From NCBI GenBank assembly GCA_024398135.1, contig CP073750.1, positions 1,798,001 through 1,862,000 on the forward strand: DNA of 64,000 bases, read 5' to 3'. Numbering within the stretch: position 1 is the stretch's first letter; each line of letters begins with the position of its first letter. The notes beneath the pieces were generated by a model. That model saw only the letters and a program-made list of their open reading frames with translations, did not search any database and was not told the origin of the DNA. This DNA comes from a bacterium SCSIO 12643. GTDB lineage: Bacteria > Bacteroidota > Bacteroidia > Flavobacteriales_G > Salibacteraceae. This document shows, piece after piece, positions 1-64,000 of the stretch. Both the position numbers and the translations under genes were made by a program.

Positions 1-1
1 T

Positions 2-3000
2 GGAGACACTTTACCAGGTATGCAGCAACACATCTATCAAGGTATTGTTGTATTATCTCCACCTTGTAACACCTGGACCATGTCTTATCAGGTGTGTGAT
101 AGAAATAGTACGGTAAACCTGGTTGGACAACCTTGTTCGTATATCAGTGCTACGCTAAACAGTGGGGTAGATACTTGTAATAACTCTCCATTATTTAACG
201 CACAACCAATTCCTTATGTGTGTATCAATCAGGTAGTAAATTATAACTTCGCTGTAACCGAGCCTGATGGAGATAGTTTAGTTTATAGTTTTGTAAACCC
301 ACTTCAAGGAGCTGGTAACCCTGTAACATTCAACAATCCCTATACTTTTAATCAACCAATTACGGGTATCACATTAAACTCTTCTACCGGTCAATTAACT
401 TTCACTCCTACAATTCAAGGTAATTTTGTCATTGCCGTTCAGGTATGTGAATATGAATATGGCACCGGAATTCTAAAAGGTTGTGTAACACGTGATATCC
501 AATTCGTTGTGATTCCTTGTTCAAATCAGCAACCATTGGCCCCACCAAATGGTATCTCTAACTTCCAGGGTACTGGTCTGTTAATTGGTCCAGACTCTGT
601 TGAAGTGTGTGTAGGGAATACTTTTACGTTTGATTTGGTTTTTACCGATCCAGATACAGGAGATACCGTTACTTTATTCTCTAATATCTCTACAGTTCTG
701 CCTGGTGCTACCGTTACTACCACTCCGGGTAATCCCGCAACAATGACCGTTTCCTGGATAGCACAACCTGGAACCCCTCCTTTTAATTCATTTACAGTCA
801 CAGGTATTGATGACGCTTGTCAGACACCTGGAATTGTTACAGAATCTTACAATGTAATTGTAACACCTTCAACCTATGCCGGTCCTGATGTCACTATTTG
901 TCAGGGTACACAATGGGCTCAAATGGGTGTTGTCGGTGGTACTTCTTTTACCTGGACGGTTCTTTCCGGTTCTCCGATCGATACTGTCCCAACCTCTTCA
1001 GGGTATAATGCGACTTGCCAAAACTGTCAATTCCCGTCTTTCTCTCCAAATGTGACTACTACTTATATCGTGACTTCCAATTTATCAAGTACATGTTCCA
1101 ACATAGATACTGTTGTGGTAAATGTGGCTCCTAACTTCAACTTAACAATGCCAAATGATACGCTTATCTGTTCTGTTGATGATTATCCACTTCAAATCTC
1201 TACGGATCAACCTTCTTTCTCTTACACTTATAAATGGTCGCCTTCCAGTTCTCTGGATTATGATACTGTAATGGTTCCTTTGGCGAACCCTTCTGATCCT
1301 ACTAACTACACTGTAACCGTAACTTCTGCTGGTGGATGTAAAAAAACAGGTTCTGTATTTATTGATCTTTCACCTCCTTTCCCAGACAACATGCAAGTTA
1401 CTGGGGATACCGTTCTTTGTGTAGGACAAACTACACAGTTGGGTATTGATTATGGGCCTATTCCAGCCGGAAACTGCGGTCCTACAACACAAGGTTGTTT
1501 AGGGGTTGTACAAAATGGAGATATCGGTACGGGTACTACGACCAATACTGGTAATACCTTCCCTTCTATCTATGGAGGCTCTCGTTGGGGGGCTAAACAT
1601 CAAATCATTTATCAACCTGCTGATCTAATCAGCATGGGACTTGCTGCTGGAGGTATGTTAAACTCTATCGCTTTCTTTGTTAACACTGTGGGTACTCCTA
1701 CTGTATATGACAACTTCGAAATCAAAATGGGTTGTACTTCTGAAATGGACCTTTCTAATGGTTGGATTTCTCCTGGTAACATGACTGTTGTGGTTCCAGC
1801 CAACTTGTACACTGCTGTGGCGGGTTGGAATGTTCACAACTTCAATACTGCTTATAAATGGGATGGTACTTCCAGTCTCGTTTTTGAAATCTGTTTCAAC
1901 AACGTTGGTAATGCAGCTAATGGGAATAGCATCATGCCTTATACTCCTACGGGATATCAATCTGTGATTTACCAATTTGCAAACAATCAATCTGTTTGCC
2001 AGACTTATAGTCCTGTGGGAACATTTGGCGGAGCAACTTTAACCAATCAACGTCCTAATACCAGATTTAACTTCTGTGCTGGGGTTGATCCTGCTGCTTT
2101 GACATATTCATGGTCTCCTGCTGCTGGTTTAAGCAGTACTAATATCCCGGATCCTATCGCTGGGCCGCCAAATTCAATAACATACCAGGTGGTGGTTTCA
2201 GACACTTTCGGTGGATGTTCAGATACTTTGACTCATTTTATTGATATGGTAACTCAATTTGATGCTGGGTTTACTTTCAATGATCCTTATTGTGTAAGTG
2301 CTGATCCTGATTCTGCTACCGTAAACGTTGGTGGGGGATACTTCACTGGTACCGGTGTAGACTCTAGTGGACTCTTCGACCCTGCTCTTGCTGGTGTGGG
2401 TGTATTCCCAATCACTTATCATTTAACTACTCCGGCTCTTTGTGCCAATGATTCTACGATCAATGTTCAGGTTATCCCACTTCCGGATGCTTCCATTACT
2501 TATAATGAAGTGTGTGTCGGAGGGACTCCTATCACTCTAACTGCCGCTACTGCTGGTGGAGTATGGTCAGGTGCTGCAATTACAGATACTACTAATGGTG
2601 TCTTCGATCCTGTTGGACTTTCTGCCGGTACTTATAATGTCGCTTATACTTTATATACTCCATGTCTAAGTTCTGACACTATGGGTATCAAAGTTATCGA
2701 ACCTTATAACTTCACTTTCAACCAAAATCAGGTGAATGTTTGTCAGGATGATACCATACATGTAACTAATAACTATACACTTTCTAACAATCCTCTGCAA
2801 GGTGCTGGGCCGGTGAAAGCCATCTGGAGCGATCCTACTGGTCGTATCGACTCTAATGGTGTTTTCGATGCCGATGGTGCTACTCCGGGTGATTATATCG
2901 TTACACTTTCTGTTACCGGTCTTGATGGTACTTGTGGTACTTCGAAAACCATGACCATTAAAGTCCTACAAAAAGATTATCCACAGTTCCCGAACGGGCT

Positions 3001-4126
3001 TACTTTCTGTGATAATGAAGATAAAGCTACCATCAGCGTTAGTCCTTGGTTATTCGGTAATGGTACTTCTTTCACGCAAACACCGATTAGTCCACTTGGA
3101 CCTAATGATACGCTTGATATCAATGCTTTTGGTTCTAATGGTAGATTTGATGCAACTAATGCTCCGCTTGGCGCTTGGGTTCTTGAAGTGACTTATACCA
3201 ACTTAAATGGTTGTACTGGTGTTAGTAGTGATACTATCCGTGTACTGGAAACTCCTAGTGCTCCTTCTCCTAATCCTGCCGCTTATTGTGAAGGGGAAGA
3301 TGTATATCTTTTTGCTACTGCTTCTAATCCTGATAGTCTTTACTGGTATAATGACATCAACCTTTTAGATACTGTCGGTATTGGTAATCCTACTTTCTGG
3401 GGGGTAGCTCCTAATCCAAATAGTGGTGATGTCTTCGTTTGGGTTACTGAAAACAATGATAGATGTATCTCTCCGGCTGTTAAATATCAATTGCCTATCA
3501 AAGATGCACCTACTGCTGAGTTTGAAATGAACTTTACTGATACTACCGGTACTTCTCAGTTTAATGTTCCGCACTGGCAATCGCCTATCTATGGACATGC
3601 TCCGTTCAGTGTAGACTTTAAAGCTCTCAACATTACTTCTACTGATTCTGTGGTTTGGTATCACCATTGGGAGAAACATCCTAACTCTCCTTCTGGATCT
3701 GTAAATACTACAAACTCTGATAATGTCACTTTCAGTTACAACTTAGCGAATCTTGATGAAAATGGTATGGCTATCGATTCTGCTTATATCAACCAATTAA
3801 TCGTAACCAATGAGTTTGGCTGTAAGGATACTGCTCAAGCTTTAATCTGGAGTGTCGCTACTGAAGCTTTCTTCAACATCTTTACGCCTAATGGTGATGG
3901 TCAAAACGATGTATTCTATCTTCCTGTTTTTGGTTTAAAAGAATACAAAGTTGAAATCTACAACCGTTGGGGTAAGAAAGTTTATGAATGGACCGATCCT
4001 AACCAGGGATGGGCCGGAGAAGATCAACCAGATGGAGTTTACTATTATGTTTTATCCGGAATCAGAAATGATGACTCTGAATATAAAAAGAATGGAACAG
4101 TGACCCTTACCGGATCAGGTAAATAA
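2..4126 (+). CDS. T9SS-secreted giant surface adhesin, copy A (5'-partial)
   Basis: This is the first of three tandem paralogues and its 5' end lies outside the window. The reading frame is open from base 2 and the first visible codons align with an internal stretch of the next copy (TLPGMQQHIYQG), so the ATG at 20 is an internal methionine. About 110 residues, including the signal peptide, are missing. The visible part has the end of a cysteine-rich head domain, several Ig/HYR-like beta domains, a central jelly-roll-like module (about 1500-2080) and a type B T9SS sorting domain at the end (FTPNGDGQNDVF, then YNRWGKKVYEW). Type B domains send proteins through the outer membrane to the cell surface or medium; a role in adhesion or gliding is inferred. 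Copy A is the most divergent of the three in the head but shares a long 3' tract with copy C. Confidence 0.88.
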   Translation, partial: GDTLPGMQQHIYQGIVVLSPPCNTWTMSYQVCDRNSTVNLVGQPCSYISATLNSGVDTCNNSPLFNAQPIPYVCINQVVNYNFAVTEPDGDSLVYSFVNPLQGAGNPVTFNNPYTFNQPITGITLNSSTGQLTFTPTIQGNFVIAVQVCEYEYGTGILKGCVTRDIQFVVIPCSNQQPLAPPNGISNFQGTGLLIGPDSVEVCVGNTFTFDLVFTDPDTGDTVTLFSNISTVLPGATVTTTPGNPATMTVSWIAQPGTPPFNSFTVTGIDDACQTPGIVTESYNVIVTPSTYAGPDVTICQGTQWAQMGVVGGTSFTWTVLSGSPIDTVPTSSGYNATCQNCQFPSFSPNVTTTYIVTSNLSSTCSNIDTVVVNVAPNFNLTMPNDTLICSVDDYPLQISTDQPSFSYTYKWSPSSSLDYDTVMVPLANPSDPTNYTVTVTSAGGCKKTGSVFIDLSPPFPDNMQVTGDTVLCVGQTTQLGIDYGPIPAGNCGPTTQGCLGVVQNGDIGTGTTTNTGNTFPSIYGGSRWGAKHQIIYQPADLISMGLAAGGMLNSIAFFVNTVGTPTVYDNFEIKMGCTSEMDLSNGWISPGNMTVVVPANLYTAVAGWNVHNFNTAYKWDGTSSLVFEICFNNVGNAANGNSIMPYTPTGYQSVIYQFANNQSVCQTYSPVGTFGGATLTNQRPNTRFNFCAGVDPAALTYSWSPAAGLSSTNIPDPIAGPPNSITYQVVVSDTFGGCSDTLTHFIDMVTQFDAGFTFNDPYCVSADPDSATVNVGGGYFTGTGVDSSGLFDPALAGVGVFPITYHLTTPALCANDSTINVQVIPLPDASITYNEVCVGGTPITLTAATAGGVWSGAAITDTTNGVFDPVGLSAGTYNVAYTLYTPCLSSDTMGIKVIEPYNFTFNQNQVNVCQDDTIHVTNNYTLSNNPLQGAGPVKAIWSDPTGRIDSNGVFDADGATPGDYIVTLSVTGLDGTCGTSKTMTIKVLQKDYPQFPNGLTFCDNEDKATISVSPWLFGNGTSFTQTPISPLGPNDTLDINAFGSNGRFDATNAPLGAWVLEVTYTNLNGCTGVSSDTIRVLETPSAPSPNPAAYCEGEDVYLFATASNPDSLYWYNDINLLDTVGIGNPTFWGVAPNPNSGDVFVWVTENNDRCISPAVKYQLPIKDAPTAEFEMNFTDTTGTSQFNVPHWQSPIYGHAPFSVDFKALNITSTDSVVWYHHWEKHPNSPSGSVNTTNSDNVTFSYNLANLDENGMAIDSAYINQLIVTNEFGCKDTAQALIWSVATEAFFNIFTPNGDGQNDVFYLPVFGLKEYKVEIYNRWGKKVYEWTDPNQGWAGEDQPDGVYYYVLSGIRNDDSEYKKNGTVTLTGSGK

Positions 4127-4133
4127 CAAAAAA

Positions 4134-4169
4134 GAACCGTGAAATAGGCTTCTATTTCACGGTTCTTTT
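4134..4169 (+). terminator. Rho-independent terminator after adhesin copy A
   Basis: A perfect 14-bp stem (GAACCGTGAAATAG with its complement at 4152-4165) closes a GCTT loop and is followed by TTTT. It starts 8 bases after the stop codon. Confidence 0.85.
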
Positions 4170-4262
4170 CATTTTTAATTTCAAATTAATAAAACTAATT
4201 GACTATAGTCAGGCAACTTTTGTTTTCATACGAACGTCACCAGCCTACATAAAACTATAGTT

Positions 4263-7200
4263 ATGAAGTTATTTTACCGTTATTTCGCCATTTTGTCTTT
4301 GGTGTTTTTGGGTTTTATCCAAAATACAAATGCATCCCATATTTCTGGGTTAGATTTTAATTATCAATGCATTGGACAAGACTCTTTTCTTGTTACTTTA
4401 AATATATTTAGAGATTGTAGTGGTATTCCTGCCCCTAATAATGTAACTATTAACTTTACCAGTACTTGTGGTGGGAATATTAATCAACTCTTCAATAAAA
4501 TAAATGGACCTAATGGTACAGAAGTATCTCAACTATGTCCTACAAGTATCAACAACTCTACTTGTAATGGGGGTACTCTACCTGGTATGCAGCAACACAT
4601 CTATCAAGGTATTGTTGTTTTAGCACCACCTTGTAATACCTGGACCATGTCATGGAGTACCTGTAATAGAAATACCACAGTTAACTTAGTTGGAGCACCA
4701 TGTTCTTATATCAGTGCTACACTAAATAGTGGAGTAGATACTTGTAACAACTCTCCAATGTTTAATGCACAACCAATTCCTTATGTGTGTATCAATCAGG
4801 TAGTAAATTATAACTTCGCTGTAACCGAGCCAGATGGAGATTCTATCGTTTATAGTTTTGTAAACCCTCTTTCTGCCGCTAATACTCCAGTGAACTTCGC
4901 TGCTGGTTATACTTTTAACCAACCAATTCCAGGGATTACATTAAATTCTACTACCGGTCAATTAACTTTCACCCCTACTATCTTAGGTAACTTCGTTATT
5001 GCCGTTCAGGTATGTGAATATGAATATGGAACAGGTATATTAAAGGCGTGTGTCACTCGTGATATCCAATTCGTTGTGATTAGTTGTTCTAATCAGCAAC
5101 CATTGGCTCCACCAGGTGGTATCTCTAACTTCCAGGGTACTGGTCTTCAAGTAGGTCCTGACTCTGTTGAAGTTTGTGTAGGTAACTGGTTTTCTTTCGA
5201 TCTTGTTTTTACTGATCCTGATGCTGCTGATACTGTTTCTCTGTTCTCTAACATTGCTACAGTTCTACCTGGTGCTACCGTTACTACTACTCCGGGTAAT
5301 CCTGCAACTATCAGTGTATCATGGATCGCTCAAGCTGGTTCCGCTCCATTTAATACTTTCACCGTTACCGGGGTTGATGACGCTTGTCCTACTCCTGGTC
5401 TTGTAACAGCTTCTTATAATGTCATCGTGGTCCCTTCTACCTATGCTGGTCCTGACCTCACTATTTGTCAGGGTACACAATGGGCTCAAATGGGTGCTGT
5501 TGGCGGTACTGTATTCACATGGTCTGTCCTTTCTGGTTCTCCGATCGATACCGTACCTTCTTCACCAGGTTATAACGCAACTTGTCAGACGTGTCAATTC
5601 CCGTCTTTCTCTCCAAATGTCACTACTACTTATATCGTTACTTCAAACCTTTCTGGTACTTGTGTAAATGTAGATACTGTTGTAGTGAATGTGGCTCCTA
5701 ACTTCAACTTAACAATGCCAAATGATACGCTTATTTGTTCGGTTGATGATTATCCACTTCAAATCTCTACGGATCAACCTTCTTTCTCTTACACTTATAA
5801 ATGGTCGCCTTCCAGTTCTCTGGATTATGATACTGTAATGGTTCCTTTGGCGAACCCTTCTGATCCTACTAACTACACTGTGACTGTAACTTCTGCGGGT
5901 GGATGTAAAAAGACTGGTTCTGTATTTATCGATCTTTCTCCTCCTTTCCCAAACAACATGCAAGTCACTGGGGATACCGTTCTTTGCGTAGGACAAACTA
6001 CACAGTTGGGTATTGATTATGGGCCTATTCCAGCCGGAAACTGTGGTCCTACAACACAAGGTTGTTTAGGGGTTGTACAAAATGGTGATATTGGTACGGG
6101 TACTGCAACTAATACTGGTAATACATTCCCTTCTATCTATGGAGGCTCTCGTTGGGGGGCTAAACACCAAATCATTTACCAACCTGCTGATCTAATCAGC
6201 ATGGGACTTGCTGCTGGAGGTATGTTAAACTCTATCGCTTTCTTTGTTAACACTGTGGGTACTCCTACTGTATATGACAACTTCGAAATCAAAATGGGTT
6301 GTACTTCTGAAATGGACCTTTCTAATGGTTGGATTTCTCCTGGTAACATGACTGTTGTGGTTCCGGCCAACTTGTACACTGTTGTGGCGGGTTGGAATGT
6401 TCACAACTTCAATACTGCTTATAAATGGGATGGTACTTCCAGTCTCGTTTTTGAAATCTGTTTCAACAACGTTGGTAATGCAGCTAATGGAAATAGCATC
6501 ATGCCTTATACTCCTACGGGGTATCAATCTGTGATTTACCAATCTGCAAATAACCAATCTGTTTGCCAGACTTATAGTTCTGTGGGAACATTTGGCGGAG
6601 CAACTTTAACCAATCAACGTCCTAATACCAGATTTAACTTCTGTGCTGGGGTTGATCCTGCTGCTTTGACATATTCATGGTCTCCTGCTGCTGGTTTAAG
6701 CAGTACTAATATCCCGGATCCTATCGCTGGGCCGCCAAATTCAATAACATACCAGGTGGTGGTTTCAGACACTTTCGGTGGGTGTGCGGATACGCTGACT
6801 CACCATATCAATATGGTAACTCAATTTGATGCAGGGTTTACTTTCAATGATCCTTATTGTGTGAGTGCTGATCCTGATTCTGCTACCGTAAACGTTGGTG
6901 GTGGATACTTCACAGGTACCGGTGTAGACTCCAGTGGACTCTTCGATCCTGCTCTTGCTGGTGTGGGTGTATTCCCTATCACTTATCATTTAACTACTCC
7001 GGCTCTTTGTGCCAATGATTCTACAATCAATGTTCAGGTTATCCCACTTCCGGATGCTTCCATTACTTATAATGAAGTGTGTGTCGGAGGGGCTCCTATC
7101 ACTCTGACTGCCGCTACTGCTGGTGGGGTATGGTCTGGGGCGGCTATTACAGATACTACTAATGGTGTCTTCGATCCTGTTGGACTTTCTGCCGGTACTT

Positions 7201-8693
7201 ATAATGTCGCTTATACTTTATATACTCCATGTCTAAGTTCTGACACTATGGGTATCAAAGTTATCGAACCTTATAACTTCACATTTAATCAGTTACAAGT
7301 TAACGTTTGTCAGGATGATACTGTACACGTAACTAATAACTATACACTTTCTAACAATCCTCTGCAAGGTGCTGGGCCGGTGAAAGCCATCTGGAGTGAT
7401 CCTACTGGTCGTATCGACTCTAATGGTGTTTTCGATGCCGATGGTGCTACTCCGGGTGATTATATCGTTACACTTTCTGTTACCGGTCTTGATGGTACTT
7501 GTGGTACTTCGAAAACCATGACCATTAAAGTCCTACAAAAAGATTATCCACAGTTCCCGAACGGACTTACTTTCTGTGATAATGAAGATAAAGCTACCAT
7601 CAGCGTTAGTCCTTGGTTATTCGGTAATGGTACTTCTTTCACGCAAACACCGATTAGTCCACTTGGACCTAATGATACGCTTGATATCAACGCTTTTGGT
7701 TCTAATGGTAGATTTGATGCAACTAATGCTCCGCTTGGTGCTTGGGTTCTTGAAGTGACTTATACCAACTTAAATGGTTGTACTGGTGTTAGTAGTGATA
7801 CTATCCGTGTACTGGAAACTCCTAGTGCTCCTTCTCCTAATCCTGCCGCTTATTGTGAAGGCGAAGATGTCTATCTTTTTGCTACTGCTTCTAATCCTGA
7901 TAGTCTTTACTGGTATAATGACATCAATCTTTTAGATACTGTCGGTATTGGTAATCCTACTTTCTGGGGGGTAGCTCCTAATCCAAATAGTGGTGATGTC
8001 TTCGTTTGGGTTACTGAAAACAATGATAGATGTATCTCTCCGGCTGTTAAATATCAATTGCCTATCAAAGATGCACCTACTGCTGAATTTGAAATGAACT
8101 TTACGGATACTACCGGTACTTCACAGTTTAATGTTCCACACTGGCAATCGCCTATCTATGGACATGCTCCGTTCAGTGTAGACTTTAAAGCTCTCAACAT
8201 TACTTCTACTGATTCTGTGGTTTGGTATCACCATTGGGAGAAACATCCTAACTCTCCTTCTGGATCTGTAAATACTACAAACTCTGATAATGTCACTTTC
8301 AGTTACAACTTAGCGAATCTTGATGAAAATGGTATGGCTATCGATTCTGCTTATATCAACCAATTAATCGTAACCAATGAGTTTGGCTGTAAGGATACTG
8401 CTCAAGCTTTAATCTGGAGTGTCGCTACTGAAGCTTTCTTCAACATCTTTACGCCTAATGGTGATGGTCAAAACGATGTATTCTATCTTCCTGTTTTTGG
8501 TTTAAAAGAATACAAAGTTGAAATCTACAACCGTTGGGGTAAGAAAGTTTATGAATGGACCGATCCTAACCAGGGATGGGCCGGAGAAGATCAACCAGAT
8601 GGAGTTTACTATTATGTTTTATCTGGAATCAGAAATGATGACTCTGAATATAAAAAACAAGGTACTGTGACTCTTACAGGGTCTGGTAGATAA
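4263..8693 (+). CDS. T9SS-secreted giant surface adhesin, copy B
   Basis: This is a complete 1,476-residue paralogue. An N-terminal signal peptide (charged MKLFYRYF, hydrophobic core, cleavage near NASHIS) is followed by a Bacteroidota head domain that begins HISGLDF and contains an FRDCSG motif and many cysteines. Ig/HYR-like domains follow (about 280-590), then a jelly-roll-like module (about 600-795), more beta domains with conserved CVGG and DTAQ-type linkers, and a type B T9SS sorting domain (about 1392-1476, FTPNGDGQNDVF). The protein is expected on the cell surface. Its sequence is a patchwork: around 6728-6775 it follows copy A, and from about 6780 it follows copy C. The gene stands alone between hairpins. 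Ligand and function are not visible from sequence. Confidence 0.9.
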   Translation: MKLFYRYFAILSLVFLGFIQNTNASHISGLDFNYQCIGQDSFLVTLNIFRDCSGIPAPNNVTINFTSTCGGNINQLFNKINGPNGTEVSQLCPTSINNSTCNGGTLPGMQQHIYQGIVVLAPPCNTWTMSWSTCNRNTTVNLVGAPCSYISATLNSGVDTCNNSPMFNAQPIPYVCINQVVNYNFAVTEPDGDSIVYSFVNPLSAANTPVNFAAGYTFNQPIPGITLNSTTGQLTFTPTILGNFVIAVQVCEYEYGTGILKACVTRDIQFVVISCSNQQPLAPPGGISNFQGTGLQVGPDSVEVCVGNWFSFDLVFTDPDAADTVSLFSNIATVLPGATVTTTPGNPATISVSWIAQAGSAPFNTFTVTGVDDACPTPGLVTASYNVIVVPSTYAGPDLTICQGTQWAQMGAVGGTVFTWSVLSGSPIDTVPSSPGYNATCQTCQFPSFSPNVTTTYIVTSNLSGTCVNVDTVVVNVAPNFNLTMPNDTLICSVDDYPLQISTDQPSFSYTYKWSPSSSLDYDTVMVPLANPSDPTNYTVTVTSAGGCKKTGSVFIDLSPPFPNNMQVTGDTVLCVGQTTQLGIDYGPIPAGNCGPTTQGCLGVVQNGDIGTGTATNTGNTFPSIYGGSRWGAKHQIIYQPADLISMGLAAGGMLNSIAFFVNTVGTPTVYDNFEIKMGCTSEMDLSNGWISPGNMTVVVPANLYTVVAGWNVHNFNTAYKWDGTSSLVFEICFNNVGNAANGNSIMPYTPTGYQSVIYQSANNQSVCQTYSSVGTFGGATLTNQRPNTRFNFCAGVDPAALTYSWSPAAGLSSTNIPDPIAGPPNSITYQVVVSDTFGGCADTLTHHINMVTQFDAGFTFNDPYCVSADPDSATVNVGGGYFTGTGVDSSGLFDPALAGVGVFPITYHLTTPALCANDSTINVQVIPLPDASITYNEVCVGGAPITLTAATAGGVWSGAAITDTTNGVFDPVGLSAGTYNVAYTLYTPCLSSDTMGIKVIEPYNFTFNQLQVNVCQDDTVHVTNNYTLSNNPLQGAGPVKAIWSDPTGRIDSNGVFDADGATPGDYIVTLSVTGLDGTCGTSKTMTIKVLQKDYPQFPNGLTFCDNEDKATISVSPWLFGNGTSFTQTPISPLGPNDTLDINAFGSNGRFDATNAPLGAWVLEVTYTNLNGCTGVSSDTIRVLETPSAPSPNPAAYCEGEDVYLFATASNPDSLYWYNDINLLDTVGIGNPTFWGVAPNPNSGDVFVWVTENNDRCISPAVKYQLPIKDAPTAEFEMNFTDTTGTSQFNVPHWQSPIYGHAPFSVDFKALNITSTDSVVWYHHWEKHPNSPSGSVNTTNSDNVTFSYNLANLDENGMAIDSAYINQLIVTNEFGCKDTAQALIWSVATEAFFNIFTPNGDGQNDVFYLPVFGLKEYKVEIYNRWGKKVYEWTDPNQGWAGEDQPDGVYYYVLSGIRNDDSEYKKQGTVTLTGSGR

Positions 8694-8728
8694 AAAACTA
8701 CCCTACTTTACATAACTCGAAAATGGAG

Positions 8729-8758
8729 AAAGGGCTCAATAATTTGAGCCCTTTTTTT
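8729..8758 (+). terminator. Rho-independent terminator after adhesin copy B
   Basis: An 11-bp stem (AAAGGGCTCAA / TTGAGCCCTTT) with a TAAT loop leads into a run of seven T. Confidence 0.88.
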
Positions 8759-8876
8759 GTGGAAAAAAAATAGGTTTTTTTTCTATATTCTTTTGTTTAC
8801 ATTCGCTGCGTACATTATTTTAAATGTATTTAACATTCAGAATATTAATATATCGCCTTCGTATAAAACTATAATT

Positions 8877-11800
8877 ATGAAGTTATTTTACCGTTATTTC
8901 GCCATTTTGTCTTTGGTGTTTTTGGGGTTTATCCAAAATACAAACGCCACTCACATTTCTGGTCTAGACTTTAGTTATCAATGTGTTGGACAGGACTCAT
9001 TTCTGGTTTCACTCAATCTTTTTAGAGATTGTAGTGGGGTCTCTGCACCTAATAATGTAACTGTTAATTTTACCAGTACTTGTGGTGGTTCTGTAACTGC
9101 AACATTCAATAAAATAAATGGACCTAATGGTACAGAAGTATCTCAACTATGTCCTACAAGTATCAACAACTCTACTTGTAATGGAGGTACTCTACCTGGT
9201 ATGCAGCAACACATCTACCAAGGTATTGTTGTTTTAGCACCACCTTGTAATACCTGGACCATGTCATGGAGTACTTGTTGTAGAAATACCACAGTTAACT
9301 TAGTTGGACAACCAGGTTCTTACATCCAGGCGACTTTGAATAGTGGTGTGGATACATGTAACAGTTCTCCTGTTTTCAATGCACAACCAATTCCTTATGT
9401 GTGTATCAATCAGGTAGTAAATTATAACTTCGCTGTAACCGAGCCAGATGGAGATTCTATCGTTTATAGTTTTGTAAACCCTCTTTCTGCAGCTAATACC
9501 CCAGTGAACTTTAATGCTGGTTATACTTTTAACCAACCAATTCCAGGGATTACATTAAATTCTACTACCGGTCAATTAACTTTCACTCCTACTATCTTAG
9601 GTAACTTCGTTATTGCCGTTCAAGCTTGTGAATATGAATATGGGACTGGGGTTCTAAAAGGTTGTGTAACACGTGATATCCAATTCGTTGTGATTAGCTG
9701 TGCCAACCAACAGCCATTGGCTCCACCAGGTGGTATCTCTAACTTCCAGGGTACTGGTCTTCAAGTAGGTCCTGACTCTGTTGAAGTTTGTGTAGGTAAC
9801 TGGTTCTCTTTCGATCTTGTGTTTACTGATCCTGATGCTGCTGATACTGTTTCTCTGTTCTCTAACATTGCTACAGTTCTACCTGGTGCTACCGTTACTA
9901 CTACTCCGGGTAATCCTGCAACTATCAGTGTATCATGGATCGCTCAAGCTGGTTCCGCTCCATTTAACTCTTTCACCGTTACCGGAGTCGATGACGCTTG
10001 TCCTACTCCTGGTCTTGTAACAGCTTCTTATAATGTCATCGTGGTCCCTTCTACCTATGCTGGTCCTGACCTCACTATTTGTCAGGGTACACAATGGGCT
10101 CAAATGGGTGCTGTTGGCGGTACTGTATTCACATGGTCTGTCCTTTCTGGTTCTCCGATCGATACCGTACCTTCTTCACCAGGTTATAACGCAACTTGTC
10201 AGACGTGTCAATTCCCGTCTTTCTCTCCAAATGTCACTACTACTTATATCGTTACTTCAAACCTTTCTGGTACTTGTGTAAATGTAGATACTGTTGTAGT
10301 GAATGTGGCTCCTAACTTCAACTTAACAATGCCAAATGATACGCTTATCTGTTCTGTTGATGATTATCCGCTTCAAATCTCTACGGATCAACCTTCTTTC
10401 TCTTACACTTATAAATGGTCGCCTTCCAGTTCTCTGGATTATGATACTGTAATGGTTCCTTTGGCGAACCCTTCTGATCCTACTAACTACACTGTGACTG
10501 TAACTTCTGCGGGTGGATGTAAAAAGACTGGTTCTGTATTTATCGATCTTTCACCTCCTTTCCCTGTGGATATGCAAGTTACTGGGGATACCGTTCTTTG
10601 CGTAGGACAAACTACACAGTTGGGTATTGATTACGGAACAATCCCAGCTAGTAATTGTGGACCTACAACACAAGGTTGTTTAGGTGTTGTACAAAATGGT
10701 GATATTGGTACGGGTACTGCAACTAATACAGGTAACACCTTCCCTTCTATCTATGGGGGATCTCGTTGGGGTGCTAAACACCAAATCATTTATCAACCTG
10801 CTGATCTAATCAGCATGGGACTTGCTGCTGGAGGTATGTTAAACTCTATCGCTTTCTTTGTTAACACTGTAGGTACTCCTACTGTATATGACAACTTCGA
10901 AATCAAAATGGGTTGTACTTCTGAAATGGACCTTTCTAATGGTTGGGTTTCTCCTGGTAACATGACTGTTGTGGTTCCGGCCAACTTGTACACTGCTGTG
11001 GCGGGTTGGAATGTTCACAACTTCAATACTGCTTATAAATGGGATGGTACTTCCAGTCTCGTTTTTGAAATCTGTTTCAACAACGTTGGTAATGCAGCTA
11101 ATGGGAATAGCATCATGCCTTATACTCCTACGGGGTATCAATCTGTGATTTACCAATCTGCAAACAATCAATCTGTTTGTCAAACTTATAGTCAAATTGG
11201 TTTTGGTGGAGCAACTTTAACCAATCAACGTCCAAATACCAGATTTAACTTCTGTGCTGGGGTTGATCCTGCTGCTCTAAACTACTCCTGGTCTCCTGCA
11301 ACTGGTTTAAGTAGTACTAATATTCCGGATCCTATCGCTGGGCCTCCTGCTTCTACTACTTATCAAGTAATTATCTCTGATACTTTCGGTGGGTGTGCGG
11401 ATACTTTAACACACCATATCAATATGGTAACTCAATTTGATGCAGGGTTTACTTTCAATGATCCTTATTGTGTGAGTGCTGATCCTGATTCTGCTACCGT
11501 AAACGTTGGTGGTGGATACTTCACTGGTACCGGTGTAGACTCTAGTGGACTCTTCGATCCTGCTCTTGCTGGTGTGGGTGTATTCCCTATCACTTATCAT
11601 TTAACTACTCCGGCTCTTTGTGCCAATGATTCTACGATCAATGTTCAGGTTATCCCACTTCCGGATGCTTCCATTACTTATAATGAAGTGTGTGTCGGAG
11701 GGGCTCCTATCACTCTGACTGCCGCTACTGCTGGTGGTGTATGGTCTGGGGCGGCTATCACAGATACCGTAAATGGTGTCTTCGATCCTGTTGGACTTTC

Positions 11801-13304
11801 TGCCGGTACTTATAATGTCGCTTATACTTTATACACTCCATGTCTAAGTTCTGACACTATGGGTATCAAAGTTATCGAACCTTATAACTTCACATTTAAT
11901 CAGTTACAAGTTAACGTTTGTCAGGATGATACTGTACACGTAACTAATAACTATACACTTTCTAACAATCCTCTGCAAGGTGCTGGGCCGGTGAAAGCCA
12001 TCTGGAGTGATCCTACTGGTCGTATCGACTCTAATGGTGTTTTCGATGCCGATGGTGCTACTCCGGGTGATTATATCGTTACACTTTCTGTTACCGGTCT
12101 TGATGGTACTTGTGGTACTTCGAAAACCATGACCATTAAAGTCCTACAAAAAGATTATCCACAGTTCCCGAACGGGCTTACTTTCTGTGATAATGAAGAT
12201 AAAGCTACCATCAGCGTTAGTCCTTGGTTATTCGGTAATGGTACTTCTTTCACGCAAACACCGATTAGTCCACTTGGACCTAATGATACGCTTGATATCA
12301 ATGCTTTTGGTTCTAATGGTAGATTTGATGCAACTAATGCTCCGCTTGGCGCTTGGGTTCTTGAAGTGACTTATACCAACTTAAATGGTTGTACTGGTGT
12401 TAGTAGTGATACTATCCGTGTACTGGAAACTCCTAGTGCTCCTTCTCCTAATCCTGCCGCTTATTGTGAAGGGGAAGATGTATATCTTTTTGCTACTGCT
12501 TCTAATCCTGATAGTCTTTACTGGTATAATGACATCAACCTTTTAGATACTGTCGGTATTGGTAATCCTACTTTCTGGGGGGTAGCTCCTAATCCAAATA
12601 GTGGTGATGTCTTCGTTTGGGTTACTGAAAACAATGATAGATGTATCTCTCCGGCTGTTAAATATCAATTGCCTATCAAAGATGCACCTACTGCTGAGTT
12701 TGAAATGAACTTTACTGATACTACCGGTACTTCTCAGTTTAATGTTCCGCACTGGCAATCGCCTATCTATGGACATGCTCCGTTCAGTGTAGACTTTAAA
12801 GCTCTCAACATTACTTCTACTGATTCTGTGGTTTGGTATCACCATTGGGAGAAACATCCTAACTCTCCTTCTGGATCTGTAAATACTACAAACTCTGATA
12901 ATGTCACTTTCAGTTACAACTTAGCGAATCTTGATGAAAATGGTATGGCTATCGATTCTGCTTATATCAACCAATTAATCGTAACCAATGAGTTTGGCTG
13001 TAAGGATACTGCTCAAGCTTTAATCTGGAGTGTCGCTACTGAAGCTTTCTTCAACATCTTTACGCCTAATGGTGATGGTCAAAACGATGTATTCTATCTT
13101 CCTGTTTTTGGTTTAAAAGAATACAAAGTTGAAATCTACAACCGTTGGGGTAAGAAAGTTTATGAATGGACCGATCCTAACCAGGGATGGGCCGGAGAAG
13201 ATCAACCAGATGGAGTTTACTATTATGTTTTATCCGGAATCAGAAATGATGACTCTGAATATAAAAAACAAGGTACTGTGACTCTTACAGGGTCTGGTAG
13301 ATAA
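8877..13304 (+). CDS. T9SS-secreted giant surface adhesin, copy C
   Basis: This is a 1,475-residue paralogue with the same order as copy B: signal peptide, cysteine-rich head, Ig/HYR-like domains, jelly-roll-like module, type B sorting domain. I chose the ATG at 8877 because it matches the start of copy B exactly; the reading frame stays open 40 codons further up, but that extension runs back into the terminator of copy B and is not conserved. Distinctive changes are a TCCRN motif where copy B has TCNRN, a shortened QIGFGG segment near 11195, and a divergent stretch around 11270-11395. From about 12170 to 13240 it carries copy A alleles, while the last 15 codons are again copy B-like, showing recombination between copies. 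Surface exposure is inferred from the sorting domain. Confidence 0.9.
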   Translation: MKLFYRYFAILSLVFLGFIQNTNATHISGLDFSYQCVGQDSFLVSLNLFRDCSGVSAPNNVTVNFTSTCGGSVTATFNKINGPNGTEVSQLCPTSINNSTCNGGTLPGMQQHIYQGIVVLAPPCNTWTMSWSTCCRNTTVNLVGQPGSYIQATLNSGVDTCNSSPVFNAQPIPYVCINQVVNYNFAVTEPDGDSIVYSFVNPLSAANTPVNFNAGYTFNQPIPGITLNSTTGQLTFTPTILGNFVIAVQACEYEYGTGVLKGCVTRDIQFVVISCANQQPLAPPGGISNFQGTGLQVGPDSVEVCVGNWFSFDLVFTDPDAADTVSLFSNIATVLPGATVTTTPGNPATISVSWIAQAGSAPFNSFTVTGVDDACPTPGLVTASYNVIVVPSTYAGPDLTICQGTQWAQMGAVGGTVFTWSVLSGSPIDTVPSSPGYNATCQTCQFPSFSPNVTTTYIVTSNLSGTCVNVDTVVVNVAPNFNLTMPNDTLICSVDDYPLQISTDQPSFSYTYKWSPSSSLDYDTVMVPLANPSDPTNYTVTVTSAGGCKKTGSVFIDLSPPFPVDMQVTGDTVLCVGQTTQLGIDYGTIPASNCGPTTQGCLGVVQNGDIGTGTATNTGNTFPSIYGGSRWGAKHQIIYQPADLISMGLAAGGMLNSIAFFVNTVGTPTVYDNFEIKMGCTSEMDLSNGWVSPGNMTVVVPANLYTAVAGWNVHNFNTAYKWDGTSSLVFEICFNNVGNAANGNSIMPYTPTGYQSVIYQSANNQSVCQTYSQIGFGGATLTNQRPNTRFNFCAGVDPAALNYSWSPATGLSSTNIPDPIAGPPASTTYQVIISDTFGGCADTLTHHINMVTQFDAGFTFNDPYCVSADPDSATVNVGGGYFTGTGVDSSGLFDPALAGVGVFPITYHLTTPALCANDSTINVQVIPLPDASITYNEVCVGGAPITLTAATAGGVWSGAAITDTVNGVFDPVGLSAGTYNVAYTLYTPCLSSDTMGIKVIEPYNFTFNQLQVNVCQDDTVHVTNNYTLSNNPLQGAGPVKAIWSDPTGRIDSNGVFDADGATPGDYIVTLSVTGLDGTCGTSKTMTIKVLQKDYPQFPNGLTFCDNEDKATISVSPWLFGNGTSFTQTPISPLGPNDTLDINAFGSNGRFDATNAPLGAWVLEVTYTNLNGCTGVSSDTIRVLETPSAPSPNPAAYCEGEDVYLFATASNPDSLYWYNDINLLDTVGIGNPTFWGVAPNPNSGDVFVWVTENNDRCISPAVKYQLPIKDAPTAEFEMNFTDTTGTSQFNVPHWQSPIYGHAPFSVDFKALNITSTDSVVWYHHWEKHPNSPSGSVNTTNSDNVTFSYNLANLDENGMAIDSAYINQLIVTNEFGCKDTAQALIWSVATEAFFNIFTPNGDGQNDVFYLPVFGLKEYKVEIYNRWGKKVYEWTDPNQGWAGEDQPDGVYYYVLSGIRNDDSEYKKQGTVTLTGSGR

Positions 13305-13351
13305 AAAATAAACACGAAGCAACCTAATTTAGGTAGCTACGTCATATCATA

Positions 13352-13385
13352 AAAATCAGGGCAGTACGTTACTGTCCTGATTTTC
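13352..13385 (+). terminator. Rho-independent terminator after adhesin copy C
   Basis: A 15-bp stem (AAAATCAGGGCAGTA at 13352-13366, partner at 13370-13384) with one G-U pair and a 3-base loop ends in TTTT. Confidence 0.8.
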
Positions 13386-13416
13386 TGGTTTTAAATAGGT
13401 TATAATTTATTCATAT

Positions 13417-16400
13417 ATGAAAAATCTCTACAAACTTAGTTTAACACTAATTATCAGCCTGTTATCGTTTGTTTCGAGTGACGTTTTCGCTACTCACTTA
13501 ACTGGAGCTGACTTTCAATACATCTGTATGGGAAGAGGCCCTGTAAACGATACAATTTTACTTAGATTAAATGTTTTTAGAGATTGTGCAGGTATTAACC
13601 CCCCAAATACCATTGATGTTACCATTGCCAATTCCTGTGGTGTTGGAGTAACAAATACAATGACTCAAGTTGCCGTAAATGGTATTGAGGTATCATTCTT
13701 ATGTGGACCTTTAATTGGTCAAAGTACATGTAATGGAGGTTCACAACCTGGTATGAAAATTTATACTTATGAATTCTTATACATCCTTCCATCTTCTTGT
13801 TCCGGAGCTCTTCAAGCATCCGCCACGGGAGGAACTCCAGGTTTTAATTATTCCTGGCCTATGGGACTTACTGGATCAGATATTGATTTATTATGTGCTG
13901 GTAATTATCAGGTAACTATTCAAGATAATAATGGCTGTACGATAACTGATACAATGGAATTGGTTGATATGGCCGGTATGAAACTTACTGCAACTGTTTC
14001 TGAAATTTCATGTAATGGCGCTTGTGATGGAAGTATTACTGTAACACCGACATTAGGAACCGCCCCATTTGTATATAATTGGCAAGATGGTGCTTCGGGA
14101 AATTCCAGAACCAACTTATGTCCTGGACTTTATTCGGTAACCGTTATGGATGATGACGGAAGTCAATATGCCTACTGGGTAAATTTAGAAAACCCTACCC
14201 CCATTTTCTCTAACTTCATCGTTGAAGATGAATCATGTGCTTCAGCTTGCGATGGCATTATACGCACAGAAGTTACCGGTGGAACTCCTCCATATACTTA
14301 TGCCTGGTCCGGAGGTTTAACAGGAAATATCCAGGCAAACGTTTGCCCGGGAATCTATACAGTTACCATAACAGATGCTAACAGTTGTTCTACTACTTCA
14401 TCAGTAACGGTTAATGCCGCAACAGCACTTAATTCATCATTTACACTAAATAATGCCATTTTATGTAATGGCGCTTGTAATGCTTCTGTTACCGTTTCGG
14501 CAACTGGGGGTGTTGCACCATATTCCTTTGAATGGGATAATGGATTTACTGGTACTACCCAAACTAATTTATGTGCAGGAACCTATGTTGTAACCGCTAC
14601 TGATGCCAATGGTTGTACTTCTGTACAAAATATTGTTATTACACAACCTTCAGCTATTTCTCCTAATCCAGGAATAACAAATTCAACTTGCGCTGGTACT
14701 ACTGGCTCAATTAGCTTATCACCATCCGGAGGTGTTGCGCCTTATTCTTATAACTGGAATATTACACCAAACCCAGGTAATACTAATACAGTGACCAACC
14801 TTCAAGCTGGTTCCTATCAAGTCACCATTACAGATGCCAATGGTTGTGCATCTACACATTCTTTTGGTGTAAGTAATATTGGAGGTCCAACATCGTCAGG
14901 GGCATCCATTACTCCACCATCTTGTAATGGAAATAGTAATGGTATTATCGCATTAACTCCAATTGGAGGTACTGCACCTTACACCTATGCATGGAGTACA
15001 GGTCAAACTACAAGTTCAATTTCTAACCTTGCAGCAGGTGATTATACTGTTACTGTAACAGATAATGGTGGTTGTATTTTAGTTGATATTATTACTGTAA
15101 CAGATCCACAAGCTATTTCTGTAGCTTTAACTTCGACAGATCCTTCTTGTAATGGTGTATGTGATGGAACTATTGCCATTACACCTTCTGGAGGTACCGG
15201 AGGTTATAACGTACTTTGGAGTAATGGTGGTACCGGACTTTCTCAATCTAACTTATGTTCCGGAACTTATTCACTAACCGTAACAGACGGTAATGGATGT
15301 ACTTTCGCTCAAAACAACATTGTTCTAACAGATCCTGCTGTTCTTCAGGATTCAATTACATTAAATACAGTAATAAATTGTAATGGTGATTGTAATGGTG
15401 AACTTCAGGCGTATCCTTATGGAGGTACAGCTCCGTATTCTTATAGCTGGAGTAATGGTACTTCTCTACAAAAAAATTATGATCTGTGTGCTGGACTTCA
15501 TATCGTGACTATTACTGATGCAAATGGATGTACGGTTGTAGATTCATTTACCATTACACAACCTTTACCAATTATTCCAAATATCAATCAGGTCTCAGGT
15601 GTAACTTGTAGTGGACTATGGTTTGGTGGTTGGGGTTCTTGTTGTAGACCAGCAGGAGCTGTAAATACTAACACTGGTAACTTCTATAGTGATTTTAAAA
15701 TGAATCAGACTCTTCCTCAGGGAGATTGTAATAGTGGAGTAGAATTTGAAGATAATCCTAATGCGCATCCACTACGTTATGTATGTATGGGTGATACTTT
15801 ATGTTACAACTTTGGAGTTACTGAATCCAATGGTGACAGTTTAGTCTTTGAATTAATCCCGGCTAAAGCAACAGCAACTACAAATGTGGTATATAATACT
15901 GTTGGAACCACAGTTTATTCTGGGACCAATCCAATTGATGGTATTACTTTAAATCCTGCTACAGGTGAAGTTTGCTTTGTTGCGCAACCTGTTGGTAGAT
16001 ATGTAGTCGCTATTCAAGTAAGTGAGTATGATCCTGTCACCGGATTGTTTAAAGGTCAAAACATGAGAGATATTCTCTTTATTGTTCAGGCTTGTCCCCC
16101 TAATACTCCTCCTACCGGAACCAATATCGTCAACTTTGATTCAACTGGTGGAGCTCAACAAACAGGACCTGCTTCTATTGAAATGTGTGAAGGAGATAGT
16201 TTCTGTTTTGACATCGTATTCCACGATTCTGATCTTGTGGATACCAACATGTTTGTTTTCACTAACCTTCAAGATTGGTTAAATGGTCCTAATCCTTCTG
16301 ATACTGCGACCATCGTTAATACTGTTCTGGATACTGTAATCATTAATGGTGATTCGTTGATGGAAATCACCAGTACCATCTGTTGGACTGCCCCACCTAA

Positions 16401-19400
16401 TAGTGGAGGTACCTATAACTTCTATGTCGCGGTCAATGATGATCACTGTACGGTCCCCAAGGATTTCTTCCGAGCCATTACAGTCAATGTCACCGGAAGT
16501 ACGGTCGCATGGCCTGATGCCACCATCTGTGGTAATCAATCCGCACAAATCTTCTCTGCCGGAGGTACCGCTTTCTCCTGGAATGCCATATCTGGTGATC
16601 CTATTCAGGTCGGAGTCAACTTCTCTTGTGATTCCTGTGCTTCTCCCGTTGCATCACCTTCACAAACAACTACATATGTCGTCACCAGTAACATCAATAG
16701 TGCTTGTCAAAACTCTGATACCGTCACCATCACTGTTGCGCCTGACTATCAGGTGATCGCTACTCCCGATACCATCCTTTGTAACATTGATACCATTCAA
16801 CTCAATGCTACTGCAACCATTCCGGGGACTTTCACCTATCAGTGGAACAACTCCGCTTCCCTTTCCAATGATGCTATCGCAAATCCTGTGGCTGTCCCTC
16901 CGGGTTCTACTGTATACTCTGTCACCATGACTTCTAGTGATGGGTGTCAGAAAAACTCTACTGCTAACATTATTATCACTCCTCCTTTCCCTGTCCTCAA
17001 TCCGGTAGCTATCGATACTGCTTTGTGTGGAAACGGAGATAGTACCCAACTTAATGTCGAATTCCTGCATGGTAACACCACTTCTTGTGGGCCTAGTTAT
17101 TCTCAATGTCTGAGCACAACTACTTCTACCGATATCGGGACTGGTACCACTTCTAATGGTACCACTACATATCCTGCTCCGTTCGGTAACTTTAGAGAAA
17201 CTGCTAAACATCAATTCCTATATCGTGCTTCTGAGCTTACTGCTATGGGGCTCACTGCCGGAATGATCACCGAAATCGGGTTTGATGTCGCTTCTATCAA
17301 TGGTACCACAAACTATAATGACTTCACCGTCAAAATGGAGTGTACTTCTTTGACTTCTCTTCCTGCTACTTTCCAGGCCGTGAATACTACTGTATTCCCT
17401 GCTGCAAATATCACCATCTCTTTAGGCTGGAACATGCTAGTCTTCTCTACGCCTTACATCTGGGATGGAACCTCCAGTTTATTAGTTGAAGTCTGTTTCG
17501 ATAACTCTTCTTCGGTTACTACTTCTAATTCTGCAACCAGATTCTCCGCTACTCCATTTACCAGTTCTTTGTATTATGCCAACAACTTTAATAATGCTTG
17601 TTCTGCCCCTGGAGCTCCTAGTCCTTTGTTCCAAAGACCTAACACCAGATTCTCTTTCTGTGATGGAGCCGATACTGCTGCTTATACTTATTCCTGGGCA
17701 CCTAATGTGAACATCTCTGATACTTCTATCATCAATCCTTTTGTCTGGCCGGATGCCACTCAAAACTATCAGGTCATTGTCAATGATACTTTCGGGGTCT
17801 GTTCGGATACTGCTGATATCACCATCTATGTCGGTGAACTTGAAATTGGTAATGATACTTTGATCTGTGAAGGTGATTCTGTACAGTTCAATCCTAATGT
17901 TGTTGCCATTTGTCCAAATGGTACTGATACCTATTCCTGGTCTCCTACCACTGGACTTAGCAATCCTAATATTGCCAATCCTGTCGCTACTGTAACGCAA
18001 ACTACAAACTATGTCCTCACTTACACCAACTCTTGTGGCTGTACACTTATGGATACCGTTACCGTCTTTGTCAACAATATGCTCAATCCAAATAGAGTAT
18101 TAACGCATCCTACTTGTGGTTTGGCTGATGGTGAGATTCTTATTAATAGTGTCGGGGGATCTGCTCCTTTCACTTTTAGTATCGACTCCGGAGCTACTTT
18201 TGTAACTACAAATAACTTCACTGCTTTAGCAATGGGGGGATATCATATTCAGGTTCAGGATAGCAATGGCTGTTTATCTCCTATGGTAACTGATACATTG
18301 ATCAATCCTGGAACTCCTATCGTGGATAGTATCTCTACTGTCGATCCTAGTTGTTTTGGATTTACTGATGGAGAAATCACTATTCATGCTACCGGAGGTA
18401 CAAATCCGCTACGTTATAGCATCTCAGGCGGGGCGCCATTTTTGATTAACAATCATTTTACCAATCTTGCGGCTGGTGCTTACACCATCGTTGTCAGAGA
18501 TGATAGTTTATGTGAAACATTCCCCCAAACTGTTAATCTAGTGAGTAACAATCAACTCTTCTTAGATTCTATTCAGGCTTCTAACTTACTTTGTTTCCAG
18601 GATTCTTCCGGGTCTATCGAAGTATTTGGACATGGAGGTACTTCGCCTTTAACTTATTCTATCGATAATGGAATATCTTATGATCCTTCTGCTTTATTCA
18701 ATGGTTTAAGTGCCGGATCTTATAACATCATCATCAAGGATGCTATTGGATGTACTACCACAATGCAAAATCAGGTCTTAACTGAACCTACCTTGTTAAG
18801 TGCTACCGTATATCCTACCAATGATACTTGTTTCAATGCTTGTGGTGGAGCGGCTAATGCGGTGGTCAATGGTGGTACGCAACCTTACACCTATTCATGG
18901 AAAAAAGGCGTCAACATCATTGGTGCCAATAGCAGTAATGTAAGTGGATTATGTCAGGGGATCGATTATGAGTTTACCGTTGTTGATTCTAACAATTGTG
19001 TGCAAGCGATTCCTTTTGTCATCACTCATCCTGATCTACTTGTCGCTTCTTTCTCTTCAACTAACATCTCTTGTTATGGCGCAAATGATGGGACACTTTC
19101 TTTAAGTGCTACAGGGGGTACTGCGCCTTATCAGTATAGTATTGATGGTGGAAATACTTTTAGTAATTCTCCTAACTTCTCTGCTTTGGCTCCAGGTACT
19201 TATAACATCGTTGTTGCTGATTCAGGGTTTAGATGTGATGCAACTGTAACTGCGATCTTAACTGAACCTTCGCAGATTACTATCTCTTCTAATATCACTC
19301 AAAAACAATTATGTCTTACCGGATGTACTCAGTTGATTGCTTCTGCTGTGGGTGGGGTCGGACCTCCTTACAACTACATCTGGAATCAGGGTTTAGATTC

Positions 19401-20556
19401 TAATGGAACGCAAACTGCTTGTCCTACACAGACTACCATTTACTCTGTTTATGCTGCGGATACCAATGGTTGTACTTCTGATCCTATTGGTATTACTTTA
19501 ACACTCTATGATTCTTTAACTGTCGATGCAGGTCCAAATCAGGATTTATGCCCTGAAGAATCTGCGCAGCTTTCTGCCATCGCTTCAGGAGGAAATGGAA
19601 ATGGTTTGAGTTATCAATGGACCCCTGCTGCTGGATTAGATAATCCCTTTATCTCCAATCCTACTGCAAAGCCTTTTAATTCTACGCTCTATACCGTTAA
19701 AGTAACGGACAACTGTGAAACGCCTGCAGCTTATGATTCTGTGTGGGTCAATGTACACCCACTTCCAACTATGGGATTCTATGCCAAGGATACCACTGAA
19801 GGCTGTGAACCTTTTGATATTACTTTAGTCAATACTTCTGCTCCGGTGCAATTTGCAGAGTGGTCTATTCCCGGTACTGAGATTACAGCTCATGGATTCC
19901 AGGTTGATATTACTGATTTAACTGAAGGTGTATATGATGTTCACTTAAGAGTTATCACGCCATTTGGTTGTGAAAATGAAATCACACAAACTGATTTTAT
20001 CACAGTGCATCCTCTTCCAATTGCTAAGTTCAACATGAATCCGGATCAAACCACCATTTACAATACTGTGGTACAATTTAAAGATCAGTCTATCGGGGAT
20101 ATCCAAAGTTGGGCATGGGACTTTAGTAGTTTAGACTCTGCTACAGAGCAAAATCCTACTTATAAATTCCCAGCTGATACAGGAAACTATCCTGTAACAC
20201 TTGAAGTGACTACAACCAAATCTTGTAAAAACGATGTGACACAACTTCTTAGAATTGGAGCTGAGTATAACATCTTTGTTCCTAATTCATTCACACCAAA
20301 CGGTGATGGACAGAACGATGTATTTGCTCCGAGAGCAGTAGGAATGGACATGTCTAAATACTCTCTGATTATTTATGATCGTTGGGGAGGAATTGTATTT
20401 GAATCCACTGATCTCAATCAACCTTGGGATGGACGTGTTCAAGGTTCAACCAAAATGGCTCAGAACGGTGTTTATGTCTGGCGCATCGTAGCCCATGAAG
20501 CTACAGATGAAGCTGAGGGTCATATCTACAACGGAACAGTTAATCTTATCAGATAA
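13417..20556 (+). CDS. Giant SprB-repeat adhesin with type B T9SS sorting domain
   Basis: This 2,379-residue secreted protein is related to the three upstream adhesins. Its signal peptide ends near VFATHLTG, followed by the same head domain (FRDCAG, CNGG..PGM). At residue 130 the head is interrupted by a block of about eight SprB-type repeats (GGTAPYTYxW...AGxYTVTVTDxNGC), and it resumes at residue 731 (CSGLWFGGWGSCC). Ig/HYR-like domains, a jelly-roll-like module (about 1222-1420), five or six more SprB-like repeats (about 1565-2050), a PKD-like domain (about 2205-2280) and a type B sorting domain (about 2285-2379, FTPNGDGQNDVF) follow. SprB of Flavobacterium johnsoniae is a mobile gliding adhesin with similar repeats, so a surface adhesin role is likely, but orthology is not claimed. 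Confidence 0.9.
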   Translation: MKNLYKLSLTLIISLLSFVSSDVFATHLTGADFQYICMGRGPVNDTILLRLNVFRDCAGINPPNTIDVTIANSCGVGVTNTMTQVAVNGIEVSFLCGPLIGQSTCNGGSQPGMKIYTYEFLYILPSSCSGALQASATGGTPGFNYSWPMGLTGSDIDLLCAGNYQVTIQDNNGCTITDTMELVDMAGMKLTATVSEISCNGACDGSITVTPTLGTAPFVYNWQDGASGNSRTNLCPGLYSVTVMDDDGSQYAYWVNLENPTPIFSNFIVEDESCASACDGIIRTEVTGGTPPYTYAWSGGLTGNIQANVCPGIYTVTITDANSCSTTSSVTVNAATALNSSFTLNNAILCNGACNASVTVSATGGVAPYSFEWDNGFTGTTQTNLCAGTYVVTATDANGCTSVQNIVITQPSAISPNPGITNSTCAGTTGSISLSPSGGVAPYSYNWNITPNPGNTNTVTNLQAGSYQVTITDANGCASTHSFGVSNIGGPTSSGASITPPSCNGNSNGIIALTPIGGTAPYTYAWSTGQTTSSISNLAAGDYTVTVTDNGGCILVDIITVTDPQAISVALTSTDPSCNGVCDGTIAITPSGGTGGYNVLWSNGGTGLSQSNLCSGTYSLTVTDGNGCTFAQNNIVLTDPAVLQDSITLNTVINCNGDCNGELQAYPYGGTAPYSYSWSNGTSLQKNYDLCAGLHIVTITDANGCTVVDSFTITQPLPIIPNINQVSGVTCSGLWFGGWGSCCRPAGAVNTNTGNFYSDFKMNQTLPQGDCNSGVEFEDNPNAHPLRYVCMGDTLCYNFGVTESNGDSLVFELIPAKATATTNVVYNTVGTTVYSGTNPIDGITLNPATGEVCFVAQPVGRYVVAIQVSEYDPVTGLFKGQNMRDILFIVQACPPNTPPTGTNIVNFDSTGGAQQTGPASIEMCEGDSFCFDIVFHDSDLVDTNMFVFTNLQDWLNGPNPSDTATIVNTVLDTVIINGDSLMEITSTICWTAPPNSGGTYNFYVAVNDDHCTVPKDFFRAITVNVTGSTVAWPDATICGNQSAQIFSAGGTAFSWNAISGDPIQVGVNFSCDSCASPVASPSQTTTYVVTSNINSACQNSDTVTITVAPDYQVIATPDTILCNIDTIQLNATATIPGTFTYQWNNSASLSNDAIANPVAVPPGSTVYSVTMTSSDGCQKNSTANIIITPPFPVLNPVAIDTALCGNGDSTQLNVEFLHGNTTSCGPSYSQCLSTTTSTDIGTGTTSNGTTTYPAPFGNFRETAKHQFLYRASELTAMGLTAGMITEIGFDVASINGTTNYNDFTVKMECTSLTSLPATFQAVNTTVFPAANITISLGWNMLVFSTPYIWDGTSSLLVEVCFDNSSSVTTSNSATRFSATPFTSSLYYANNFNNACSAPGAPSPLFQRPNTRFSFCDGADTAAYTYSWAPNVNISDTSIINPFVWPDATQNYQVIVNDTFGVCSDTADITIYVGELEIGNDTLICEGDSVQFNPNVVAICPNGTDTYSWSPTTGLSNPNIANPVATVTQTTNYVLTYTNSCGCTLMDTVTVFVNNMLNPNRVLTHPTCGLADGEILINSVGGSAPFTFSIDSGATFVTTNNFTALAMGGYHIQVQDSNGCLSPMVTDTLINPGTPIVDSISTVDPSCFGFTDGEITIHATGGTNPLRYSISGGAPFLINNHFTNLAAGAYTIVVRDDSLCETFPQTVNLVSNNQLFLDSIQASNLLCFQDSSGSIEVFGHGGTSPLTYSIDNGISYDPSALFNGLSAGSYNIIIKDAIGCTTTMQNQVLTEPTLLSATVYPTNDTCFNACGGAANAVVNGGTQPYTYSWKKGVNIIGANSSNVSGLCQGIDYEFTVVDSNNCVQAIPFVITHPDLLVASFSSTNISCYGANDGTLSLSATGGTAPYQYSIDGGNTFSNSPNFSALAPGTYNIVVADSGFRCDATVTAILTEPSQITISSNITQKQLCLTGCTQLIASAVGGVGPPYNYIWNQGLDSNGTQTACPTQTTIYSVYAADTNGCTSDPIGITLTLYDSLTVDAGPNQDLCPEESAQLSAIASGGNGNGLSYQWTPAAGLDNPFISNPTAKPFNSTLYTVKVTDNCETPAAYDSVWVNVHPLPTMGFYAKDTTEGCEPFDITLVNTSAPVQFAEWSIPGTEITAHGFQVDITDLTEGVYDVHLRVITPFGCENEITQTDFITVHPLPIAKFNMNPDQTTIYNTVVQFKDQSIGDIQSWAWDFSSLDSATEQNPTYKFPADTGNYPVTLEVTTTKSCKNDVTQLLRIGAEYNIFVPNSFTPNGDGQNDVFAPRAVGMDMSKYSLIIYDRWGGIVFESTDLNQPWDGRVQGSTKMAQNGVYVWRIVAHEATDEAEGHIYNGTVNLIR
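13807..15615 (+). repeat. SprB-type repeat cassette (about 8 units) nested in the head domain
   Basis: The encoded residues 131-733 contain about eight units of 65-80 residues, each with a GG(T/V)xPY core, a W about five residues later, an L(C/A)AGxY segment and a TVTDxNGC ending. The units are diverged in DNA sequence, so they are old repeats and not a recent expansion. Confidence 0.8.
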
Positions 20557-20561
20557 AACAA

Positions 20562-20597
20562 AAAATCCCGGAATGAAATCATTCCGGGATTTTTTTA
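20562..20597. terminator. Bidirectional hairpin terminator
   Basis: A long perfect stem (AAATCCCGGAATGA with its complement, AA loop) is flanked by A-runs on the left and T-runs on the right. It can end transcription of the giant adhesin and also of the small minus-strand reading frame that faces it. Confidence 0.85.
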
Positions 20598-20620
20598 TTA
20601 TTAATAAAACCAAATAAAAT

Positions 20621-20755
20621 CTATAGCACAGGTATTCTTAAAGCTTCTAACAGCATAAAGGTTGCTGTTAGCACAATAGATATCTTTAAAACAAATCTGA
20701 CCCCAGAGAAGTCCTCTTTTTGAGTCCTCAATTTAATTGAAGATAATGTTTTCAT
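20621..20755 (-). CDS. Possible 44-residue small membrane protein
   Basis: A reading frame of 44 codons opens with ATG at 20755 and stops at 20621. It starts MKTLSSIKLRTQKEDF and continues with a hydrophobic stretch (about residues 20-37) that could be one membrane helix. It fills most of the 289-base gap between the giant adhesin and the sensor-like gene, lies in the same direction as the latter, and is followed by the bidirectional hairpin. There is no clear ribosome binding site, but such sites are generally weak in this phylum. No family is recognised; it could be chance. Confidence 0.35.
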   Translation of the reverse strand: MKTLSSIKLRTQKEDFSGVRFVLKISIVLTATFMLLEALRIPVL

Positions 20756-20845
20756 AGTAAAAGGTAGTTTAGTGTATACCAAAGCTACCGACTTTCATCT
20801 ATGATTCCATTCAATCAAAATTTAATCTCTTTAACTAAATCGTCA

Positions 20846-22279
20846 TTATAGAACCCAACTGATGATAAAAACACCATTATGCGCTTTCATGGATTGAATC
20901 CACTGTTTTCCTCCCCTCTCTTCAATCGTATTTTTTGACATATGAATTTTATACTCATCGAAGTTTAAATCTGATAATTCTTTATTCTCAATTTTAACCA
21001 ACCTCTCCTTAAATTTATTGGTTAATCCCATAAACTTAATTTCACAAATCGCACCGTCTTCAACTATTGAAATCTTCACTTTGCCTGAAGTCTCTACATC
21101 AGAAATAAGTTCAAAATAAGGCGACAAGACCCTTTTTAATAATTCAACATCCGTTTTTACGGTTGGCATATCAGCAACTTGCTCAAATTCTACCTGATCG
21201 TTATTATTTGAACTCGAAATCAAAATTTCACTAATTAATTGAGTCAAGTATACTTCCTTCTGATTCTTATTCGTGTGCCCATGCTTGGACTGATTAAAAT
21301 AATCTCCCACCAGCGCATTTAACTGCGCTATAGTATTCGTCATGGTACTCCATCCTATTTGTTGCGCAATATTGGTTTGATTTTCTAAAATCTCTTTTTG
21401 CCTGTTTAACACTTTTAGATAATCACCTAAGTCTGTTGCAGCATTAAAATAAACCAGATTCTTATCTTGCTTGACCTGATTTGCAGTGTGAATAGCCACT
21501 TTTAAACTCTCCTGTAATTTCATTACTTGCGCTACCTTGGTTTTTAAGAGCAAAGCACTTTCTTTCTCCTTATTGATCGCAGTGTTCATTGCACTCTCCG
21601 ATTTCCGAACTCTAGTCTTCCATTTACCAACTAAAAGTTGAATTTGATGTAAACTACGTCTCAGTGGCTTAATAATCAAAAAATACGCGGAAATCAGCAA
21701 AAACAAGTAAACAAAATTTGATATCCCTAACCATTTGTACATCGATAGACTATTGTTCGAATTCATCTCCATCGACCAATTTCTTAATGCTCTTAACCCA
21801 GCTATATAAGCTTTGGTTTTTGACTCTAATTGAGATTGAATAACTTCTCTGTTTTCAAGAACCCCTTTGTCGTTATTTAAAATAAGCTCGGTTATTCCCA
21901 AATAACTATTGTGAACCCTATGAATCTCCTGAATTTTACTATCGATATCCGACTTATCTATTCCAGATAAATATTCGGATTCAACCAATGCCCCATTCAA
22001 TACTTTCACTTCTTGAATTCCATCCTTTAAAATTTCAACAGAATGATTCGCAGTCGAACTATCAGCTATAACCAGCAAACAATTATCTGATAATTGCTCT
22101 ACCTTAGATTCTTGACTTTCTATGGCATTAATAAAACCTAAATGTGTTCCTATATTTTCATAGTTTTTGCGAATAAAAAACAATGAAATCAACAATATCA
22201 CACTACAAGCCAATAGAATAATCCATGAGATTTTAATAATCTTTGAATTACGTTCTAATTGGATATCCTTATCAGTCAT
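20846..22279 (-). CDS. Two-TM sensor-like protein, degenerate histidine kinase
   Basis: The 477-residue protein has a cytoplasmic start, TM1 at about 16-36, a roughly 145-residue periplasmic helical region resembling the PilJ/NIT-type sensor folds, TM2 at about 184-204, and then a long coiled coil. Next comes a dimerisation-like helix pair (about 295-330) that reads IAQQIGW where a kinase would show an HE or HD H-box. The C-terminal 130 residues look like a worn HATPase domain without recognisable N, G1 or G2 boxes. It therefore is unlikely to autophosphorylate. It may be a pseudokinase, a scaffold or a receptor that works with another kinase. No response regulator lies next to it. Family assignment is uncertain. 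Confidence 0.6.
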   Translation of the reverse strand: MTDKDIQLERNSKIIKISWIILLACSVILLISLFFIRKNYENIGTHLGFINAIESQESKVEQLSDNCLLVIADSSTANHSVEILKDGIQEVKVLNGALVESEYLSGIDKSDIDSKIQEIHRVHNSYLGITELILNNDKGVLENREVIQSQLESKTKAYIAGLRALRNWSMEMNSNNSLSMYKWLGISNFVYLFLLISAYFLIIKPLRRSLHQIQLLVGKWKTRVRKSESAMNTAINKEKESALLLKTKVAQVMKLQESLKVAIHTANQVKQDKNLVYFNAATDLGDYLKVLNRQKEILENQTNIAQQIGWSTMTNTIAQLNALVGDYFNQSKHGHTNKNQKEVYLTQLISEILISSSNNNDQVEFEQVADMPTVKTDVELLKRVLSPYFELISDVETSGKVKISIVEDGAICEIKFMGLTNKFKERLVKIENKELSDLNFDEYKIHMSKNTIEERGGKQWIQSMKAHNGVFIISWVL

Positions 22280-22381
22280 TAGAAATCTTTTAACGGTTTA
22301 CAGATGTACATAAAACTAATATAATGTTCTTTACATAATCTCATATATTTGGTCCCAGTTTTAATTAAGAAGAGACTGTGT

Positions 22382-23002
22382 ATGGATTTCAATATTTTCA
22401 CTTCTACCATCAAAAATAGAATCACAAACCTCAACCCTGAAGCACATCAGCTCATGTCTCCTTTTAAAATTAAAAATAGAAATGAACTGCTTCATTCTAA
22501 CCCAAATCCAAGAATTGGTGGAGTGATGATCATGATTTTCAATAAAAACGAGCAAGCACATTTCGCATTAATCAAAAGACCCGTGTATGAAGGTGTACAT
22601 TCCGGACAAATTGCATTTCCGGGTGGGTCTCAAGACCCGGAAGATGAAAATATAGAAGCCACAGCGATGCGTGAACTGGAAGAAGAAGTTGGCATTAGTT
22701 CTGATCACTTAGAAATTATAGGCCAATTATCTCAAATATATATTCCACCCTCTAAGTTTTTGGTCACACCGGTAGTAGGAATTTTATCAGAAAAACCTCG
22801 CTTCAAAAAAGATGATTTTGAGGTAGATGAAATCATAGAAGTTCCTGTCTCTGTATTATTTGATGACCAGATTATCAAACACGGAAATATTCAAACTCCA
22901 AGTAATTACAAAATTCAATCTCCTTATTTCGACATCTTTGGACATCAGGTCTGGGGTGCAACTGCTATTATTTTAAGTGAATTTAAATCCATAATGAAAT
23001 GA
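22382..23002 (+). CDS. NUDIX hydrolase, CoA pyrophosphatase (NudL/YeaB) type
   Basis: The 206-residue protein has the signature FPGG..D..D followed by AMRELEEEVGI, the variant Nudix box of the NudL/UPF0035 group, preceded by LIKRPVYEGVHSGQIAFPGG. Family members split CoA or related nucleotide diphosphates using Mg2+ held by the EExG glutamates. The frame is open up to a TTG at 22349, but ATG at 22382 is the better start because the added residues are not part of the domain. Its stop overlaps the next gene's start by 4 bases (ATGA), so the two are probably co-translated. The substrate cannot be fixed from sequence. Confidence 0.85.
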   Translation: MDFNIFTSTIKNRITNLNPEAHQLMSPFKIKNRNELLHSNPNPRIGGVMIMIFNKNEQAHFALIKRPVYEGVHSGQIAFPGGSQDPEDENIEATAMRELEEEVGISSDHLEIIGQLSQIYIPPSKFLVTPVVGILSEKPRFKKDDFEVDEIIEVPVSVLFDDQIIKHGNIQTPSNYKIQSPYFDIFGHQVWGATAIILSEFKSIMK

Positions 23003-24270
23003 GAAGCCTAATATTCATCCTTTCTATTCTATCCATATCTGCTTTTGGGCAAACATTTCAAAACATCAAAATTGATGAAGATAAAAGTCTTCACGGTCCG
23101 GAAGAACCTACAATTGCCATTTCTCATGCGGATAGCAATATTATGATGGCTGGAGCAAATATCAACAGATTATATCGAAGCGAAGATGCAGGCTTAACCT
23201 GGGAGCCAATTAAAATCAAATCTAAATATGGTATTTGGGGAGATCCGTGTGTGATTCCATTAACCTATGGTGAATTTCTATATTTTCATTTATCCCTTCC
23301 TAAAGGAAAGGCATATGTTCATGATAGTTTTTTGGATCGTATTGTATGTCAGCCCTCCAAAAAGAATGGGAAAAAATTCAAAAGAGGGTATTCCATTGGA
23401 CACAACCCTCCTAAAGATCAAGATAAAGAATGGTCTGTATTGGATTCGGAAAGAAATCGAGTATATACTTCATGGACCCAATTTGACCAATATGGTAGTC
23501 AGGATACCACGCATCAAAGCAATATTCTTGCTTCGTATTCTGATGATCTGGGAAAAACATGGTCAACTCCGATGGTACTTAGTTCCTTTTCGGGAAACTG
23601 TATTGATGATGATCAAACCACCGAAGGAGCGGTTCCTGCAATTGGGATAAATGGCGAAATGCATGTAGCCTGGGCTTATAATAACGGTATTTATTTCAAC
23701 ACTTATAACCCGGGCCAGTCGGTGACTCAAGAAAAACTCATTGCAAAACAAGTGAAAGGATGGAATCAAAACATTGAAGGTTTAGGTAGAACCAACGGAA
23801 TGCCTGTAACCGTATCTGATATGAGTCGCAAGTCATTTCATGGAAACCTCTATGTATGCTGGTCAGACCAAAGAAATGGAGAGTTGAATACAGATGTTTT
23901 TTTAGTGAAATCAACGGATCAGGGGCAAACCTGGAGTGAACCTTTAAAAGTAAACAATGATCAAACCAATACACATCAATTCTTACCCTGGATGACTATA
24001 GATCAGACTACGGGTTACATCTATATCATTTTTTACGATAGAAGAAATTATATAGATAATCAAACAGATGTCTATCTGGCTGTTTCTAAAGATGGAGGGA
24101 ACTCCTTTACTAATATTAAAGTTAGTGAATCTCCTTTTACCCCAGTTTCACAGGTGTTTTTCGGTGATTACATTAACATTTCTGCACATAGCGGAGTAGT
24201 TCGTCCCATTTGGACCAGATATGAAAATGGATTATTGAGTATTTGGACTGCTTTGATTCACGGTCTGTAA
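22999..24270 (+). CDS. Secreted BNR/Asp-box repeat protein (sialidase-like propeller)
   Basis: A signal peptide (cleaved near AFGQ) leads a 423-residue beta-propeller with at least four Asp-box motifs: RSEDAGLTW, YSDDLGKTW, KSTDQGQTW and VSKDGGNSF. This pattern is typical of sialidases and of other BNR-repeat proteins. I cannot identify a complete sialidase arginine triad, so hydrolytic activity is not claimed. There is no T9SS sorting domain; export to the periplasm is expected. The ATG overlaps the end of the NUDIX gene, giving a two-gene unit. Confidence 0.75.
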   Translation: MRSLIFILSILSISAFGQTFQNIKIDEDKSLHGPEEPTIAISHADSNIMMAGANINRLYRSEDAGLTWEPIKIKSKYGIWGDPCVIPLTYGEFLYFHLSLPKGKAYVHDSFLDRIVCQPSKKNGKKFKRGYSIGHNPPKDQDKEWSVLDSERNRVYTSWTQFDQYGSQDTTHQSNILASYSDDLGKTWSTPMVLSSFSGNCIDDDQTTEGAVPAIGINGEMHVAWAYNNGIYFNTYNPGQSVTQEKLIAKQVKGWNQNIEGLGRTNGMPVTVSDMSRKSFHGNLYVCWSDQRNGELNTDVFLVKSTDQGQTWSEPLKVNNDQTNTHQFLPWMTIDQTTGYIYIIFYDRRNYIDNQTDVYLAVSKDGGNSFTNIKVSESPFTPVSQVFFGDYINISAHSGVVRPIWTRYENGLLSIWTALIHGL

Positions 24271-24310
24271 TTTTTTCAAAATTTCTACATTTTAAATTTT
24301 GAATTAAACT

Positions 24311-24318
24311 TACTTTCG
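24311..24318 (+). promoter_or_regulatory. -7 promoter box (TACTTTCG) of trpS
   Basis: TACTTTCG fits the Bacteroidota TAnnTTTG box with one change and lies 23 bases before the trpS ATG. No TTG is seen at the right distance upstream. Confidence 0.4.
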
Positions 24319-24341
24319 TCAGCTAAATCAATAATTCTAAA

Positions 24342-25319
24342 ATGTCAAGAATATTAACTGGTGTACAAGCCACAGGCACTCCCCATTTGGGTAATGTTTT
24401 GGGAGCGATAAATCCAGCTATTCAATTAGCACGGGATCCCAAAAATGAATCGTTACTTTTTATTGCGGATATGCATTCTTTAACCGCAATTAAAGATCCT
24501 GAAACCATCAGGAATAACACATACAGTGTTGCTGCGGCCTGGCTTGCCATGGGTTTAGATACAGATTCTACGATATTTTACAGACAAAGTGATATTCCTC
24601 AAGTAACTGAGTTGACATGGTATTTAAACTGTGTGGCTCCGTTTCCAATGTTGGCTAATGCCCATTCATTTAAAGATAAATCCGATCGATTGAGTGATGT
24701 GAATGCCGGGCTATTTGATTATCCTGTTTTAATGGCTTGTGATATCTTACTATATGATTCAGATATCGTTCCAGTAGGTAAAGACCAAAAGCAGCATTTA
24801 GAAATGACACGTGATCTGGCTAATTCCTTTAATCATATTTATGGTGAATCTTTTGTCATACCTAAAGCGCAAATTCAGGAGAATGTGATGTTGGTTCCCG
24901 GAACTGATGGACAAAAGATGAGTAAAAGTTATGGAAACTTCATCAACATCTTTGCTCCTAAAAAGGAATTAAAAAAACAGGTAATGGGAATTCTTACCGA
25001 TAATACTCCTTTAGAGGAGCCTAAAGATCCAGACAGCAGTATTCCATTCCAATTATATAGTCTAATTGCACCACCAGAGAAAATCGAGGAAATGCGTGCC
25101 AATTATCTGGCTGGGAATTATGGTTATGGACATGCGAAAAAGGAAATCCTTAATATGATTTTAGAAGTATTTGGAGGAGCACGAGAAAAATATGATCACT
25201 TGATGGCGAATCGAGAAATACTAGATGAAGAACTACTTAAAGGAGCGGAAAAAGCTCAAAAAATTGCTGATGATGTATTAAATAGAGTCAGGGAAAAAGT
25301 AGGATTCAGAAAAAAATAA
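24342..25319 (+). CDS. trpS: Tryptophan--tRNA ligase
   Basis: This class Ic aminoacyl-tRNA synthetase of 325 residues charges tRNA-Trp in the cytoplasm. The HIGH-type motif appears as TGTPHLGN near the N-terminus and the KMSKS loop as GQKMSKSYGN. The DILLYDSDIVPVGKDQKQHLE segment is the conserved active-site region of TrpRS. Length is normal for the bacterial family. A hairpin directly after the stop separates it from the convergent crotonase gene. Confidence 0.97.
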   Translation: MSRILTGVQATGTPHLGNVLGAINPAIQLARDPKNESLLFIADMHSLTAIKDPETIRNNTYSVAAAWLAMGLDTDSTIFYRQSDIPQVTELTWYLNCVAPFPMLANAHSFKDKSDRLSDVNAGLFDYPVLMACDILLYDSDIVPVGKDQKQHLEMTRDLANSFNHIYGESFVIPKAQIQENVMLVPGTDGQKMSKSYGNFINIFAPKKELKKQVMGILTDNTPLEEPKDPDSSIPFQLYSLIAPPEKIEEMRANYLAGNYGYGHAKKEILNMILEVFGGAREKYDHLMANREILDEELLKGAEKAQKIADDVLNRVREKVGFRKK

Positions 25320-25323
25320 TCAT

Positions 25324-25357
25324 AAAAAAGCCGGTAAGAATTCTTACCGGCTTTTTT
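25324..25357. terminator. Bidirectional terminator between trpS and the crotonase gene
   Basis: A near-perfect palindrome: A6, a stem GCCGGTAAGAA / TTCTTACCGGC, then T6. Both strands present a stem followed by T residues, fitting convergent genes with only 40 bases between stops. Confidence 0.9.
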
Positions 25358-25359
25358 AT

Positions 25360-26142
25360 TTACTTTCCTGTAAAATTAGGTTTTTCTTTATTTAAGAATG
25401 CTTGTGTACCTTCTTTAAAATCTTCGGTACCAAATGACTCTCCAAACTTATTGATCTCAACTTCAAAACCATTCACACCATCTCTATGCGCTGCATTAAC
25501 CGCTTCAATAGCTAAGCCTATAGCTTTTGGAGAATTCTTTGAAATTCTACCCGCAATTTTTTCAGCCATTCCCATCAACTCACTTTGGAAAGTAACATGA
25601 TTTACCAATCCCCAGTCTTTCGCTTCCTCAGCTTTCATCATTCCTGCAGTCATAATTAACTCAAAGGCTTTTCCTTTACCCACTAATTGCGTTAATCTCT
25701 GCGTTCCTCCATATCCTGGAATAACACCTAATGAAACTTCAGGAAGGCCCATCATTGCATTGTCTGAAGCAATTCGAATATGACACGCCATAGCCAACTC
25801 CAATCCTCCTCCCAAGCAATAACCATTAATGGCCGCAATTACCGGTGTTTTAAGATTCTCCACTACATTAAAAAGTGTATCATGACCCACACGGCTCAAC
25901 TCTTCTCCTTCACTTACTGAAAACTCTGCAAATTCTTTAATATCTGCACCAGCAACAAAAGCTTTTTCTCCAATACCAGTCACAATAATCACACGTGTAT
26001 TATCATCAGATTCGGATGCTTTAAACGCATGACTCAACTCAGAAATTGTTGCTGAATTCAAAGCATTCAATTGCTTAGGTCTGTTTATGGTAATTCTGGT
26101 GGTTCCATTTGCACCTTCTACCAATATATTTTCGTATGTCAT
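25360..26142 (-). CDS. Enoyl-CoA hydratase/isomerase (crotonase) family
   Basis: The 260-residue protein is a soluble crotonase. The oxyanion-hole motif AGADIKEF and the NGYCLGGGLELAMAC segment are present, and both catalytic glutamates of true hydratases are found (E115 in GGGLELA, E135 in LPEVSLG). It probably hydrates short-chain trans-2-enoyl-CoA in beta-oxidation or in the crotonyl-CoA route. ATG at 26142 is preferred over the upstream start at 26166, which would add eight non-conserved residues. No other fatty-acid gene is adjacent; the upstream histidine kinase lies on the same strand 60 bases away. Confidence 0.9.
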   Translation of the reverse strand: MTYENILVEGANGTTRITINRPKQLNALNSATISELSHAFKASESDDNTRVIIVTGIGEKAFVAGADIKEFAEFSVSEGEELSRVGHDTLFNVVENLKTPVIAAINGYCLGGGLELAMACHIRIASDNAMMGLPEVSLGVIPGYGGTQRLTQLVGKGKAFELIMTAGMMKAEEAKDWGLVNHVTFQSELMGMAEKIAGRISKNSPKAIGLAIEAVNAAHRDGVNGFEVEINKFGESFGTEDFKEGTQAFLNKEKPNFTGK

Positions 26143-26202
26143 TTTATTGATTTTTCTAAGCCTCAAAAATAACCAAGTATCAGTCAGTTTTGAATGATAA
26201 TC

Positions 26203-27651
26203 TTATCTAAAATTAATCGTAAACGTGGTTCCGATATCCATCTTTGTTTCGAATGCGATATCCGCTCCAAATTCATTAAAAATATTCTTAACCAAAGCTA
26301 AACCAAGCCCTGTTCCTCCAGACTTTGTCGTAAAATACGGTTCAAATATTTTTTCTCGCTCCTCTTCAGCTATTCCTTTTCCATTATCTGTAACATCAAT
26401 ATGGATTTTTTCATTCTGACGGTACAACACAACTTGAATCTTACCCATTCTTCCCCCAGGGATCGATTGAATACCATTTTTAATTAAATTACTAATGGCA
26501 CGAATTAATTGTTTTCGATCCGCATCCACTTCTATGTGATCATTAATCCTATTCTCAAATATTACCTCAACATTAGGTGTACTGCTATATAACTCAACCG
26601 CTGAGCTTAAAGTATCCGAAAGGTTTAATGGCTCCAGGACGGTTCTGGGCATTTTAGCAAAATTGGAAAACTCACTTGCAATCCTAGATAGCGTATCGAT
26701 CTGCTCTAACATTACTCTGGTGAACTTATCTATTCGCTCTTGAATATCATTAGGATTATCCGTTATACTACGTTGTAAATGTTGAATGTTTAATCGCATA
26801 GGGGTCAGTGGGTTCTTAATCTCATGAGCTACTTGTCTAGCCATTTCTTTCCATGCCGATTCACGCTCACTTTTCGCTAGTAAGTCCGCACTTTCCTGAA
26901 GCTCGTCTACCATTCTGTTGTAATCCTTAACCAACTCACCGATCTCATCATCACTATCCCACTCGATGTGCGGATTCTCACCTGCCAACTGTGTTTGCTT
27001 TATTCCTTCAGAAACCGCCTGTAAAGATTTAATGATATAATTAGATAGAAAATAAGCGATCACACTTGCGCCAACAAACAAGAGTAAAAAAACCTGAACC
27101 AGCGTATGCAAGAACGCACTCAATTCTTCTTTTGATCTCTTCCCATCCTTATGATAGGGAATGTGAACCACCGCAATAGGTAAATTCTTACTGTTTTCAA
27201 TCAAAAAGAAAGTCGATAAATAGTTTTGATCCTCCCACTCTTCATCCACAATAACCGGTTCATCCGTATGCGCAACCGAATCAATAATTGCTGATGAAAT
27301 ATTCTCTTGGGCTAAAAAGTCTTTTGTATCATCTAAGATCGTACTATAAACCAAACCTCCATATTCATTGTAAAGATTTAAATCCAAACCATGAATATTC
27401 GTCAACTCATCCAACTTCTTATTCAGCTTTAAATCAACTTCATCTATGCTTTCTTCAATCACAAAGTATTTCAAGGCCAACATGATAGATTGCTCTTTTC
27501 TTTGAAGTCTGGCCAAATGATACACATCATTTTGATTTTTGAAAAAGTAAATCGTAGATACTCCGGTAATTATTAACGAAATAACTATCAAAGCGATCAT
27601 CGATAAATAGATTCGTGATCCCAACGAACTTTTTCTAAACCCAAATGTCAT
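26203..27651 (-). CDS. HAMP-containing sensor histidine kinase, NtrY-like
   Basis: The 482-residue kinase has TM1 at about 14-36, an extracytoplasmic sensor region, TM2 at about 183-203, a HAMP linker to about 256, and a HisKA domain with SERESAWKEMARQVAHEIKN (H276 phospho-acceptor) followed by PLTPMRL. The HATPase domain has an N-box (NLIKNGIQS), G1 (DNGKGIAEEE), F-box (FEPYFTT) and G2 (GGTGLGLAL). The AW.EMARQVAHEIKNPLTPM pattern is the NtrY-type H-box. No response regulator gene is next to it, so the partner is unknown. A TTG-N20-TATTTTCG promoter lies just upstream. Confidence 0.92.
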   Translation of the reverse strand: MTFGFRKSSLGSRIYLSMIALIVISLIITGVSTIYFFKNQNDVYHLARLQRKEQSIMLALKYFVIEESIDEVDLKLNKKLDELTNIHGLDLNLYNEYGGLVYSTILDDTKDFLAQENISSAIIDSVAHTDEPVIVDEEWEDQNYLSTFFLIENSKNLPIAVVHIPYHKDGKRSKEELSAFLHTLVQVFLLLFVGASVIAYFLSNYIIKSLQAVSEGIKQTQLAGENPHIEWDSDDEIGELVKDYNRMVDELQESADLLAKSERESAWKEMARQVAHEIKNPLTPMRLNIQHLQRSITDNPNDIQERIDKFTRVMLEQIDTLSRIASEFSNFAKMPRTVLEPLNLSDTLSSAVELYSSTPNVEVIFENRINDHIEVDADRKQLIRAISNLIKNGIQSIPGGRMGKIQVVLYRQNEKIHIDVTDNGKGIAEEEREKIFEPYFTTKSGGTGLGLALVKNIFNEFGADIAFETKMDIGTTFTINFR

Positions 27652-27657
27652 CTCAAA

Positions 27658-27688
27658 CGAAAATATTCTTTTACATCGGTCACCACAA
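27658..27688 (-). promoter_or_regulatory. Bacteroidota-type promoter of the NtrY-like kinase
   Basis: Read on the minus strand there is TTG (27688-27686), a 20-base spacer, and TATTTTCG (27665-27658), seven bases before the ATG. It fits the phylum's -33/-7 pattern except for C in place of the third T; the short leader is a concern. Confidence 0.45.
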
Positions 27689-27774
27689 TTTTAGGACCGT
27701 AATTCTATCACATTTTAGAATTTGTTCATGTTTAATGCATATCGTGTCATATGCATTCCATCAACGAAATTTTA

Positions 27775-27782
27775 TACTTTCG
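27775..27782 (+). promoter_or_regulatory. -7 promoter box (TACTTTCG) of pheS
   Basis: The box matches TAnnTTTG with one change and sits 18 bases before the pheS ATG; a spaced TTG was not found. Confidence 0.35.
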
Positions 27783-27800
27783 CGGCTCAATGTGTAGCAC

Positions 27801-28826
27801 ATGAAAAATAAGATTGGAAATTATCAGGAAGAAATCAATAATCTAAAAGCGAAAAGCTTAGATGAAATTGAAGCATTTAGAATTAAATATTTAGGTTCAA
27901 AAGGAATTCTAAAATCTCTTTTTGCTGATTTTAAAAATGTGGCACCTGATGAAAAACGTGAATTAGGTCAATTAATCAATGGGCTTAGAGCTTCAGCGAT
28001 GAGTAAAATCGATGAGCTAAAGGCAGGATTAGATTCCTCTGGAATTGGTGAAAAATTCAATCATATTGATTTTACACGTCCAGGGTTTCCATATGAAACT
28101 GGTTCTCGTCATCCGGTTTCTCTCGTGATGAATGAAATTATTCAAATCTTCAATAAAATGGCTTTCTCTGTTGCTGAAGGCCCTGAAGTTGAAGATGACT
28201 GGCATAACTTTACTTCTTTGAACTTCCCTGAAGAACACCCTGCAAGAGATATGCAGGATACTTTCTTTGTGGACTTACCGGGTAATTTTGCACTTAGAAC
28301 GCATACTAGTTCGGTTCAAGCCAGAGTAATGGAAAATCAAAAACCTCCGATTCGAGTTATTGCTCCAGGTAGAGTATACAGAAACGAAGCTATTTCTGCC
28401 CGTGCACATTGTATATTCCATCAAATTGAAGGTTTGGTCATTGATGAAAACATCAGTTTTGCGGATCTTAAACTTACGTTATTATACTTTGCTAAAGAGT
28501 TCTTTGGAGAAGAAGCAAAAATCCGTTTAAGACCTTCATATTTCCCATTTACGGAGCCAAGTGCTGAAGTAGATGTATACTGGGGATTAAAAACTGAAGC
28601 AGATTATAGAATTACAAAAGGAACAGGTTGGCTAGAAATTCTTGGTTGTGGAATGGTTGATCCTAATGTTCTGAAAAATTTTGATATCGATACGGAAAAA
28701 TACTCAGGTTTTGCATTTGGAATGGGAATCGAAAGAATTGCTATGTTGAAATATCAAGTAGACGATCTCAGATTGTTTTATGAAAACGATGCGAGATTTT
28801 TAAAACAGTTTAAAGAAACTTACTAA
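27801..28826 (+). CDS. pheS: Phenylalanine--tRNA ligase alpha subunit
   Basis: The 341-residue catalytic alpha chain of the alpha2beta2 class II PheRS. The N-terminal coiled coil (about 1-80) is followed by the catalytic core with motif 2 (VYRNEAISARAHCIFHQIEG) and motif 3 (FGMGIERIAMLKY). It joins phenylalanine to its tRNA together with PheT. pheT is not in this window, which is common in Bacteroidota, where the two subunits are often unlinked. A terminator follows directly, so the gene is monocistronic. Confidence 0.97.
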   Translation: MKNKIGNYQEEINNLKAKSLDEIEAFRIKYLGSKGILKSLFADFKNVAPDEKRELGQLINGLRASAMSKIDELKAGLDSSGIGEKFNHIDFTRPGFPYETGSRHPVSLVMNEIIQIFNKMAFSVAEGPEVEDDWHNFTSLNFPEEHPARDMQDTFFVDLPGNFALRTHTSSVQARVMENQKPPIRVIAPGRVYRNEAISARAHCIFHQIEGLVIDENISFADLKLTLLYFAKEFFGEEAKIRLRPSYFPFTEPSAEVDVYWGLKTEADYRITKGTGWLEILGCGMVDPNVLKNFDIDTEKYSGFAFGMGIERIAMLKYQVDDLRLFYENDARFLKQFKETY

Positions 28827-28828
28827 AC

Positions 28829-28858
28829 AAAAAAGCACTTCAAATGAAGTGCTTTTTT
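28829..28858 (+). terminator. Rho-independent terminator after pheS
   Basis: A6, stem GCACTTCA / TGAAGTGC with AA loop, then T6, directly after the stop codon. Confidence 0.88.
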
Positions 28859-28943
28859 GTTTATTTCAATATTCAATTAAACCTTTTAACCTCGAAAGTG
28901 TCTAAGAACTGTTTAGCACAGTTTTTTACTCAAATCAAAGCGT

Positions 28944-30350
28944 ATGAAAAAGGTTCTTATTGTTACTTCTGCTATTATTGGTTCCGTTTTTTTTATCTCC
29001 GGAACAATAGATCTAAACAACTTGTTTAATTATGATAGTCAACCCTATCCACAGTATATCACTAAAGACAACACCGTAAACAATCCTATCTCTAATAGTG
29101 GGGCCACTTTGGGGCGTGTCCTTTTCTATGATAAAATTTTATCTAGAAATAATACTATAGCCTGCGCCAGCTGCCATCAACAACAATTTGCATTTGGAGA
29201 TACAGCAACGGCCAGTGTAGGAGTTAATGGAACCACCGGAAGGCATTCTATGCGACTGGTCAACGGTAGGTTTAGTAACGAAGCCCACTTCTTTTGGGAT
29301 GAAAGAGCTTTAACTTTAGAAGAACAAACCACTTTACCAATTCAAGACCATATAGAAATGGGGTTCAGCGGTACCAATGGGGATCCTGATCTCGATTCAC
29401 TATTTCGAAAAATTGCATCTCAAACTTATTACAATAAATTGTTTGCATTCACTTATGGCGATACAGTTGTAAATGAAACCAGAATCCAAAATGCGTTAGC
29501 ACAATTCATTAGAAGTATCCAATCTTTTGATTCAAAATTCGATGCCGGATTAGATGCGGCAAATAATATCAACGATCCTTTTAGCAATTTTTCAAATATG
29601 GAAAATGCAGGCAAAAATCTATTCTTAGCCCCTCCTGTATTTGATAATACGGGATCGCGAACTGGTGGTGGAGCAGGTTGTAATGGTTGTCATCAAGCTC
29701 CTGAATTTGATATTATTCCGAACACCAGAAACAATGGTGTAATCGGATCTTTTGGTGGAGGTACTGATTTGACCAATACTAAATCTCCTTCGTTAAGAGA
29801 TATATTTAATACAACCGGTAATTTAAACGGACCTTTAATGCATAATGCAAACTTTTCTACTCTTGAAGCAGTTATCGCACATTATGATAGTATTCCGAAT
29901 CAACCAGGGAATAATAATCTGGACCCAAAGCTTAGACCAGGAGGAAATCTACAAAGGTTGAACTTAACTACTCAGGAGATGAATCAAATTATTGCTTTTA
30001 TCAAAACGCTTTCAGGTCAAGAAATATATACTGAGGAAAAATGGTCTAATCCATTTGATGTGAATGGTAACATAGATATCATTGATCTGACCACTTCCAT
30101 TGCAGAATACCCAACAAACATTCAATTTAACGTTTTTCCGGTTCCATGTAATGATCAGATTACCATCTCTGGCGAGATTAACGGATCACAAATAAGGTTA
30201 ATTGATTTAAATGGAGGCATAATTCAACAAACACGTAGTTATTCAAATCAGATACAGTTAAATACTTCAAGTCTTTCCGGTGGAATGTTTCTTATACAAA
30301 TCACTTCCGAAGATGGAGTAATTGAAACAAAAAGGATTCTCAAATTATAA
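28944..30350 (+). CDS. Di-heme cytochrome c peroxidase (MauG/CCP family) with T9SS type A sorting domain
   Basis: A signal peptide precedes a two-domain MauG/CcpA-type peroxidase with two covalent heme c sites, CASCH (residues 74-78) and CNGCH (246-250). Usual neighbours of the first heme (FYDKILSRNN, LVNGRF) and the second domain (TKSPSLRDI, MHNANFSTLEAVIAHYD) are present. Family members reduce hydrogen peroxide with electrons from periplasmic donors. The last 75 residues (from about 395) form a type A T9SS sorting domain (FNVFPVPCND, IRLIDLNGG, LSGGMFLIQI), so the enzyme is probably secreted or surface-anchored instead of periplasmic. The ATG at 28944 was chosen because it gives the signal peptide directly. 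Confidence 0.9.
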   Translation: MKKVLIVTSAIIGSVFFISGTIDLNNLFNYDSQPYPQYITKDNTVNNPISNSGATLGRVLFYDKILSRNNTIACASCHQQQFAFGDTATASVGVNGTTGRHSMRLVNGRFSNEAHFFWDERALTLEEQTTLPIQDHIEMGFSGTNGDPDLDSLFRKIASQTYYNKLFAFTYGDTVVNETRIQNALAQFIRSIQSFDSKFDAGLDAANNINDPFSNFSNMENAGKNLFLAPPVFDNTGSRTGGGAGCNGCHQAPEFDIIPNTRNNGVIGSFGGGTDLTNTKSPSLRDIFNTTGNLNGPLMHNANFSTLEAVIAHYDSIPNQPGNNNLDPKLRPGGNLQRLNLTTQEMNQIIAFIKTLSGQEIYTEEKWSNPFDVNGNIDIIDLTTSIAEYPTNIQFNVFPVPCNDQITISGEINGSQIRLIDLNGGIIQQTRSYSNQIQLNTSSLSGGMFLIQITSEDGVIETKRILKL

Positions 30351-30354
30351 ATAA

Positions 30355-30387
30355 AAAAAGAGATTCTAATTGTTTAGAATCTCTTTA
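30355..30387. terminator. Bidirectional terminator between the peroxidase gene and polA
   Basis: A 13-bp stem (AAAGAGATTCTAA / TTAGAATCTCTTT) with a TTGT loop, flanked by A-rich sequence on the left; it lies between convergent stops. Confidence 0.8.
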
Positions 30388-30399
30388 ATATTTTCATTT

Positions 30400-33195
30400 T
30401 TAATGTGCTTCTAACCAATTCTCTCCTGTATTGGCATCGACATCCATACGGACTCCAATATCTAATGCTTCTCGCATTAAATCTTTCACTTTTTGAATCA
30501 GGTCCTCGGTTTCGTCTGGCGTGGCATCAAATATCAATTCATCATGAATTTGCAAAATCATTTTAGATTTCAAATTCGCATCCTTCATGAATTCCTGAAT
30601 CTTTATCATCGCTAACTTAATCATATCAGCAGCTGAACCTTGAATAGGCGAATTAATCGCATTTCGCTCCGCAAAGCCTCTTACTACGGCATTCCCGGAA
30701 TTAATATCTTTCAAATACCTTCTTCTTCCCAAAACCGTTTCCACATACCCATTCTCACGCGCATTTTGAATAGATGCGTCCATGTATTCTTTTATTCCCG
30801 GGAACTGCTCAAAATAGCTATCGATAATTTGCTTCGCTTCTTTTCTGGAAATACCCAAGCGTTGAGACAATCCGAAAGCTGAAATTCCATAGATAATACC
30901 AAAGTTCACCATCTTCGCATGAGACCTTTGCTCTCTGGTAACCTCTTCGATAGAAATATCATATACTTTAGCCGCTGTGGAAGCATGAATATCCTGTCCA
31001 CTTTGAAACGCTTCCATCATGTTTTTATCTTTCGATAAGGCCGCTATAATTCTTAATTCTATTTGCGAGTAATCCGCTGCAATCAATGTTCTCCCCTCAC
31101 TTGGAATAAATGCTTTACGGATTTCCTTACCTCGTTCAGATCGAATTGGAATATTTTGAAGGTTTGGTTTATCCGAACTCAACCTTCCTGTTGCTGCCAC
31201 AACCTGATTATAACTCGTATGCAAATGCAAAGTCTTTGGATTAACGAGCTCCGGAAGTGGATCTACATATGTATTCTTCAGCTTTACCACTTCCCTATAT
31301 TCTAGCAATAAATCTACAACGGGGTGCTTTGATCTCAGTTTTTGTAAAACCTCCTCATTTGTTGCATACTGACCTGTCTTGGTCTTCTTAGGTTTTGAAG
31401 AAACTTTTAAGTGATCAAATAAAACTTCACCGACCTGTTTTGGTGAGGAAATCAAAAACTTCATGCCCGCTTCTTCATATATCTTAGCTTCGATTTCCGC
31501 AATTTCTTTTTCCAGACGCTTCGAATAATCATGTAACAGTTCTGTATCCAGATTCACGCCTTCTTCCTCCATATCACCCAAAACCAAAATCAAAGGCATC
31601 TCTACATCTCTAAAGATTTCATATTCTTTACCTTTTTTCAATTTAGGTTCAAATAGTTCCTTAAGTTGTAAAGTAATGTCCGTATCCTCGCAAGCATATT
31701 CACAAGCCAAATCTACAGGGACTTCCCGCATAGATTTCTGACTTTTACCTTTCTTTCCAATCAACTCAGTGATCGACATTGGAACATAATTCAACTCATT
31801 CTCAGCCAATACATCCATACTTCTTCGATTGTTGTCAGGATGTAATAGATAATGGGCTACCATGGTATCAAACAAAGGCCCAACCACGCGAACACCATAT
31901 TTCTTCAATACATTAATATCATATTTCAGATTATGGCCAATCTTCTCAAATTTATCACTTTCCAAAATCGTTTTAAACCTGTTAAGAATCTCTTTCGATT
32001 CCGCAAACGATTCTCCAAAAGGCACATAATACCCTTCACCCGTTTTTAAACTGAATGCGACTCCTACTAATTCAGCTTCCCATACATTTAATGAAGTTGT
32101 TTCAGTATCAAAACAAAAAGTTGATGTCTTACCTAGTTTATTTATTAAATCATCAATCTTTTCTTCAGTGTCACACAGCACATAATTATGTGACGTATTT
32201 TCTAAATTTTTGAACTGTGTTTCTTCTTCAATAACATCTTTTGAATCTTCTGTTTGTGCAGCAAATAAGTCCATTTGCTCACCTTCATTTTCTTTTTGAA
32301 CTTGAATAGATTCCCCTAAAACTCTTTCAGCCAATCTCCTAAACTCAAGTTCAGTAAAAACTTTCTTTAAAGCTTCTTTATTAGGTTCATTCATTTTTGC
32401 GTCTTCCACCTGAAACTCATGCGGAACGTCTGTAACGATAGTCGCCAGGTGCTTTGATAAAAATGCCTGATCTTTAAAATTCTTAAAGTTCTCCAGTTGT
32501 TTCCCTTTTAGTTGATCCAGATTCTCATAAATACCCTCCATGGAGTCATATAAGCCAATCAACTTCTTGGATGTCTTTTCTCCAACTCCAGGAACACCAG
32601 GAATATTATCCACTGCATCGCCCCACAAACCCAAGATATCAATCACTTGTTCCACCCGCTTTACCTCAAACTTTTCACAAACTTCAGGAACACCCCAGAT
32701 TTCCGCAGGTTTTCCAGATCGACCAGGTTTATACATGAAAATTTGATCGGAAACCAATTGTCCAAAATCCTTATCCGGAGTCATCATGTAAGTTAAAAAA
32801 CCCATTTGTTCTGCCTCCTTGGCTAAAGTCCCAATCACATCGTCTGCCTCATATCCATTTTGAATCACCACAGGAATATTCATAGCTTGAAGAATCTCAA
32901 AAATATAAGGCACAGAAAGCTTAATATCTTCAGGTGTTTCATTTCTATTGGCTTTATATTCACTATAAATTTCCGCCCTTTTTAATTTCGTTGGAGGATC
33001 AAATACAACTGCCAAATGTGATGGTTTTTCATTCTTAATGATTTCCAACATAGAATTAACAAAACCAAAAATCGCGGATGTATTCAGTCCTTTTGAATTG
33101 ATTCTTGGGTTTTTACTAAATGCAAAATACGCTCTAAATATTAATGCATATGCATCTAATAAAAACAGTTTTTTTTCGGTATCCTGAGTTCTCAT
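30400..33195 (-). CDS. polA: DNA polymerase I
   Basis: The 931-residue protein has all three domains: 5'-3' flap exonuclease (about 1-290, LFLLDAYALIFRAYFAF and GYEADDVIGT), proofreading 3'-5' exonuclease (about 345-530, with FDTETTS, NLKYD and YACEDTD supplying the metal ligands) and family A polymerase (motif A DYSQIELR, motif B around RSHAKMVNFGIIYG, motif C QIHDELIFD). It fills gaps in repair and removes Okazaki primers. The proofreading residues are intact, unlike in several Gram-positive lineages. A stretch of about 40 acidic residues (QKENEGEQMDLF onward) links the first two domains. Confidence 0.97.
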   Translation of the reverse strand: MRTQDTEKKLFLLDAYALIFRAYFAFSKNPRINSKGLNTSAIFGFVNSMLEIIKNEKPSHLAVVFDPPTKLKRAEIYSEYKANRNETPEDIKLSVPYIFEILQAMNIPVVIQNGYEADDVIGTLAKEAEQMGFLTYMMTPDKDFGQLVSDQIFMYKPGRSGKPAEIWGVPEVCEKFEVKRVEQVIDILGLWGDAVDNIPGVPGVGEKTSKKLIGLYDSMEGIYENLDQLKGKQLENFKNFKDQAFLSKHLATIVTDVPHEFQVEDAKMNEPNKEALKKVFTELEFRRLAERVLGESIQVQKENEGEQMDLFAAQTEDSKDVIEEETQFKNLENTSHNYVLCDTEEKIDDLINKLGKTSTFCFDTETTSLNVWEAELVGVAFSLKTGEGYYVPFGESFAESKEILNRFKTILESDKFEKIGHNLKYDINVLKKYGVRVVGPLFDTMVAHYLLHPDNNRRSMDVLAENELNYVPMSITELIGKKGKSQKSMREVPVDLACEYACEDTDITLQLKELFEPKLKKGKEYEIFRDVEMPLILVLGDMEEEGVNLDTELLHDYSKRLEKEIAEIEAKIYEEAGMKFLISSPKQVGEVLFDHLKVSSKPKKTKTGQYATNEEVLQKLRSKHPVVDLLLEYREVVKLKNTYVDPLPELVNPKTLHLHTSYNQVVAATGRLSSDKPNLQNIPIRSERGKEIRKAFIPSEGRTLIAADYSQIELRIIAALSKDKNMMEAFQSGQDIHASTAAKVYDISIEEVTREQRSHAKMVNFGIIYGISAFGLSQRLGISRKEAKQIIDSYFEQFPGIKEYMDASIQNARENGYVETVLGRRRYLKDINSGNAVVRGFAERNAINSPIQGSAADMIKLAMIKIQEFMKDANLKSKMILQIHDELIFDATPDETEDLIQKVKDLMREALDIGVRMDVDANTGENWLEAH

Positions 33196-33212
33196 ATTTT
33201 AAAATTGGAACC

Positions 33213-33220
33213 CAAAAATA
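33213..33220 (-). promoter_or_regulatory. -7 promoter box (TATTTTTG) of polA
   Basis: On the minus strand TATTTTTG fits TAnnTTTG exactly and lies 17 bases before the polA ATG. No TTG is seen 20 bases further up. Confidence 0.4.
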
Positions 33221-33473
33221 AACTAATCGTTCGGCTATATTCCTTTAATTTTAATTTGATGTTGAATCCTACAAGTTATCAACATATTAAACTCAATTTT
33301 GCAGACTTTTTAAATAAAAGTTCAAATATTTTAAAAATAACATTCATTTTACATAACTATCACAAAACACCATTAAAACATTAACCAACAGTTAATTAAG
33401 TTATTTTTTTCATCCCTAAAAATTATTATTTAATCACATAATTGACCATATATCTAAAGCTAGTGATTTTTTA

Positions 33474-33504
33474 TTGAAAAAAGTGTTAATAAATACTACC
33501 TTTG
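33474..33504 (+). promoter_or_regulatory. Bacteroidota-type promoter (TTG-N20-TACCTTTG)
   Basis: TTG at 33474-33476, a 20-base spacer and TACCTTTG at 33497-33504 fit the -33/-7 consensus exactly, 24 bases before the ATG at 33529. Confidence 0.65.
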
Positions 33505-33528
33505 CAAAGCACAAATAATTTCGAAATA

Positions 33529-36528
33529 ATGAAGAAACTACTTACTACTGTTTTTGCATTTATTACGATTGTATCTTTTGCTCAAAATGGACCAGGTGGT
33601 GTGGGAACCACAGACGGAACTTCAAGTTTGGTTTTATGGTTAAGAGCTGATGATATCAATCAAATTTCCGGGACCAATGTTTCACTTTGGTCAGACGCAT
33701 CAGGTTATGGAAATGATGCGACCGTATCTTCTCCTAATCAACCCATGTATATGGATGGAGTTATCAATGGTCGACCTACAATAAATTTTGCATCTTTCAA
33801 TCAGCAATATTTAAGAGTTCCTCATAATCCCGTATTTAATTCAGATTTCGTATCTGTTTTTGTAATTGGTAGAATGAATGCTACCTCTCAGAGCAAAGGA
33901 ACATTTTTAATCAAAACCACAAATAATAACATGAATGATGGTTTTGGTTTAATCCGTATGAATTCTAAAGAAAAAATCAGATTCTTTTCTGGAAATTATG
34001 CAGTAAATCGTGATTCTGAGCATATTCACTATGGAATTTTCGATTTGATGACTGGTAACTTTAGATCAAGTACAAGTAACAATAAGATTGTTGCCATGGT
34101 TAACAATGCCGGTAGTTCAACAACAGTTACAGGTACAGGAACTCCCACAAGTAATGATCTTTATATTGGTGCACGTCCGGGAAACTCTGGATTAAAGTCA
34201 TATCTAGATGGTGATATTTCTGAGGTTGTGGTAATGGCTAATGACCTTCCATCTGTAGATAGAATTTTAATAGCTAACTATCTGGCTGCTAAATACGGTT
34301 TTGCCATCTCAAACGATAAATACAGTTACCACTACTCTCATCCAAATGGCGTAATGGGTATTGGTAAATACAAAGATATAACGCATAAAAAGTCTATTTC
34401 GGGAGCACTGGAACTTATTGAAAGACCAGCTTCTGAATTGGTTAACGGTAGCTTCATTATGGTAGGTAAAGATGCTAATGGTTTAGATGTCGTTCCTAAT
34501 ACAGGTTCTCTGGAATTTTCAAAAAGATTTGCAGCTACCTGGAGATCTCACGTTAACGGACCTGTTTCTAAAGTGAATTTAAAATTTCACGTTGGAGGTA
34601 TGGGATTACCAACTGGTGCAGGAGATTATGCCTTGTTAATGGATTTAGATGGTGATGGTGATTTTTCTAATGCGACCGTAATTCCCGCGAATGGTTTTAA
34701 TAACACTAAACAAACTGTAAACTTTAAAAACGTGCATATGCACACAGGTGCTGTATTTACACTAGCAATGTATAAAATCATTACCTGGGATGGTTTAACT
34801 TATGAAAATGGATCTGGACCTGGTGGAGCACCAAACCAATTAGATGGCTCAAAAGATTTATTAGTTTATGGTCCAGGTGCAATTATTTCAAATGATGCGA
34901 ATGTAAATTCTGTTAAAGTAAATGCATCCATGGATTTAACCATTGATTCTACGGCATGTTTCAAAATTGCTGGGGCTATTCATAACGATGGAGAAATTAA
35001 AATCATTGAATCAGGATCATTGATTCAAGAACACGAAGGTGCTGATCAGAATACAGGTTCTGGTAATTACATTCTCAAAAGAACAGGATTAAATTCTAAT
35101 CATGGTTATAATAACTGGAGTTCTCCGGTGAAATCGCAAGAACTATTTACCGCATTCCCAGATGTTAACCCATGTGATTTACTGACTTTCAGTGGATTCA
35201 TTCAAAATTGGATTTATGACTTCCCTGCTGGTTACAGTACAACCTGTGCGGGTAACCCAGTGACATTTACAACGAGCAATACATTACCTGATGGTGACAA
35301 AATTATGAATCCTGGTAGAGGTTATTTTATTACAGGAAACACTACAAATCCACAAAAAACATTTAGTGGTCAAATAAACAATGGTGATATTTCTATTTTG
35401 ATCTATTCAACTGAAATTGGTGACAATATCAATTGGGAAGATGATGATTGGAACTTAGTAGGAAACCCATATCCTTCTGCAATTGATCCAGTTGCTTTCT
35501 GGATGGAAAATGCGGTAAATAATCAAAGAATTACAGATGCTATTTATTTCTGGGATGATAAAGCAACTCCAGGTGCAGCGTATGATCAATACAATGACTA
35601 TTCTTCCTGGAATCTAACAGGTGGAATTGCATCTGATAACTCAACTAAAATTATTGATGATCTTCATCACATTGCGTCAGCACAAGGTTTTATGGTATGG
35701 GCTGACTCTATTGGTACTGATACAGGAAGTGTTATTGTCGATACACTGAAATTTAACAACAGCATGAGATCTTGTAAAAACTCAAGATTCTTTAAAACTG
35801 GTCAGGATAAAAAAGAGTTAAACTGGTTATTGATTGAAACACCATCTGGTCAGAAAAGTAAAACTTTAGTAGGTACTGTACCTGGAGCAACCGATCAAGT
35901 TGATAATGGGTATGATGCCAGAAGAGTTTGGTCAAATCCAAATATCGAATTCAGTACCATGGTGAAGAGTGATACTCAAAGCTATGTGATTCAAGGAATA
36001 GAGCCATTAAGTATAATGCAATCTAAAAAATACGTACCTCTTAAAATAGCTAGTGATGAAGGTGGGGTTCACACTATTTCCAGAGCTGCGTTTAAGACTG
36101 CGGGAGCACCTATTAAGATTTATTTGCACGATAAATTATTAAATCAAATTCATGATTTTGATAATGGAAACTACCAAATAAATCTTAATGCTGGTACTAG
36201 ATATTTGAATCGTTTTGAATTGATTTTTGAATATGACGGATTAAACAATCAGTCAGGAAGTGGAAAAGATAATGTGACTTCTGTAGAAGACTTAAACAAA
36301 TTCTTTGAAGTTATTCCTTCTGAAAATGGGTTTATCATTACCTCTAACGATGGCATTTCTGGAACTATTCAAGTTTATGATATCGCAGGTCATTTGGTAT
36401 ACTCTGAAGTTTTAACTACAGAAGTAACCTCTAAAACGATCAATTTATCCAACGCTTCTGGTATTTATATCGTAAAGGTTACTACAATAGATAATGAGTC
36501 ACAAACTCAAAAGACATTAGTCAACTAA
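33529..36528 (+). CDS. LamG-like lectin-domain protein with T9SS type A sorting domain
   Basis: A signal peptide (MKKLLTTVFAFITIVSFAQ) precedes a concanavalin/LamG-like domain (about 22-265: LVLWLRADD, LWSDASGYGNDA, YIGARPG, DISEVVV, LIANYLAAKYG). Further beta modules of unknown type follow, and the last 75 residues are a type A T9SS sorting domain (VYDIAGHLVYSE, NASGIYIVKV). The protein has 999 residues from the ATG at 33529; a TTG nine codons up belongs to the promoter box and is rejected. The part from about residue 417 (ITWDGL..Y..GSGPGGAP) matches the whole of the next gene. Carbohydrate binding at the cell surface is a reasonable but unproven role. Confidence 0.85.
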   Translation: MKKLLTTVFAFITIVSFAQNGPGGVGTTDGTSSLVLWLRADDINQISGTNVSLWSDASGYGNDATVSSPNQPMYMDGVINGRPTINFASFNQQYLRVPHNPVFNSDFVSVFVIGRMNATSQSKGTFLIKTTNNNMNDGFGLIRMNSKEKIRFFSGNYAVNRDSEHIHYGIFDLMTGNFRSSTSNNKIVAMVNNAGSSTTVTGTGTPTSNDLYIGARPGNSGLKSYLDGDISEVVVMANDLPSVDRILIANYLAAKYGFAISNDKYSYHYSHPNGVMGIGKYKDITHKKSISGALELIERPASELVNGSFIMVGKDANGLDVVPNTGSLEFSKRFAATWRSHVNGPVSKVNLKFHVGGMGLPTGAGDYALLMDLDGDGDFSNATVIPANGFNNTKQTVNFKNVHMHTGAVFTLAMYKIITWDGLTYENGSGPGGAPNQLDGSKDLLVYGPGAIISNDANVNSVKVNASMDLTIDSTACFKIAGAIHNDGEIKIIESGSLIQEHEGADQNTGSGNYILKRTGLNSNHGYNNWSSPVKSQELFTAFPDVNPCDLLTFSGFIQNWIYDFPAGYSTTCAGNPVTFTTSNTLPDGDKIMNPGRGYFITGNTTNPQKTFSGQINNGDISILIYSTEIGDNINWEDDDWNLVGNPYPSAIDPVAFWMENAVNNQRITDAIYFWDDKATPGAAYDQYNDYSSWNLTGGIASDNSTKIIDDLHHIASAQGFMVWADSIGTDTGSVIVDTLKFNNSMRSCKNSRFFKTGQDKKELNWLLIETPSGQKSKTLVGTVPGATDQVDNGYDARRVWSNPNIEFSTMVKSDTQSYVIQGIEPLSIMQSKKYVPLKIASDEGGVHTISRAAFKTAGAPIKIYLHDKLLNQIHDFDNGNYQINLNAGTRYLNRFELIFEYDGLNNQSGSGKDNVTSVEDLNKFFEVIPSENGFIITSNDGISGTIQVYDIAGHLVYSEVLTTEVTSKTINLSNASGIYIVKVTTIDNESQTQKTLVN

Positions 36529-36549
36529 ATAATTGAATTTAAATGAGAG

Positions 36550-36574
36550 AGGTGGCTGCGCCACCTTTTTTTTT
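36550..36574 (+). terminator. Rho-independent terminator after the LamG-like gene
   Basis: Stem AGGTGGC / GCCACCT with a TGC loop followed by nine T. Confidence 0.88.
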
Positions 36575-36612
36575 GTGATAAACTTTGATTTAATAGTTCT
36601 TAATATATTCAC

Positions 36613-36620
36613 TAAATTTG
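36613..36620 (+). promoter_or_regulatory. -7 promoter box (TAAATTTG)
   Basis: TAAATTTG fits TAnnTTTG exactly, 20 bases before the ATG at 36641. The nearest TTTG is 25 bases upstream, a little far. Confidence 0.4.
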
Positions 36621-36640
36621 TAGCGCTATAGCAACACCAC

Positions 36641-38452
36641 ATGAATAAAGTATTCCTAATATTAATCTTTACAATTTTATCCATATCTAATGGATATTCA
36701 CAATTTATTTTGTGGGATGCATCGCCAGGATACCATGTGATTTTTGCAGGCTCTGGTCCTAGTGGAGCTCCTGATAATACTGATGGTACAAAAGATTTCT
36801 TACTTACAGGTGCAGGGTGTAACATTATAGCTGATGGAACCGTAAATAACATGACCTTGTATACCGGAAGTTCATTAACTATTACCGGGTCCAGTACATT
36901 AACCATTAATGGAAATGCGATTATCAATTCAGGTGCTACTATCAATGTAAATTCCGGTTCAACTTTGATCATCGCATCCAATATCAATAATATTGGATCC
37001 ATTTCTGTTAGTGCCGGAGGGAATTTAATTCAAACACATACTGGTGGAGCTAGCGTATCAGGAACAGGGTTTTCGGTTAGAGTTCAAGGAAATGGTTCAA
37101 GTACTCAATATAATCTCTGGTCTTCTCCTGTTTCTTCTGCTAATCTAACATCCACATTTAGTTCCTCTAATCCTTGTGATATGTTCGTCTTAGAAGCAGG
37201 AACCCAGTTATGGGGTTGGGATTTGGTTGGATCTCATACATGTGACGGAACGAGCTATGATTTTACAGGTCAAAATATTAGTGGCGCTGATGGTGTTATG
37301 GATGTGGCTAGAGGGTATACGGTATCTGGAGGTGGTACAGCAACCTTTTCAGGAACTGTTAATGATGGTGATATATCAATAGGAGTTTCTGCCACTGGTG
37401 CAACAAATCCTGATTGGGCAGGTTCAAATTGGAATTTATTAGGAAACCCATACCCTAGTTCTATCAGCGCAAGTACATTTTTAACTACAAATAGTGGTGT
37501 TCTTTCAGGGACAGTTTATTTCTGGGATGATGATAATTCCGGAGGTGGAGGATATAATGGATCTGATGATTATGCTACATGGAATTTAGCTGGTGGATCA
37601 GGTAGTCCTTCCTCCGGAGGCGGTTCCGGGGTTACTCCTAACGGGTCAATTGCTTCTGGACAAGGTTTCTTCGTACAAGCTACCTCATCTGGAACAGTGA
37701 GTTTTACGAATGCCATGCGCGGTGGGAGTAATAATCAGTTCTTTAAGATGGATAATCAAGAAGTTATTCAAAGATATTGGATTCGATCTACATCTCCTGA
37801 AAATGAAAGAAATCAAATTCTTGTAGCGTTTACGGATCAAGCAACAGATACTGTTGATTGGGGGTATGATTCTAAAAAATTCGTGGTCAGCGATAGATTT
37901 ATTTTCGGGTCTTTAGTTGGAGAAGACCCGGACCCATTTGTTATTCAATCATTGCCAAAATCATCTTTAGATATTGAAAAAGAAATCCCGTTAACGCTAT
38001 TTTCTAAAACAGGTGGAGTATCATCAATAGAATTATTAGACACCGAGAATATAGATTCTAACGTGGTGGTATTCATCAAAGATTATCAAACTGGTAAACT
38101 TCAAAATCTAAGTACAGGGTTATTTGCAGTATACTTAAACCCAGGTCAGCTATATGACTCACGTTTTTCTATCGTATTTGTTAATGAAGCACCTCCGGTG
38201 GGTGTTGAACAAATTAAAAATAAGGAGTTACAGGTTTATCATAACGATGGAATATTATTCTTAAATAGTTTTAATCAGGTTACCTTTAATCAAGTAAGTG
38301 TAATTAGCTCAAATGGTACTGTGGTTCTAAATGAGTCTATTCAAGATGCGCAACACTCAGAAATTAATTTATCTGGTTTAACCTCTGGTTTTTACATTGT
38401 AAAAACCAGCACTTCTGAAGGAGTTAAAACTTCTAAATTCGTTATAAAATAA
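36641..38452 (+). CDS. T9SS type A cargo protein, shortened paralogue of the preceding gene
   Basis: The 603-residue secreted protein has a signal peptide (to about residue 21), a low-complexity beta-helix-like stretch (TITGSSTLTINGNAIINSGATI), a middle part with WSSPV, NPCDMF, GNPYPSSI and FWDDD motifs, a GGGSG linker, and a C-terminal type A sorting domain (VSVISSNGTVVLNES, LTSGFYIVKT). Nearly its whole length aligns with the C-terminal 580 residues of the gene before it, but the LamG-like domain is absent. The two are separated by a terminator, so they are transcribed independently. Function is unknown; surface or extracellular location is expected. Confidence 0.82.
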   Translation: MNKVFLILIFTILSISNGYSQFILWDASPGYHVIFAGSGPSGAPDNTDGTKDFLLTGAGCNIIADGTVNNMTLYTGSSLTITGSSTLTINGNAIINSGATINVNSGSTLIIASNINNIGSISVSAGGNLIQTHTGGASVSGTGFSVRVQGNGSSTQYNLWSSPVSSANLTSTFSSSNPCDMFVLEAGTQLWGWDLVGSHTCDGTSYDFTGQNISGADGVMDVARGYTVSGGGTATFSGTVNDGDISIGVSATGATNPDWAGSNWNLLGNPYPSSISASTFLTTNSGVLSGTVYFWDDDNSGGGGYNGSDDYATWNLAGGSGSPSSGGGSGVTPNGSIASGQGFFVQATSSGTVSFTNAMRGGSNNQFFKMDNQEVIQRYWIRSTSPENERNQILVAFTDQATDTVDWGYDSKKFVVSDRFIFGSLVGEDPDPFVIQSLPKSSLDIEKEIPLTLFSKTGGVSSIELLDTENIDSNVVVFIKDYQTGKLQNLSTGLFAVYLNPGQLYDSRFSIVFVNEAPPVGVEQIKNKELQVYHNDGILFLNSFNQVTFNQVSVISSNGTVVLNESIQDAQHSEINLSGLTSGFYIVKTSTSEGVKTSKFVIK

Positions 38453-38453
38453 A

Positions 38454-38481
38454 AAAGGGATAAACTCTCATTTACCCCTTT
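38454..38481 (-). terminator. Probable terminator of cysS
   Basis: Read on the minus strand, AAAGGG and TAAA pair with TTTA and CCCTTT across one A-C mismatch and a six-base loop, followed by TTTTTTATTTT. It may serve the convergent cargo gene as well. Confidence 0.55.
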
Positions 38482-38500
38482 CTCATATTTTTTAATTTTC

Positions 38501-39994
38501 TTATTCCGTAAATTCCCAACTGGCTGAATCTTTAGAATCTTTGATTGTTATATTGACTTTACCTAACAAATCACGTATTCTATCGGCCGATTCGAAATCT
38601 CTACTTTGTCTCGCTCTTTGTCTGGAATCCATGATGATTCTCATGAGTTCATCTACTAATTCATTATTTGAGCTTTCAACACCTGAGGCCTTTTGTTCTT
38701 GCTTTAGGCCTAATACATCAAATACATATCCTCTAAATATTTGAGTCAAAGTATTCAGATCACTTTCTGAAATCTCAGCCTGATCATTGCTCAACGCTGA
38801 AATAAACTTTACCCCATCAAATAAATTGGCGATCAAAATCGGAGTATTAAAATCATCATCCATTGCATTCTTCAACTTAGATACCCAAGCATCCAAATCA
38901 AGCCCATTTGTTTGCTCTGATGGCTTAATAGTATCCAATAAAGACTCAGCCTTCATCAATCTATTAAAACCCTTCTCAGCAGCCTCTAATGCATCGCTAG
39001 AAAAATCTAAGGAACTTCTATAATGTGCCTGCAACATAAAAAAGCGAACCACCATAGGAGAAAAGCCTTTACTTAACTTATCATTATCACCGGTAAACAG
39101 CTCAAACGGTAATAATGTATTTCCGGTAGACTTACTCATACGCTGACCATTCAACGTTAGCATATTCGTATGTAACCAATACTTTACCGGATCTTTACCA
39201 TTTACAGCTTTAGTCTGTGCAATCTCACATTCGTGATGTGGAAATTTTAAATCCATCCCACCACCGTGAATGTCAAATTGATCACCTAAATATTTTGAGC
39301 TCATCACTGAACACTCTAAATGCCATCCTGGAAACCCATTGCTCCATGGAGATTTCCACCTCATAATATGCATAGGCGAAGCTTTTTTCCATAAAGCAAA
39401 ATCAGAAGGATTTCTTTTTTCTTCCTGACCATCTAATGCACGCGTATTGCTAATTAACTCATCAATTTTTCGACCTGACAATTCTCCATAAGAATTATTA
39501 AACTTTTTGTTGTAAGCCTCAACATCAAAATAAACAGAACCATTGCTTTCGTAAGCTAAACCATCATTTAAGATTTGTTCCGTCATAGAGATTTGCTCCA
39601 CAATATGGCCTGTCGCAGTTGGTTCTATACTTGGAGGAAGATTATTAAACAAATTCAAAACCTCATGGAAATTCAAAGTATATTTCTGAACGATCTCCAT
39701 TGGTTCCAATTGCGTCAGGCGCGCTCTTTTAGATATTTTATCTTCTCCTTCGTCTGCATCATTTTCCAAATGACCTGCATCCGTAATATTTCGAACATAT
39801 CTTACTTTATATCCTAAAAAAGTAAGATACCTAAAGATCATATCGAATGAAATAAAAGTGCGACAATTCCCTAAATGTACTTCACTATAAACGGTTGGCC
39901 CACATACGTACATTCCTACATGAGGAGCACTTATGGGTTCAAATATTTCTTTTTTTCCACTTAACGAATTGTAAACTTTTAGTTTCGTTTCCAT
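38501..39994 (-). CDS. cysS: Cysteine--tRNA ligase
   Basis: The 497-residue class Ia synthetase attaches cysteine to tRNA-Cys. It has the zinc-binding CGPTVY and the HIGH-type motif VHLGNCR, the zinc ligand region with LECSVMS and FPHHECE, the [12 protein letters not shown] signature and the KMSKS loop (MSKSTGN). Start and length are normal for the family. The matching tRNA-Cys gene is also in this window, 21 kb away, and is not linked by operon. A -7 box lies about 30 bases upstream. Confidence 0.97.
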
Positions 39995-40021
39995 CCTTAT
40001 TAGTTCATTTTAAACAAGCCA

Positions 40022-40029
40022 CAAAAATA
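40022..40029 (-). promoter_or_regulatory. -7 promoter box (TATTTTTG) of cysS
   Basis: TATTTTTG on the minus strand matches the -7 consensus 27 bases before the cysS ATG; no well-spaced TTG was found. Confidence 0.35.
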
Positions 40030-40074
40030 GCTGTTCAAATTTTTAATCTTCTATTTTTTAACTTCAATTTAGGT

Positions 40075-41022
40075 TTAAACTTTCACATCTGTTTCTACCA
40101 CATTTAAACCTTTTGCGCTGATCATTTCCTTTGGAATACTGTCTTGAATGGCGTATTGTAAACGGTCAATAATTCTTCTCTTTAGAAACTGACGGGTCAC
40201 TACTAAACTCACTTCTCTTACAGGAGTATCTCCAGAAATTGGCTTCACCATGTCCATATTTTTTGAAGAAATTGTAGGTAGACTTAATTCCGGAATTAGA
40301 GTCATTCCGTTTTTAACTTCTACAATTCTCTTTAGAGATTCAATGGAGTGGCTTTCGAATCTAAAATTCTCTCTAAACAATTGCTTTTTAGATTGATTAC
40401 ATATATTCATCACTTGATCTCTGAAACAATTTCCTTCTTTCAATAGCCAAATATCATTCACATCCAATTCCGAAATATTGATACTCGGTTTATGATAATC
40501 CACATTTGACCGTGAAACATACCCATAGAACTTCTCATAATATAAAGGCACATTTAAAATTCCAGTAGTCTCAATAGGTGTAGCAATAATTCCTACATCC
40601 AATTGACCATTTTTCAGTTTATGAATAATTTCTTCCGTGATCTCCTCCTTTACAGAAATATTAACCTCTTCATTATTCTCACTGAAGTTATTGATGAAAA
40701 GTGGAACCAAATACGGAGAAATGGTTGGAATAATACCTATAGACAAATCACCCTTCTCCACCTTTTGGTACTCTCCTACCAAATCATGCAATTTCCTTGA
40801 TTGATTCACCACTTCCTTAGCCTGTTCTATGATTTGCTCACCAATCGTAGTTGGTATTATAGGCTTTTTTGTACGATCAAAAATCATTACTCCCAGCTCC
40901 TCTTCCAGGTTCTTAACCTGTGTTGTCAAAGCTGGTTGCGTTACATATCTTTTTTTTGCCGCTTCTACGAAAGAACCATATTCGGCTATCGCTAAAACGT
41001 ATTCTATCTGTGTTAAAGTCAT
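40075..41022 (-). CDS. oxyR: LysR-family hydrogen-peroxide sensor OxyR
   Basis: The 315-residue regulator has an N-terminal winged HTH (TLTQIEYVLAIAEYGSFVEAA..RYVTQPALTTQVKNLEEELG) and a C-terminal LysR effector domain. The motif LLKEGNCFRDQVMNIC places cysteines at residues 199 and 208, the same numbers as the redox pair of E. coli OxyR, and the surrounding residues match (E. coli reads HCLRDQAMGFC). Peroxide forms a disulfide between these and switches on catalase and peroxiredoxin genes. It is divergent from the S9 peptidase gene; the 180-base gap could hold an OxyR site, but I did not find a convincing one. Confidence 0.92.
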   Translation of the reverse strand: MTLTQIEYVLAIAEYGSFVEAAKKRYVTQPALTTQVKNLEEELGVMIFDRTKKPIIPTTIGEQIIEQAKEVVNQSRKLHDLVGEYQKVEKGDLSIGIIPTISPYLVPLFINNFSENNEEVNISVKEEITEEIIHKLKNGQLDVGIIATPIETTGILNVPLYYEKFYGYVSRSNVDYHKPSINISELDVNDIWLLKEGNCFRDQVMNICNQSKKQLFRENFRFESHSIESLKRIVEVKNGMTLIPELSLPTISSKNMDMVKPISGDTPVREVSLVVTRQFLKRRIIDRLQYAIQDSIPKEMISAKGLNVVETDVKV

Positions 41023-41147
41023 ATTAGTTTGATTAACTCAATAGCAAAATTAATAAGTTTGATTTATAAAATGATAGTAATTTGAAGGGAATAAATCATC
41101 TTCCTTATTCTTTTATCCGCAGATCATAACACAATAATTAGAATCAT

Positions 41148-41155
41148 TATTTTTG
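41148..41155 (+). promoter_or_regulatory. -7 promoter box (TATTTTTG) of the S9 peptidase gene
   Basis: An exact TAnnTTTG match 47 bases before the ATG at 41203; no TTG about 20 bases upstream. Confidence 0.35.
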
Positions 41156-41202
41156 AGGCACTTGTCAACTAATTAGAAATTCAAAGTCTAAAAAATAAAT
41201 AC

Positions 41203-43260
41203 ATGAATAAACAATTCAAATTCTCCTTAATAGCAGGTCTAATGTTATTATCGGGCAGTTCTGTTTATGCGCAAAAACAGAGAATGACACCTGAGCTTTT
41301 ATGGAAGCTGGGTAGAGTAAGCGGAGAAACACTGAGTGAAGACGGATCAAAACTTTATTTTGGAATCACCAAATACGATACCGATGAAAATAAAGGAAAT
41401 CGTGATCTATACATGATGCCAACAGAAGGTGGTAAAGTCCAACAGATCACTGATATGGAAGGAAGTGAATATGGATTACAAATCAGACCAGATGGAAAAA
41501 AAATTGGCTTTATTCATAAAGGTCAATGGTGGGAAGCTGATTTAGATGGAAACAATGCCAAACAAATCACAGAAATTGAAGGTGGTATATCTCACTTAAA
41601 ATATTCCCCCGATGGAAAAAAAGTAGCTTATACTGCTGAGGTTAAAGTTGATCCATCTCTTGTAGATTTATACCCTAATCTTCCAAAAGCAGATGCCAGA
41701 ATCATTGACGATCTTATGTATCGCCATTGGGACCATTGGGAAGATGGATTAAAATCTCATGTTTTTGTTGCAGACTATTCTAATGGTTCCATCACCAATG
41801 CTGTTGATATCATGAAAGGTGAGCCTTACGACTGTCCGCAACAACCTTTTGGTGGAAGCGAAGATTTTACATGGAATCCAGACGGTTCAACCATTGCGTA
41901 TGTGTGTAAAAAAGAAGTTGGGGTTAAAGCCGCTGAAAGTACCAATACAGATATCTATCTCTATAATCTTTCATCAAAAGAAACAACCAATTTCACCAAA
42001 GGTAGATTAGGATATGATACGCACCCAACTTTTAGTGCTGATGGTACCAGCTTAGCATGGTTAAGTATGGAAACACCAGGTTATGAATCTGATAAACAAG
42101 TACTTTACAACTTTACATTGGATGGTAGCAAAAAAGTACGCTATGGTGGTCAATGGGATCATACAATTAGCAATTACACCTGGAGTAATGACGGAACGAA
42201 ATTCTACATTAATGCTGGTATTGATGCCACATATCAATTATTTGTAACTGACGTTTGGCCAGATACAGATGCAGATAATTTGATGACTCAAATCACATCT
42301 GGAATTCATAACATTGGTGGAATTATTGGAGAATATAAGGATAAACTTATCGCTCCTAAAACAGACATGAACCATGCTGCGGAAATCTATTCATTTGGAA
42401 TCAATAACGGTAAAGGCAAAAAAATCACCTCTGTAAATGATGAGGTATACAATAATGTGGACATGAGTAGAGTGGAAAAAAGATGGATGGAAACTACTGA
42501 TGGTAAGCAAATGCTAACCTGGATTATTTACCCACCAAACTTTGATAAAAACAAACAATATCCTTCTCTACTTTATTGCCAGGGAGGTCCTCAGTCTGCA
42601 GTATCTCAATTCTATTCGTTTAGATGGAATTTCCAATTAATGGCTGCAAATGATTATATCATTATTGCCCCAAATAGACGAGGCTTACCAACATTCGGAA
42701 CAGAATGGAATAGAGCTATTTCTCAAGATTGGGGAGGACAACCTATGAAAGATTATATGCGTGCTGTTGAAGCTATGAGAGATGAGCCTTTTATCGATCC
42801 AGATAGAATTGGAGCAGTTGGTGCAAGTTATGGAGGTTATTCTGTATATATGTTAGCAGGTATTCATGAAAACATGTTCTGTAGTTTCATCTCACACTGT
42901 GGATTATTTAATCTTGAAAGTTGGTATGGTGTAACAGAAGAATTGTTTTTCGCTAATTTCGACATTGGCGGACCTTACTGGAATAGAGCTTCAAAACCAA
43001 AATCTTACGATTTATTTTCTCCTCATAAATTCGTGAGCAACTGGAATACACCAATTATGGTGATCCATGGAGGAAATGATTTTAGAGTTCCGATCAATCA
43101 GGGAATGGAAGCATTTCAGGCTGCGAAAATTAAAGGTTTAAAAACGAGATTTTTGTATTACCCAAATGAAGGACACTGGGTATTACAACCACAAAATGGT
43201 TTACTGTGGCACAGTGAGTTTTTTAAATGGTTAGATCAAACTGTTAAAAACAGACAATAG
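41203..43260 (+). CDS. Secreted S9-family (prolyl oligopeptidase/DPP-like) serine peptidase
   Basis: A signal peptide (to about residue 24) leads a 685-residue S9 peptidase with a WD40-like beta-propeller (SPDGKKVAY, NPDGSTIAY, SADGTSLAW repeats) and a C-terminal alpha/beta hydrolase. The catalytic triad is visible: S542 in GASYGG, D626 in HGGNDFRVP and H658 in NEGHW. The family trims short peptides, often dipeptides, in the periplasm; nutrient peptide use is likely in Bacteroidota. The gene is monocistronic with a hairpin after it. There is no sorting domain. Confidence 0.92.
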   Translation: MNKQFKFSLIAGLMLLSGSSVYAQKQRMTPELLWKLGRVSGETLSEDGSKLYFGITKYDTDENKGNRDLYMMPTEGGKVQQITDMEGSEYGLQIRPDGKKIGFIHKGQWWEADLDGNNAKQITEIEGGISHLKYSPDGKKVAYTAEVKVDPSLVDLYPNLPKADARIIDDLMYRHWDHWEDGLKSHVFVADYSNGSITNAVDIMKGEPYDCPQQPFGGSEDFTWNPDGSTIAYVCKKEVGVKAAESTNTDIYLYNLSSKETTNFTKGRLGYDTHPTFSADGTSLAWLSMETPGYESDKQVLYNFTLDGSKKVRYGGQWDHTISNYTWSNDGTKFYINAGIDATYQLFVTDVWPDTDADNLMTQITSGIHNIGGIIGEYKDKLIAPKTDMNHAAEIYSFGINNGKGKKITSVNDEVYNNVDMSRVEKRWMETTDGKQMLTWIIYPPNFDKNKQYPSLLYCQGGPQSAVSQFYSFRWNFQLMAANDYIIIAPNRRGLPTFGTEWNRAISQDWGGQPMKDYMRAVEAMRDEPFIDPDRIGAVGASYGGYSVYMLAGIHENMFCSFISHCGLFNLESWYGVTEELFFANFDIGGPYWNRASKPKSYDLFSPHKFVSNWNTPIMVIHGGNDFRVPINQGMEAFQAAKIKGLKTRFLYYPNEGHWVLQPQNGLLWHSEFFKWLDQTVKNRQ

Positions 43261-43275
43261 AAAATTTGAATTCAG

Positions 43276-43306
43276 AAAAGTCGAATAGATTTATTCGGCT
43301 TTTTTT
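43276..43306. terminator. Terminator between the S9 peptidase and EamA genes
   Basis: A 12-bp stem (AAAAGTCGAATA / TATTCGGCTTTT, one G-U pair) with a GATT loop and a T-run; it reaches the stop of the convergent gene. Confidence 0.75.
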
Positions 43307-44135
43307 ATGTGTTTTTATACCGAACATTAAGTATCACACCCAATAAAACTAGCATAATCCCAAGGATTGTACTCCATACCGGGATAATGTCAAAAAGTGT
43401 AAAATCAAAGAAAAGCGCGAATACAATTCCTGCATATTTCAAACTAGCTACTTTATTTGCTTCTTCTGTTTGCCAGGCCCTGGTCATAAATACTTGAGCA
43501 ATTTGTGTAAATACACCCATAGCTAACAATATAAACCACTCTATTCCGACTGGTGTTTTCCAGTAATTCAAAGAAAATACAGACATCACCGGTATTGCGA
43601 TTAATGGAAAATACATCACCACAATTACCGGGTGGTCGGTTCCTTTCACTTTACGTATCATATTATACGCTAAACCCGAAAACACTGCGGATAATACACC
43701 AATTAAAACATACTTGAATTCAATATCTGTATTCAGTCCTTTCATAACGATAATTCCTAAAAAGGAAACTGCGAAAAAGAACCACTGCTTATGTTTCATA
43801 GGTTCTTTTAAAATCCAGATCGCAAATAAGGATGTAAAAATGGGGGATAGATATTGAATTGTTATCGCTGTAGCAATCGGAAGATTTTGGAGTGTATAAA
43901 AAAACATGGACAATGCAGTTACTCCAAAAACACCTCTTAAAATTAAAAGTTTTCTATTATTTCCAAATGGTGAAATACCTACTCTCCAAACCACAAACAA
44001 ACTTAAAACCAGTGAAATAATACTTCTAAAAAGAATCAATTCTGTTACAGGAAATCCTTCCAGTAATTTGACACATACTTGCATTAACGAAAACGAAAAT
44101 GAAGAAATCAACATGTATTTTACAGCCTTGTTCAA
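43305..44135 (-). CDS. EamA/DMT-superfamily transporter
   Basis: The 276-residue protein is almost entirely hydrophobic with about ten predicted helices arranged as two EamA repeats (ELILFRSIISLVLSL in the first; a second from about 150). The family exports amino acids or other metabolites; the substrate is not visible. The last residues are basic (NVRYKNT). The gene lies between convergent S9 and divergent gpsA genes and is alone on its strand. Confidence 0.85.
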   Translation of the reverse strand: MNKAVKYMLISSFSFSLMQVCVKLLEGFPVTELILFRSIISLVLSLFVVWRVGISPFGNNRKLLILRGVFGVTALSMFFYTLQNLPIATAITIQYLSPIFTSLFAIWILKEPMKHKQWFFFAVSFLGIIVMKGLNTDIEFKYVLIGVLSAVFSGLAYNMIRKVKGTDHPVIVVMYFPLIAIPVMSVFSLNYWKTPVGIEWFILLAMGVFTQIAQVFMTRAWQTEEANKVASLKYAGIVFALFFDFTLFDIIPVWSTILGIMLVLLGVILNVRYKNT

Positions 44136-44232
44136 CTCTGAAAATTAAAAGTGCGCAAAGTTCAAAGAAATTTTGAAACAGGGTAGCCAGCCTTGTTTAT
44201 ATTTGTTTATTGGGTAATTAAAAATAACAACA

Positions 44233-45225
44233 TTGGAAAGCATAAAAGTTGGCGTTTTAGGAAGTGGTAGTTGGGCTTCTGCTATTGTTAAAATGTTATG
44301 TGAAAACTTGGATTCCATTAATTGGTGGGTTCGAAACGAGAAATCAGCTGAACATATCATGGAGTATGGACACAACCCCAAGTACCTGACTTCAGTTAAC
44401 TTTAAAACTGAAAAACTCAATATATACACAGATATTGATGAGGTTATTTCTAATTCCGATATTATAGTTTTAGCTATTCCTTCCGCATTTGTTGTTAACG
44501 CTTTTGAAAAATACTCTATCAACTTAGATGGAAAAAAACTAGTTACTGCAGTAAAGGGTATAATCCCAGAACAAAACAGAATTCCTGTACGTTTTTTCCA
44601 TAAAGAGTATGGTGTAGATTATTCTGATATGTGTATGATTTCTGGGCCTTGTCATGCAGAAGAAGTTGCTCTGGAAAGATTAAGTTACCTAACTATTGCT
44701 GGCCAGGACGAAACATTTAATCAACAGATCGCAGATATTTTAGCTTGCAGATATATCAAAACGACCATATCTGATGATTTATTTGGAACTGAACTATCTG
44801 CTATTTTAAAAAATATTTACTCTATTGCCAGTGGCATTTATGCAGGTATTGGATATGGAGACAACTTCCAGGCTGTTTTAATTTCTAATGCGATTCAAGA
44901 AGTTGAAAGACTTATTGATGCGATCAATCCAATTCACCGTGATGTTTTAACATCAGCATATTTAGGCGATCTACTAGTTACGGCATATTCTCAATTTTCG
45001 AGAAATCGAAATTTCGGTTTTATGATCGGAAAGGGATATTCTGTAAAAACCGCACAAATCGAAATGGATATGGTGGCCGAAGGATACTACGCAGCAAAAA
45101 GTTTAATGGAAATCAACAAAAAATTTCAAGTAGAGATTCCGATTGTTGAAGCTGTATATAACGTACTATATCATAAAATTTCTCCAATTATTGAGATGAA
45201 GATTTTAGCAGAAAAATTCAGCTAA
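44233..45225 (+). CDS. gpsA: Glycerol-3-phosphate dehydrogenase [NAD(P)+]
   Basis: The 330-residue enzyme makes sn-glycerol-3-phosphate from dihydroxyacetone phosphate for phospholipid synthesis. The dinucleotide fold begins KVGVLGSGSWASA, and the catalytic lysine is in LKNIYSIASGI; the GPCHAEEV segment and the helical C-terminal domain are present. The start must be the TTG at 44233: an in-frame stop (TAA) lies at 44215 and there is no ATG, GTG or other TTG before the Rossmann strand. A TTG start suggests reduced translation. It leads a plus-strand group with the EamA gene and a small gene after it. Confidence 0.94.
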   Translation: MESIKVGVLGSGSWASAIVKMLCENLDSINWWVRNEKSAEHIMEYGHNPKYLTSVNFKTEKLNIYTDIDEVISNSDIIVLAIPSAFVVNAFEKYSINLDGKKLVTAVKGIIPEQNRIPVRFFHKEYGVDYSDMCMISGPCHAEEVALERLSYLTIAGQDETFNQQIADILACRYIKTTISDDLFGTELSAILKNIYSIASGIYAGIGYGDNFQAVLISNAIQEVERLIDAINPIHRDVLTSAYLGDLLVTAYSQFSRNRNFGFMIGKGYSVKTAQIEMDMVAEGYYAAKSLMEINKKFQVEIPIVEAVYNVLYHKISPIIEMKILAEKFS

Positions 45226-45252
45226 CCTTTTAATTTTTTCGGATGAACAAAA

Positions 45253-46164
45253 ATGGAAAAGACTGCTACGCTTAAAGATTATCTAAAACTTCATTCGGTA
45301 ATTCTTGTTTGGGGTTTTACAGGTATTCTTGGAAAAGTAATAACAGTATCAGCAGTTTCCATTGTTTGGTATAGAACCCTAATTGCCTTTTTAAGTCTCT
45401 TTATTTTTCTATATCTTAAAAGAAGTGAAATAAAAGTTCCTACTGGAGTTCTCACCAAATATCTACTTACAGGCATTATTGTGGCACTTCACTGGTTCTT
45501 CTTTTTTGAGGCTTTAAAGGTTTCCACAGTTTCCGTTACTCTGGCCACATTGGCGTCCGCCACTTTATTCACATCTATCTTAGAGCCTATTTTTTTCAAA
45601 AAGAAAATCGTGGGATACGAAATTCTTTTCGGACTGATGGTTATTACCGGATTATTACTCATTTTCAGCTTCGAAACAAAATACCAATTGGGAATTATTT
45701 ATAGTTTGTTATCCGCCTTTTGTGCCTCTTTGTTTACAACTCTAAACGGGATATTTGTTGGAAATGGAGGTAAACCAGCTCAAATTACCATGTACGAAAT
45801 GTTGGGGGCTGTGCTTACAATCACGATATATCTTTTGGTATTTGAACATTTCGAGATCAGCAATCTCAGTTTAATAGATCCACTTAGCGGTATTTTCCAT
45901 CTTAACTTAATCTACCTGCTTATTCTAGGTATTATTTGTACCTCAATTGCTTTTGTGATTAGTGTGGATGTAATGAAAAAATTGACCCCATTTACGGTTT
46001 CTATTAGTATCAACATGGAACCTATATATGCCATCATTTTGGCTTTACTTTTCTTTGGAGAAGATGAAAAAATGACCTGGGGTTTTTATTTGGGTACACT
46101 GCTCATCATAACCACTATTTTTGGTAACGGTTTTCTTAAAAAAAGAAACACTTTAAAAAAGTAA
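45253..46164 (+). CDS. EamA/DMT-superfamily transporter
   Basis: The 303-residue membrane protein has ten predicted helices in two EamA repeats (first around HSVILVWGFTGILGKV, second from about 155), ending with a basic tail (KKRNTLKK). It follows gpsA by 27 bases and precedes the next small gene by 3 bases, so the three are probably one operon. It is unlike the other EamA protein in the window beyond the family pattern. The substrate is unknown. Confidence 0.87.
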   Translation: MEKTATLKDYLKLHSVILVWGFTGILGKVITVSAVSIVWYRTLIAFLSLFIFLYLKRSEIKVPTGVLTKYLLTGIIVALHWFFFFEALKVSTVSVTLATLASATLFTSILEPIFFKKKIVGYEILFGLMVITGLLLIFSFETKYQLGIIYSLLSAFCASLFTTLNGIFVGNGGKPAQITMYEMLGAVLTITIYLLVFEHFEISNLSLIDPLSGIFHLNLIYLLILGIICTSIAFVISVDVMKKLTPFTVSISINMEPIYAIILALLFFGEDEKMTWGFYLGTLLIITTIFGNGFLKKRNTLKK

Positions 46165-46167
46165 TAA

Positions 46168-46503
46168 ATGGAAGATCTACTTGAAAAAGACTGGCAGGAT
46201 ACAAAAGCCAAATTTGAAAAAATATTTGGTGAGGGATTAGAAATGGATGGCATTTTATTTCTTATTGGTGTTCAGGAATTAGGGAAAGGATTCAGAACTT
46301 TTCAAAAAGATGAAAAGATGAACTTAATGCATATTGCAGTATGTAAATTACTAGAACAATATGGTTATTATGAATTTTCACATAGAGATGACGATGGTTG
46401 GCCTCATTTCAACCAAAATGACCATCTACCTCAATTATCAAAAAAAGATCAGGAGAAGCTCTTAAAAGAAGCTATAATTACTTACAGTCGTACAGAGTTA
46501 TAG
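46168..46503 (+). CDS. Conserved small acidic protein of unknown function
   Basis: The 111-residue soluble protein is mainly helical and charged (MEDLLEKDWQDTKAKFEKIFGEGLEMDG...). A helical stretch with LIGVQELGKGFRTFQKDEKMNLMH and a terminal LSKKDQEKLLKEAI helix are the clearest features. It begins 3 bases after the EamA stop and its end overlaps the convergent lipoprotein gene by 26 bases. Family unrecognised; a small conserved Bacteroidota protein is plausible. Confidence 0.7.
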   Translation: MEDLLEKDWQDTKAKFEKIFGEGLEMDGILFLIGVQELGKGFRTFQKDEKMNLMHIAVCKLLEQYGYYEFSHRDDDGWPHFNQNDHLPQLSKKDQEKLLKEAIITYSRTEL

Positions 46504-46891
46504 TCTGTTTACTGGTTTGTTCAGGTTTAATACTAATAAACGTTGTTCCGCAAATAGTATCTTTGGTAATAGTCATTGTCGTATCCGGTAGTACACCAGT
46601 AATAACAGTATCGTAAATATTACCCGCAGCAGTCACTTGCAACACTTTAGGAAGTTCAAACTCACGTGTATAGACGCCATTTTTATCTGCAGCTCCTTCA
46701 ATTTCGATTTCACAAGGAAGGTTAACCGAAGACGTACAAGTCAATAAAACATCAGCAAAAGGTACTGGATCTCCATCCTTAGTAACCACAACTATCTCTG
46801 CTACTGTTGGCTCAACCGTCTTTTTACATGATACGATAAAAGCAAAGCCGATAACTACTAAAACAGTTACTAAATTAAATACACTTTTCAT
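46478..46891 (-). CDS. Lipoprotein with a carboxypeptidase-regulatory-like beta domain
   Basis: The 137-residue protein has a lipobox (residues about 18-22, FIVSC) after a hydrophobic leader, so the cysteine at 22 should be lipidated and the protein anchored to a membrane. The rest is a small beta domain with AEIVVVTKDGDPVPFADVLLTC, the pattern seen in carboxypeptidase regulatory-like or Ig-like modules. Its stop overlaps the end of the convergent gene by 26 bases. It follows the TonB receptor gene on the same strand after 107 bases. Role unknown. Confidence 0.75.
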   Translation of the reverse strand: MKSVFNLVTVLVVIGFAFIVSCKKTVEPTVAEIVVVTKDGDPVPFADVLLTCTSSVNLPCEIEIEGAADKNGVYTREFELPKVLQVTAAGNIYDTVITGVLPDTTMTITKDTICGTTFISIKPEQTSKQTITLYDCK

Positions 46892-46998
46892 TTATACTTT
46901 TTTTAAAATGCTTGTTGGTCTAAGAATACAAACACAGATATTTCGCCAATATTAGCTATTTAACGCGTTATTCGCAAGTTAAATATACGCAAGCCCAG

Positions 46999-49404
46999 TT
47001 AAATAGTTGCTTTTAATGAAGCTATAAAATTAAAACCAGGACCGACAATTCCAGATGAATACGCACGATATCGCTGATTTGTTATATTCTCAACACCAAA
47101 GGTTAACATTGATTTTTTGGTAATATATATAGCTGATTTTAAATTTAGAGTGTACCAATTCGGTGCATATAAACCTCCATTTTCATCTAAAACATAAATA
47201 TGCGGCTTTAACAATTCAGATGGTGCCATTTTTTTATTTGATATAGCACCATTATAGTTGATATACGCATCAAACCTTAACTTTTTAAACTCATAAATTA
47301 TATGTGCATTTGCAAAGACAGGAGTTACATGTCTTAAATTATTTCCTTCATTGTCTTTACCATAAGTATATGTAACACCACCCTTGCATTTCCAATTTCT
47401 ATTTATTTCAGCAGATACATTCAAACTTACCCCTGAAATCTTAGCGCTTCCGGTATTTACAATTGCCTGTACCTGACTTAACTCTCCATCATAAATTATG
47501 GAGTCCTGACCATTTACCTGAAATTCTCTTTGAACCATAGCATCCACTAAAAACGAATAAAAACCGGATAATTCAAACTTGTACTGTTTATCTGATCCAA
47601 AGGTCTTAGCTAACAAACCATCTACAGAATACAAATATTCGGGTTTTAAATCCGGATTTGGAACAATAACATTTCCAGGTTGTGAATCAAACACTTTAGC
47701 TATATCATCAATATTCGGAGCTTTAAATCCAGAGGAAAAATTCATATTCATCTGCCAGGATTCACCTGGTCGATGTGCCACACCTAAACTACCTGTTACC
47801 GCACCTGTATTCTGATCAATCTCATAATTACCCTGACTTTTATAAAAAGTAGTATCTAAAGTAGCATCTATCAATATTTGATTATAACGAAGTCCAAAAA
47901 CAAACGTAGTTTTTCGGCTATGATTTACTTGAAAATTTACATACGCAGCGTTACTCATATATCTGGAATCATCAGGATATCTGGTCATAATTGGAATTTC
48001 TTCACCATTATCTTTGGATATAGCTTTTGATTTTACCTTGTTATAAATGAATTCCACCCCATAATAAAGCGTTGACCTTCCACTAATGGCATTATCAAAA
48101 TCAAAATTGGCGGAATACATATCTACCTGCTCCGTTTGATTTTTCTCAGATGTTGAACCAAACCTTCTACTAATTCTACTTTCTTCAAAATTTTGAAATG
48201 CCAGGGTTACTTTTAAATTATCAAATGCTCCATTAGGTGCATTTAAATTCATAGATAGATTATTCATCATCCACTTTTGAGGACCATAATCCCACCTGGC
48301 AAATTTTAAAGTGTCTTCATTTTTACGTTGAATCAATCGATCATATCTAGGAATATCGGAAGTATTAGAATAAAGAAAACTATAATCGAAATTAATTCTA
48401 TCGTTTAATTTATAACCGATTTTTTGCATTAATGCATATGAAGAATATCCTGTAAACTTTTGCTCTAACCCATCTCCATTCAATATCATTTTATCTGCTC
48501 CGTCTATCGTTTCTACGTAGTCTTTTCTGAGATATTCATCACGTCCATTGGTTCCCATTTTTAAATCTGAAAATTGACTATATGAAATCGATGTTACTGA
48601 GCTCCATTTTGATGAGCCTATTGAAAAATCAATATGAGGACTTAACTCATTATTCGCACTACTATATCGGACCATTGCATTTCCTTTGAAAAAGTTTCCC
48701 GAATCAGAATATGATGTGGATAAAGTTTGAAAATCCATCACACCTCCTAAGGCATCACTGCCATAAATCACTGACCCCGGGCCAAAAACTACTTCACTTT
48801 TCTCTACAATATTTGGATCAATAGATATCACATTTTGTAAATTTCCTCCTCTAAAAATCGCATTGTTCATTCTAACACCATCCACAACAATCAACACTTT
48901 ATTTGCCGAAAACCCCCTAATCATTGGACTTCCTCCACCCATTTGGCTTTTCTGTACAAATACTTCTCCTGAAGATGCTATTAAATCAGCTGACGTTTGA
49001 GGATCGTTAAGCTTAATATCTTTTGCGGTAATTGAAACCAGTTTATTTGGAACTTCCTCACGCGCCTGAATTCTCTTATTTGCCGAAATCACAAACTCTT
49101 CGAGATTTAATATGGTTGGATGTAATTCTAACTTGTATCTGGAAGTATATAAATCTTGTTTTTTGAATAATACCTGTGTGTAAGATGTATGAGAAAAAAC
49201 CATAAAGTCATTATTCTCAAATTCTGAAATATCACAAGTTCCCAGGGAATCCGTAGTCGTAGATTTTTTTTCATCGATCGTATAGATATGCACTCCTGAA
49301 ATAGGTTCTTTTGTAGCATAATCTATAACCTCCAATTTTTGTGCAAATACATTTTGCATAAAAACTATCAATCCAAAAACCAATATAAAAAATGAAATTT
49401 TCAT
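46999..49404 (-). CDS. TonB-dependent receptor, heme-receptor-like
   Basis: The 801-residue outer-membrane receptor has a signal peptide, a CarboxypepD_reg-like domain (about 22-100), a plug domain (about 115-230, PMIRGFSANKVLIVVDGVRMNNAIFRGGNLQ) and a 22-strand-type barrel ending with the expected terminal strand (FNFIASLKATI). The plug motif RGFSANKVLIVVDGVR and the VFGPGSVIYGSDALGGV segment resemble heme/hemoglobin receptors. No periplasmic binding protein or ABC genes are adjacent, so the ligand is a guess. Its ATG overlaps the stop of recO by one base. Confidence 0.88.
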   Translation of the reverse strand: MKISFFILVFGLIVFMQNVFAQKLEVIDYATKEPISGVHIYTIDEKKSTTTDSLGTCDISEFENNDFMVFSHTSYTQVLFKKQDLYTSRYKLELHPTILNLEEFVISANKRIQAREEVPNKLVSITAKDIKLNDPQTSADLIASSGEVFVQKSQMGGGSPMIRGFSANKVLIVVDGVRMNNAIFRGGNLQNVISIDPNIVEKSEVVFGPGSVIYGSDALGGVMDFQTLSTSYSDSGNFFKGNAMVRYSSANNELSPHIDFSIGSSKWSSVTSISYSQFSDLKMGTNGRDEYLRKDYVETIDGADKMILNGDGLEQKFTGYSSYALMQKIGYKLNDRINFDYSFLYSNTSDIPRYDRLIQRKNEDTLKFARWDYGPQKWMMNNLSMNLNAPNGAFDNLKVTLAFQNFEESRISRRFGSTSEKNQTEQVDMYSANFDFDNAISGRSTLYYGVEFIYNKVKSKAISKDNGEEIPIMTRYPDDSRYMSNAAYVNFQVNHSRKTTFVFGLRYNQILIDATLDTTFYKSQGNYEIDQNTGAVTGSLGVAHRPGESWQMNMNFSSGFKAPNIDDIAKVFDSQPGNVIVPNPDLKPEYLYSVDGLLAKTFGSDKQYKFELSGFYSFLVDAMVQREFQVNGQDSIIYDGELSQVQAIVNTGSAKISGVSLNVSAEINRNWKCKGGVTYTYGKDNEGNNLRHVTPVFANAHIIYEFKKLRFDAYINYNGAISNKKMAPSELLKPHIYVLDENGGLYAPNWYTLNLKSAIYITKKSMLTFGVENITNQRYRAYSSGIVGPGFNFIASLKATI

Positions 49405-50120
49405 TAAACAAACAGCGTTTCCAAAACTCCTTGAGATTTCAGGTTTGTTAATCCGGGAATATGAATCTGATAATATCTTATCAGCGCATCCAGGATCACT
49501 TTTCTTTCAGAACTATTAAAATTCAGTGTATTACATGTATCAATTTTCGTGCCCAGCAACGATGCAAACATATCTTTTTTTTCTCCTTCCAGATATGCAC
49601 TGCTACTCGGTAAAATATCAGTAAAAACACCTTCTTGCATATCGAAATAATAACCAGATTTTAAATGAGGTTGGAAGCCTAAATATCTACTCAACTCTTT
49701 TAAAAAAACCAGATGAAAATTTGCTATGCTGTCTTTTGTAATTTCCAAATACTTTAAAGCATTTTCAACAAATAAGAACATTTCTTTTTCTGGATGAGGT
49801 TCTTTGATACATCTATTCAACAATTCCGATAGAAATAAAACAATCATACGTTTTCCCATATTTGAACGAATATCAATATACGGAGTGTTTAACTTTATCT
49901 CTTTAGGACGGATTAACTTCTCAACATCTTTAAAGTTAGCTACAATATCCAGAATACTTAAGGGTTCAAATAGAGCAATACCAACTTTTGATTTTTTTCC
50001 TTTTACTCCGGAAACCAGAAAACTTATTTTTCCATAGTCCAGAGCTAAAGCCTGAACCACTATACTATTTTCAGAGTAATTGGTTTTGTGTAAAACAATA
50101 ATTCGCGTTTTACTATACAT
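49404..50120 (-). CDS. recO: DNA repair protein RecO
   Basis: The 238-residue protein has the N-terminal OB-fold (TRIIVLHKTNYSENSIVVQALALDYGKISFLVSGVKG) followed by a helical domain and lacks the usual zinc cysteines. RecO helps RecF/RecR load RecA on SSB-coated DNA. It lies 17 bases after porZ and overlaps the TonB receptor gene by one base (TAATG), so the three are probably co-transcribed. recO next to porZ is a common Bacteroidota arrangement. Confidence 0.93.
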   Translation of the reverse strand: MYSKTRIIVLHKTNYSENSIVVQALALDYGKISFLVSGVKGKKSKVGIALFEPLSILDIVANFKDVEKLIRPKEIKLNTPYIDIRSNMGKRMIVLFLSELLNRCIKEPHPEKEMFLFVENALKYLEITKDSIANFHLVFLKELSRYLGFQPHLKSGYYFDMQEGVFTDILPSSSAYLEGEKKDMFASLLGTKIDTCNTLNFNSSERKVILDALIRYYQIHIPGLTNLKSQGVLETLFV

Positions 50121-50137
50121 AGCAATGTTTCATTCAG

Positions 50138-52477
50138 CTATTTGGTAAACAGAATTTTAGCAACCTGAGAATCATTACCTTGTGTATCTATTCCAAAAAC
50201 CAAATACACCCCGGTAGCCACTCTATTTCCATTCATATCATTTCCATTCCAAACCGCCTGTGTTCCTTCAGCAATTGTTTCAAACACCATATTTCCAGCA
50301 ACATCGGTAATTCTAACCGCAGAATTTGCCGTTAACCCTTTAATCGCAATTAATCCATAATAGTCTTCAGGTACGGGATTAGGGTATGCATACGTATCTT
50401 TCAATCTTGCCTCTGCATCTGTTGCTGTACCTTTAAAAGCTATGATGCCTTCATTGGTTCCAAATAAAACCTCTCCAGTTGATTCATTAATTTCTATTGT
50501 TCTAATAAAATTAGAGATTAAAGGACTATTCTCTGCGGTAAAGTGATGAATCTCTTCGGTTCCATCAGCTGACATTAAAAATACACCTGAGCCTCTCGTT
50601 CCAAACCATTTTCGATTCGCACCATCAACTGCAATTGCGGTAACCGTTTCTGTACCCAATAAATACTGGAAATAACCATCAACTGATACAATGATTTGCT
50701 GCGCATCTACATTTGCATTTTCGACAAAAACACTACTCGGTGAATGAAATACAGCAACACCCTCTGCAGTTCCAACCCAAATTTCACCATCTTTATCTTC
50801 AGCTATACTGTAGATGTCTCTAGAAGGTAATCCTCCGGTACCAGAATTATTATTAAGAATTCGTGATTGATCATCCGAAACATCATCCAGCGTTCCTCCA
50901 TCATCAAAAACTAAAATTCCTTTCCCAGCATGAGGTAAAATCGTCCATTTATATCCGCTCTCAGCAACAATCATTGGTCCGGTAAGATCTTCCGAAATAA
51001 GCGAACCAAAACTATACGAATACCATTTTTTATCATATGTATATACTGCTACCGGAAATTCATTTCTTGAATTAGCCATCCATAAATTCCCTTGCGAATC
51101 AAAATCAAATCCAGTCACTCCGACCCAACCTTCAAGTCCTCCTGCTTCCTTCAAAGTACTGTTTTGTTCGTCAAAAATATTAGACGTTTTATAGTTTTTA
51201 AATTCAATTAATCCACCACCTAAAGATGCTCCATAAGCCAAATTTGGATCGTTAGGATGTGAAATCACATCGATGATATCATACACACTATCTAAAACAG
51301 GATCCTTGAATTTATTGATATTATCCCAGTTTAATGACTTATCGCGCCAATAAACACCATCATTACTAAATACATTGTTCCAATTATTTTCACGTCCTCC
51401 GGCAGCCACCCAAATTCTATTTTCTCTAATATCAATTGCATCCACCTTAGCATTATTCGGACTCTCTGGATGTACTACGGTATACCAAAACGGTCTTGGA
51501 TTCTCAATTAAACCCAGTTCATTATCTCCAATCCAAATCACACTATCCTTGCCTAAAATAGCATCATTAGCGGAAGCGAATGTACCCTCTCCATAATTCA
51601 CAATTCTATTCATTTCATTCCAATCATTATCATATGAAGAGATATATTGATAATGAGAAATTAATAAGTAATTATCATATGCAGAAACTGATTTATTTGA
51701 TTTGCCAAATAATTCAATAATTGGAGTCCACAACTGTGAGGAATTCATTTCGTAAAGCGTATCCGAATCTGCAGTATCTCCTGGTAAATTTGCAAATACT
51801 CTATCACCAAAAGACTCCACAATATCATACGATTTATTCGGATATGGCAAATTCATATCCTTTTTCCAGGTTTCATAAAAGGTAATTTGCGGATCATTCA
51901 TATAAGCTTTTCGGATTCCATCTACAGTAGCTGCATAAATGGTATCCGCATAAATGGTAATATCATTTACAAATATGTAACCTCCATTTTCATCAATCAG
52001 ATAAGTCTCTGAAAATTCCTTACGCTCTACATCAAACTTAATAATCCCAAATCCGGTTGCAATAAAAGCATACTGCTTATACATATGGATTTTATTCAGC
52101 GATTTATTTCCGGCAATCGTTTTTCTATTTAGATCGGTAAGTGTGATAATTTCAAAAGGAGTAATTAAATCAATTTTACCATTCACATATCCAACTACAA
52201 ATGTTTTTTCTTGCTGATTATAGCCAACACAAGTGACACCAATATCTGATAGTCCTTCAACTTTTGAAAATCTTAAAAAACTATTATCGTCTTTTATAAA
52301 TTCAATTAAACCAGAATACGTTGCTCCATAAACTCGATCTTCACCTTCAGCTACCGAAAAAACTTTATGGTAAGGTAGATAATCTACCCACTCATTAACT
52401 TGCCCTCCTTGTCCATAAATTGATAAAGTTGTAAAGAGTGCAGTAAATATTGAAATATAAATTTCCTTTAGTTTCAT
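50138..52477 (-). CDS. porZ: Type IX secretion system protein PorZ
   Basis: The 779-residue protein has a signal peptide, two beta-propellers made of regulator-propeller repeats (first: WVDYLPYHKVFSVAEGEDRVYGATYSGLIEF, GLSDIGVTCVGY; later: GLPSRDIYSIAEDKDGEIWVGT) and a T9SS-type C-terminal domain (from about 690, AYPNPVPEDYYG). PorZ sits on the outer face and works in the attachment complex that joins cargo to A-LPS after the sorting domain is removed. ATG at 52477 is preferred over 52507, which adds ten residues without signal character. recO follows after 17 bases. Confidence 0.9.
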   Translation of the reverse strand: MKLKEIYISIFTALFTTLSIYGQGGQVNEWVDYLPYHKVFSVAEGEDRVYGATYSGLIEFIKDDNSFLRFSKVEGLSDIGVTCVGYNQQEKTFVVGYVNGKIDLITPFEIITLTDLNRKTIAGNKSLNKIHMYKQYAFIATGFGIIKFDVERKEFSETYLIDENGGYIFVNDITIYADTIYAATVDGIRKAYMNDPQITFYETWKKDMNLPYPNKSYDIVESFGDRVFANLPGDTADSDTLYEMNSSQLWTPIIELFGKSNKSVSAYDNYLLISHYQYISSYDNDWNEMNRIVNYGEGTFASANDAILGKDSVIWIGDNELGLIENPRPFWYTVVHPESPNNAKVDAIDIRENRIWVAAGGRENNWNNVFSNDGVYWRDKSLNWDNINKFKDPVLDSVYDIIDVISHPNDPNLAYGASLGGGLIEFKNYKTSNIFDEQNSTLKEAGGLEGWVGVTGFDFDSQGNLWMANSRNEFPVAVYTYDKKWYSYSFGSLISEDLTGPMIVAESGYKWTILPHAGKGILVFDDGGTLDDVSDDQSRILNNNSGTGGLPSRDIYSIAEDKDGEIWVGTAEGVAVFHSPSSVFVENANVDAQQIIVSVDGYFQYLLGTETVTAIAVDGANRKWFGTRGSGVFLMSADGTEEIHHFTAENSPLISNFIRTIEINESTGEVLFGTNEGIIAFKGTATDAEARLKDTYAYPNPVPEDYYGLIAIKGLTANSAVRITDVAGNMVFETIAEGTQAVWNGNDMNGNRVATGVYLVFGIDTQGNDSQVAKILFTK

Positions 52478-52701
52478 GCTTTTAAATCTATACTGACAAA
52501 CTTTCAAATCATTGAAATATTGCTAATTGTATAAAAAATCAGGTTATTCTTAATTATACATCTGATTATCAATTAAATATATTAAACCTTCTAAAATCTC
52601 ACAACTCAAATAAACTTAATACTAGTATCATATTCTAACATTACTATTCAAAATAAGCCTTATTTCAAGTTTAAATTAAAAAATCTGTGTTTCACGTGAA
52701 A
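52478..52701. other. AT-rich spacer upstream of porZ, downstream of mnmG
   Basis: The 224-base gap contains one parS-like palindrome at its edge (52688-52703) and otherwise only A/T-rich sequence; no reading frame, RNA or DnaA-box cluster was seen. Confidence 0.5.
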
Positions 52702-52703
52702 CT
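52688..52703. other. parS-like centromere site (15/16)
   Basis: TGTTTCACGTGAAACT differs only at the last base from the palindromic parS consensus TGTTTCACGTGAAACA, which is bound by ParB. It overlaps the mnmG stop codon by two bases. Confidence 0.75.
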
Positions 52704-54570
52704 ATCTACCCAAATGAACTAGAATAACAGAAATATCTGCAGGTGAAACTCCACTTACCCTGGAAGCTTGTCCCAAATTCGTTGGTTTGATTTTACTCAA
52801 TTTTTCTCTTGCCTCAAAAGAAAGTGATTTTAATTGATAATAATCCAGATCATGCTTCAACTTTATATGATCCAAATTTTTTAATCTATCAGCAAGTTTC
52901 TTTTCTCTTTCAATATAACCAGAATATTTTACAGAAATTTCTATTTGCTCTAATAACTCTCTTTCATCTGGTACACCATTACTCAGCTTTGACAATTCAG
53001 GAGAAAACTCTTGTAAATCCATAATACCAACCTGAGGTCGGGATAACACACTGACCATTTTAACCTTTTGCCTAATTGGGGTAGTTCCAAGTTTTTCTAA
53101 ACTACTATTTATCGTATTAGGAACAGCGCTAAACTCTTTTAAATGCTTTACCAGAGCATCCGTTTTGGACAACTTTTCTTCAAGTTTATTTAATCTTCTT
53201 TCATCCGCTAAACCAATATCAAAAGACTTTTGAGTTAATCTTATATCAGCATTATCCTGTCTCAATAATATTCTATGTTCCGCTCTAGAAGTAAACATTC
53301 TATATGGTTCCTCGGTTCCCTTTGTTATCAAATCATCAATTAACACTCCAATATAAGCTTCATCACGGGACAAAATAAACGGATCATTTCCCTTTACACT
53401 CAATGCGGCATTCACCCCCGCAATTAAACCTTGACCAGCTGCCTCTTCATATCCAGTAGTTCCGTTAATCTGCCCAGCAAAATATAAAGAATCTATAACC
53501 TTAGTTTCCAATGTGTTCTTTAACTGAGTTGGTGGAAAATAGTCATATTCTATCGCATAGCCAGGCTTCATGATCTTTGCTTTTTCGAAACCCGGAATCA
53601 GCTTCATAGCTGATAACTGTACTTCTTTTGGAAGAGAAGTCGAAAAACCATTTACATATACTTCACTAGTATCCCAACCTTCTGGTTCAACAAAGATTTG
53701 ATGTCTATCTTTATCAGCGAATCTATCAATTTTATCTTCTATTGAAGGACAATATCTCGGTCCCAATCCTTTGATTCTACCCGCATACATCGGAGAATCA
53801 TCAAAACCAACCCTCAACTCATTATGCACATCATCGTTTGTATATGTAATCCAACAAGATCTCTGTTTACTCAAAATTTTTGAATCCAAATAAGAAAATT
53901 TCCACGCATCCTGATCACCAAACTGCTCTTCCATTTTAGAATAATCCAGAGATCTACCATCTACTCTTGGTGGTGTACCAGTTTTCATTCTTCCAGTTTC
54001 AAAACCAAGATTCATCAAATTCTCGGTTATTCCCAACGAAGATCTTTCTCCCATTCTACCTCCAGAAAATTGTTGCTTTCCCAAATGCAATACACCATTT
54101 AAAAAAGTTCCAGATGTCAAAATAACTTTCCTTCCCTCAATCTGAACACCCATCTGTGTATTAACACCAGTTACCCTTCCGTTCTTTACAATTAGAGACA
54201 TTACAGTATCCTGCCAAAAATCCAAATTCTCAAGATTCTCTAATCTTTTCCTCCATTCGATAGAAAACAAAACACGATCATTCTGTGTACGTGGACTCCA
54301 CATTGCAGGACCCTTCGATCTATTTAACATTCTAAACTGAATTGCACTTGCATCAGAAACCAATCCCGAATAACCTCCTAATGCATCAATCTCTCTTACA
54401 ATTTGTCCTTTTGCTACACCACCCATAGCAGGATTACAAGACATTTGTCCAATCCGCGATAAATCCATGGTCACTAATAATACAGACACCCCAAGATTTG
54501 CAGCAGCTGCCGCTGCCTCAGCACCTGCATGACCTGCACCAACAACTATTACATCATAACTCTTTAACAT
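52702..54570 (-). CDS. mnmG: tRNA uridine-5-carboxymethylaminomethyl modification enzyme MnmG (GidA)
   Basis: The 622-residue FAD enzyme works with MnmE to modify U34 of several tRNAs. The FAD-binding [14 protein letters not shown] begins the chain; the MnmG motifs [22 protein letters not shown] and CPSIEDK are present, as is the C-terminal helical MnmE-binding domain ([10 protein letters not shown]). The ATG at 54570 overlaps the ybeY stop (TGATG); a GTG directly before it is an alternative. parS-like palindromes lie on both sides of the gene. In many bacteria mnmG lies near the chromosome origin. Confidence 0.95.
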
Positions 54571-55019
54571 CACCCAAATGTTTCACGTGAAACAATAGAA
54601 TCTTCATCTATCCTATCAAGATAAAAACTCTCTTTTTTACGCATAATTTTAATATCCTCTTCCAACTTATCCTTATATCCACATAAATGCAACACACCAT
54701 GAATAACAACTCTCAAAAATTCATTTAAATAGCCAACATTCATCGTTTTAGCATTATCATTTATACGATCCCAACTTATCAAAACATCACCACTAATTTC
54801 CTTACCATTGGAATCATCAAAAGTAATCACATCTGTATAGTAATCATGAGAAAGAAACTTCCTGTTATAATCTAATAAATCCTCATCACTCATAATCACA
54901 AACGTAAGAGTACCAACAGAAAATCCCTCATTCACAATACTCTCATCCAACCATTTTTTAATACAGCTATAATCGAATATATTTAAACTTTCAATATTTT
55001 CAATAAATTCTATACTCAT
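54570..55019 (-). CDS. ybeY: Endoribonuclease YbeY
   Basis: The 149-residue protein matches the YbeY metalloendoribonuclease that matures 16S rRNA 3' ends and takes part in ribosome quality control. The metal motif reads [11 protein letters not shown], the Bacteroidota form in which the third histidine of the canonical HGxLHLxGYDH is changed. It sits between the DUF4175 gene and mnmG with 1-base overlaps on both sides, a tight operon. The perfect parS palindrome lies within its last codons, encoding the VSRET segment. Confidence 0.92.
54579..54594. other. parS centromere site (perfect 16-bp palindrome)
   Basis: TGTTTCACGTGAAACA matches the ParB-binding consensus at every base. It lies in the 3' end of ybeY, 16 codons or fewer from its stop, and about 1.9 kb from the second copy at 52688. 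Confidence 0.85.
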
Positions 55020-58000
55020 TAATATTTCACTTCACCGTTATATATTTGAACTTGACCTTTATAATAGTTAGAAAGACCAGGATTAAATATTCTTAATAAT
55101 TCCAATTCATATTTCTTCTCCAATTGGTATTTCTCCAATTCATCTTCATTTTTATAATCTATATCTCTTGACTCTTCAGATTCTCTTTTATGATCTAAAT
55201 CTCTTTTCCTCTTCGCATTCTCAGCCTCTAACATACGAATCTCAATCTCCTTTTGTCGCATAAAAAATTCATTATCCAAATCAAAATTGATCATATCCTC
55301 TTCATTTTTTTCAAGCAATTCTTCCAATTTCTTTAACTCACCTGCACCACTCATATTTCCTTCTTTCTTTAGCTCATCAGCCATCTTTTGTATTTCTCTG
55401 CGAATCATCTCTTGTTGTGCAGCCATTTCTGCAATCTCTTTGCTCATACCCATACCCATCTTCCCCGGGTTCTTTTGACCAGGTTTGTTACCTTTCTCCA
55501 ACTCTTTCTTCAACTGCTCCATCCTCTTTGCTAAATCTTGCTGCTTCATTTTAGATTTTTTCATAGATGGTTTTGGCTTACCCTGCCCCGGTTTAGAACA
55601 ACTACCATTACTTTGATTTTGCTGGCTCTGTTGTTCTTGCATTTGCTGAATTATCTCATCAAGTAATACCGCCAAATTATTGATAGCAGTCAGAGATTTT
55701 TGCTGGTGCATTAAAGTTTCAGAAAACTTCCGTTCTTGTAACTCTTTCACGCTTAAATTCATTTCCCTGGATATTGTACTTACATCCTCCGTTATTACCT
55801 CATTTAATTGATAAACACGTGTAGCTAATGCCATTAAAGAATCTTTAACCATATTAGAATTTTCAATCATATTCTTTTGATCCTGATTAATACCCACCAC
55901 CCTAGGGTCATTCTGATCAATAGCACGCAACTCCATCATCAAACCTTCCTGATCAAAAGATAATACCAATAAATTTTCAAGTATCTTTCTTAAAGACTCC
56001 AAATCCTCACCCTGCTGAGAATTCATTTGCATTTGCATATTCATTTGCATACGCTCAGCCATTTCTTTCATCTTTTTACCCGCTTTCTTCTGATCATTTG
56101 AAGACTTTTCAAACTCACTTTTTTCTAAATTATCTTTAGCACTTTCCTGATCAGAACTAATTTCATCAACAGAATTAGAATCAATATTCATTTCATTAGG
56201 ATCATCCAACTCGTTATTCAATGAATCTAATTTCCGAAGGCTTTCTTCAATATTTTCAAATTCTTTATTCAAGCTATCTTGTTTGTCTAATAAGTCAGGA
56301 TCATCACTTTTTTCCAATGTTTCCTCAGCCAATTTCAATTGCTCCTCAGCCAACTTCTCAAGATCATTCATCACTTCACTAAACTCTTGTTCAAACTCCA
56401 TCTGTTTAAAGATTTCCAAATTCATATCCAACTCATCTTTAAGTTCTTCATTATTCATTTGCATCTTATCCAAATGTTCTTGAATCTTCTTCTTATCTAA
56501 CTCATCTAATAATTTCTGTAATTCATCTAACAACTTTTTGGATTCTTCATCCATCAATTTATTAAACAAATCATTTAATTGCTTTTGTTTATCTAATAAT
56601 TCCTCATCAATAACATTATTATCATTCTTATATGAATGATTATGTTTTTCCAAACGCTCACTCAATTCTTTAAGTTGCTCTTGATGCTTCGTACTCTTAT
56701 CCAATAAGCTTTCTAACTCCTTTTTACTATCCCAATCCAACTGTTTTTTATCTAGTAGATCCTTTCTAAGTTTATCCATGTCACGATCCAGTAAGCTTTT
56801 ATCTCTAACCAGATTATCCATATCGCTAATCAAATCATCTCTCTCCTGATCCAACTCATTCCTTTTTTCTTTGTCATTCAAAATTTTAATATCGAATAAC
56901 TCAGATTCTCTCATCTTATAATTATGCAAAACATCATTATCTCGAACTTCAAAACTCAGCTTAATAGACTCATCATATTGATCCACATCCAATTGATAAG
57001 AAAACACATCCAATAAAACACCATCCCTAACATTGATTCGATCCCTGACCAGGCTATCACCTATTATAAGTTTAACAACTAAATCCTTAAACCCATAATC
57101 GTCTTCAATACTTCCCGTATATGAATAGATACCATTTTCGTAAACCTCCTTTACAACAATATCTGGATATTTATCCGCGATTACATTTACCTCACCACTA
57201 AACCCAATTACATTATCACTTAATACATTGTTTAATACAACATCATAATCAAAATCACTAAAAACTTCTTTTACAAACTCTGTCTCTAACTTCTTAGAAA
57301 TATCCAATCGATTCGTATCATTATTAATAGCTAAATATGCGTTAGTTGAATTATTTAAATTTAAGTTCCAATGAACTCTCGATCCATATGGTACTTGAAG
57401 CAATGAAGGATGATCTATCAACTTATTCGGTAATTTCATATAATCCGGAAAAATAATTTCAGCCTTTATTCCTGTTATTTCAACATCTTTAAAAACCATA
57501 ATATCATACGATCTACTCTCATATTTGCCAGCTAGAAAAATTAATCTGGTATCTTCATGAATATCTTCCAAATGATAATTAAATCTATTTCCAGACAAAT
57601 GATTCATCCTAAAAACATTACCATTCACATCAATATTCACACTTTGAGGTAATTCATCTCCATTTAATTCCAATAATACCTCTACATTATCACCGGAAAT
57701 TACACGATCTTCAAAACCCAATATTTTAAACTCAAAAGGAGCTATTCGCGCATAATTAACTTCATAGTTGATTAAACGATTAGAACCTTCCGTAATCACT
57801 TTGGAATTAAATACCAACAATCCAATAAAAAAACTCACTGGTATTAAAATGTAAAAAATCTTCTTATTAGTAGTCACAGGCGGAGCTGCTGAAACAAAAT
57901 CAAAGCCCTGGAAACTACCAGCGTTTTGATTTAATGCAGCCAACATGAGTATATCCTCACTATTTTGGTTATAAAATTGTACGGTGTTTAATAACTTATC

Positions 58001-58330
58001 ACCAATCTCCGAATAATATCCACCTATATATTTAGATGCTTCTTCTAAACTAAGACCTTTATTAATTCTTAATAATCTAAAAATTGGATCCAGAATCCAA
58101 TAATAAATACCAGATAAAACAATAAGGATAAAACCATAAAAAATAATAAACCTCAGAAAATCAGATAAATCACCATAAAAGAAAATAGCATCAAATAGCA
58201 GAAAAAAGCTTAAAACAATAGAAAAAAAGAAAAATATTCCTCTAAATAACTTATTGATATAAAACCTTTTATAAAATTTTTCTATCTTAAAAAGTAAGTT
58301 TTCAACATTTATTTGGTGAAATTTCTCCAT
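55019..58330 (-). CDS. DUF4175-family membrane protein with long coiled coil
   Basis: The 1,103-residue protein has two membrane helices near the N-terminus (about 30-82, spaced as a hairpin), a third at about 150-170, a beta-rich extracytoplasmic region (about 190-470) and a very long, charged, Asp/Glu/Lys/Leu-rich coiled coil (about 475-740) followed by a Met/Gln-rich region (QMQMNMQM, QEQQSQQNQSNG). Such proteins are conserved in Bacteroidota and have no assigned biochemical function. Its stop overlaps the ybeY start by one base, tying it to ybeY and mnmG. Nothing in the sequence shows an enzyme. Confidence 0.8.
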   Translation of the reverse strand: MEKFHQINVENLLFKIEKFYKRFYINKLFRGIFFFFSIVLSFFLLFDAIFFYGDLSDFLRFIIFYGFILIVLSGIYYWILDPIFRLLRINKGLSLEEASKYIGGYYSEIGDKLLNTVQFYNQNSEDILMLAALNQNAGSFQGFDFVSAAPPVTTNKKIFYILIPVSFFIGLLVFNSKVITEGSNRLINYEVNYARIAPFEFKILGFEDRVISGDNVEVLLELNGDELPQSVNIDVNGNVFRMNHLSGNRFNYHLEDIHEDTRLIFLAGKYESRSYDIMVFKDVEITGIKAEIIFPDYMKLPNKLIDHPSLLQVPYGSRVHWNLNLNNSTNAYLAINNDTNRLDISKKLETEFVKEVFSDFDYDVVLNNVLSDNVIGFSGEVNVIADKYPDIVVKEVYENGIYSYTGSIEDDYGFKDLVVKLIIGDSLVRDRINVRDGVLLDVFSYQLDVDQYDESIKLSFEVRDNDVLHNYKMRESELFDIKILNDKEKRNELDQERDDLISDMDNLVRDKSLLDRDMDKLRKDLLDKKQLDWDSKKELESLLDKSTKHQEQLKELSERLEKHNHSYKNDNNVIDEELLDKQKQLNDLFNKLMDEESKKLLDELQKLLDELDKKKIQEHLDKMQMNNEELKDELDMNLEIFKQMEFEQEFSEVMNDLEKLAEEQLKLAEETLEKSDDPDLLDKQDSLNKEFENIEESLRKLDSLNNELDDPNEMNIDSNSVDEISSDQESAKDNLEKSEFEKSSNDQKKAGKKMKEMAERMQMNMQMQMNSQQGEDLESLRKILENLLVLSFDQEGLMMELRAIDQNDPRVVGINQDQKNMIENSNMVKDSLMALATRVYQLNEVITEDVSTISREMNLSVKELQERKFSETLMHQQKSLTAINNLAVLLDEIIQQMQEQQSQQNQSNGSCSKPGQGKPKPSMKKSKMKQQDLAKRMEQLKKELEKGNKPGQKNPGKMGMGMSKEIAEMAAQQEMIRREIQKMADELKKEGNMSGAGELKKLEELLEKNEEDMINFDLDNEFFMRQKEIEIRMLEAENAKRKRDLDHKRESEESRDIDYKNEDELEKYQLEKKYELELLRIFNPGLSNYYKGQVQIYNGEVKY

Positions 58331-58406
58331 ATTTGCATCTATGATCGTTGATAGACGGTTGAACCTAAACTAAAGCAGCTTGACAAATTAATTTTTGTTA
58401 ATAACA

Positions 58407-59360
58407 ATGAATCATATGATTACCAAGATCCCATCAATATCAACAACAAAGGTGTTAAAAAATTTGCTAGCCGTAGCATTATTGATTCTAATTCCTACAA
58501 TTACATTTAGTCAATTACGCTCTCAGTACTGGAAACGTTTTAAAAATGAATTCTATTTTGGTGCTGGTGCTACAAACTATTTAGGTGATTTAGGTGGTGG
58601 TGTTGAATCTGGAAATCATTCTCTGAGTGATCTTAACATGAAAGCCACATCTTATGTTATTTCCACTGGATTAAGAACCAAATTAACTGAAATGGTTACT
58701 TTCAAGTTTGATTTATCTTTTGGAAATGCAACTGGAGCCGACAGTTTAACAAAAAATACAGGTAGAGCAAGTAGAAATTTATCATTTAGAACTAGATTTA
58801 TTACACTTTCACCAATTATTGAAGTCTACGTTATTCCTGAAAGATTTGGAAGAGGTTCTTCACCATTTTCAGCATATTTAGCTTCTGGATTAAGATTGAT
58901 GTACTTTAACCCTCAGGCCGAATATCAAGGTACTTGGTACGACTTACAACCACTTGGAACTGAAGGGCAATTATCAGCTGGTGCTGCGCCTTACTCAAGA
59001 TTCACTATAGGTCTTCCATTAATTGTAGGGTTTAAATACGCTTTACCATCCCAACGTGGAGGAAAAACAGGTTCTTGGACTATAGGTGTTGAAGCATCTG
59101 CAAATTGGTTAATGACTGATTATTTTGATGATGTAAGTACTACATATTCCGATCCTGAAGGTATAAGAAAAGCAAGTGGTAATATAGCTGCTATACTTTC
59201 TGATAGAAGACTTTCCTCTTCTCAAGGAAGTGGAATAGGTGTAAGGGGTAATCCAACTTCGAATGACTGGTATGGTACAATTCAAATCATTGTTGGGAAG
59301 CAACTTTACACAAAATCTAGTAGAAGAAGAAGACCTTCTGGTAGAGGAACTTATTTCTAA
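58407..59360 (+). CDS. DUF6089 outer-membrane protein, PorG-like candidate
   Basis: A signal peptide (to about residue 36) precedes an outer-membrane beta-barrel of about 280 residues with the LRSQYWKRFKNEFYFGAGATNYLGDLGGG start typical of DUF6089. P. gingivalis PorG, an outer-membrane T9SS component, belongs to this family, but so do other barrels, so the T9SS role is only possible. The ATG at 58407 gives a normal signal peptide; a TTG at 58395 is the first in-frame start. The C-terminus ends with basic residues (SSRRRRPSGRGTYF), unusual for a barrel. It is divergent from the DUF4175 gene and precedes gltX. Confidence 0.75.
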   Translation: MNHMITKIPSISTTKVLKNLLAVALLILIPTITFSQLRSQYWKRFKNEFYFGAGATNYLGDLGGGVESGNHSLSDLNMKATSYVISTGLRTKLTEMVTFKFDLSFGNATGADSLTKNTGRASRNLSFRTRFITLSPIIEVYVIPERFGRGSSPFSAYLASGLRLMYFNPQAEYQGTWYDLQPLGTEGQLSAGAAPYSRFTIGLPLIVGFKYALPSQRGGKTGSWTIGVEASANWLMTDYFDDVSTTYSDPEGIRKASGNIAAILSDRRLSSSQGSGIGVRGNPTSNDWYGTIQIIVGKQLYTKSSRRRRPSGRGTYF

Positions 59361-59396
59361 AAACAAATTCTCGCTAATTTTCGTTTGAAAATTTAA

Positions 59397-59404
59397 TATC
59401 TTCG
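59397..59404 (+). promoter_or_regulatory. -7 promoter box (TATCTTCG) of gltX
   Basis: TATCTTCG differs from TAnnTTTG by one base, 19 bases before the gltX ATG. No correctly spaced TTG was found. Confidence 0.35.
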
Positions 59405-59423
59405 CGCCCTTAATTTTTTGAGT

Positions 59424-60947
59424 ATGAATACGCAAAATGTGAGGGTACGCTTTGCCCCTAGTCCAACTGGACCATTACATATTGGTGGTGTTAGAACCGC
59501 TTTATATAATTACTTATTTGCAAAAAAGAATAACGGAACTTTTGTTCTAAGAATAGAGGATACAGATCAAACCAGATTTGTAAATAAAGCTGAGGAGTAT
59601 ATTCAGGAATCTTTAGACTGGTGTGGAATTTCACCAGATGAATCTCCATGGAATCCTGGTGAATATGGTCCTTATAGACAATCAGAAAGAAAAGCAATGT
59701 ATAAACAATATGCTGATCTTATGATTAAAAATGGAACGGCATATTATGCTTTTGATACTCCAGAAGAATTAGACGAAGTTAGAAATAGAGCTAAAGAAGC
59801 TAAGATGCCTAATTGGCAATACAATCATATTACACGTAATTCTATGCAAAACTCATTAACATTGTCTGAGGATGCTGTTAATGAGAAAATCGCTAACGGA
59901 GAACCATATGTAATTAGAATCAAAATTCCTAGAAATGAGGAGATAAGATTTGAAGATGAAATTAGAGGTTGGGTAACTGTAAATAGCTCAAATATAGACG
60001 ATAAAGTTATATTTAAATCAGATGGCATGCCTACATATCATCTAGCCAATATCGTAGATGATCATACTATGGAGATTACTCATGTCATCCGTGGTGAAGA
60101 ATGGTTACCATCTGCCCCATTACATGTCTTGTTATATAGATATTTAGGTTGGGAAGAAACTATGCCAAAACTAGCACACCTGCCGTTAATACTAAAACCA
60201 GATGGAAACGGTAAATTAAGTAAGAGAGATGGTGATCGTTTAGGTTTTCCCGTATTTCCTCTAAACTGGCTTGATGAAAAATCCGGTGAACAATCCAGTG
60301 GTTATAGAGAAAGAGGATATTTTCCTGAAGCATTCATTAACATGTTAGCATTCTTAGGATGGAATCCTGGAACGAATGAAGAATTATTCACACTGTCTGA
60401 ATTAGTTGAAGCATTTACATTAGAACGTGTGGGTAAATCAGGTGCTAAATTTGATGCCCAAAAAGCTTTATGGTACCAACAACAATATCTAAGATCTAAA
60501 TCAAATCAGGATATTGCTGAAATGATAGTTCATGAACTACCTAAAAATGAATATTCTCAAGAAAATATTCAGGAAATATGTGGTTTAATGAAGGAAAGAG
60601 CGACCTTCTTAATTGATATTATCTCAGAAGGTGAATACTTCTTTACTTCACCAACTTCTTATGATGCAAAGACCATTAAGAAAAAATGGAAAGAACAAAC
60701 TCCAAAATTACTTAATGAACTCCTGGAAGACTTTACACACATTTCAAATTTCAAACATGATGAAATTGAAAATGTGTTTAGCGAATTCTTAAAAAAGAAA
60801 GAAATAGGATTTGGACAAATTGGACCAGCATTTAGACTTGCAGTGACCGGTAAAGGAATGGGTCCATCACTATTTTCTATCTGCGAAATACTTGGCAAAG
60901 AAGAAACGCTTCAAAGAATATCCATTGCTTTAGAAACAATAAAGTAA
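59424..60947 (+). CDS. gltX: Glutamate--tRNA ligase
   Basis: The 507-residue class I synthetase charges tRNA-Glu. It has the HIGH motif in FAPSPTGPLHIGGVRTALYNYLFA, the SDGMPTYHLANIVDDH segment of the catalytic domain and the KMSKS-type loop KLSKRDGDR, with an all-helical anticodon-binding C-terminus. The frame begins with TTG at 59418, but the ATG at 59424 is the expected start. folB begins one base after its stop, so the two are co-transcribed. Confidence 0.96.
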   Translation: MNTQNVRVRFAPSPTGPLHIGGVRTALYNYLFAKKNNGTFVLRIEDTDQTRFVNKAEEYIQESLDWCGISPDESPWNPGEYGPYRQSERKAMYKQYADLMIKNGTAYYAFDTPEELDEVRNRAKEAKMPNWQYNHITRNSMQNSLTLSEDAVNEKIANGEPYVIRIKIPRNEEIRFEDEIRGWVTVNSSNIDDKVIFKSDGMPTYHLANIVDDHTMEITHVIRGEEWLPSAPLHVLLYRYLGWEETMPKLAHLPLILKPDGNGKLSKRDGDRLGFPVFPLNWLDEKSGEQSSGYRERGYFPEAFINMLAFLGWNPGTNEELFTLSELVEAFTLERVGKSGAKFDAQKALWYQQQYLRSKSNQDIAEMIVHELPKNEYSQENIQEICGLMKERATFLIDIISEGEYFFTSPTSYDAKTIKKKWKEQTPKLLNELLEDFTHISNFKHDEIENVFSEFLKKKEIGFGQIGPAFRLAVTGKGMGPSLFSICEILGKEETLQRISIALETIK

Positions 60948-60948
60948 C

Positions 60949-61311
60949 ATGGGAGTTGTAGAAGTTAAAGGGATTTCCGTACGTGCTTTTCATGGATGTA
61001 TTGATGAAGAAGCACTTGTGGGAGGTGATTTCTCTATTGATGTCCGTGTTCATGCTCCATTTACTGAAGCAGCCACTACGGACGATCTAAATAAAGCCAT
61101 AGATTATGTGGTTATTACTGATTTGGTAAAAAAAGAAATGGCCATTAGGTCTAAGTTAATAGAAACTGTAGCATTACGCATAATCAGATCAATTCAAAGC
61201 TTTTACAATTTTGCAGATGAAATCGAAGTAACGGTAATAAAACATAGAGCACCAATCGAATCAGATGTAAAATCTGTAAGTGTATATTTAAATAGTAAAG
61301 AAATAGATTAA
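60949..61311 (+). CDS. folB: Dihydroneopterin aldolase
   Basis: The 120-residue protein is the folate-pathway enzyme that converts dihydroneopterin to hydroxymethyl-dihydropterin and glycolaldehyde. It has the family pattern VKGISVRAFHGCIDEEALVGGDFSIDV, AIDYVVITDLV and the terminal KHRAPIESDVKSVSV. It starts one base after gltX stops. The catalytic lysine lies in VIKHRAPI. Other folate genes are not in the window. Confidence 0.93.
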   Translation: MGVVEVKGISVRAFHGCIDEEALVGGDFSIDVRVHAPFTEAATTDDLNKAIDYVVITDLVKKEMAIRSKLIETVALRIIRSIQSFYNFADEIEVTVIKHRAPIESDVKSVSVYLNSKEID

Positions 61312-61327
61312 TATCGTCCTATTTTAT

Positions 61328-61335
61328 TACATTTG
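61328..61335 (+). promoter_or_regulatory. -7 promoter box (TACATTTG) of tRNA-Cys
   Basis: Exact match to TAnnTTTG, 10 bases before the tRNA 5' end. A spaced TTG is lacking. Confidence 0.5.
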
Positions 61336-61345
61336 CCGCCCATAG

Positions 61346-61417
61346 GGTCTCGTGGCCGAGTGGCTTAGGCATCGGTCTGCAAAACCGAGTACAGCGGTTC
61401 GAATCCGCTCGAGACCT
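61346..61417 (+). tRNA. tRNA-Cys (GCA)
   Basis: The 72-base sequence folds into a cloverleaf: acceptor GGTCTCG / CGAGACC, D-arm GCC...GGC, anticodon stem TCGGT / ACCGA with the seven-base loop CTGCAAA (anticodon GCA), variable region GTAC, and T-arm AGCGG-TTCGAAT-CCGCT. The discriminator is T, as in tRNA-Cys. The CCA end is not encoded (CCC follows the discriminator). Confidence 0.95.
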
Positions 61418-61420
61418 CCC

Positions 61421-61454
61421 AAAAACCTCAGCTAATTTTAGCTGGGGTTTTTTA
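61421..61454 (+). terminator. Terminator after tRNA-Cys
   Basis: Stem AAAACCTCAGCTAA pairs with TTAGCTGGGGTTTT (one G-U pair) across a short loop, then a T-run. Confidence 0.82.
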
Positions 61455-61493
61455 TTGGTTTAAAAATCAAAAAGTAACATTACCATTGAGTTT

Positions 61494-61526
61494 AAATAAA
61501 AATGCCCAGCTTCCCAGCCAGGCATT
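61494..61526 (-). terminator. Terminator of the small membrane gene
   Basis: On the minus strand AATGCCTGGCT pairs with AGCTGGGCATT (two G-U pairs) around GGGA and is followed by TTTTTATTT. Confidence 0.72.
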
Positions 61527-61551
61527 CTTCAATCAATCAATATAAACCAAA

Positions 61552-61737
61552 TCAAGCTACCTCATTATCGGTAGATTTTGAAAAGAAGTAACTTCCTATC
61601 GATACACCTATTAAGGTGAGCAAAAACATTAGAAGATAGTAAAACCCAGTTCCAAAATCATTAAACATCCATGATTTCATAGGTCCTACTAAAGTTATCA
61701 GCCAAATTACTATTCCAATGATCTTATTTTTTCCCAT
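61552..61737 (-). CDS. Small two-TM membrane protein of unknown function
   Basis: The 61-residue protein has two likely membrane helices (about 5-22 and 31-51) and a short charged tail (SKSTDNEVA). It is alone on its strand, with its own hairpin after it. Family unrecognised. The high hydrophobicity and terminator support a real gene. Confidence 0.65.
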   Translation of the reverse strand: MGKNKIIGIVIWLITLVGPMKSWMFNDFGTGFYYLLMFLLTLIGVSIGSYFFSKSTDNEVA

Positions 61738-62076
61738 TATTACTCGTATTATTATTTTGGCTTCTAAAGTAATAATTCTCTACAAATGAACATCATTATT
61801 ACAATTAACCAACTGACAGATATCAAACTCTTAAATGACTATGATCATACTCAAATGCGATATAAGTATCTAATAAAGGTTAGTTTATTACAAAAGTGGA
61901 TTAAATAAAATTTTGAATTAATTTAAGATAATACAATAATATTTTACATTAATTTTAATAATACAAATTATCTAAAACCAAATCACTCATAATACCATAT
62001 TATACGGTAAATTAAATTTTAAGAGATTCTAATTCATATATTTACAAGAGTTTTCGAATCTATTAAAATTTATATT
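61738..62076. other. AT-rich intergenic region without a supported gene
   Basis: The 339-base gap is very AT-rich. A 40-codon reading frame (61786-61908, plus strand) has no ribosome site and no recognisable character. Promoters for both flanking divergent genes must lie here, but I see only weak boxes (for example TATATTTA near 62037). Confidence 0.5.
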
Positions 62077-62529
62077 ATGAGTCAAGAAGAAATTCTTCAA
62101 CCCAAAACATTTACCGTTTGGAAGTATGTAATCGGTGGTTTTTTAGCTGGATTAATTACAGCGGCATTAAATAACATTATATTTTTCGTCATGCCATTAA
62201 TACAAGAAATTGACTTTCCTCATAGTCTAGATGAAATGGCACTTACAATAGCATCATTCTTTCCGCCTATTTTAGCCTCAATATTTTACTTTATAGTATC
62301 ATCAAAGAATTATTCTAAAGGAACGAAAGTATATCTGGCTATAATTGTAATAGCTTTTGCATTAAGTATAGTCGTACAATTTTTTCCCGAAAAATTAATA
62401 GAATTAGGATTACTGGAGGCTGGTGATATTCCAGAGAATCTAGCTTTACTTACTGTACCATTTCACATTACAACGGCATTAGTAGCTTTAATATTTATTC
62501 CAAAATTTGTTGGTTCTAAGGAAGATTAA
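62077..62529 (+). CDS. Four-TM membrane protein of unknown function (DUF6069-like)
   Basis: The 150-residue protein has four predicted helices (about 16-38, 59-75, 86-103, 124-143) joined by short loops; an acidic loop (LEAGDIPENL) precedes the last. The helix arrangement resembles the DUF6069 group but I cannot confirm this. Its stop is one base from the end of the convergent repeat gene. Confidence 0.65.
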   Translation: MSQEEILQPKTFTVWKYVIGGFLAGLITAALNNIIFFVMPLIQEIDFPHSLDEMALTIASFFPPILASIFYFIVSSKNYSKGTKVYLAIIVIAFALSIVVQFFPEKLIELGLLEAGDIPENLALLTVPFHITTALVALIFIPKFVGSKED

Positions 62530-62541
62530 ATCAATCTTCCT
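62519..62541. repeat. Inverted repeat across two convergent stop codons
   Basis: AGGAAGATT (62519-62527) and its complement (62533-62541) bracket both stops. It has no T-run, so it is not a typical intrinsic terminator but may stabilise both mRNA ends. Confidence 0.5.
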
Positions 62542-64000
62542 CATTACCTAATATCTTTTTACCACTTAACCTTTCCGCTTTTCCATTTCGATACCTAACG
62601 GTGAGTAATATCAGACCCGTTTCATCATATCGTTTCCAATCACCTATTTTCATACCCAGCTCATACTTTCCTTCCAACATTTTCCTTCCCGAAGGATAAT
62701 AGTATGTGTGCTTTCCATTAGGTTCATCTTCCAAATATTCACCTTCAAAAGCCTTTTTACCAGTACTTTTATAAGTTCCAAGCCAAGGCCCATGCATCAT
62801 ACCTTCTACATAATTACCTTTCTCAATATAATCACCGGTATTCACAACCCATTCACCTTCTTTTAATCCCTCAATATATTCACCTTGTTTTAAGATTTCT
62901 CCTTCTTCATCATATTCCACCAATTCTCCATCTTCCTTACCGTTGATATATGTTTCTTCTCTTTTAGTCGCACCATTTTCATAATACCACACCCATAAAC
63001 CATGTGGTTTTCCACCCTTTCTATATTTACCTTTTTGTTCTAGTTTACCATTTGCATGATAAAACTTCCAGGGACCTATTCTTGCGCCATCTTTATACTC
63101 TCCCTCTCCGCGTAATTGACCATCGGTATAGTATTCCTTCCACTTACCTTGTTTTACGCCAGCAGAATCGATAATTCCCTCTCCAATTTTAATTCCGGCT
63201 TTATAGATAATAGTTTCTACAACAACCCCACCCGTATCATATTTTTTCCAAATACCATTTGGCTGAGATCCTAAATAGGTTTTCTCCCATTTAACACTGG
63301 CATTAGGATAAAATTCTCTGACGAGGTCTACTGCCATTAACTCAGCTGCATTTTCAACCACTTGTCCATTCACATATTTGATCGTACTCAGCTGTACTCC
63401 TTTTTTATCATACTCTCTGAAATAGCCATTCTTTAAACCATTTTTATATCTACCCTCAAGTTTCTTTATTTTGTCATCTGGTAGATCATCATAATACTCT
63501 ATCCATAAACCAACTTTCTCATTTTTAGAATTATACTTATTAATAGCCTGACTACTTTTAATCACGCCCTTCTCATACGTCATAATAGCTACAATTCTTC
63601 CATCTCTTCCATACTGATATCCTCGACCTTCTAATACACCATCTTTATAAGGCTTTTCAAATTCTGGTCTGGCCAAATCCTGAAAATAATCAAATGACTT
63701 TCCTTGTAGTGTATCATTTATATAAGTTGACTGAGTGATTAAAAATCCCTCCTCAGAATAAATAAATGATTTTCCACTTTTTTTAGAGTTTTCATAATTA
63801 ACCTTTTCTCTTAATAAACCATTTTCGTAATAGAAAAGCCAAATACTATCTAATTCATGAAATTTTCGATTTCCCTCTGATTTTAAAATTCCGCTTTCAT
63901 AATAGTTTTTCCAGAATCCTTCTGGTTTACCATCTTTAAAATATCCTTCAGAGGATTTCTGTCCATTTGGATAATAAAAAACATTATATCCATTTGGATC
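62531..64000 (-). CDS. MORN/YwqK-type repeat protein (5' end outside window)
   Basis: The frame is open from the right edge of the window (bases 64000-63998 encode D in DPNGYNVFYYPNG) to the stop at 62531, giving 489 visible residues; the TTG at 63676 is an internal leucine. The protein consists of about twenty tandem units of around 23 residues (GxWxxYYExGxLKxEGxYKxGxxxG), the toxin-antitoxin YwqK/MORN type. The repeats form a beta solenoid; the function of long versions is unknown. No toxin gene is adjacent in the window, so the antitoxin label should not be taken literally. Confidence 0.85.
   Translation of the reverse strand, partial: DPNGYNVFYYPNGQKSSEGYFKDGKPEGFWKNYYESGILKSEGNRKFHELDSIWLFYYENGLLREKVNYENSKKSGKSFIYSEEGFLITQSTYINDTLQGKSFDYFQDLARPEFEKPYKDGVLEGRGYQYGRDGRIVAIMTYEKGVIKSSQAINKYNSKNEKVGLWIEYYDDLPDDKIKKLEGRYKNGLKNGYFREYDKKGVQLSTIKYVNGQVVENAAELMAVDLVREFYPNASVKWEKTYLGSQPNGIWKKYDTGGVVVETIIYKAGIKIGEGIIDSAGVKQGKWKEYYTDGQLRGEGEYKDGARIGPWKFYHANGKLEQKGKYRKGGKPHGLWVWYYENGATKREETYINGKEDGELVEYDEEGEILKQGEYIEGLKEGEWVVNTGDYIEKGNYVEGMMHGPWLGTYKSTGKKAFEGEYLEDEPNGKHTYYYPSGRKMLEGKYELGMKIGDWKRYDETGLILLTVRYRNGKAERLSGKKILGNEED

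Follow-up and report, generated by a model that had tools for sequence, protein, structure and literature searches.

Background

Stalk arrays of surface adhesins are usually pictured as following on from the head, one after the other. The SprB-repeat proteins of the Bacteroidota (PF13573), such as Flavobacterium johnsoniae SprB, resemble at the family level the protein described here, which has similar repeats, giant size and a T9SS-type C-terminus. One such protein of 3716 residues in the same genome carries its repeats after an intact head, whereas the array that we describe interrupts a head loop.

The nearest solved relative that we found for these repeats is grappling hook protein A (GhpA) from Aureispira sp. 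CCB-QB1 (9flp and 9flv among others), which was matched by a profile search (E 5.7e-27), although a single-sequence search of the cassette against the PDB returned nothing at 0.001. GhpA also filled the top eight rows of our structural comparison (Z 10.3-12.0, rmsd 8-74 Å; for repeats, Z may reflect a common arrangement only). When compared with GhpA fragments, stretches of about four repeats fitted at 8.2-9.9 Å rmsd and those of about seven repeats at 72.6-73.7 Å; the large seven-repeat values may reflect a sharp bend or only uncertain placement. When the profile of the head was compared with PDB sequences, GhpA was not among the five matches at E up to 1. Ixotrophy grappling hooks, according to a review (PMC11205867), are heptamers of a T9SS-secreted protein that attach to prey flagella. 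This illustrates one use to which such repeats can be put and does not tell the function of the giant protein.

Domains placed within domains have been described in other adhesins. The beta-sandwich inserted in class II TED adhesin domains (PMC9210967) is likewise a domain within another one, whereas the insert described here consists of eight tandem domains. For antigen I/II (adhesin P1) of Streptococcus mutans, PMC8286594 has the N-terminal part folding to the C-terminal stalk domains, with the middle on top. Its named domains differ from those of the giant protein, and its fold-back joins separate domains, whereas the giant's array sits within a single sandwich. Among the titles and abstract openings listed in our searches of open-access literature, we found none on a repeat array nested in a head.

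The giant protein and its interrupted head

The window, i.e. the whole stretch of 64,000 nucleotides that was analysed, corresponds to C1:1798001-1862000 in a genome that consists of one contig of 4.12 Mb. At its start lies a tandem of four related surface proteins, namely copy A (frame of 1368 aa, cut by the window edge), copy B (1476 aa), copy C (1515 aa) and a giant protein (giant1) encoded by an open frame of 2379 aa at 13417-20556 on the plus strand. All four share an N-terminal head of two domains, but copies A-C have intact heads and a C-terminal part unlike that of the giants. Judged by eye, the C-terminal parts of the three copies (20-13304) are near-identical and their heads differ more, which suggests homogenisation. 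On the other side of giant1 an adjoining 477-aa gene (20846-22279, minus strand) has no Pfam match at 0.001; a homologue of it (41% over 312 aa) stands beside a giant-like tail in a related genome (G002 C63).

All features of giant1 given here are on the plus strand. A signal-peptide-like segment (residues 1-24, 13417-13488), read from the sequence alone, is followed by the first part of head domain 1 (residues 25-128, strands A-E, ending at C128; 13489-13800). The second part of this domain (strands F and G, residues 734-763) comes only at 15616-15705 and is followed by head domain 2, which is cadherin-like (residues 765-895, 15709-16101) as judged from the profile and from the fold of the corresponding domain in intact copy C. 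Strands were assigned from the structural models described below. Outside the head, the tail contains a second SprB-type stretch at 18103-19158, with at least three PF13573 matches among those listed. A T9SS type B sorting domain (CHU_C) lies at the C-terminus (residues 2287-2371, 20275-20529; PF13585 65 bits, TIGR04131 44 bits) and is also present at the C-terminus of copy C.

Over the whole of giant1, SprB (PF13573) matched 12 stretches with 309 bits (E 2e-94). Stalk-type SprB arrays and a CHU_C anchor, both features of fibrillar adhesins, are thus present together, and no known adhesive domain appeared among the Pfam matches of the whole giant or of the copy C head, the latter giving none at all at E up to 0.1. 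In a scan of 57 intact heads, 25 match PF24908 (best E 9.8e-05), which stands for the second Ig-like domain in integrin beta-like proteins A-E and may or may not indicate kinship; PF23616 is matched by eight (best E 0.0043) and other families by six or fewer. Elsewhere in the genome, a 4476-residue frame at C1:118293-129845 contains many regularly spaced SprB repeats.

The original prediction held that the head of the giant matches copies A-C on both sides of an insert of about 600 residues. We compared the proteins with a profile of 13 intact heads, which included copies A-C and left the giant out. Copies B and C matched it unbroken over positions 1-254 with 428 bits, partly by construction. 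The giant matched it in two complementary pieces, residues 25-129 covering positions 1-100 (102.1 bits) and residues 731-894 covering positions 99-251 (123.0 bits), and in all three proteins with this split (hereafter site 1) the profile halves meet at positions 98-100. The distance from the loop cysteine to the first Trp/Tyr of the next strand is three residues in 53 of the 57 intact heads and five in one, the other three being missed by the pattern. The same distance in the giant, from C128 to W735, is 607 residues, i.e. a net insertion of 604, and the frame stays open throughout, as had been predicted.

The inserted cassette consists of eight repeats spaced by 74-79 residues. Repeat 1 (13801-14004), which lacks the leading C-x-G motif, was placed by repeat spacing and repeat comparison. 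The other seven exceeded the Pfam SprB cut-off among the matches listed (150 of 301 candidates scored) and lie at 14005-14229, 14230-14457, 14458-14679, 14680-14916, 14917-15141, 15142-15372 and 15373-15597 (repeats 2 to 8); repeat 5 is joined to repeat 6 by a long Gly/Ser/Pro-rich linker. The eight SprB-type repeats expected between the flanks were thus all found. The right junction (residues 728-733, GVTCSG; 15598-15615) resembles the opening of a further, ninth repeat. CSG tripeptides had been noted on both sides of the cassette, and they do stand there in the giant. As the signature of a duplication, however, they had to be given up, since the left tripeptide is CPG in a paralogue and CAG in an orthologue, and the two copies in the giant use different serine codons (TGT TCC GGA and TGT AGT GGA).

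Predicted fold of the intact and the split head

The AlphaFold prediction for the intact head of copy C (57 rows) is confident (pLDDT 91.6, pTM 0.89) and has two domains. Strands of the first domain are predicted at residues 4-13, 18-28, 37-44, 49-56, 86-96 (E), 104-110 (F) and 125-131, and the second domain, starting at about residue 136, aligns with cadherin repeats (e.g. Z 6.7 over 92 residues at 2.1 Å, where Z may reflect a common arrangement only). The site of the cassette falls in the seven-residue loop 97-103 (copy C numbering) between strands E and F. The breakpoint is therefore inside the first beta-sandwich and not between the domains, which agrees with the earlier proposal of a stalk-type module placed within another domain and not appended to it. 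Together with the complementary profile halves of three proteins, this predicted loop position supports the cassette as an intra-domain insertion.

The split protein was modelled over 879 residues with 100 rows, which gave a mean pLDDT of 83.2 and a pTM of 0.48. This model places strands matching A-E before the cassette and strands at 710-718 and 731-739, which would be F and G, after it. Within the cassette, pLDDT drops below 50 at 464-467 and nowhere else; these residues belong to the linker that follows repeat 5. Intact and split heads were aligned across the 600-residue gap by adding half-head rows. We infer that the split sandwich could still fold as one domain in cis, although the low pTM of the model counts against it. 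A straight line of eight Ig-like domains would put its two ends tens of nanometres apart, so a short loop could not bridge a straight array without fold-back.

A second giant and an orthologue in another genus

The genome has at least ten heads, eight of them intact and two split (14 matches counted by profile). The second split protein (giant2, L021; C1:1160214-1167431) is a 2405-residue frame with the same split and the same repeats. A third was found in UBA10426, of another genus of the Flavobacteriales (G005, DNTB01000087.1), where a frame of 2424 residues has its head interrupted at this loop, too, and directly follows a relative of copies A-C, as in the window. Net insertions are 604, 607 and 605 residues in giant1, giant2 and UBA10426, respectively. 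With a few repeat anchors in the relatives set by hand, 8 of 8 repeats of giant1 and giant2 had their best-scoring partners in matching succession, and 7 of 8 did so in the comparison with UBA10426. Because the repeat order matches, the array was most simply inherited as a block, and because the split is common to a member of another genus, the cassette is old.

The two giants of the genome are unevenly related along their length. Residues 1095-2134 of giant1 (16699-19818 in the window, about 3.1 kb) correspond to giant2 without one base difference counted, whereas head and cassette are strongly diverged, apart from patches of the cassette in which identity is high. We read the identical part as a recent gene-conversion block beside an old shared split. 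Silent differences between the paralogue heads are indeed many (pS 0.68 in the first part).

For this one paralogue pair, itself with gene-conversion patches, dN and dS were 0.25 and 1.74 in the first part of the head, 0.14 and 0.68 in the cassette, and 0.12 and 0.87 in the second part of the head. Near-invariant head positions number 58; of these, 47 are retained by giant1, 46 by giant2, 41 by UBA10426 and 50 by a fourth split protein, G023 (see below). Five intact orthologues retain 45-55, so that UBA10426 falls below all five counted. Since dN is below dS and conserved positions are retained, the head has been kept up to either side of the cassette, to the smallest degree in UBA10426.

Ancestry of the split form

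Related proteins were defined by the tail of giant1 (residues 1476-2225). The tail tree has 23 rows, of which 12 have intact heads, three are split at site 1, one is split at a second site, one has another N-terminus and six are unassigned; G013 was counted as intact although its head sits in a neighbouring frame, and the tails of G001 C9, G002 C63, G023 C61 and G009 C21 start at contig ends. The giants group with 100/100 support with two contig-end tails and with a protein of a congener that has an intact head (G002 C98). One tail relative, L116 (G008 C29, 5878-9732), lies downstream of a gene of the copy A-C type and has another N-terminus in place of the head.

Orthologues free of the cassette, which the original prediction had suggested looking for, therefore exist, including one in a congener. 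In the head tree (32 rows, 28 of them intact) the site-1 split heads group together at 88/90, a supported but not strong grouping, and the fewest changes between intact and split forms are two. Given the intact-headed relatives and these two changes, the split form is most simply derived from an intact head, though it is old.

Construction and origin of the split head

Our reading of giant1, which we consider probable on the whole, is that it is a T9SS-type surface protein, probably an adhesin, in which eight Ig-like SprB repeats were inserted into the E-F loop of a two-domain head that would still fold in cis. One alternative is that the head is no longer one domain and that strands A-E on one side, and F-G with the cadherin-like domain on the other, belong to separate units at the two ends of a rod, with F-G for example completing a ninth SprB-like domain. 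The resemblance of the right junction (IPNINQVSGVTCSG) to the start of a ninth repeat would fit such units, as would the long stretches of homologous GhpA repeats that have been solved and the pTM of 0.48 of the split model. Against them, at positions 101-135 (F-G) each of the site-1 heads, three in number, retains 6 of the 8 near-invariant residues, a count that three of the five intact orthologues do not exceed, and dN/dS is about 0.14 in both head parts. We therefore think separate units unlikely. Conservation of both parts would also fit a sandwich completed in trans by F-G of a neighbouring molecule, by which a monomeric head would become a self-assembling filament, and a straight rod would presumably hold the two parts too far apart for closure in cis. 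But fold-back would permit closure in cis, for which the low-confidence point after repeat 5 in the model may offer a place, and we regard pairing in trans as quite improbable; if true, it would be a new way of building filaments from giant adhesins.

The remaining two alternatives concern the gene and not the fold. SprB arrays consist of repeats, and over about 3.1 kb the paralogues do not differ at all, circumstances in which assembly or binning might have fused a repeat array to a head. The same split nevertheless occurs at two loci of a single-contig genome and in the separate UBA10426 assembly, the three split loci have diverged sequences with a conserved repeat order, and the identical block comes only after head and cassette, so that an artefact is hardly credible. 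A split ancestor, from which cassette loss gave rise to the intact heads, would fit the age of the split, as reflected in the silent divergence of the paralogue heads, but intact heads make up 28 of the 32 in the head tree, and two changes suffice, which makes this order of events very improbable.

Under the preferred reading, insertion in the E-F loop with closure in cis, an array of eight SprB repeats would have entered the loop of the first beta-sandwich in frame, and the cassette would leave and re-enter at one edge of the sandwich, either as a lateral arm or as a folded-back rod, presenting its repeat surface beside the head. We infer that the giant is delivered by the T9SS as a surface adhesin, with the cassette as a lateral arm of the head. 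As a plausible route of origin, the head loop and an SprB array may have recombined in frame at their C-x-G codons, and the two paralogues would later have undergone gene conversion. SprB repeats start with C-x-G, and a C-x-x-G-x-W motif is present at the E-F loop of some intact heads (G015 C92, G015 C266 and G020 C279). At the giant1 junctions only TGT and GGA are common, around a different serine codon, so no signature of recombination is left there.

Nested domain insertion is of a known kind; what stands out here is the size of the insert, an eight-domain array, and its retention. An eight-domain array in one head loop, common to two genera, departs from the usual end-to-end design. It offers a test case for the size of insert that a beta-sandwich tolerates and for the path by which a rod comes back to where it began; it also marks the E-F loop as a cargo-accepting site in a poorly described head family.

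A second cassette site and the spread of split heads

In G023, which belongs to a different genus, a 2041-residue frame has eight repeats between its two head domains (profile positions 2-141 and 134-252), seven of them found by pattern and one set by hand. This second site is the domain boundary, where the cassette is joined end to end; the nested arrangement is found at site 1 only. The closest relative of the G023 tail, in G020, has an intact head (100/100 in the tail tree), whereas its neighbours in the head tree are the intact heads of G019 (97/84), and the histories of its head and tail thus differ. A single origin of the four cassettes was rejected in the form of one clade of all four split heads (p-AU 0.0059). 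Judging from these trees, the G023 cassette is probably independent of that at site 1. The kinship of the two kinds of cassette is less clear, as is any shared order of repeat types: between giant1 and G023 only 1 of 8 best-scoring partners stands at the same place and 3 of 8 are shifted by one, and one alignment set the two arrays in a one-repeat shift.

We searched for further split heads with queries spanning the junctions; since limited numbers of candidates were scored per genome, the resulting site-1 frequencies are lower bounds. The left-junction query gave three spanning matches among those listed, in 2 of 395 class genomes (seven candidates scored for most), and among 35 family genomes the same proteins, at least three, in two genomes (at most 81 candidates scored). 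For site 2, no match ran from end to end of the query in 295 class genomes with up to 16 candidates each, a search without a positive control in that the known G023 was not among the matches listed; two matches extended from the repeat as far as the first few residues of domain 2 (query 5-79 and 7-85).

The right-junction query recovered, in the 395 class genomes, the three true matches together with near-full-query matches in one genus (g25 of family f10). In the five regions inspected, from four of these genomes, the longest frames show intact heads; further matches stood in G377, G318, G395, G411 and G295. A head was also found in a record titled Chloroflexi bacterium isolate J033 (L097), possibly a mislabelled bin.
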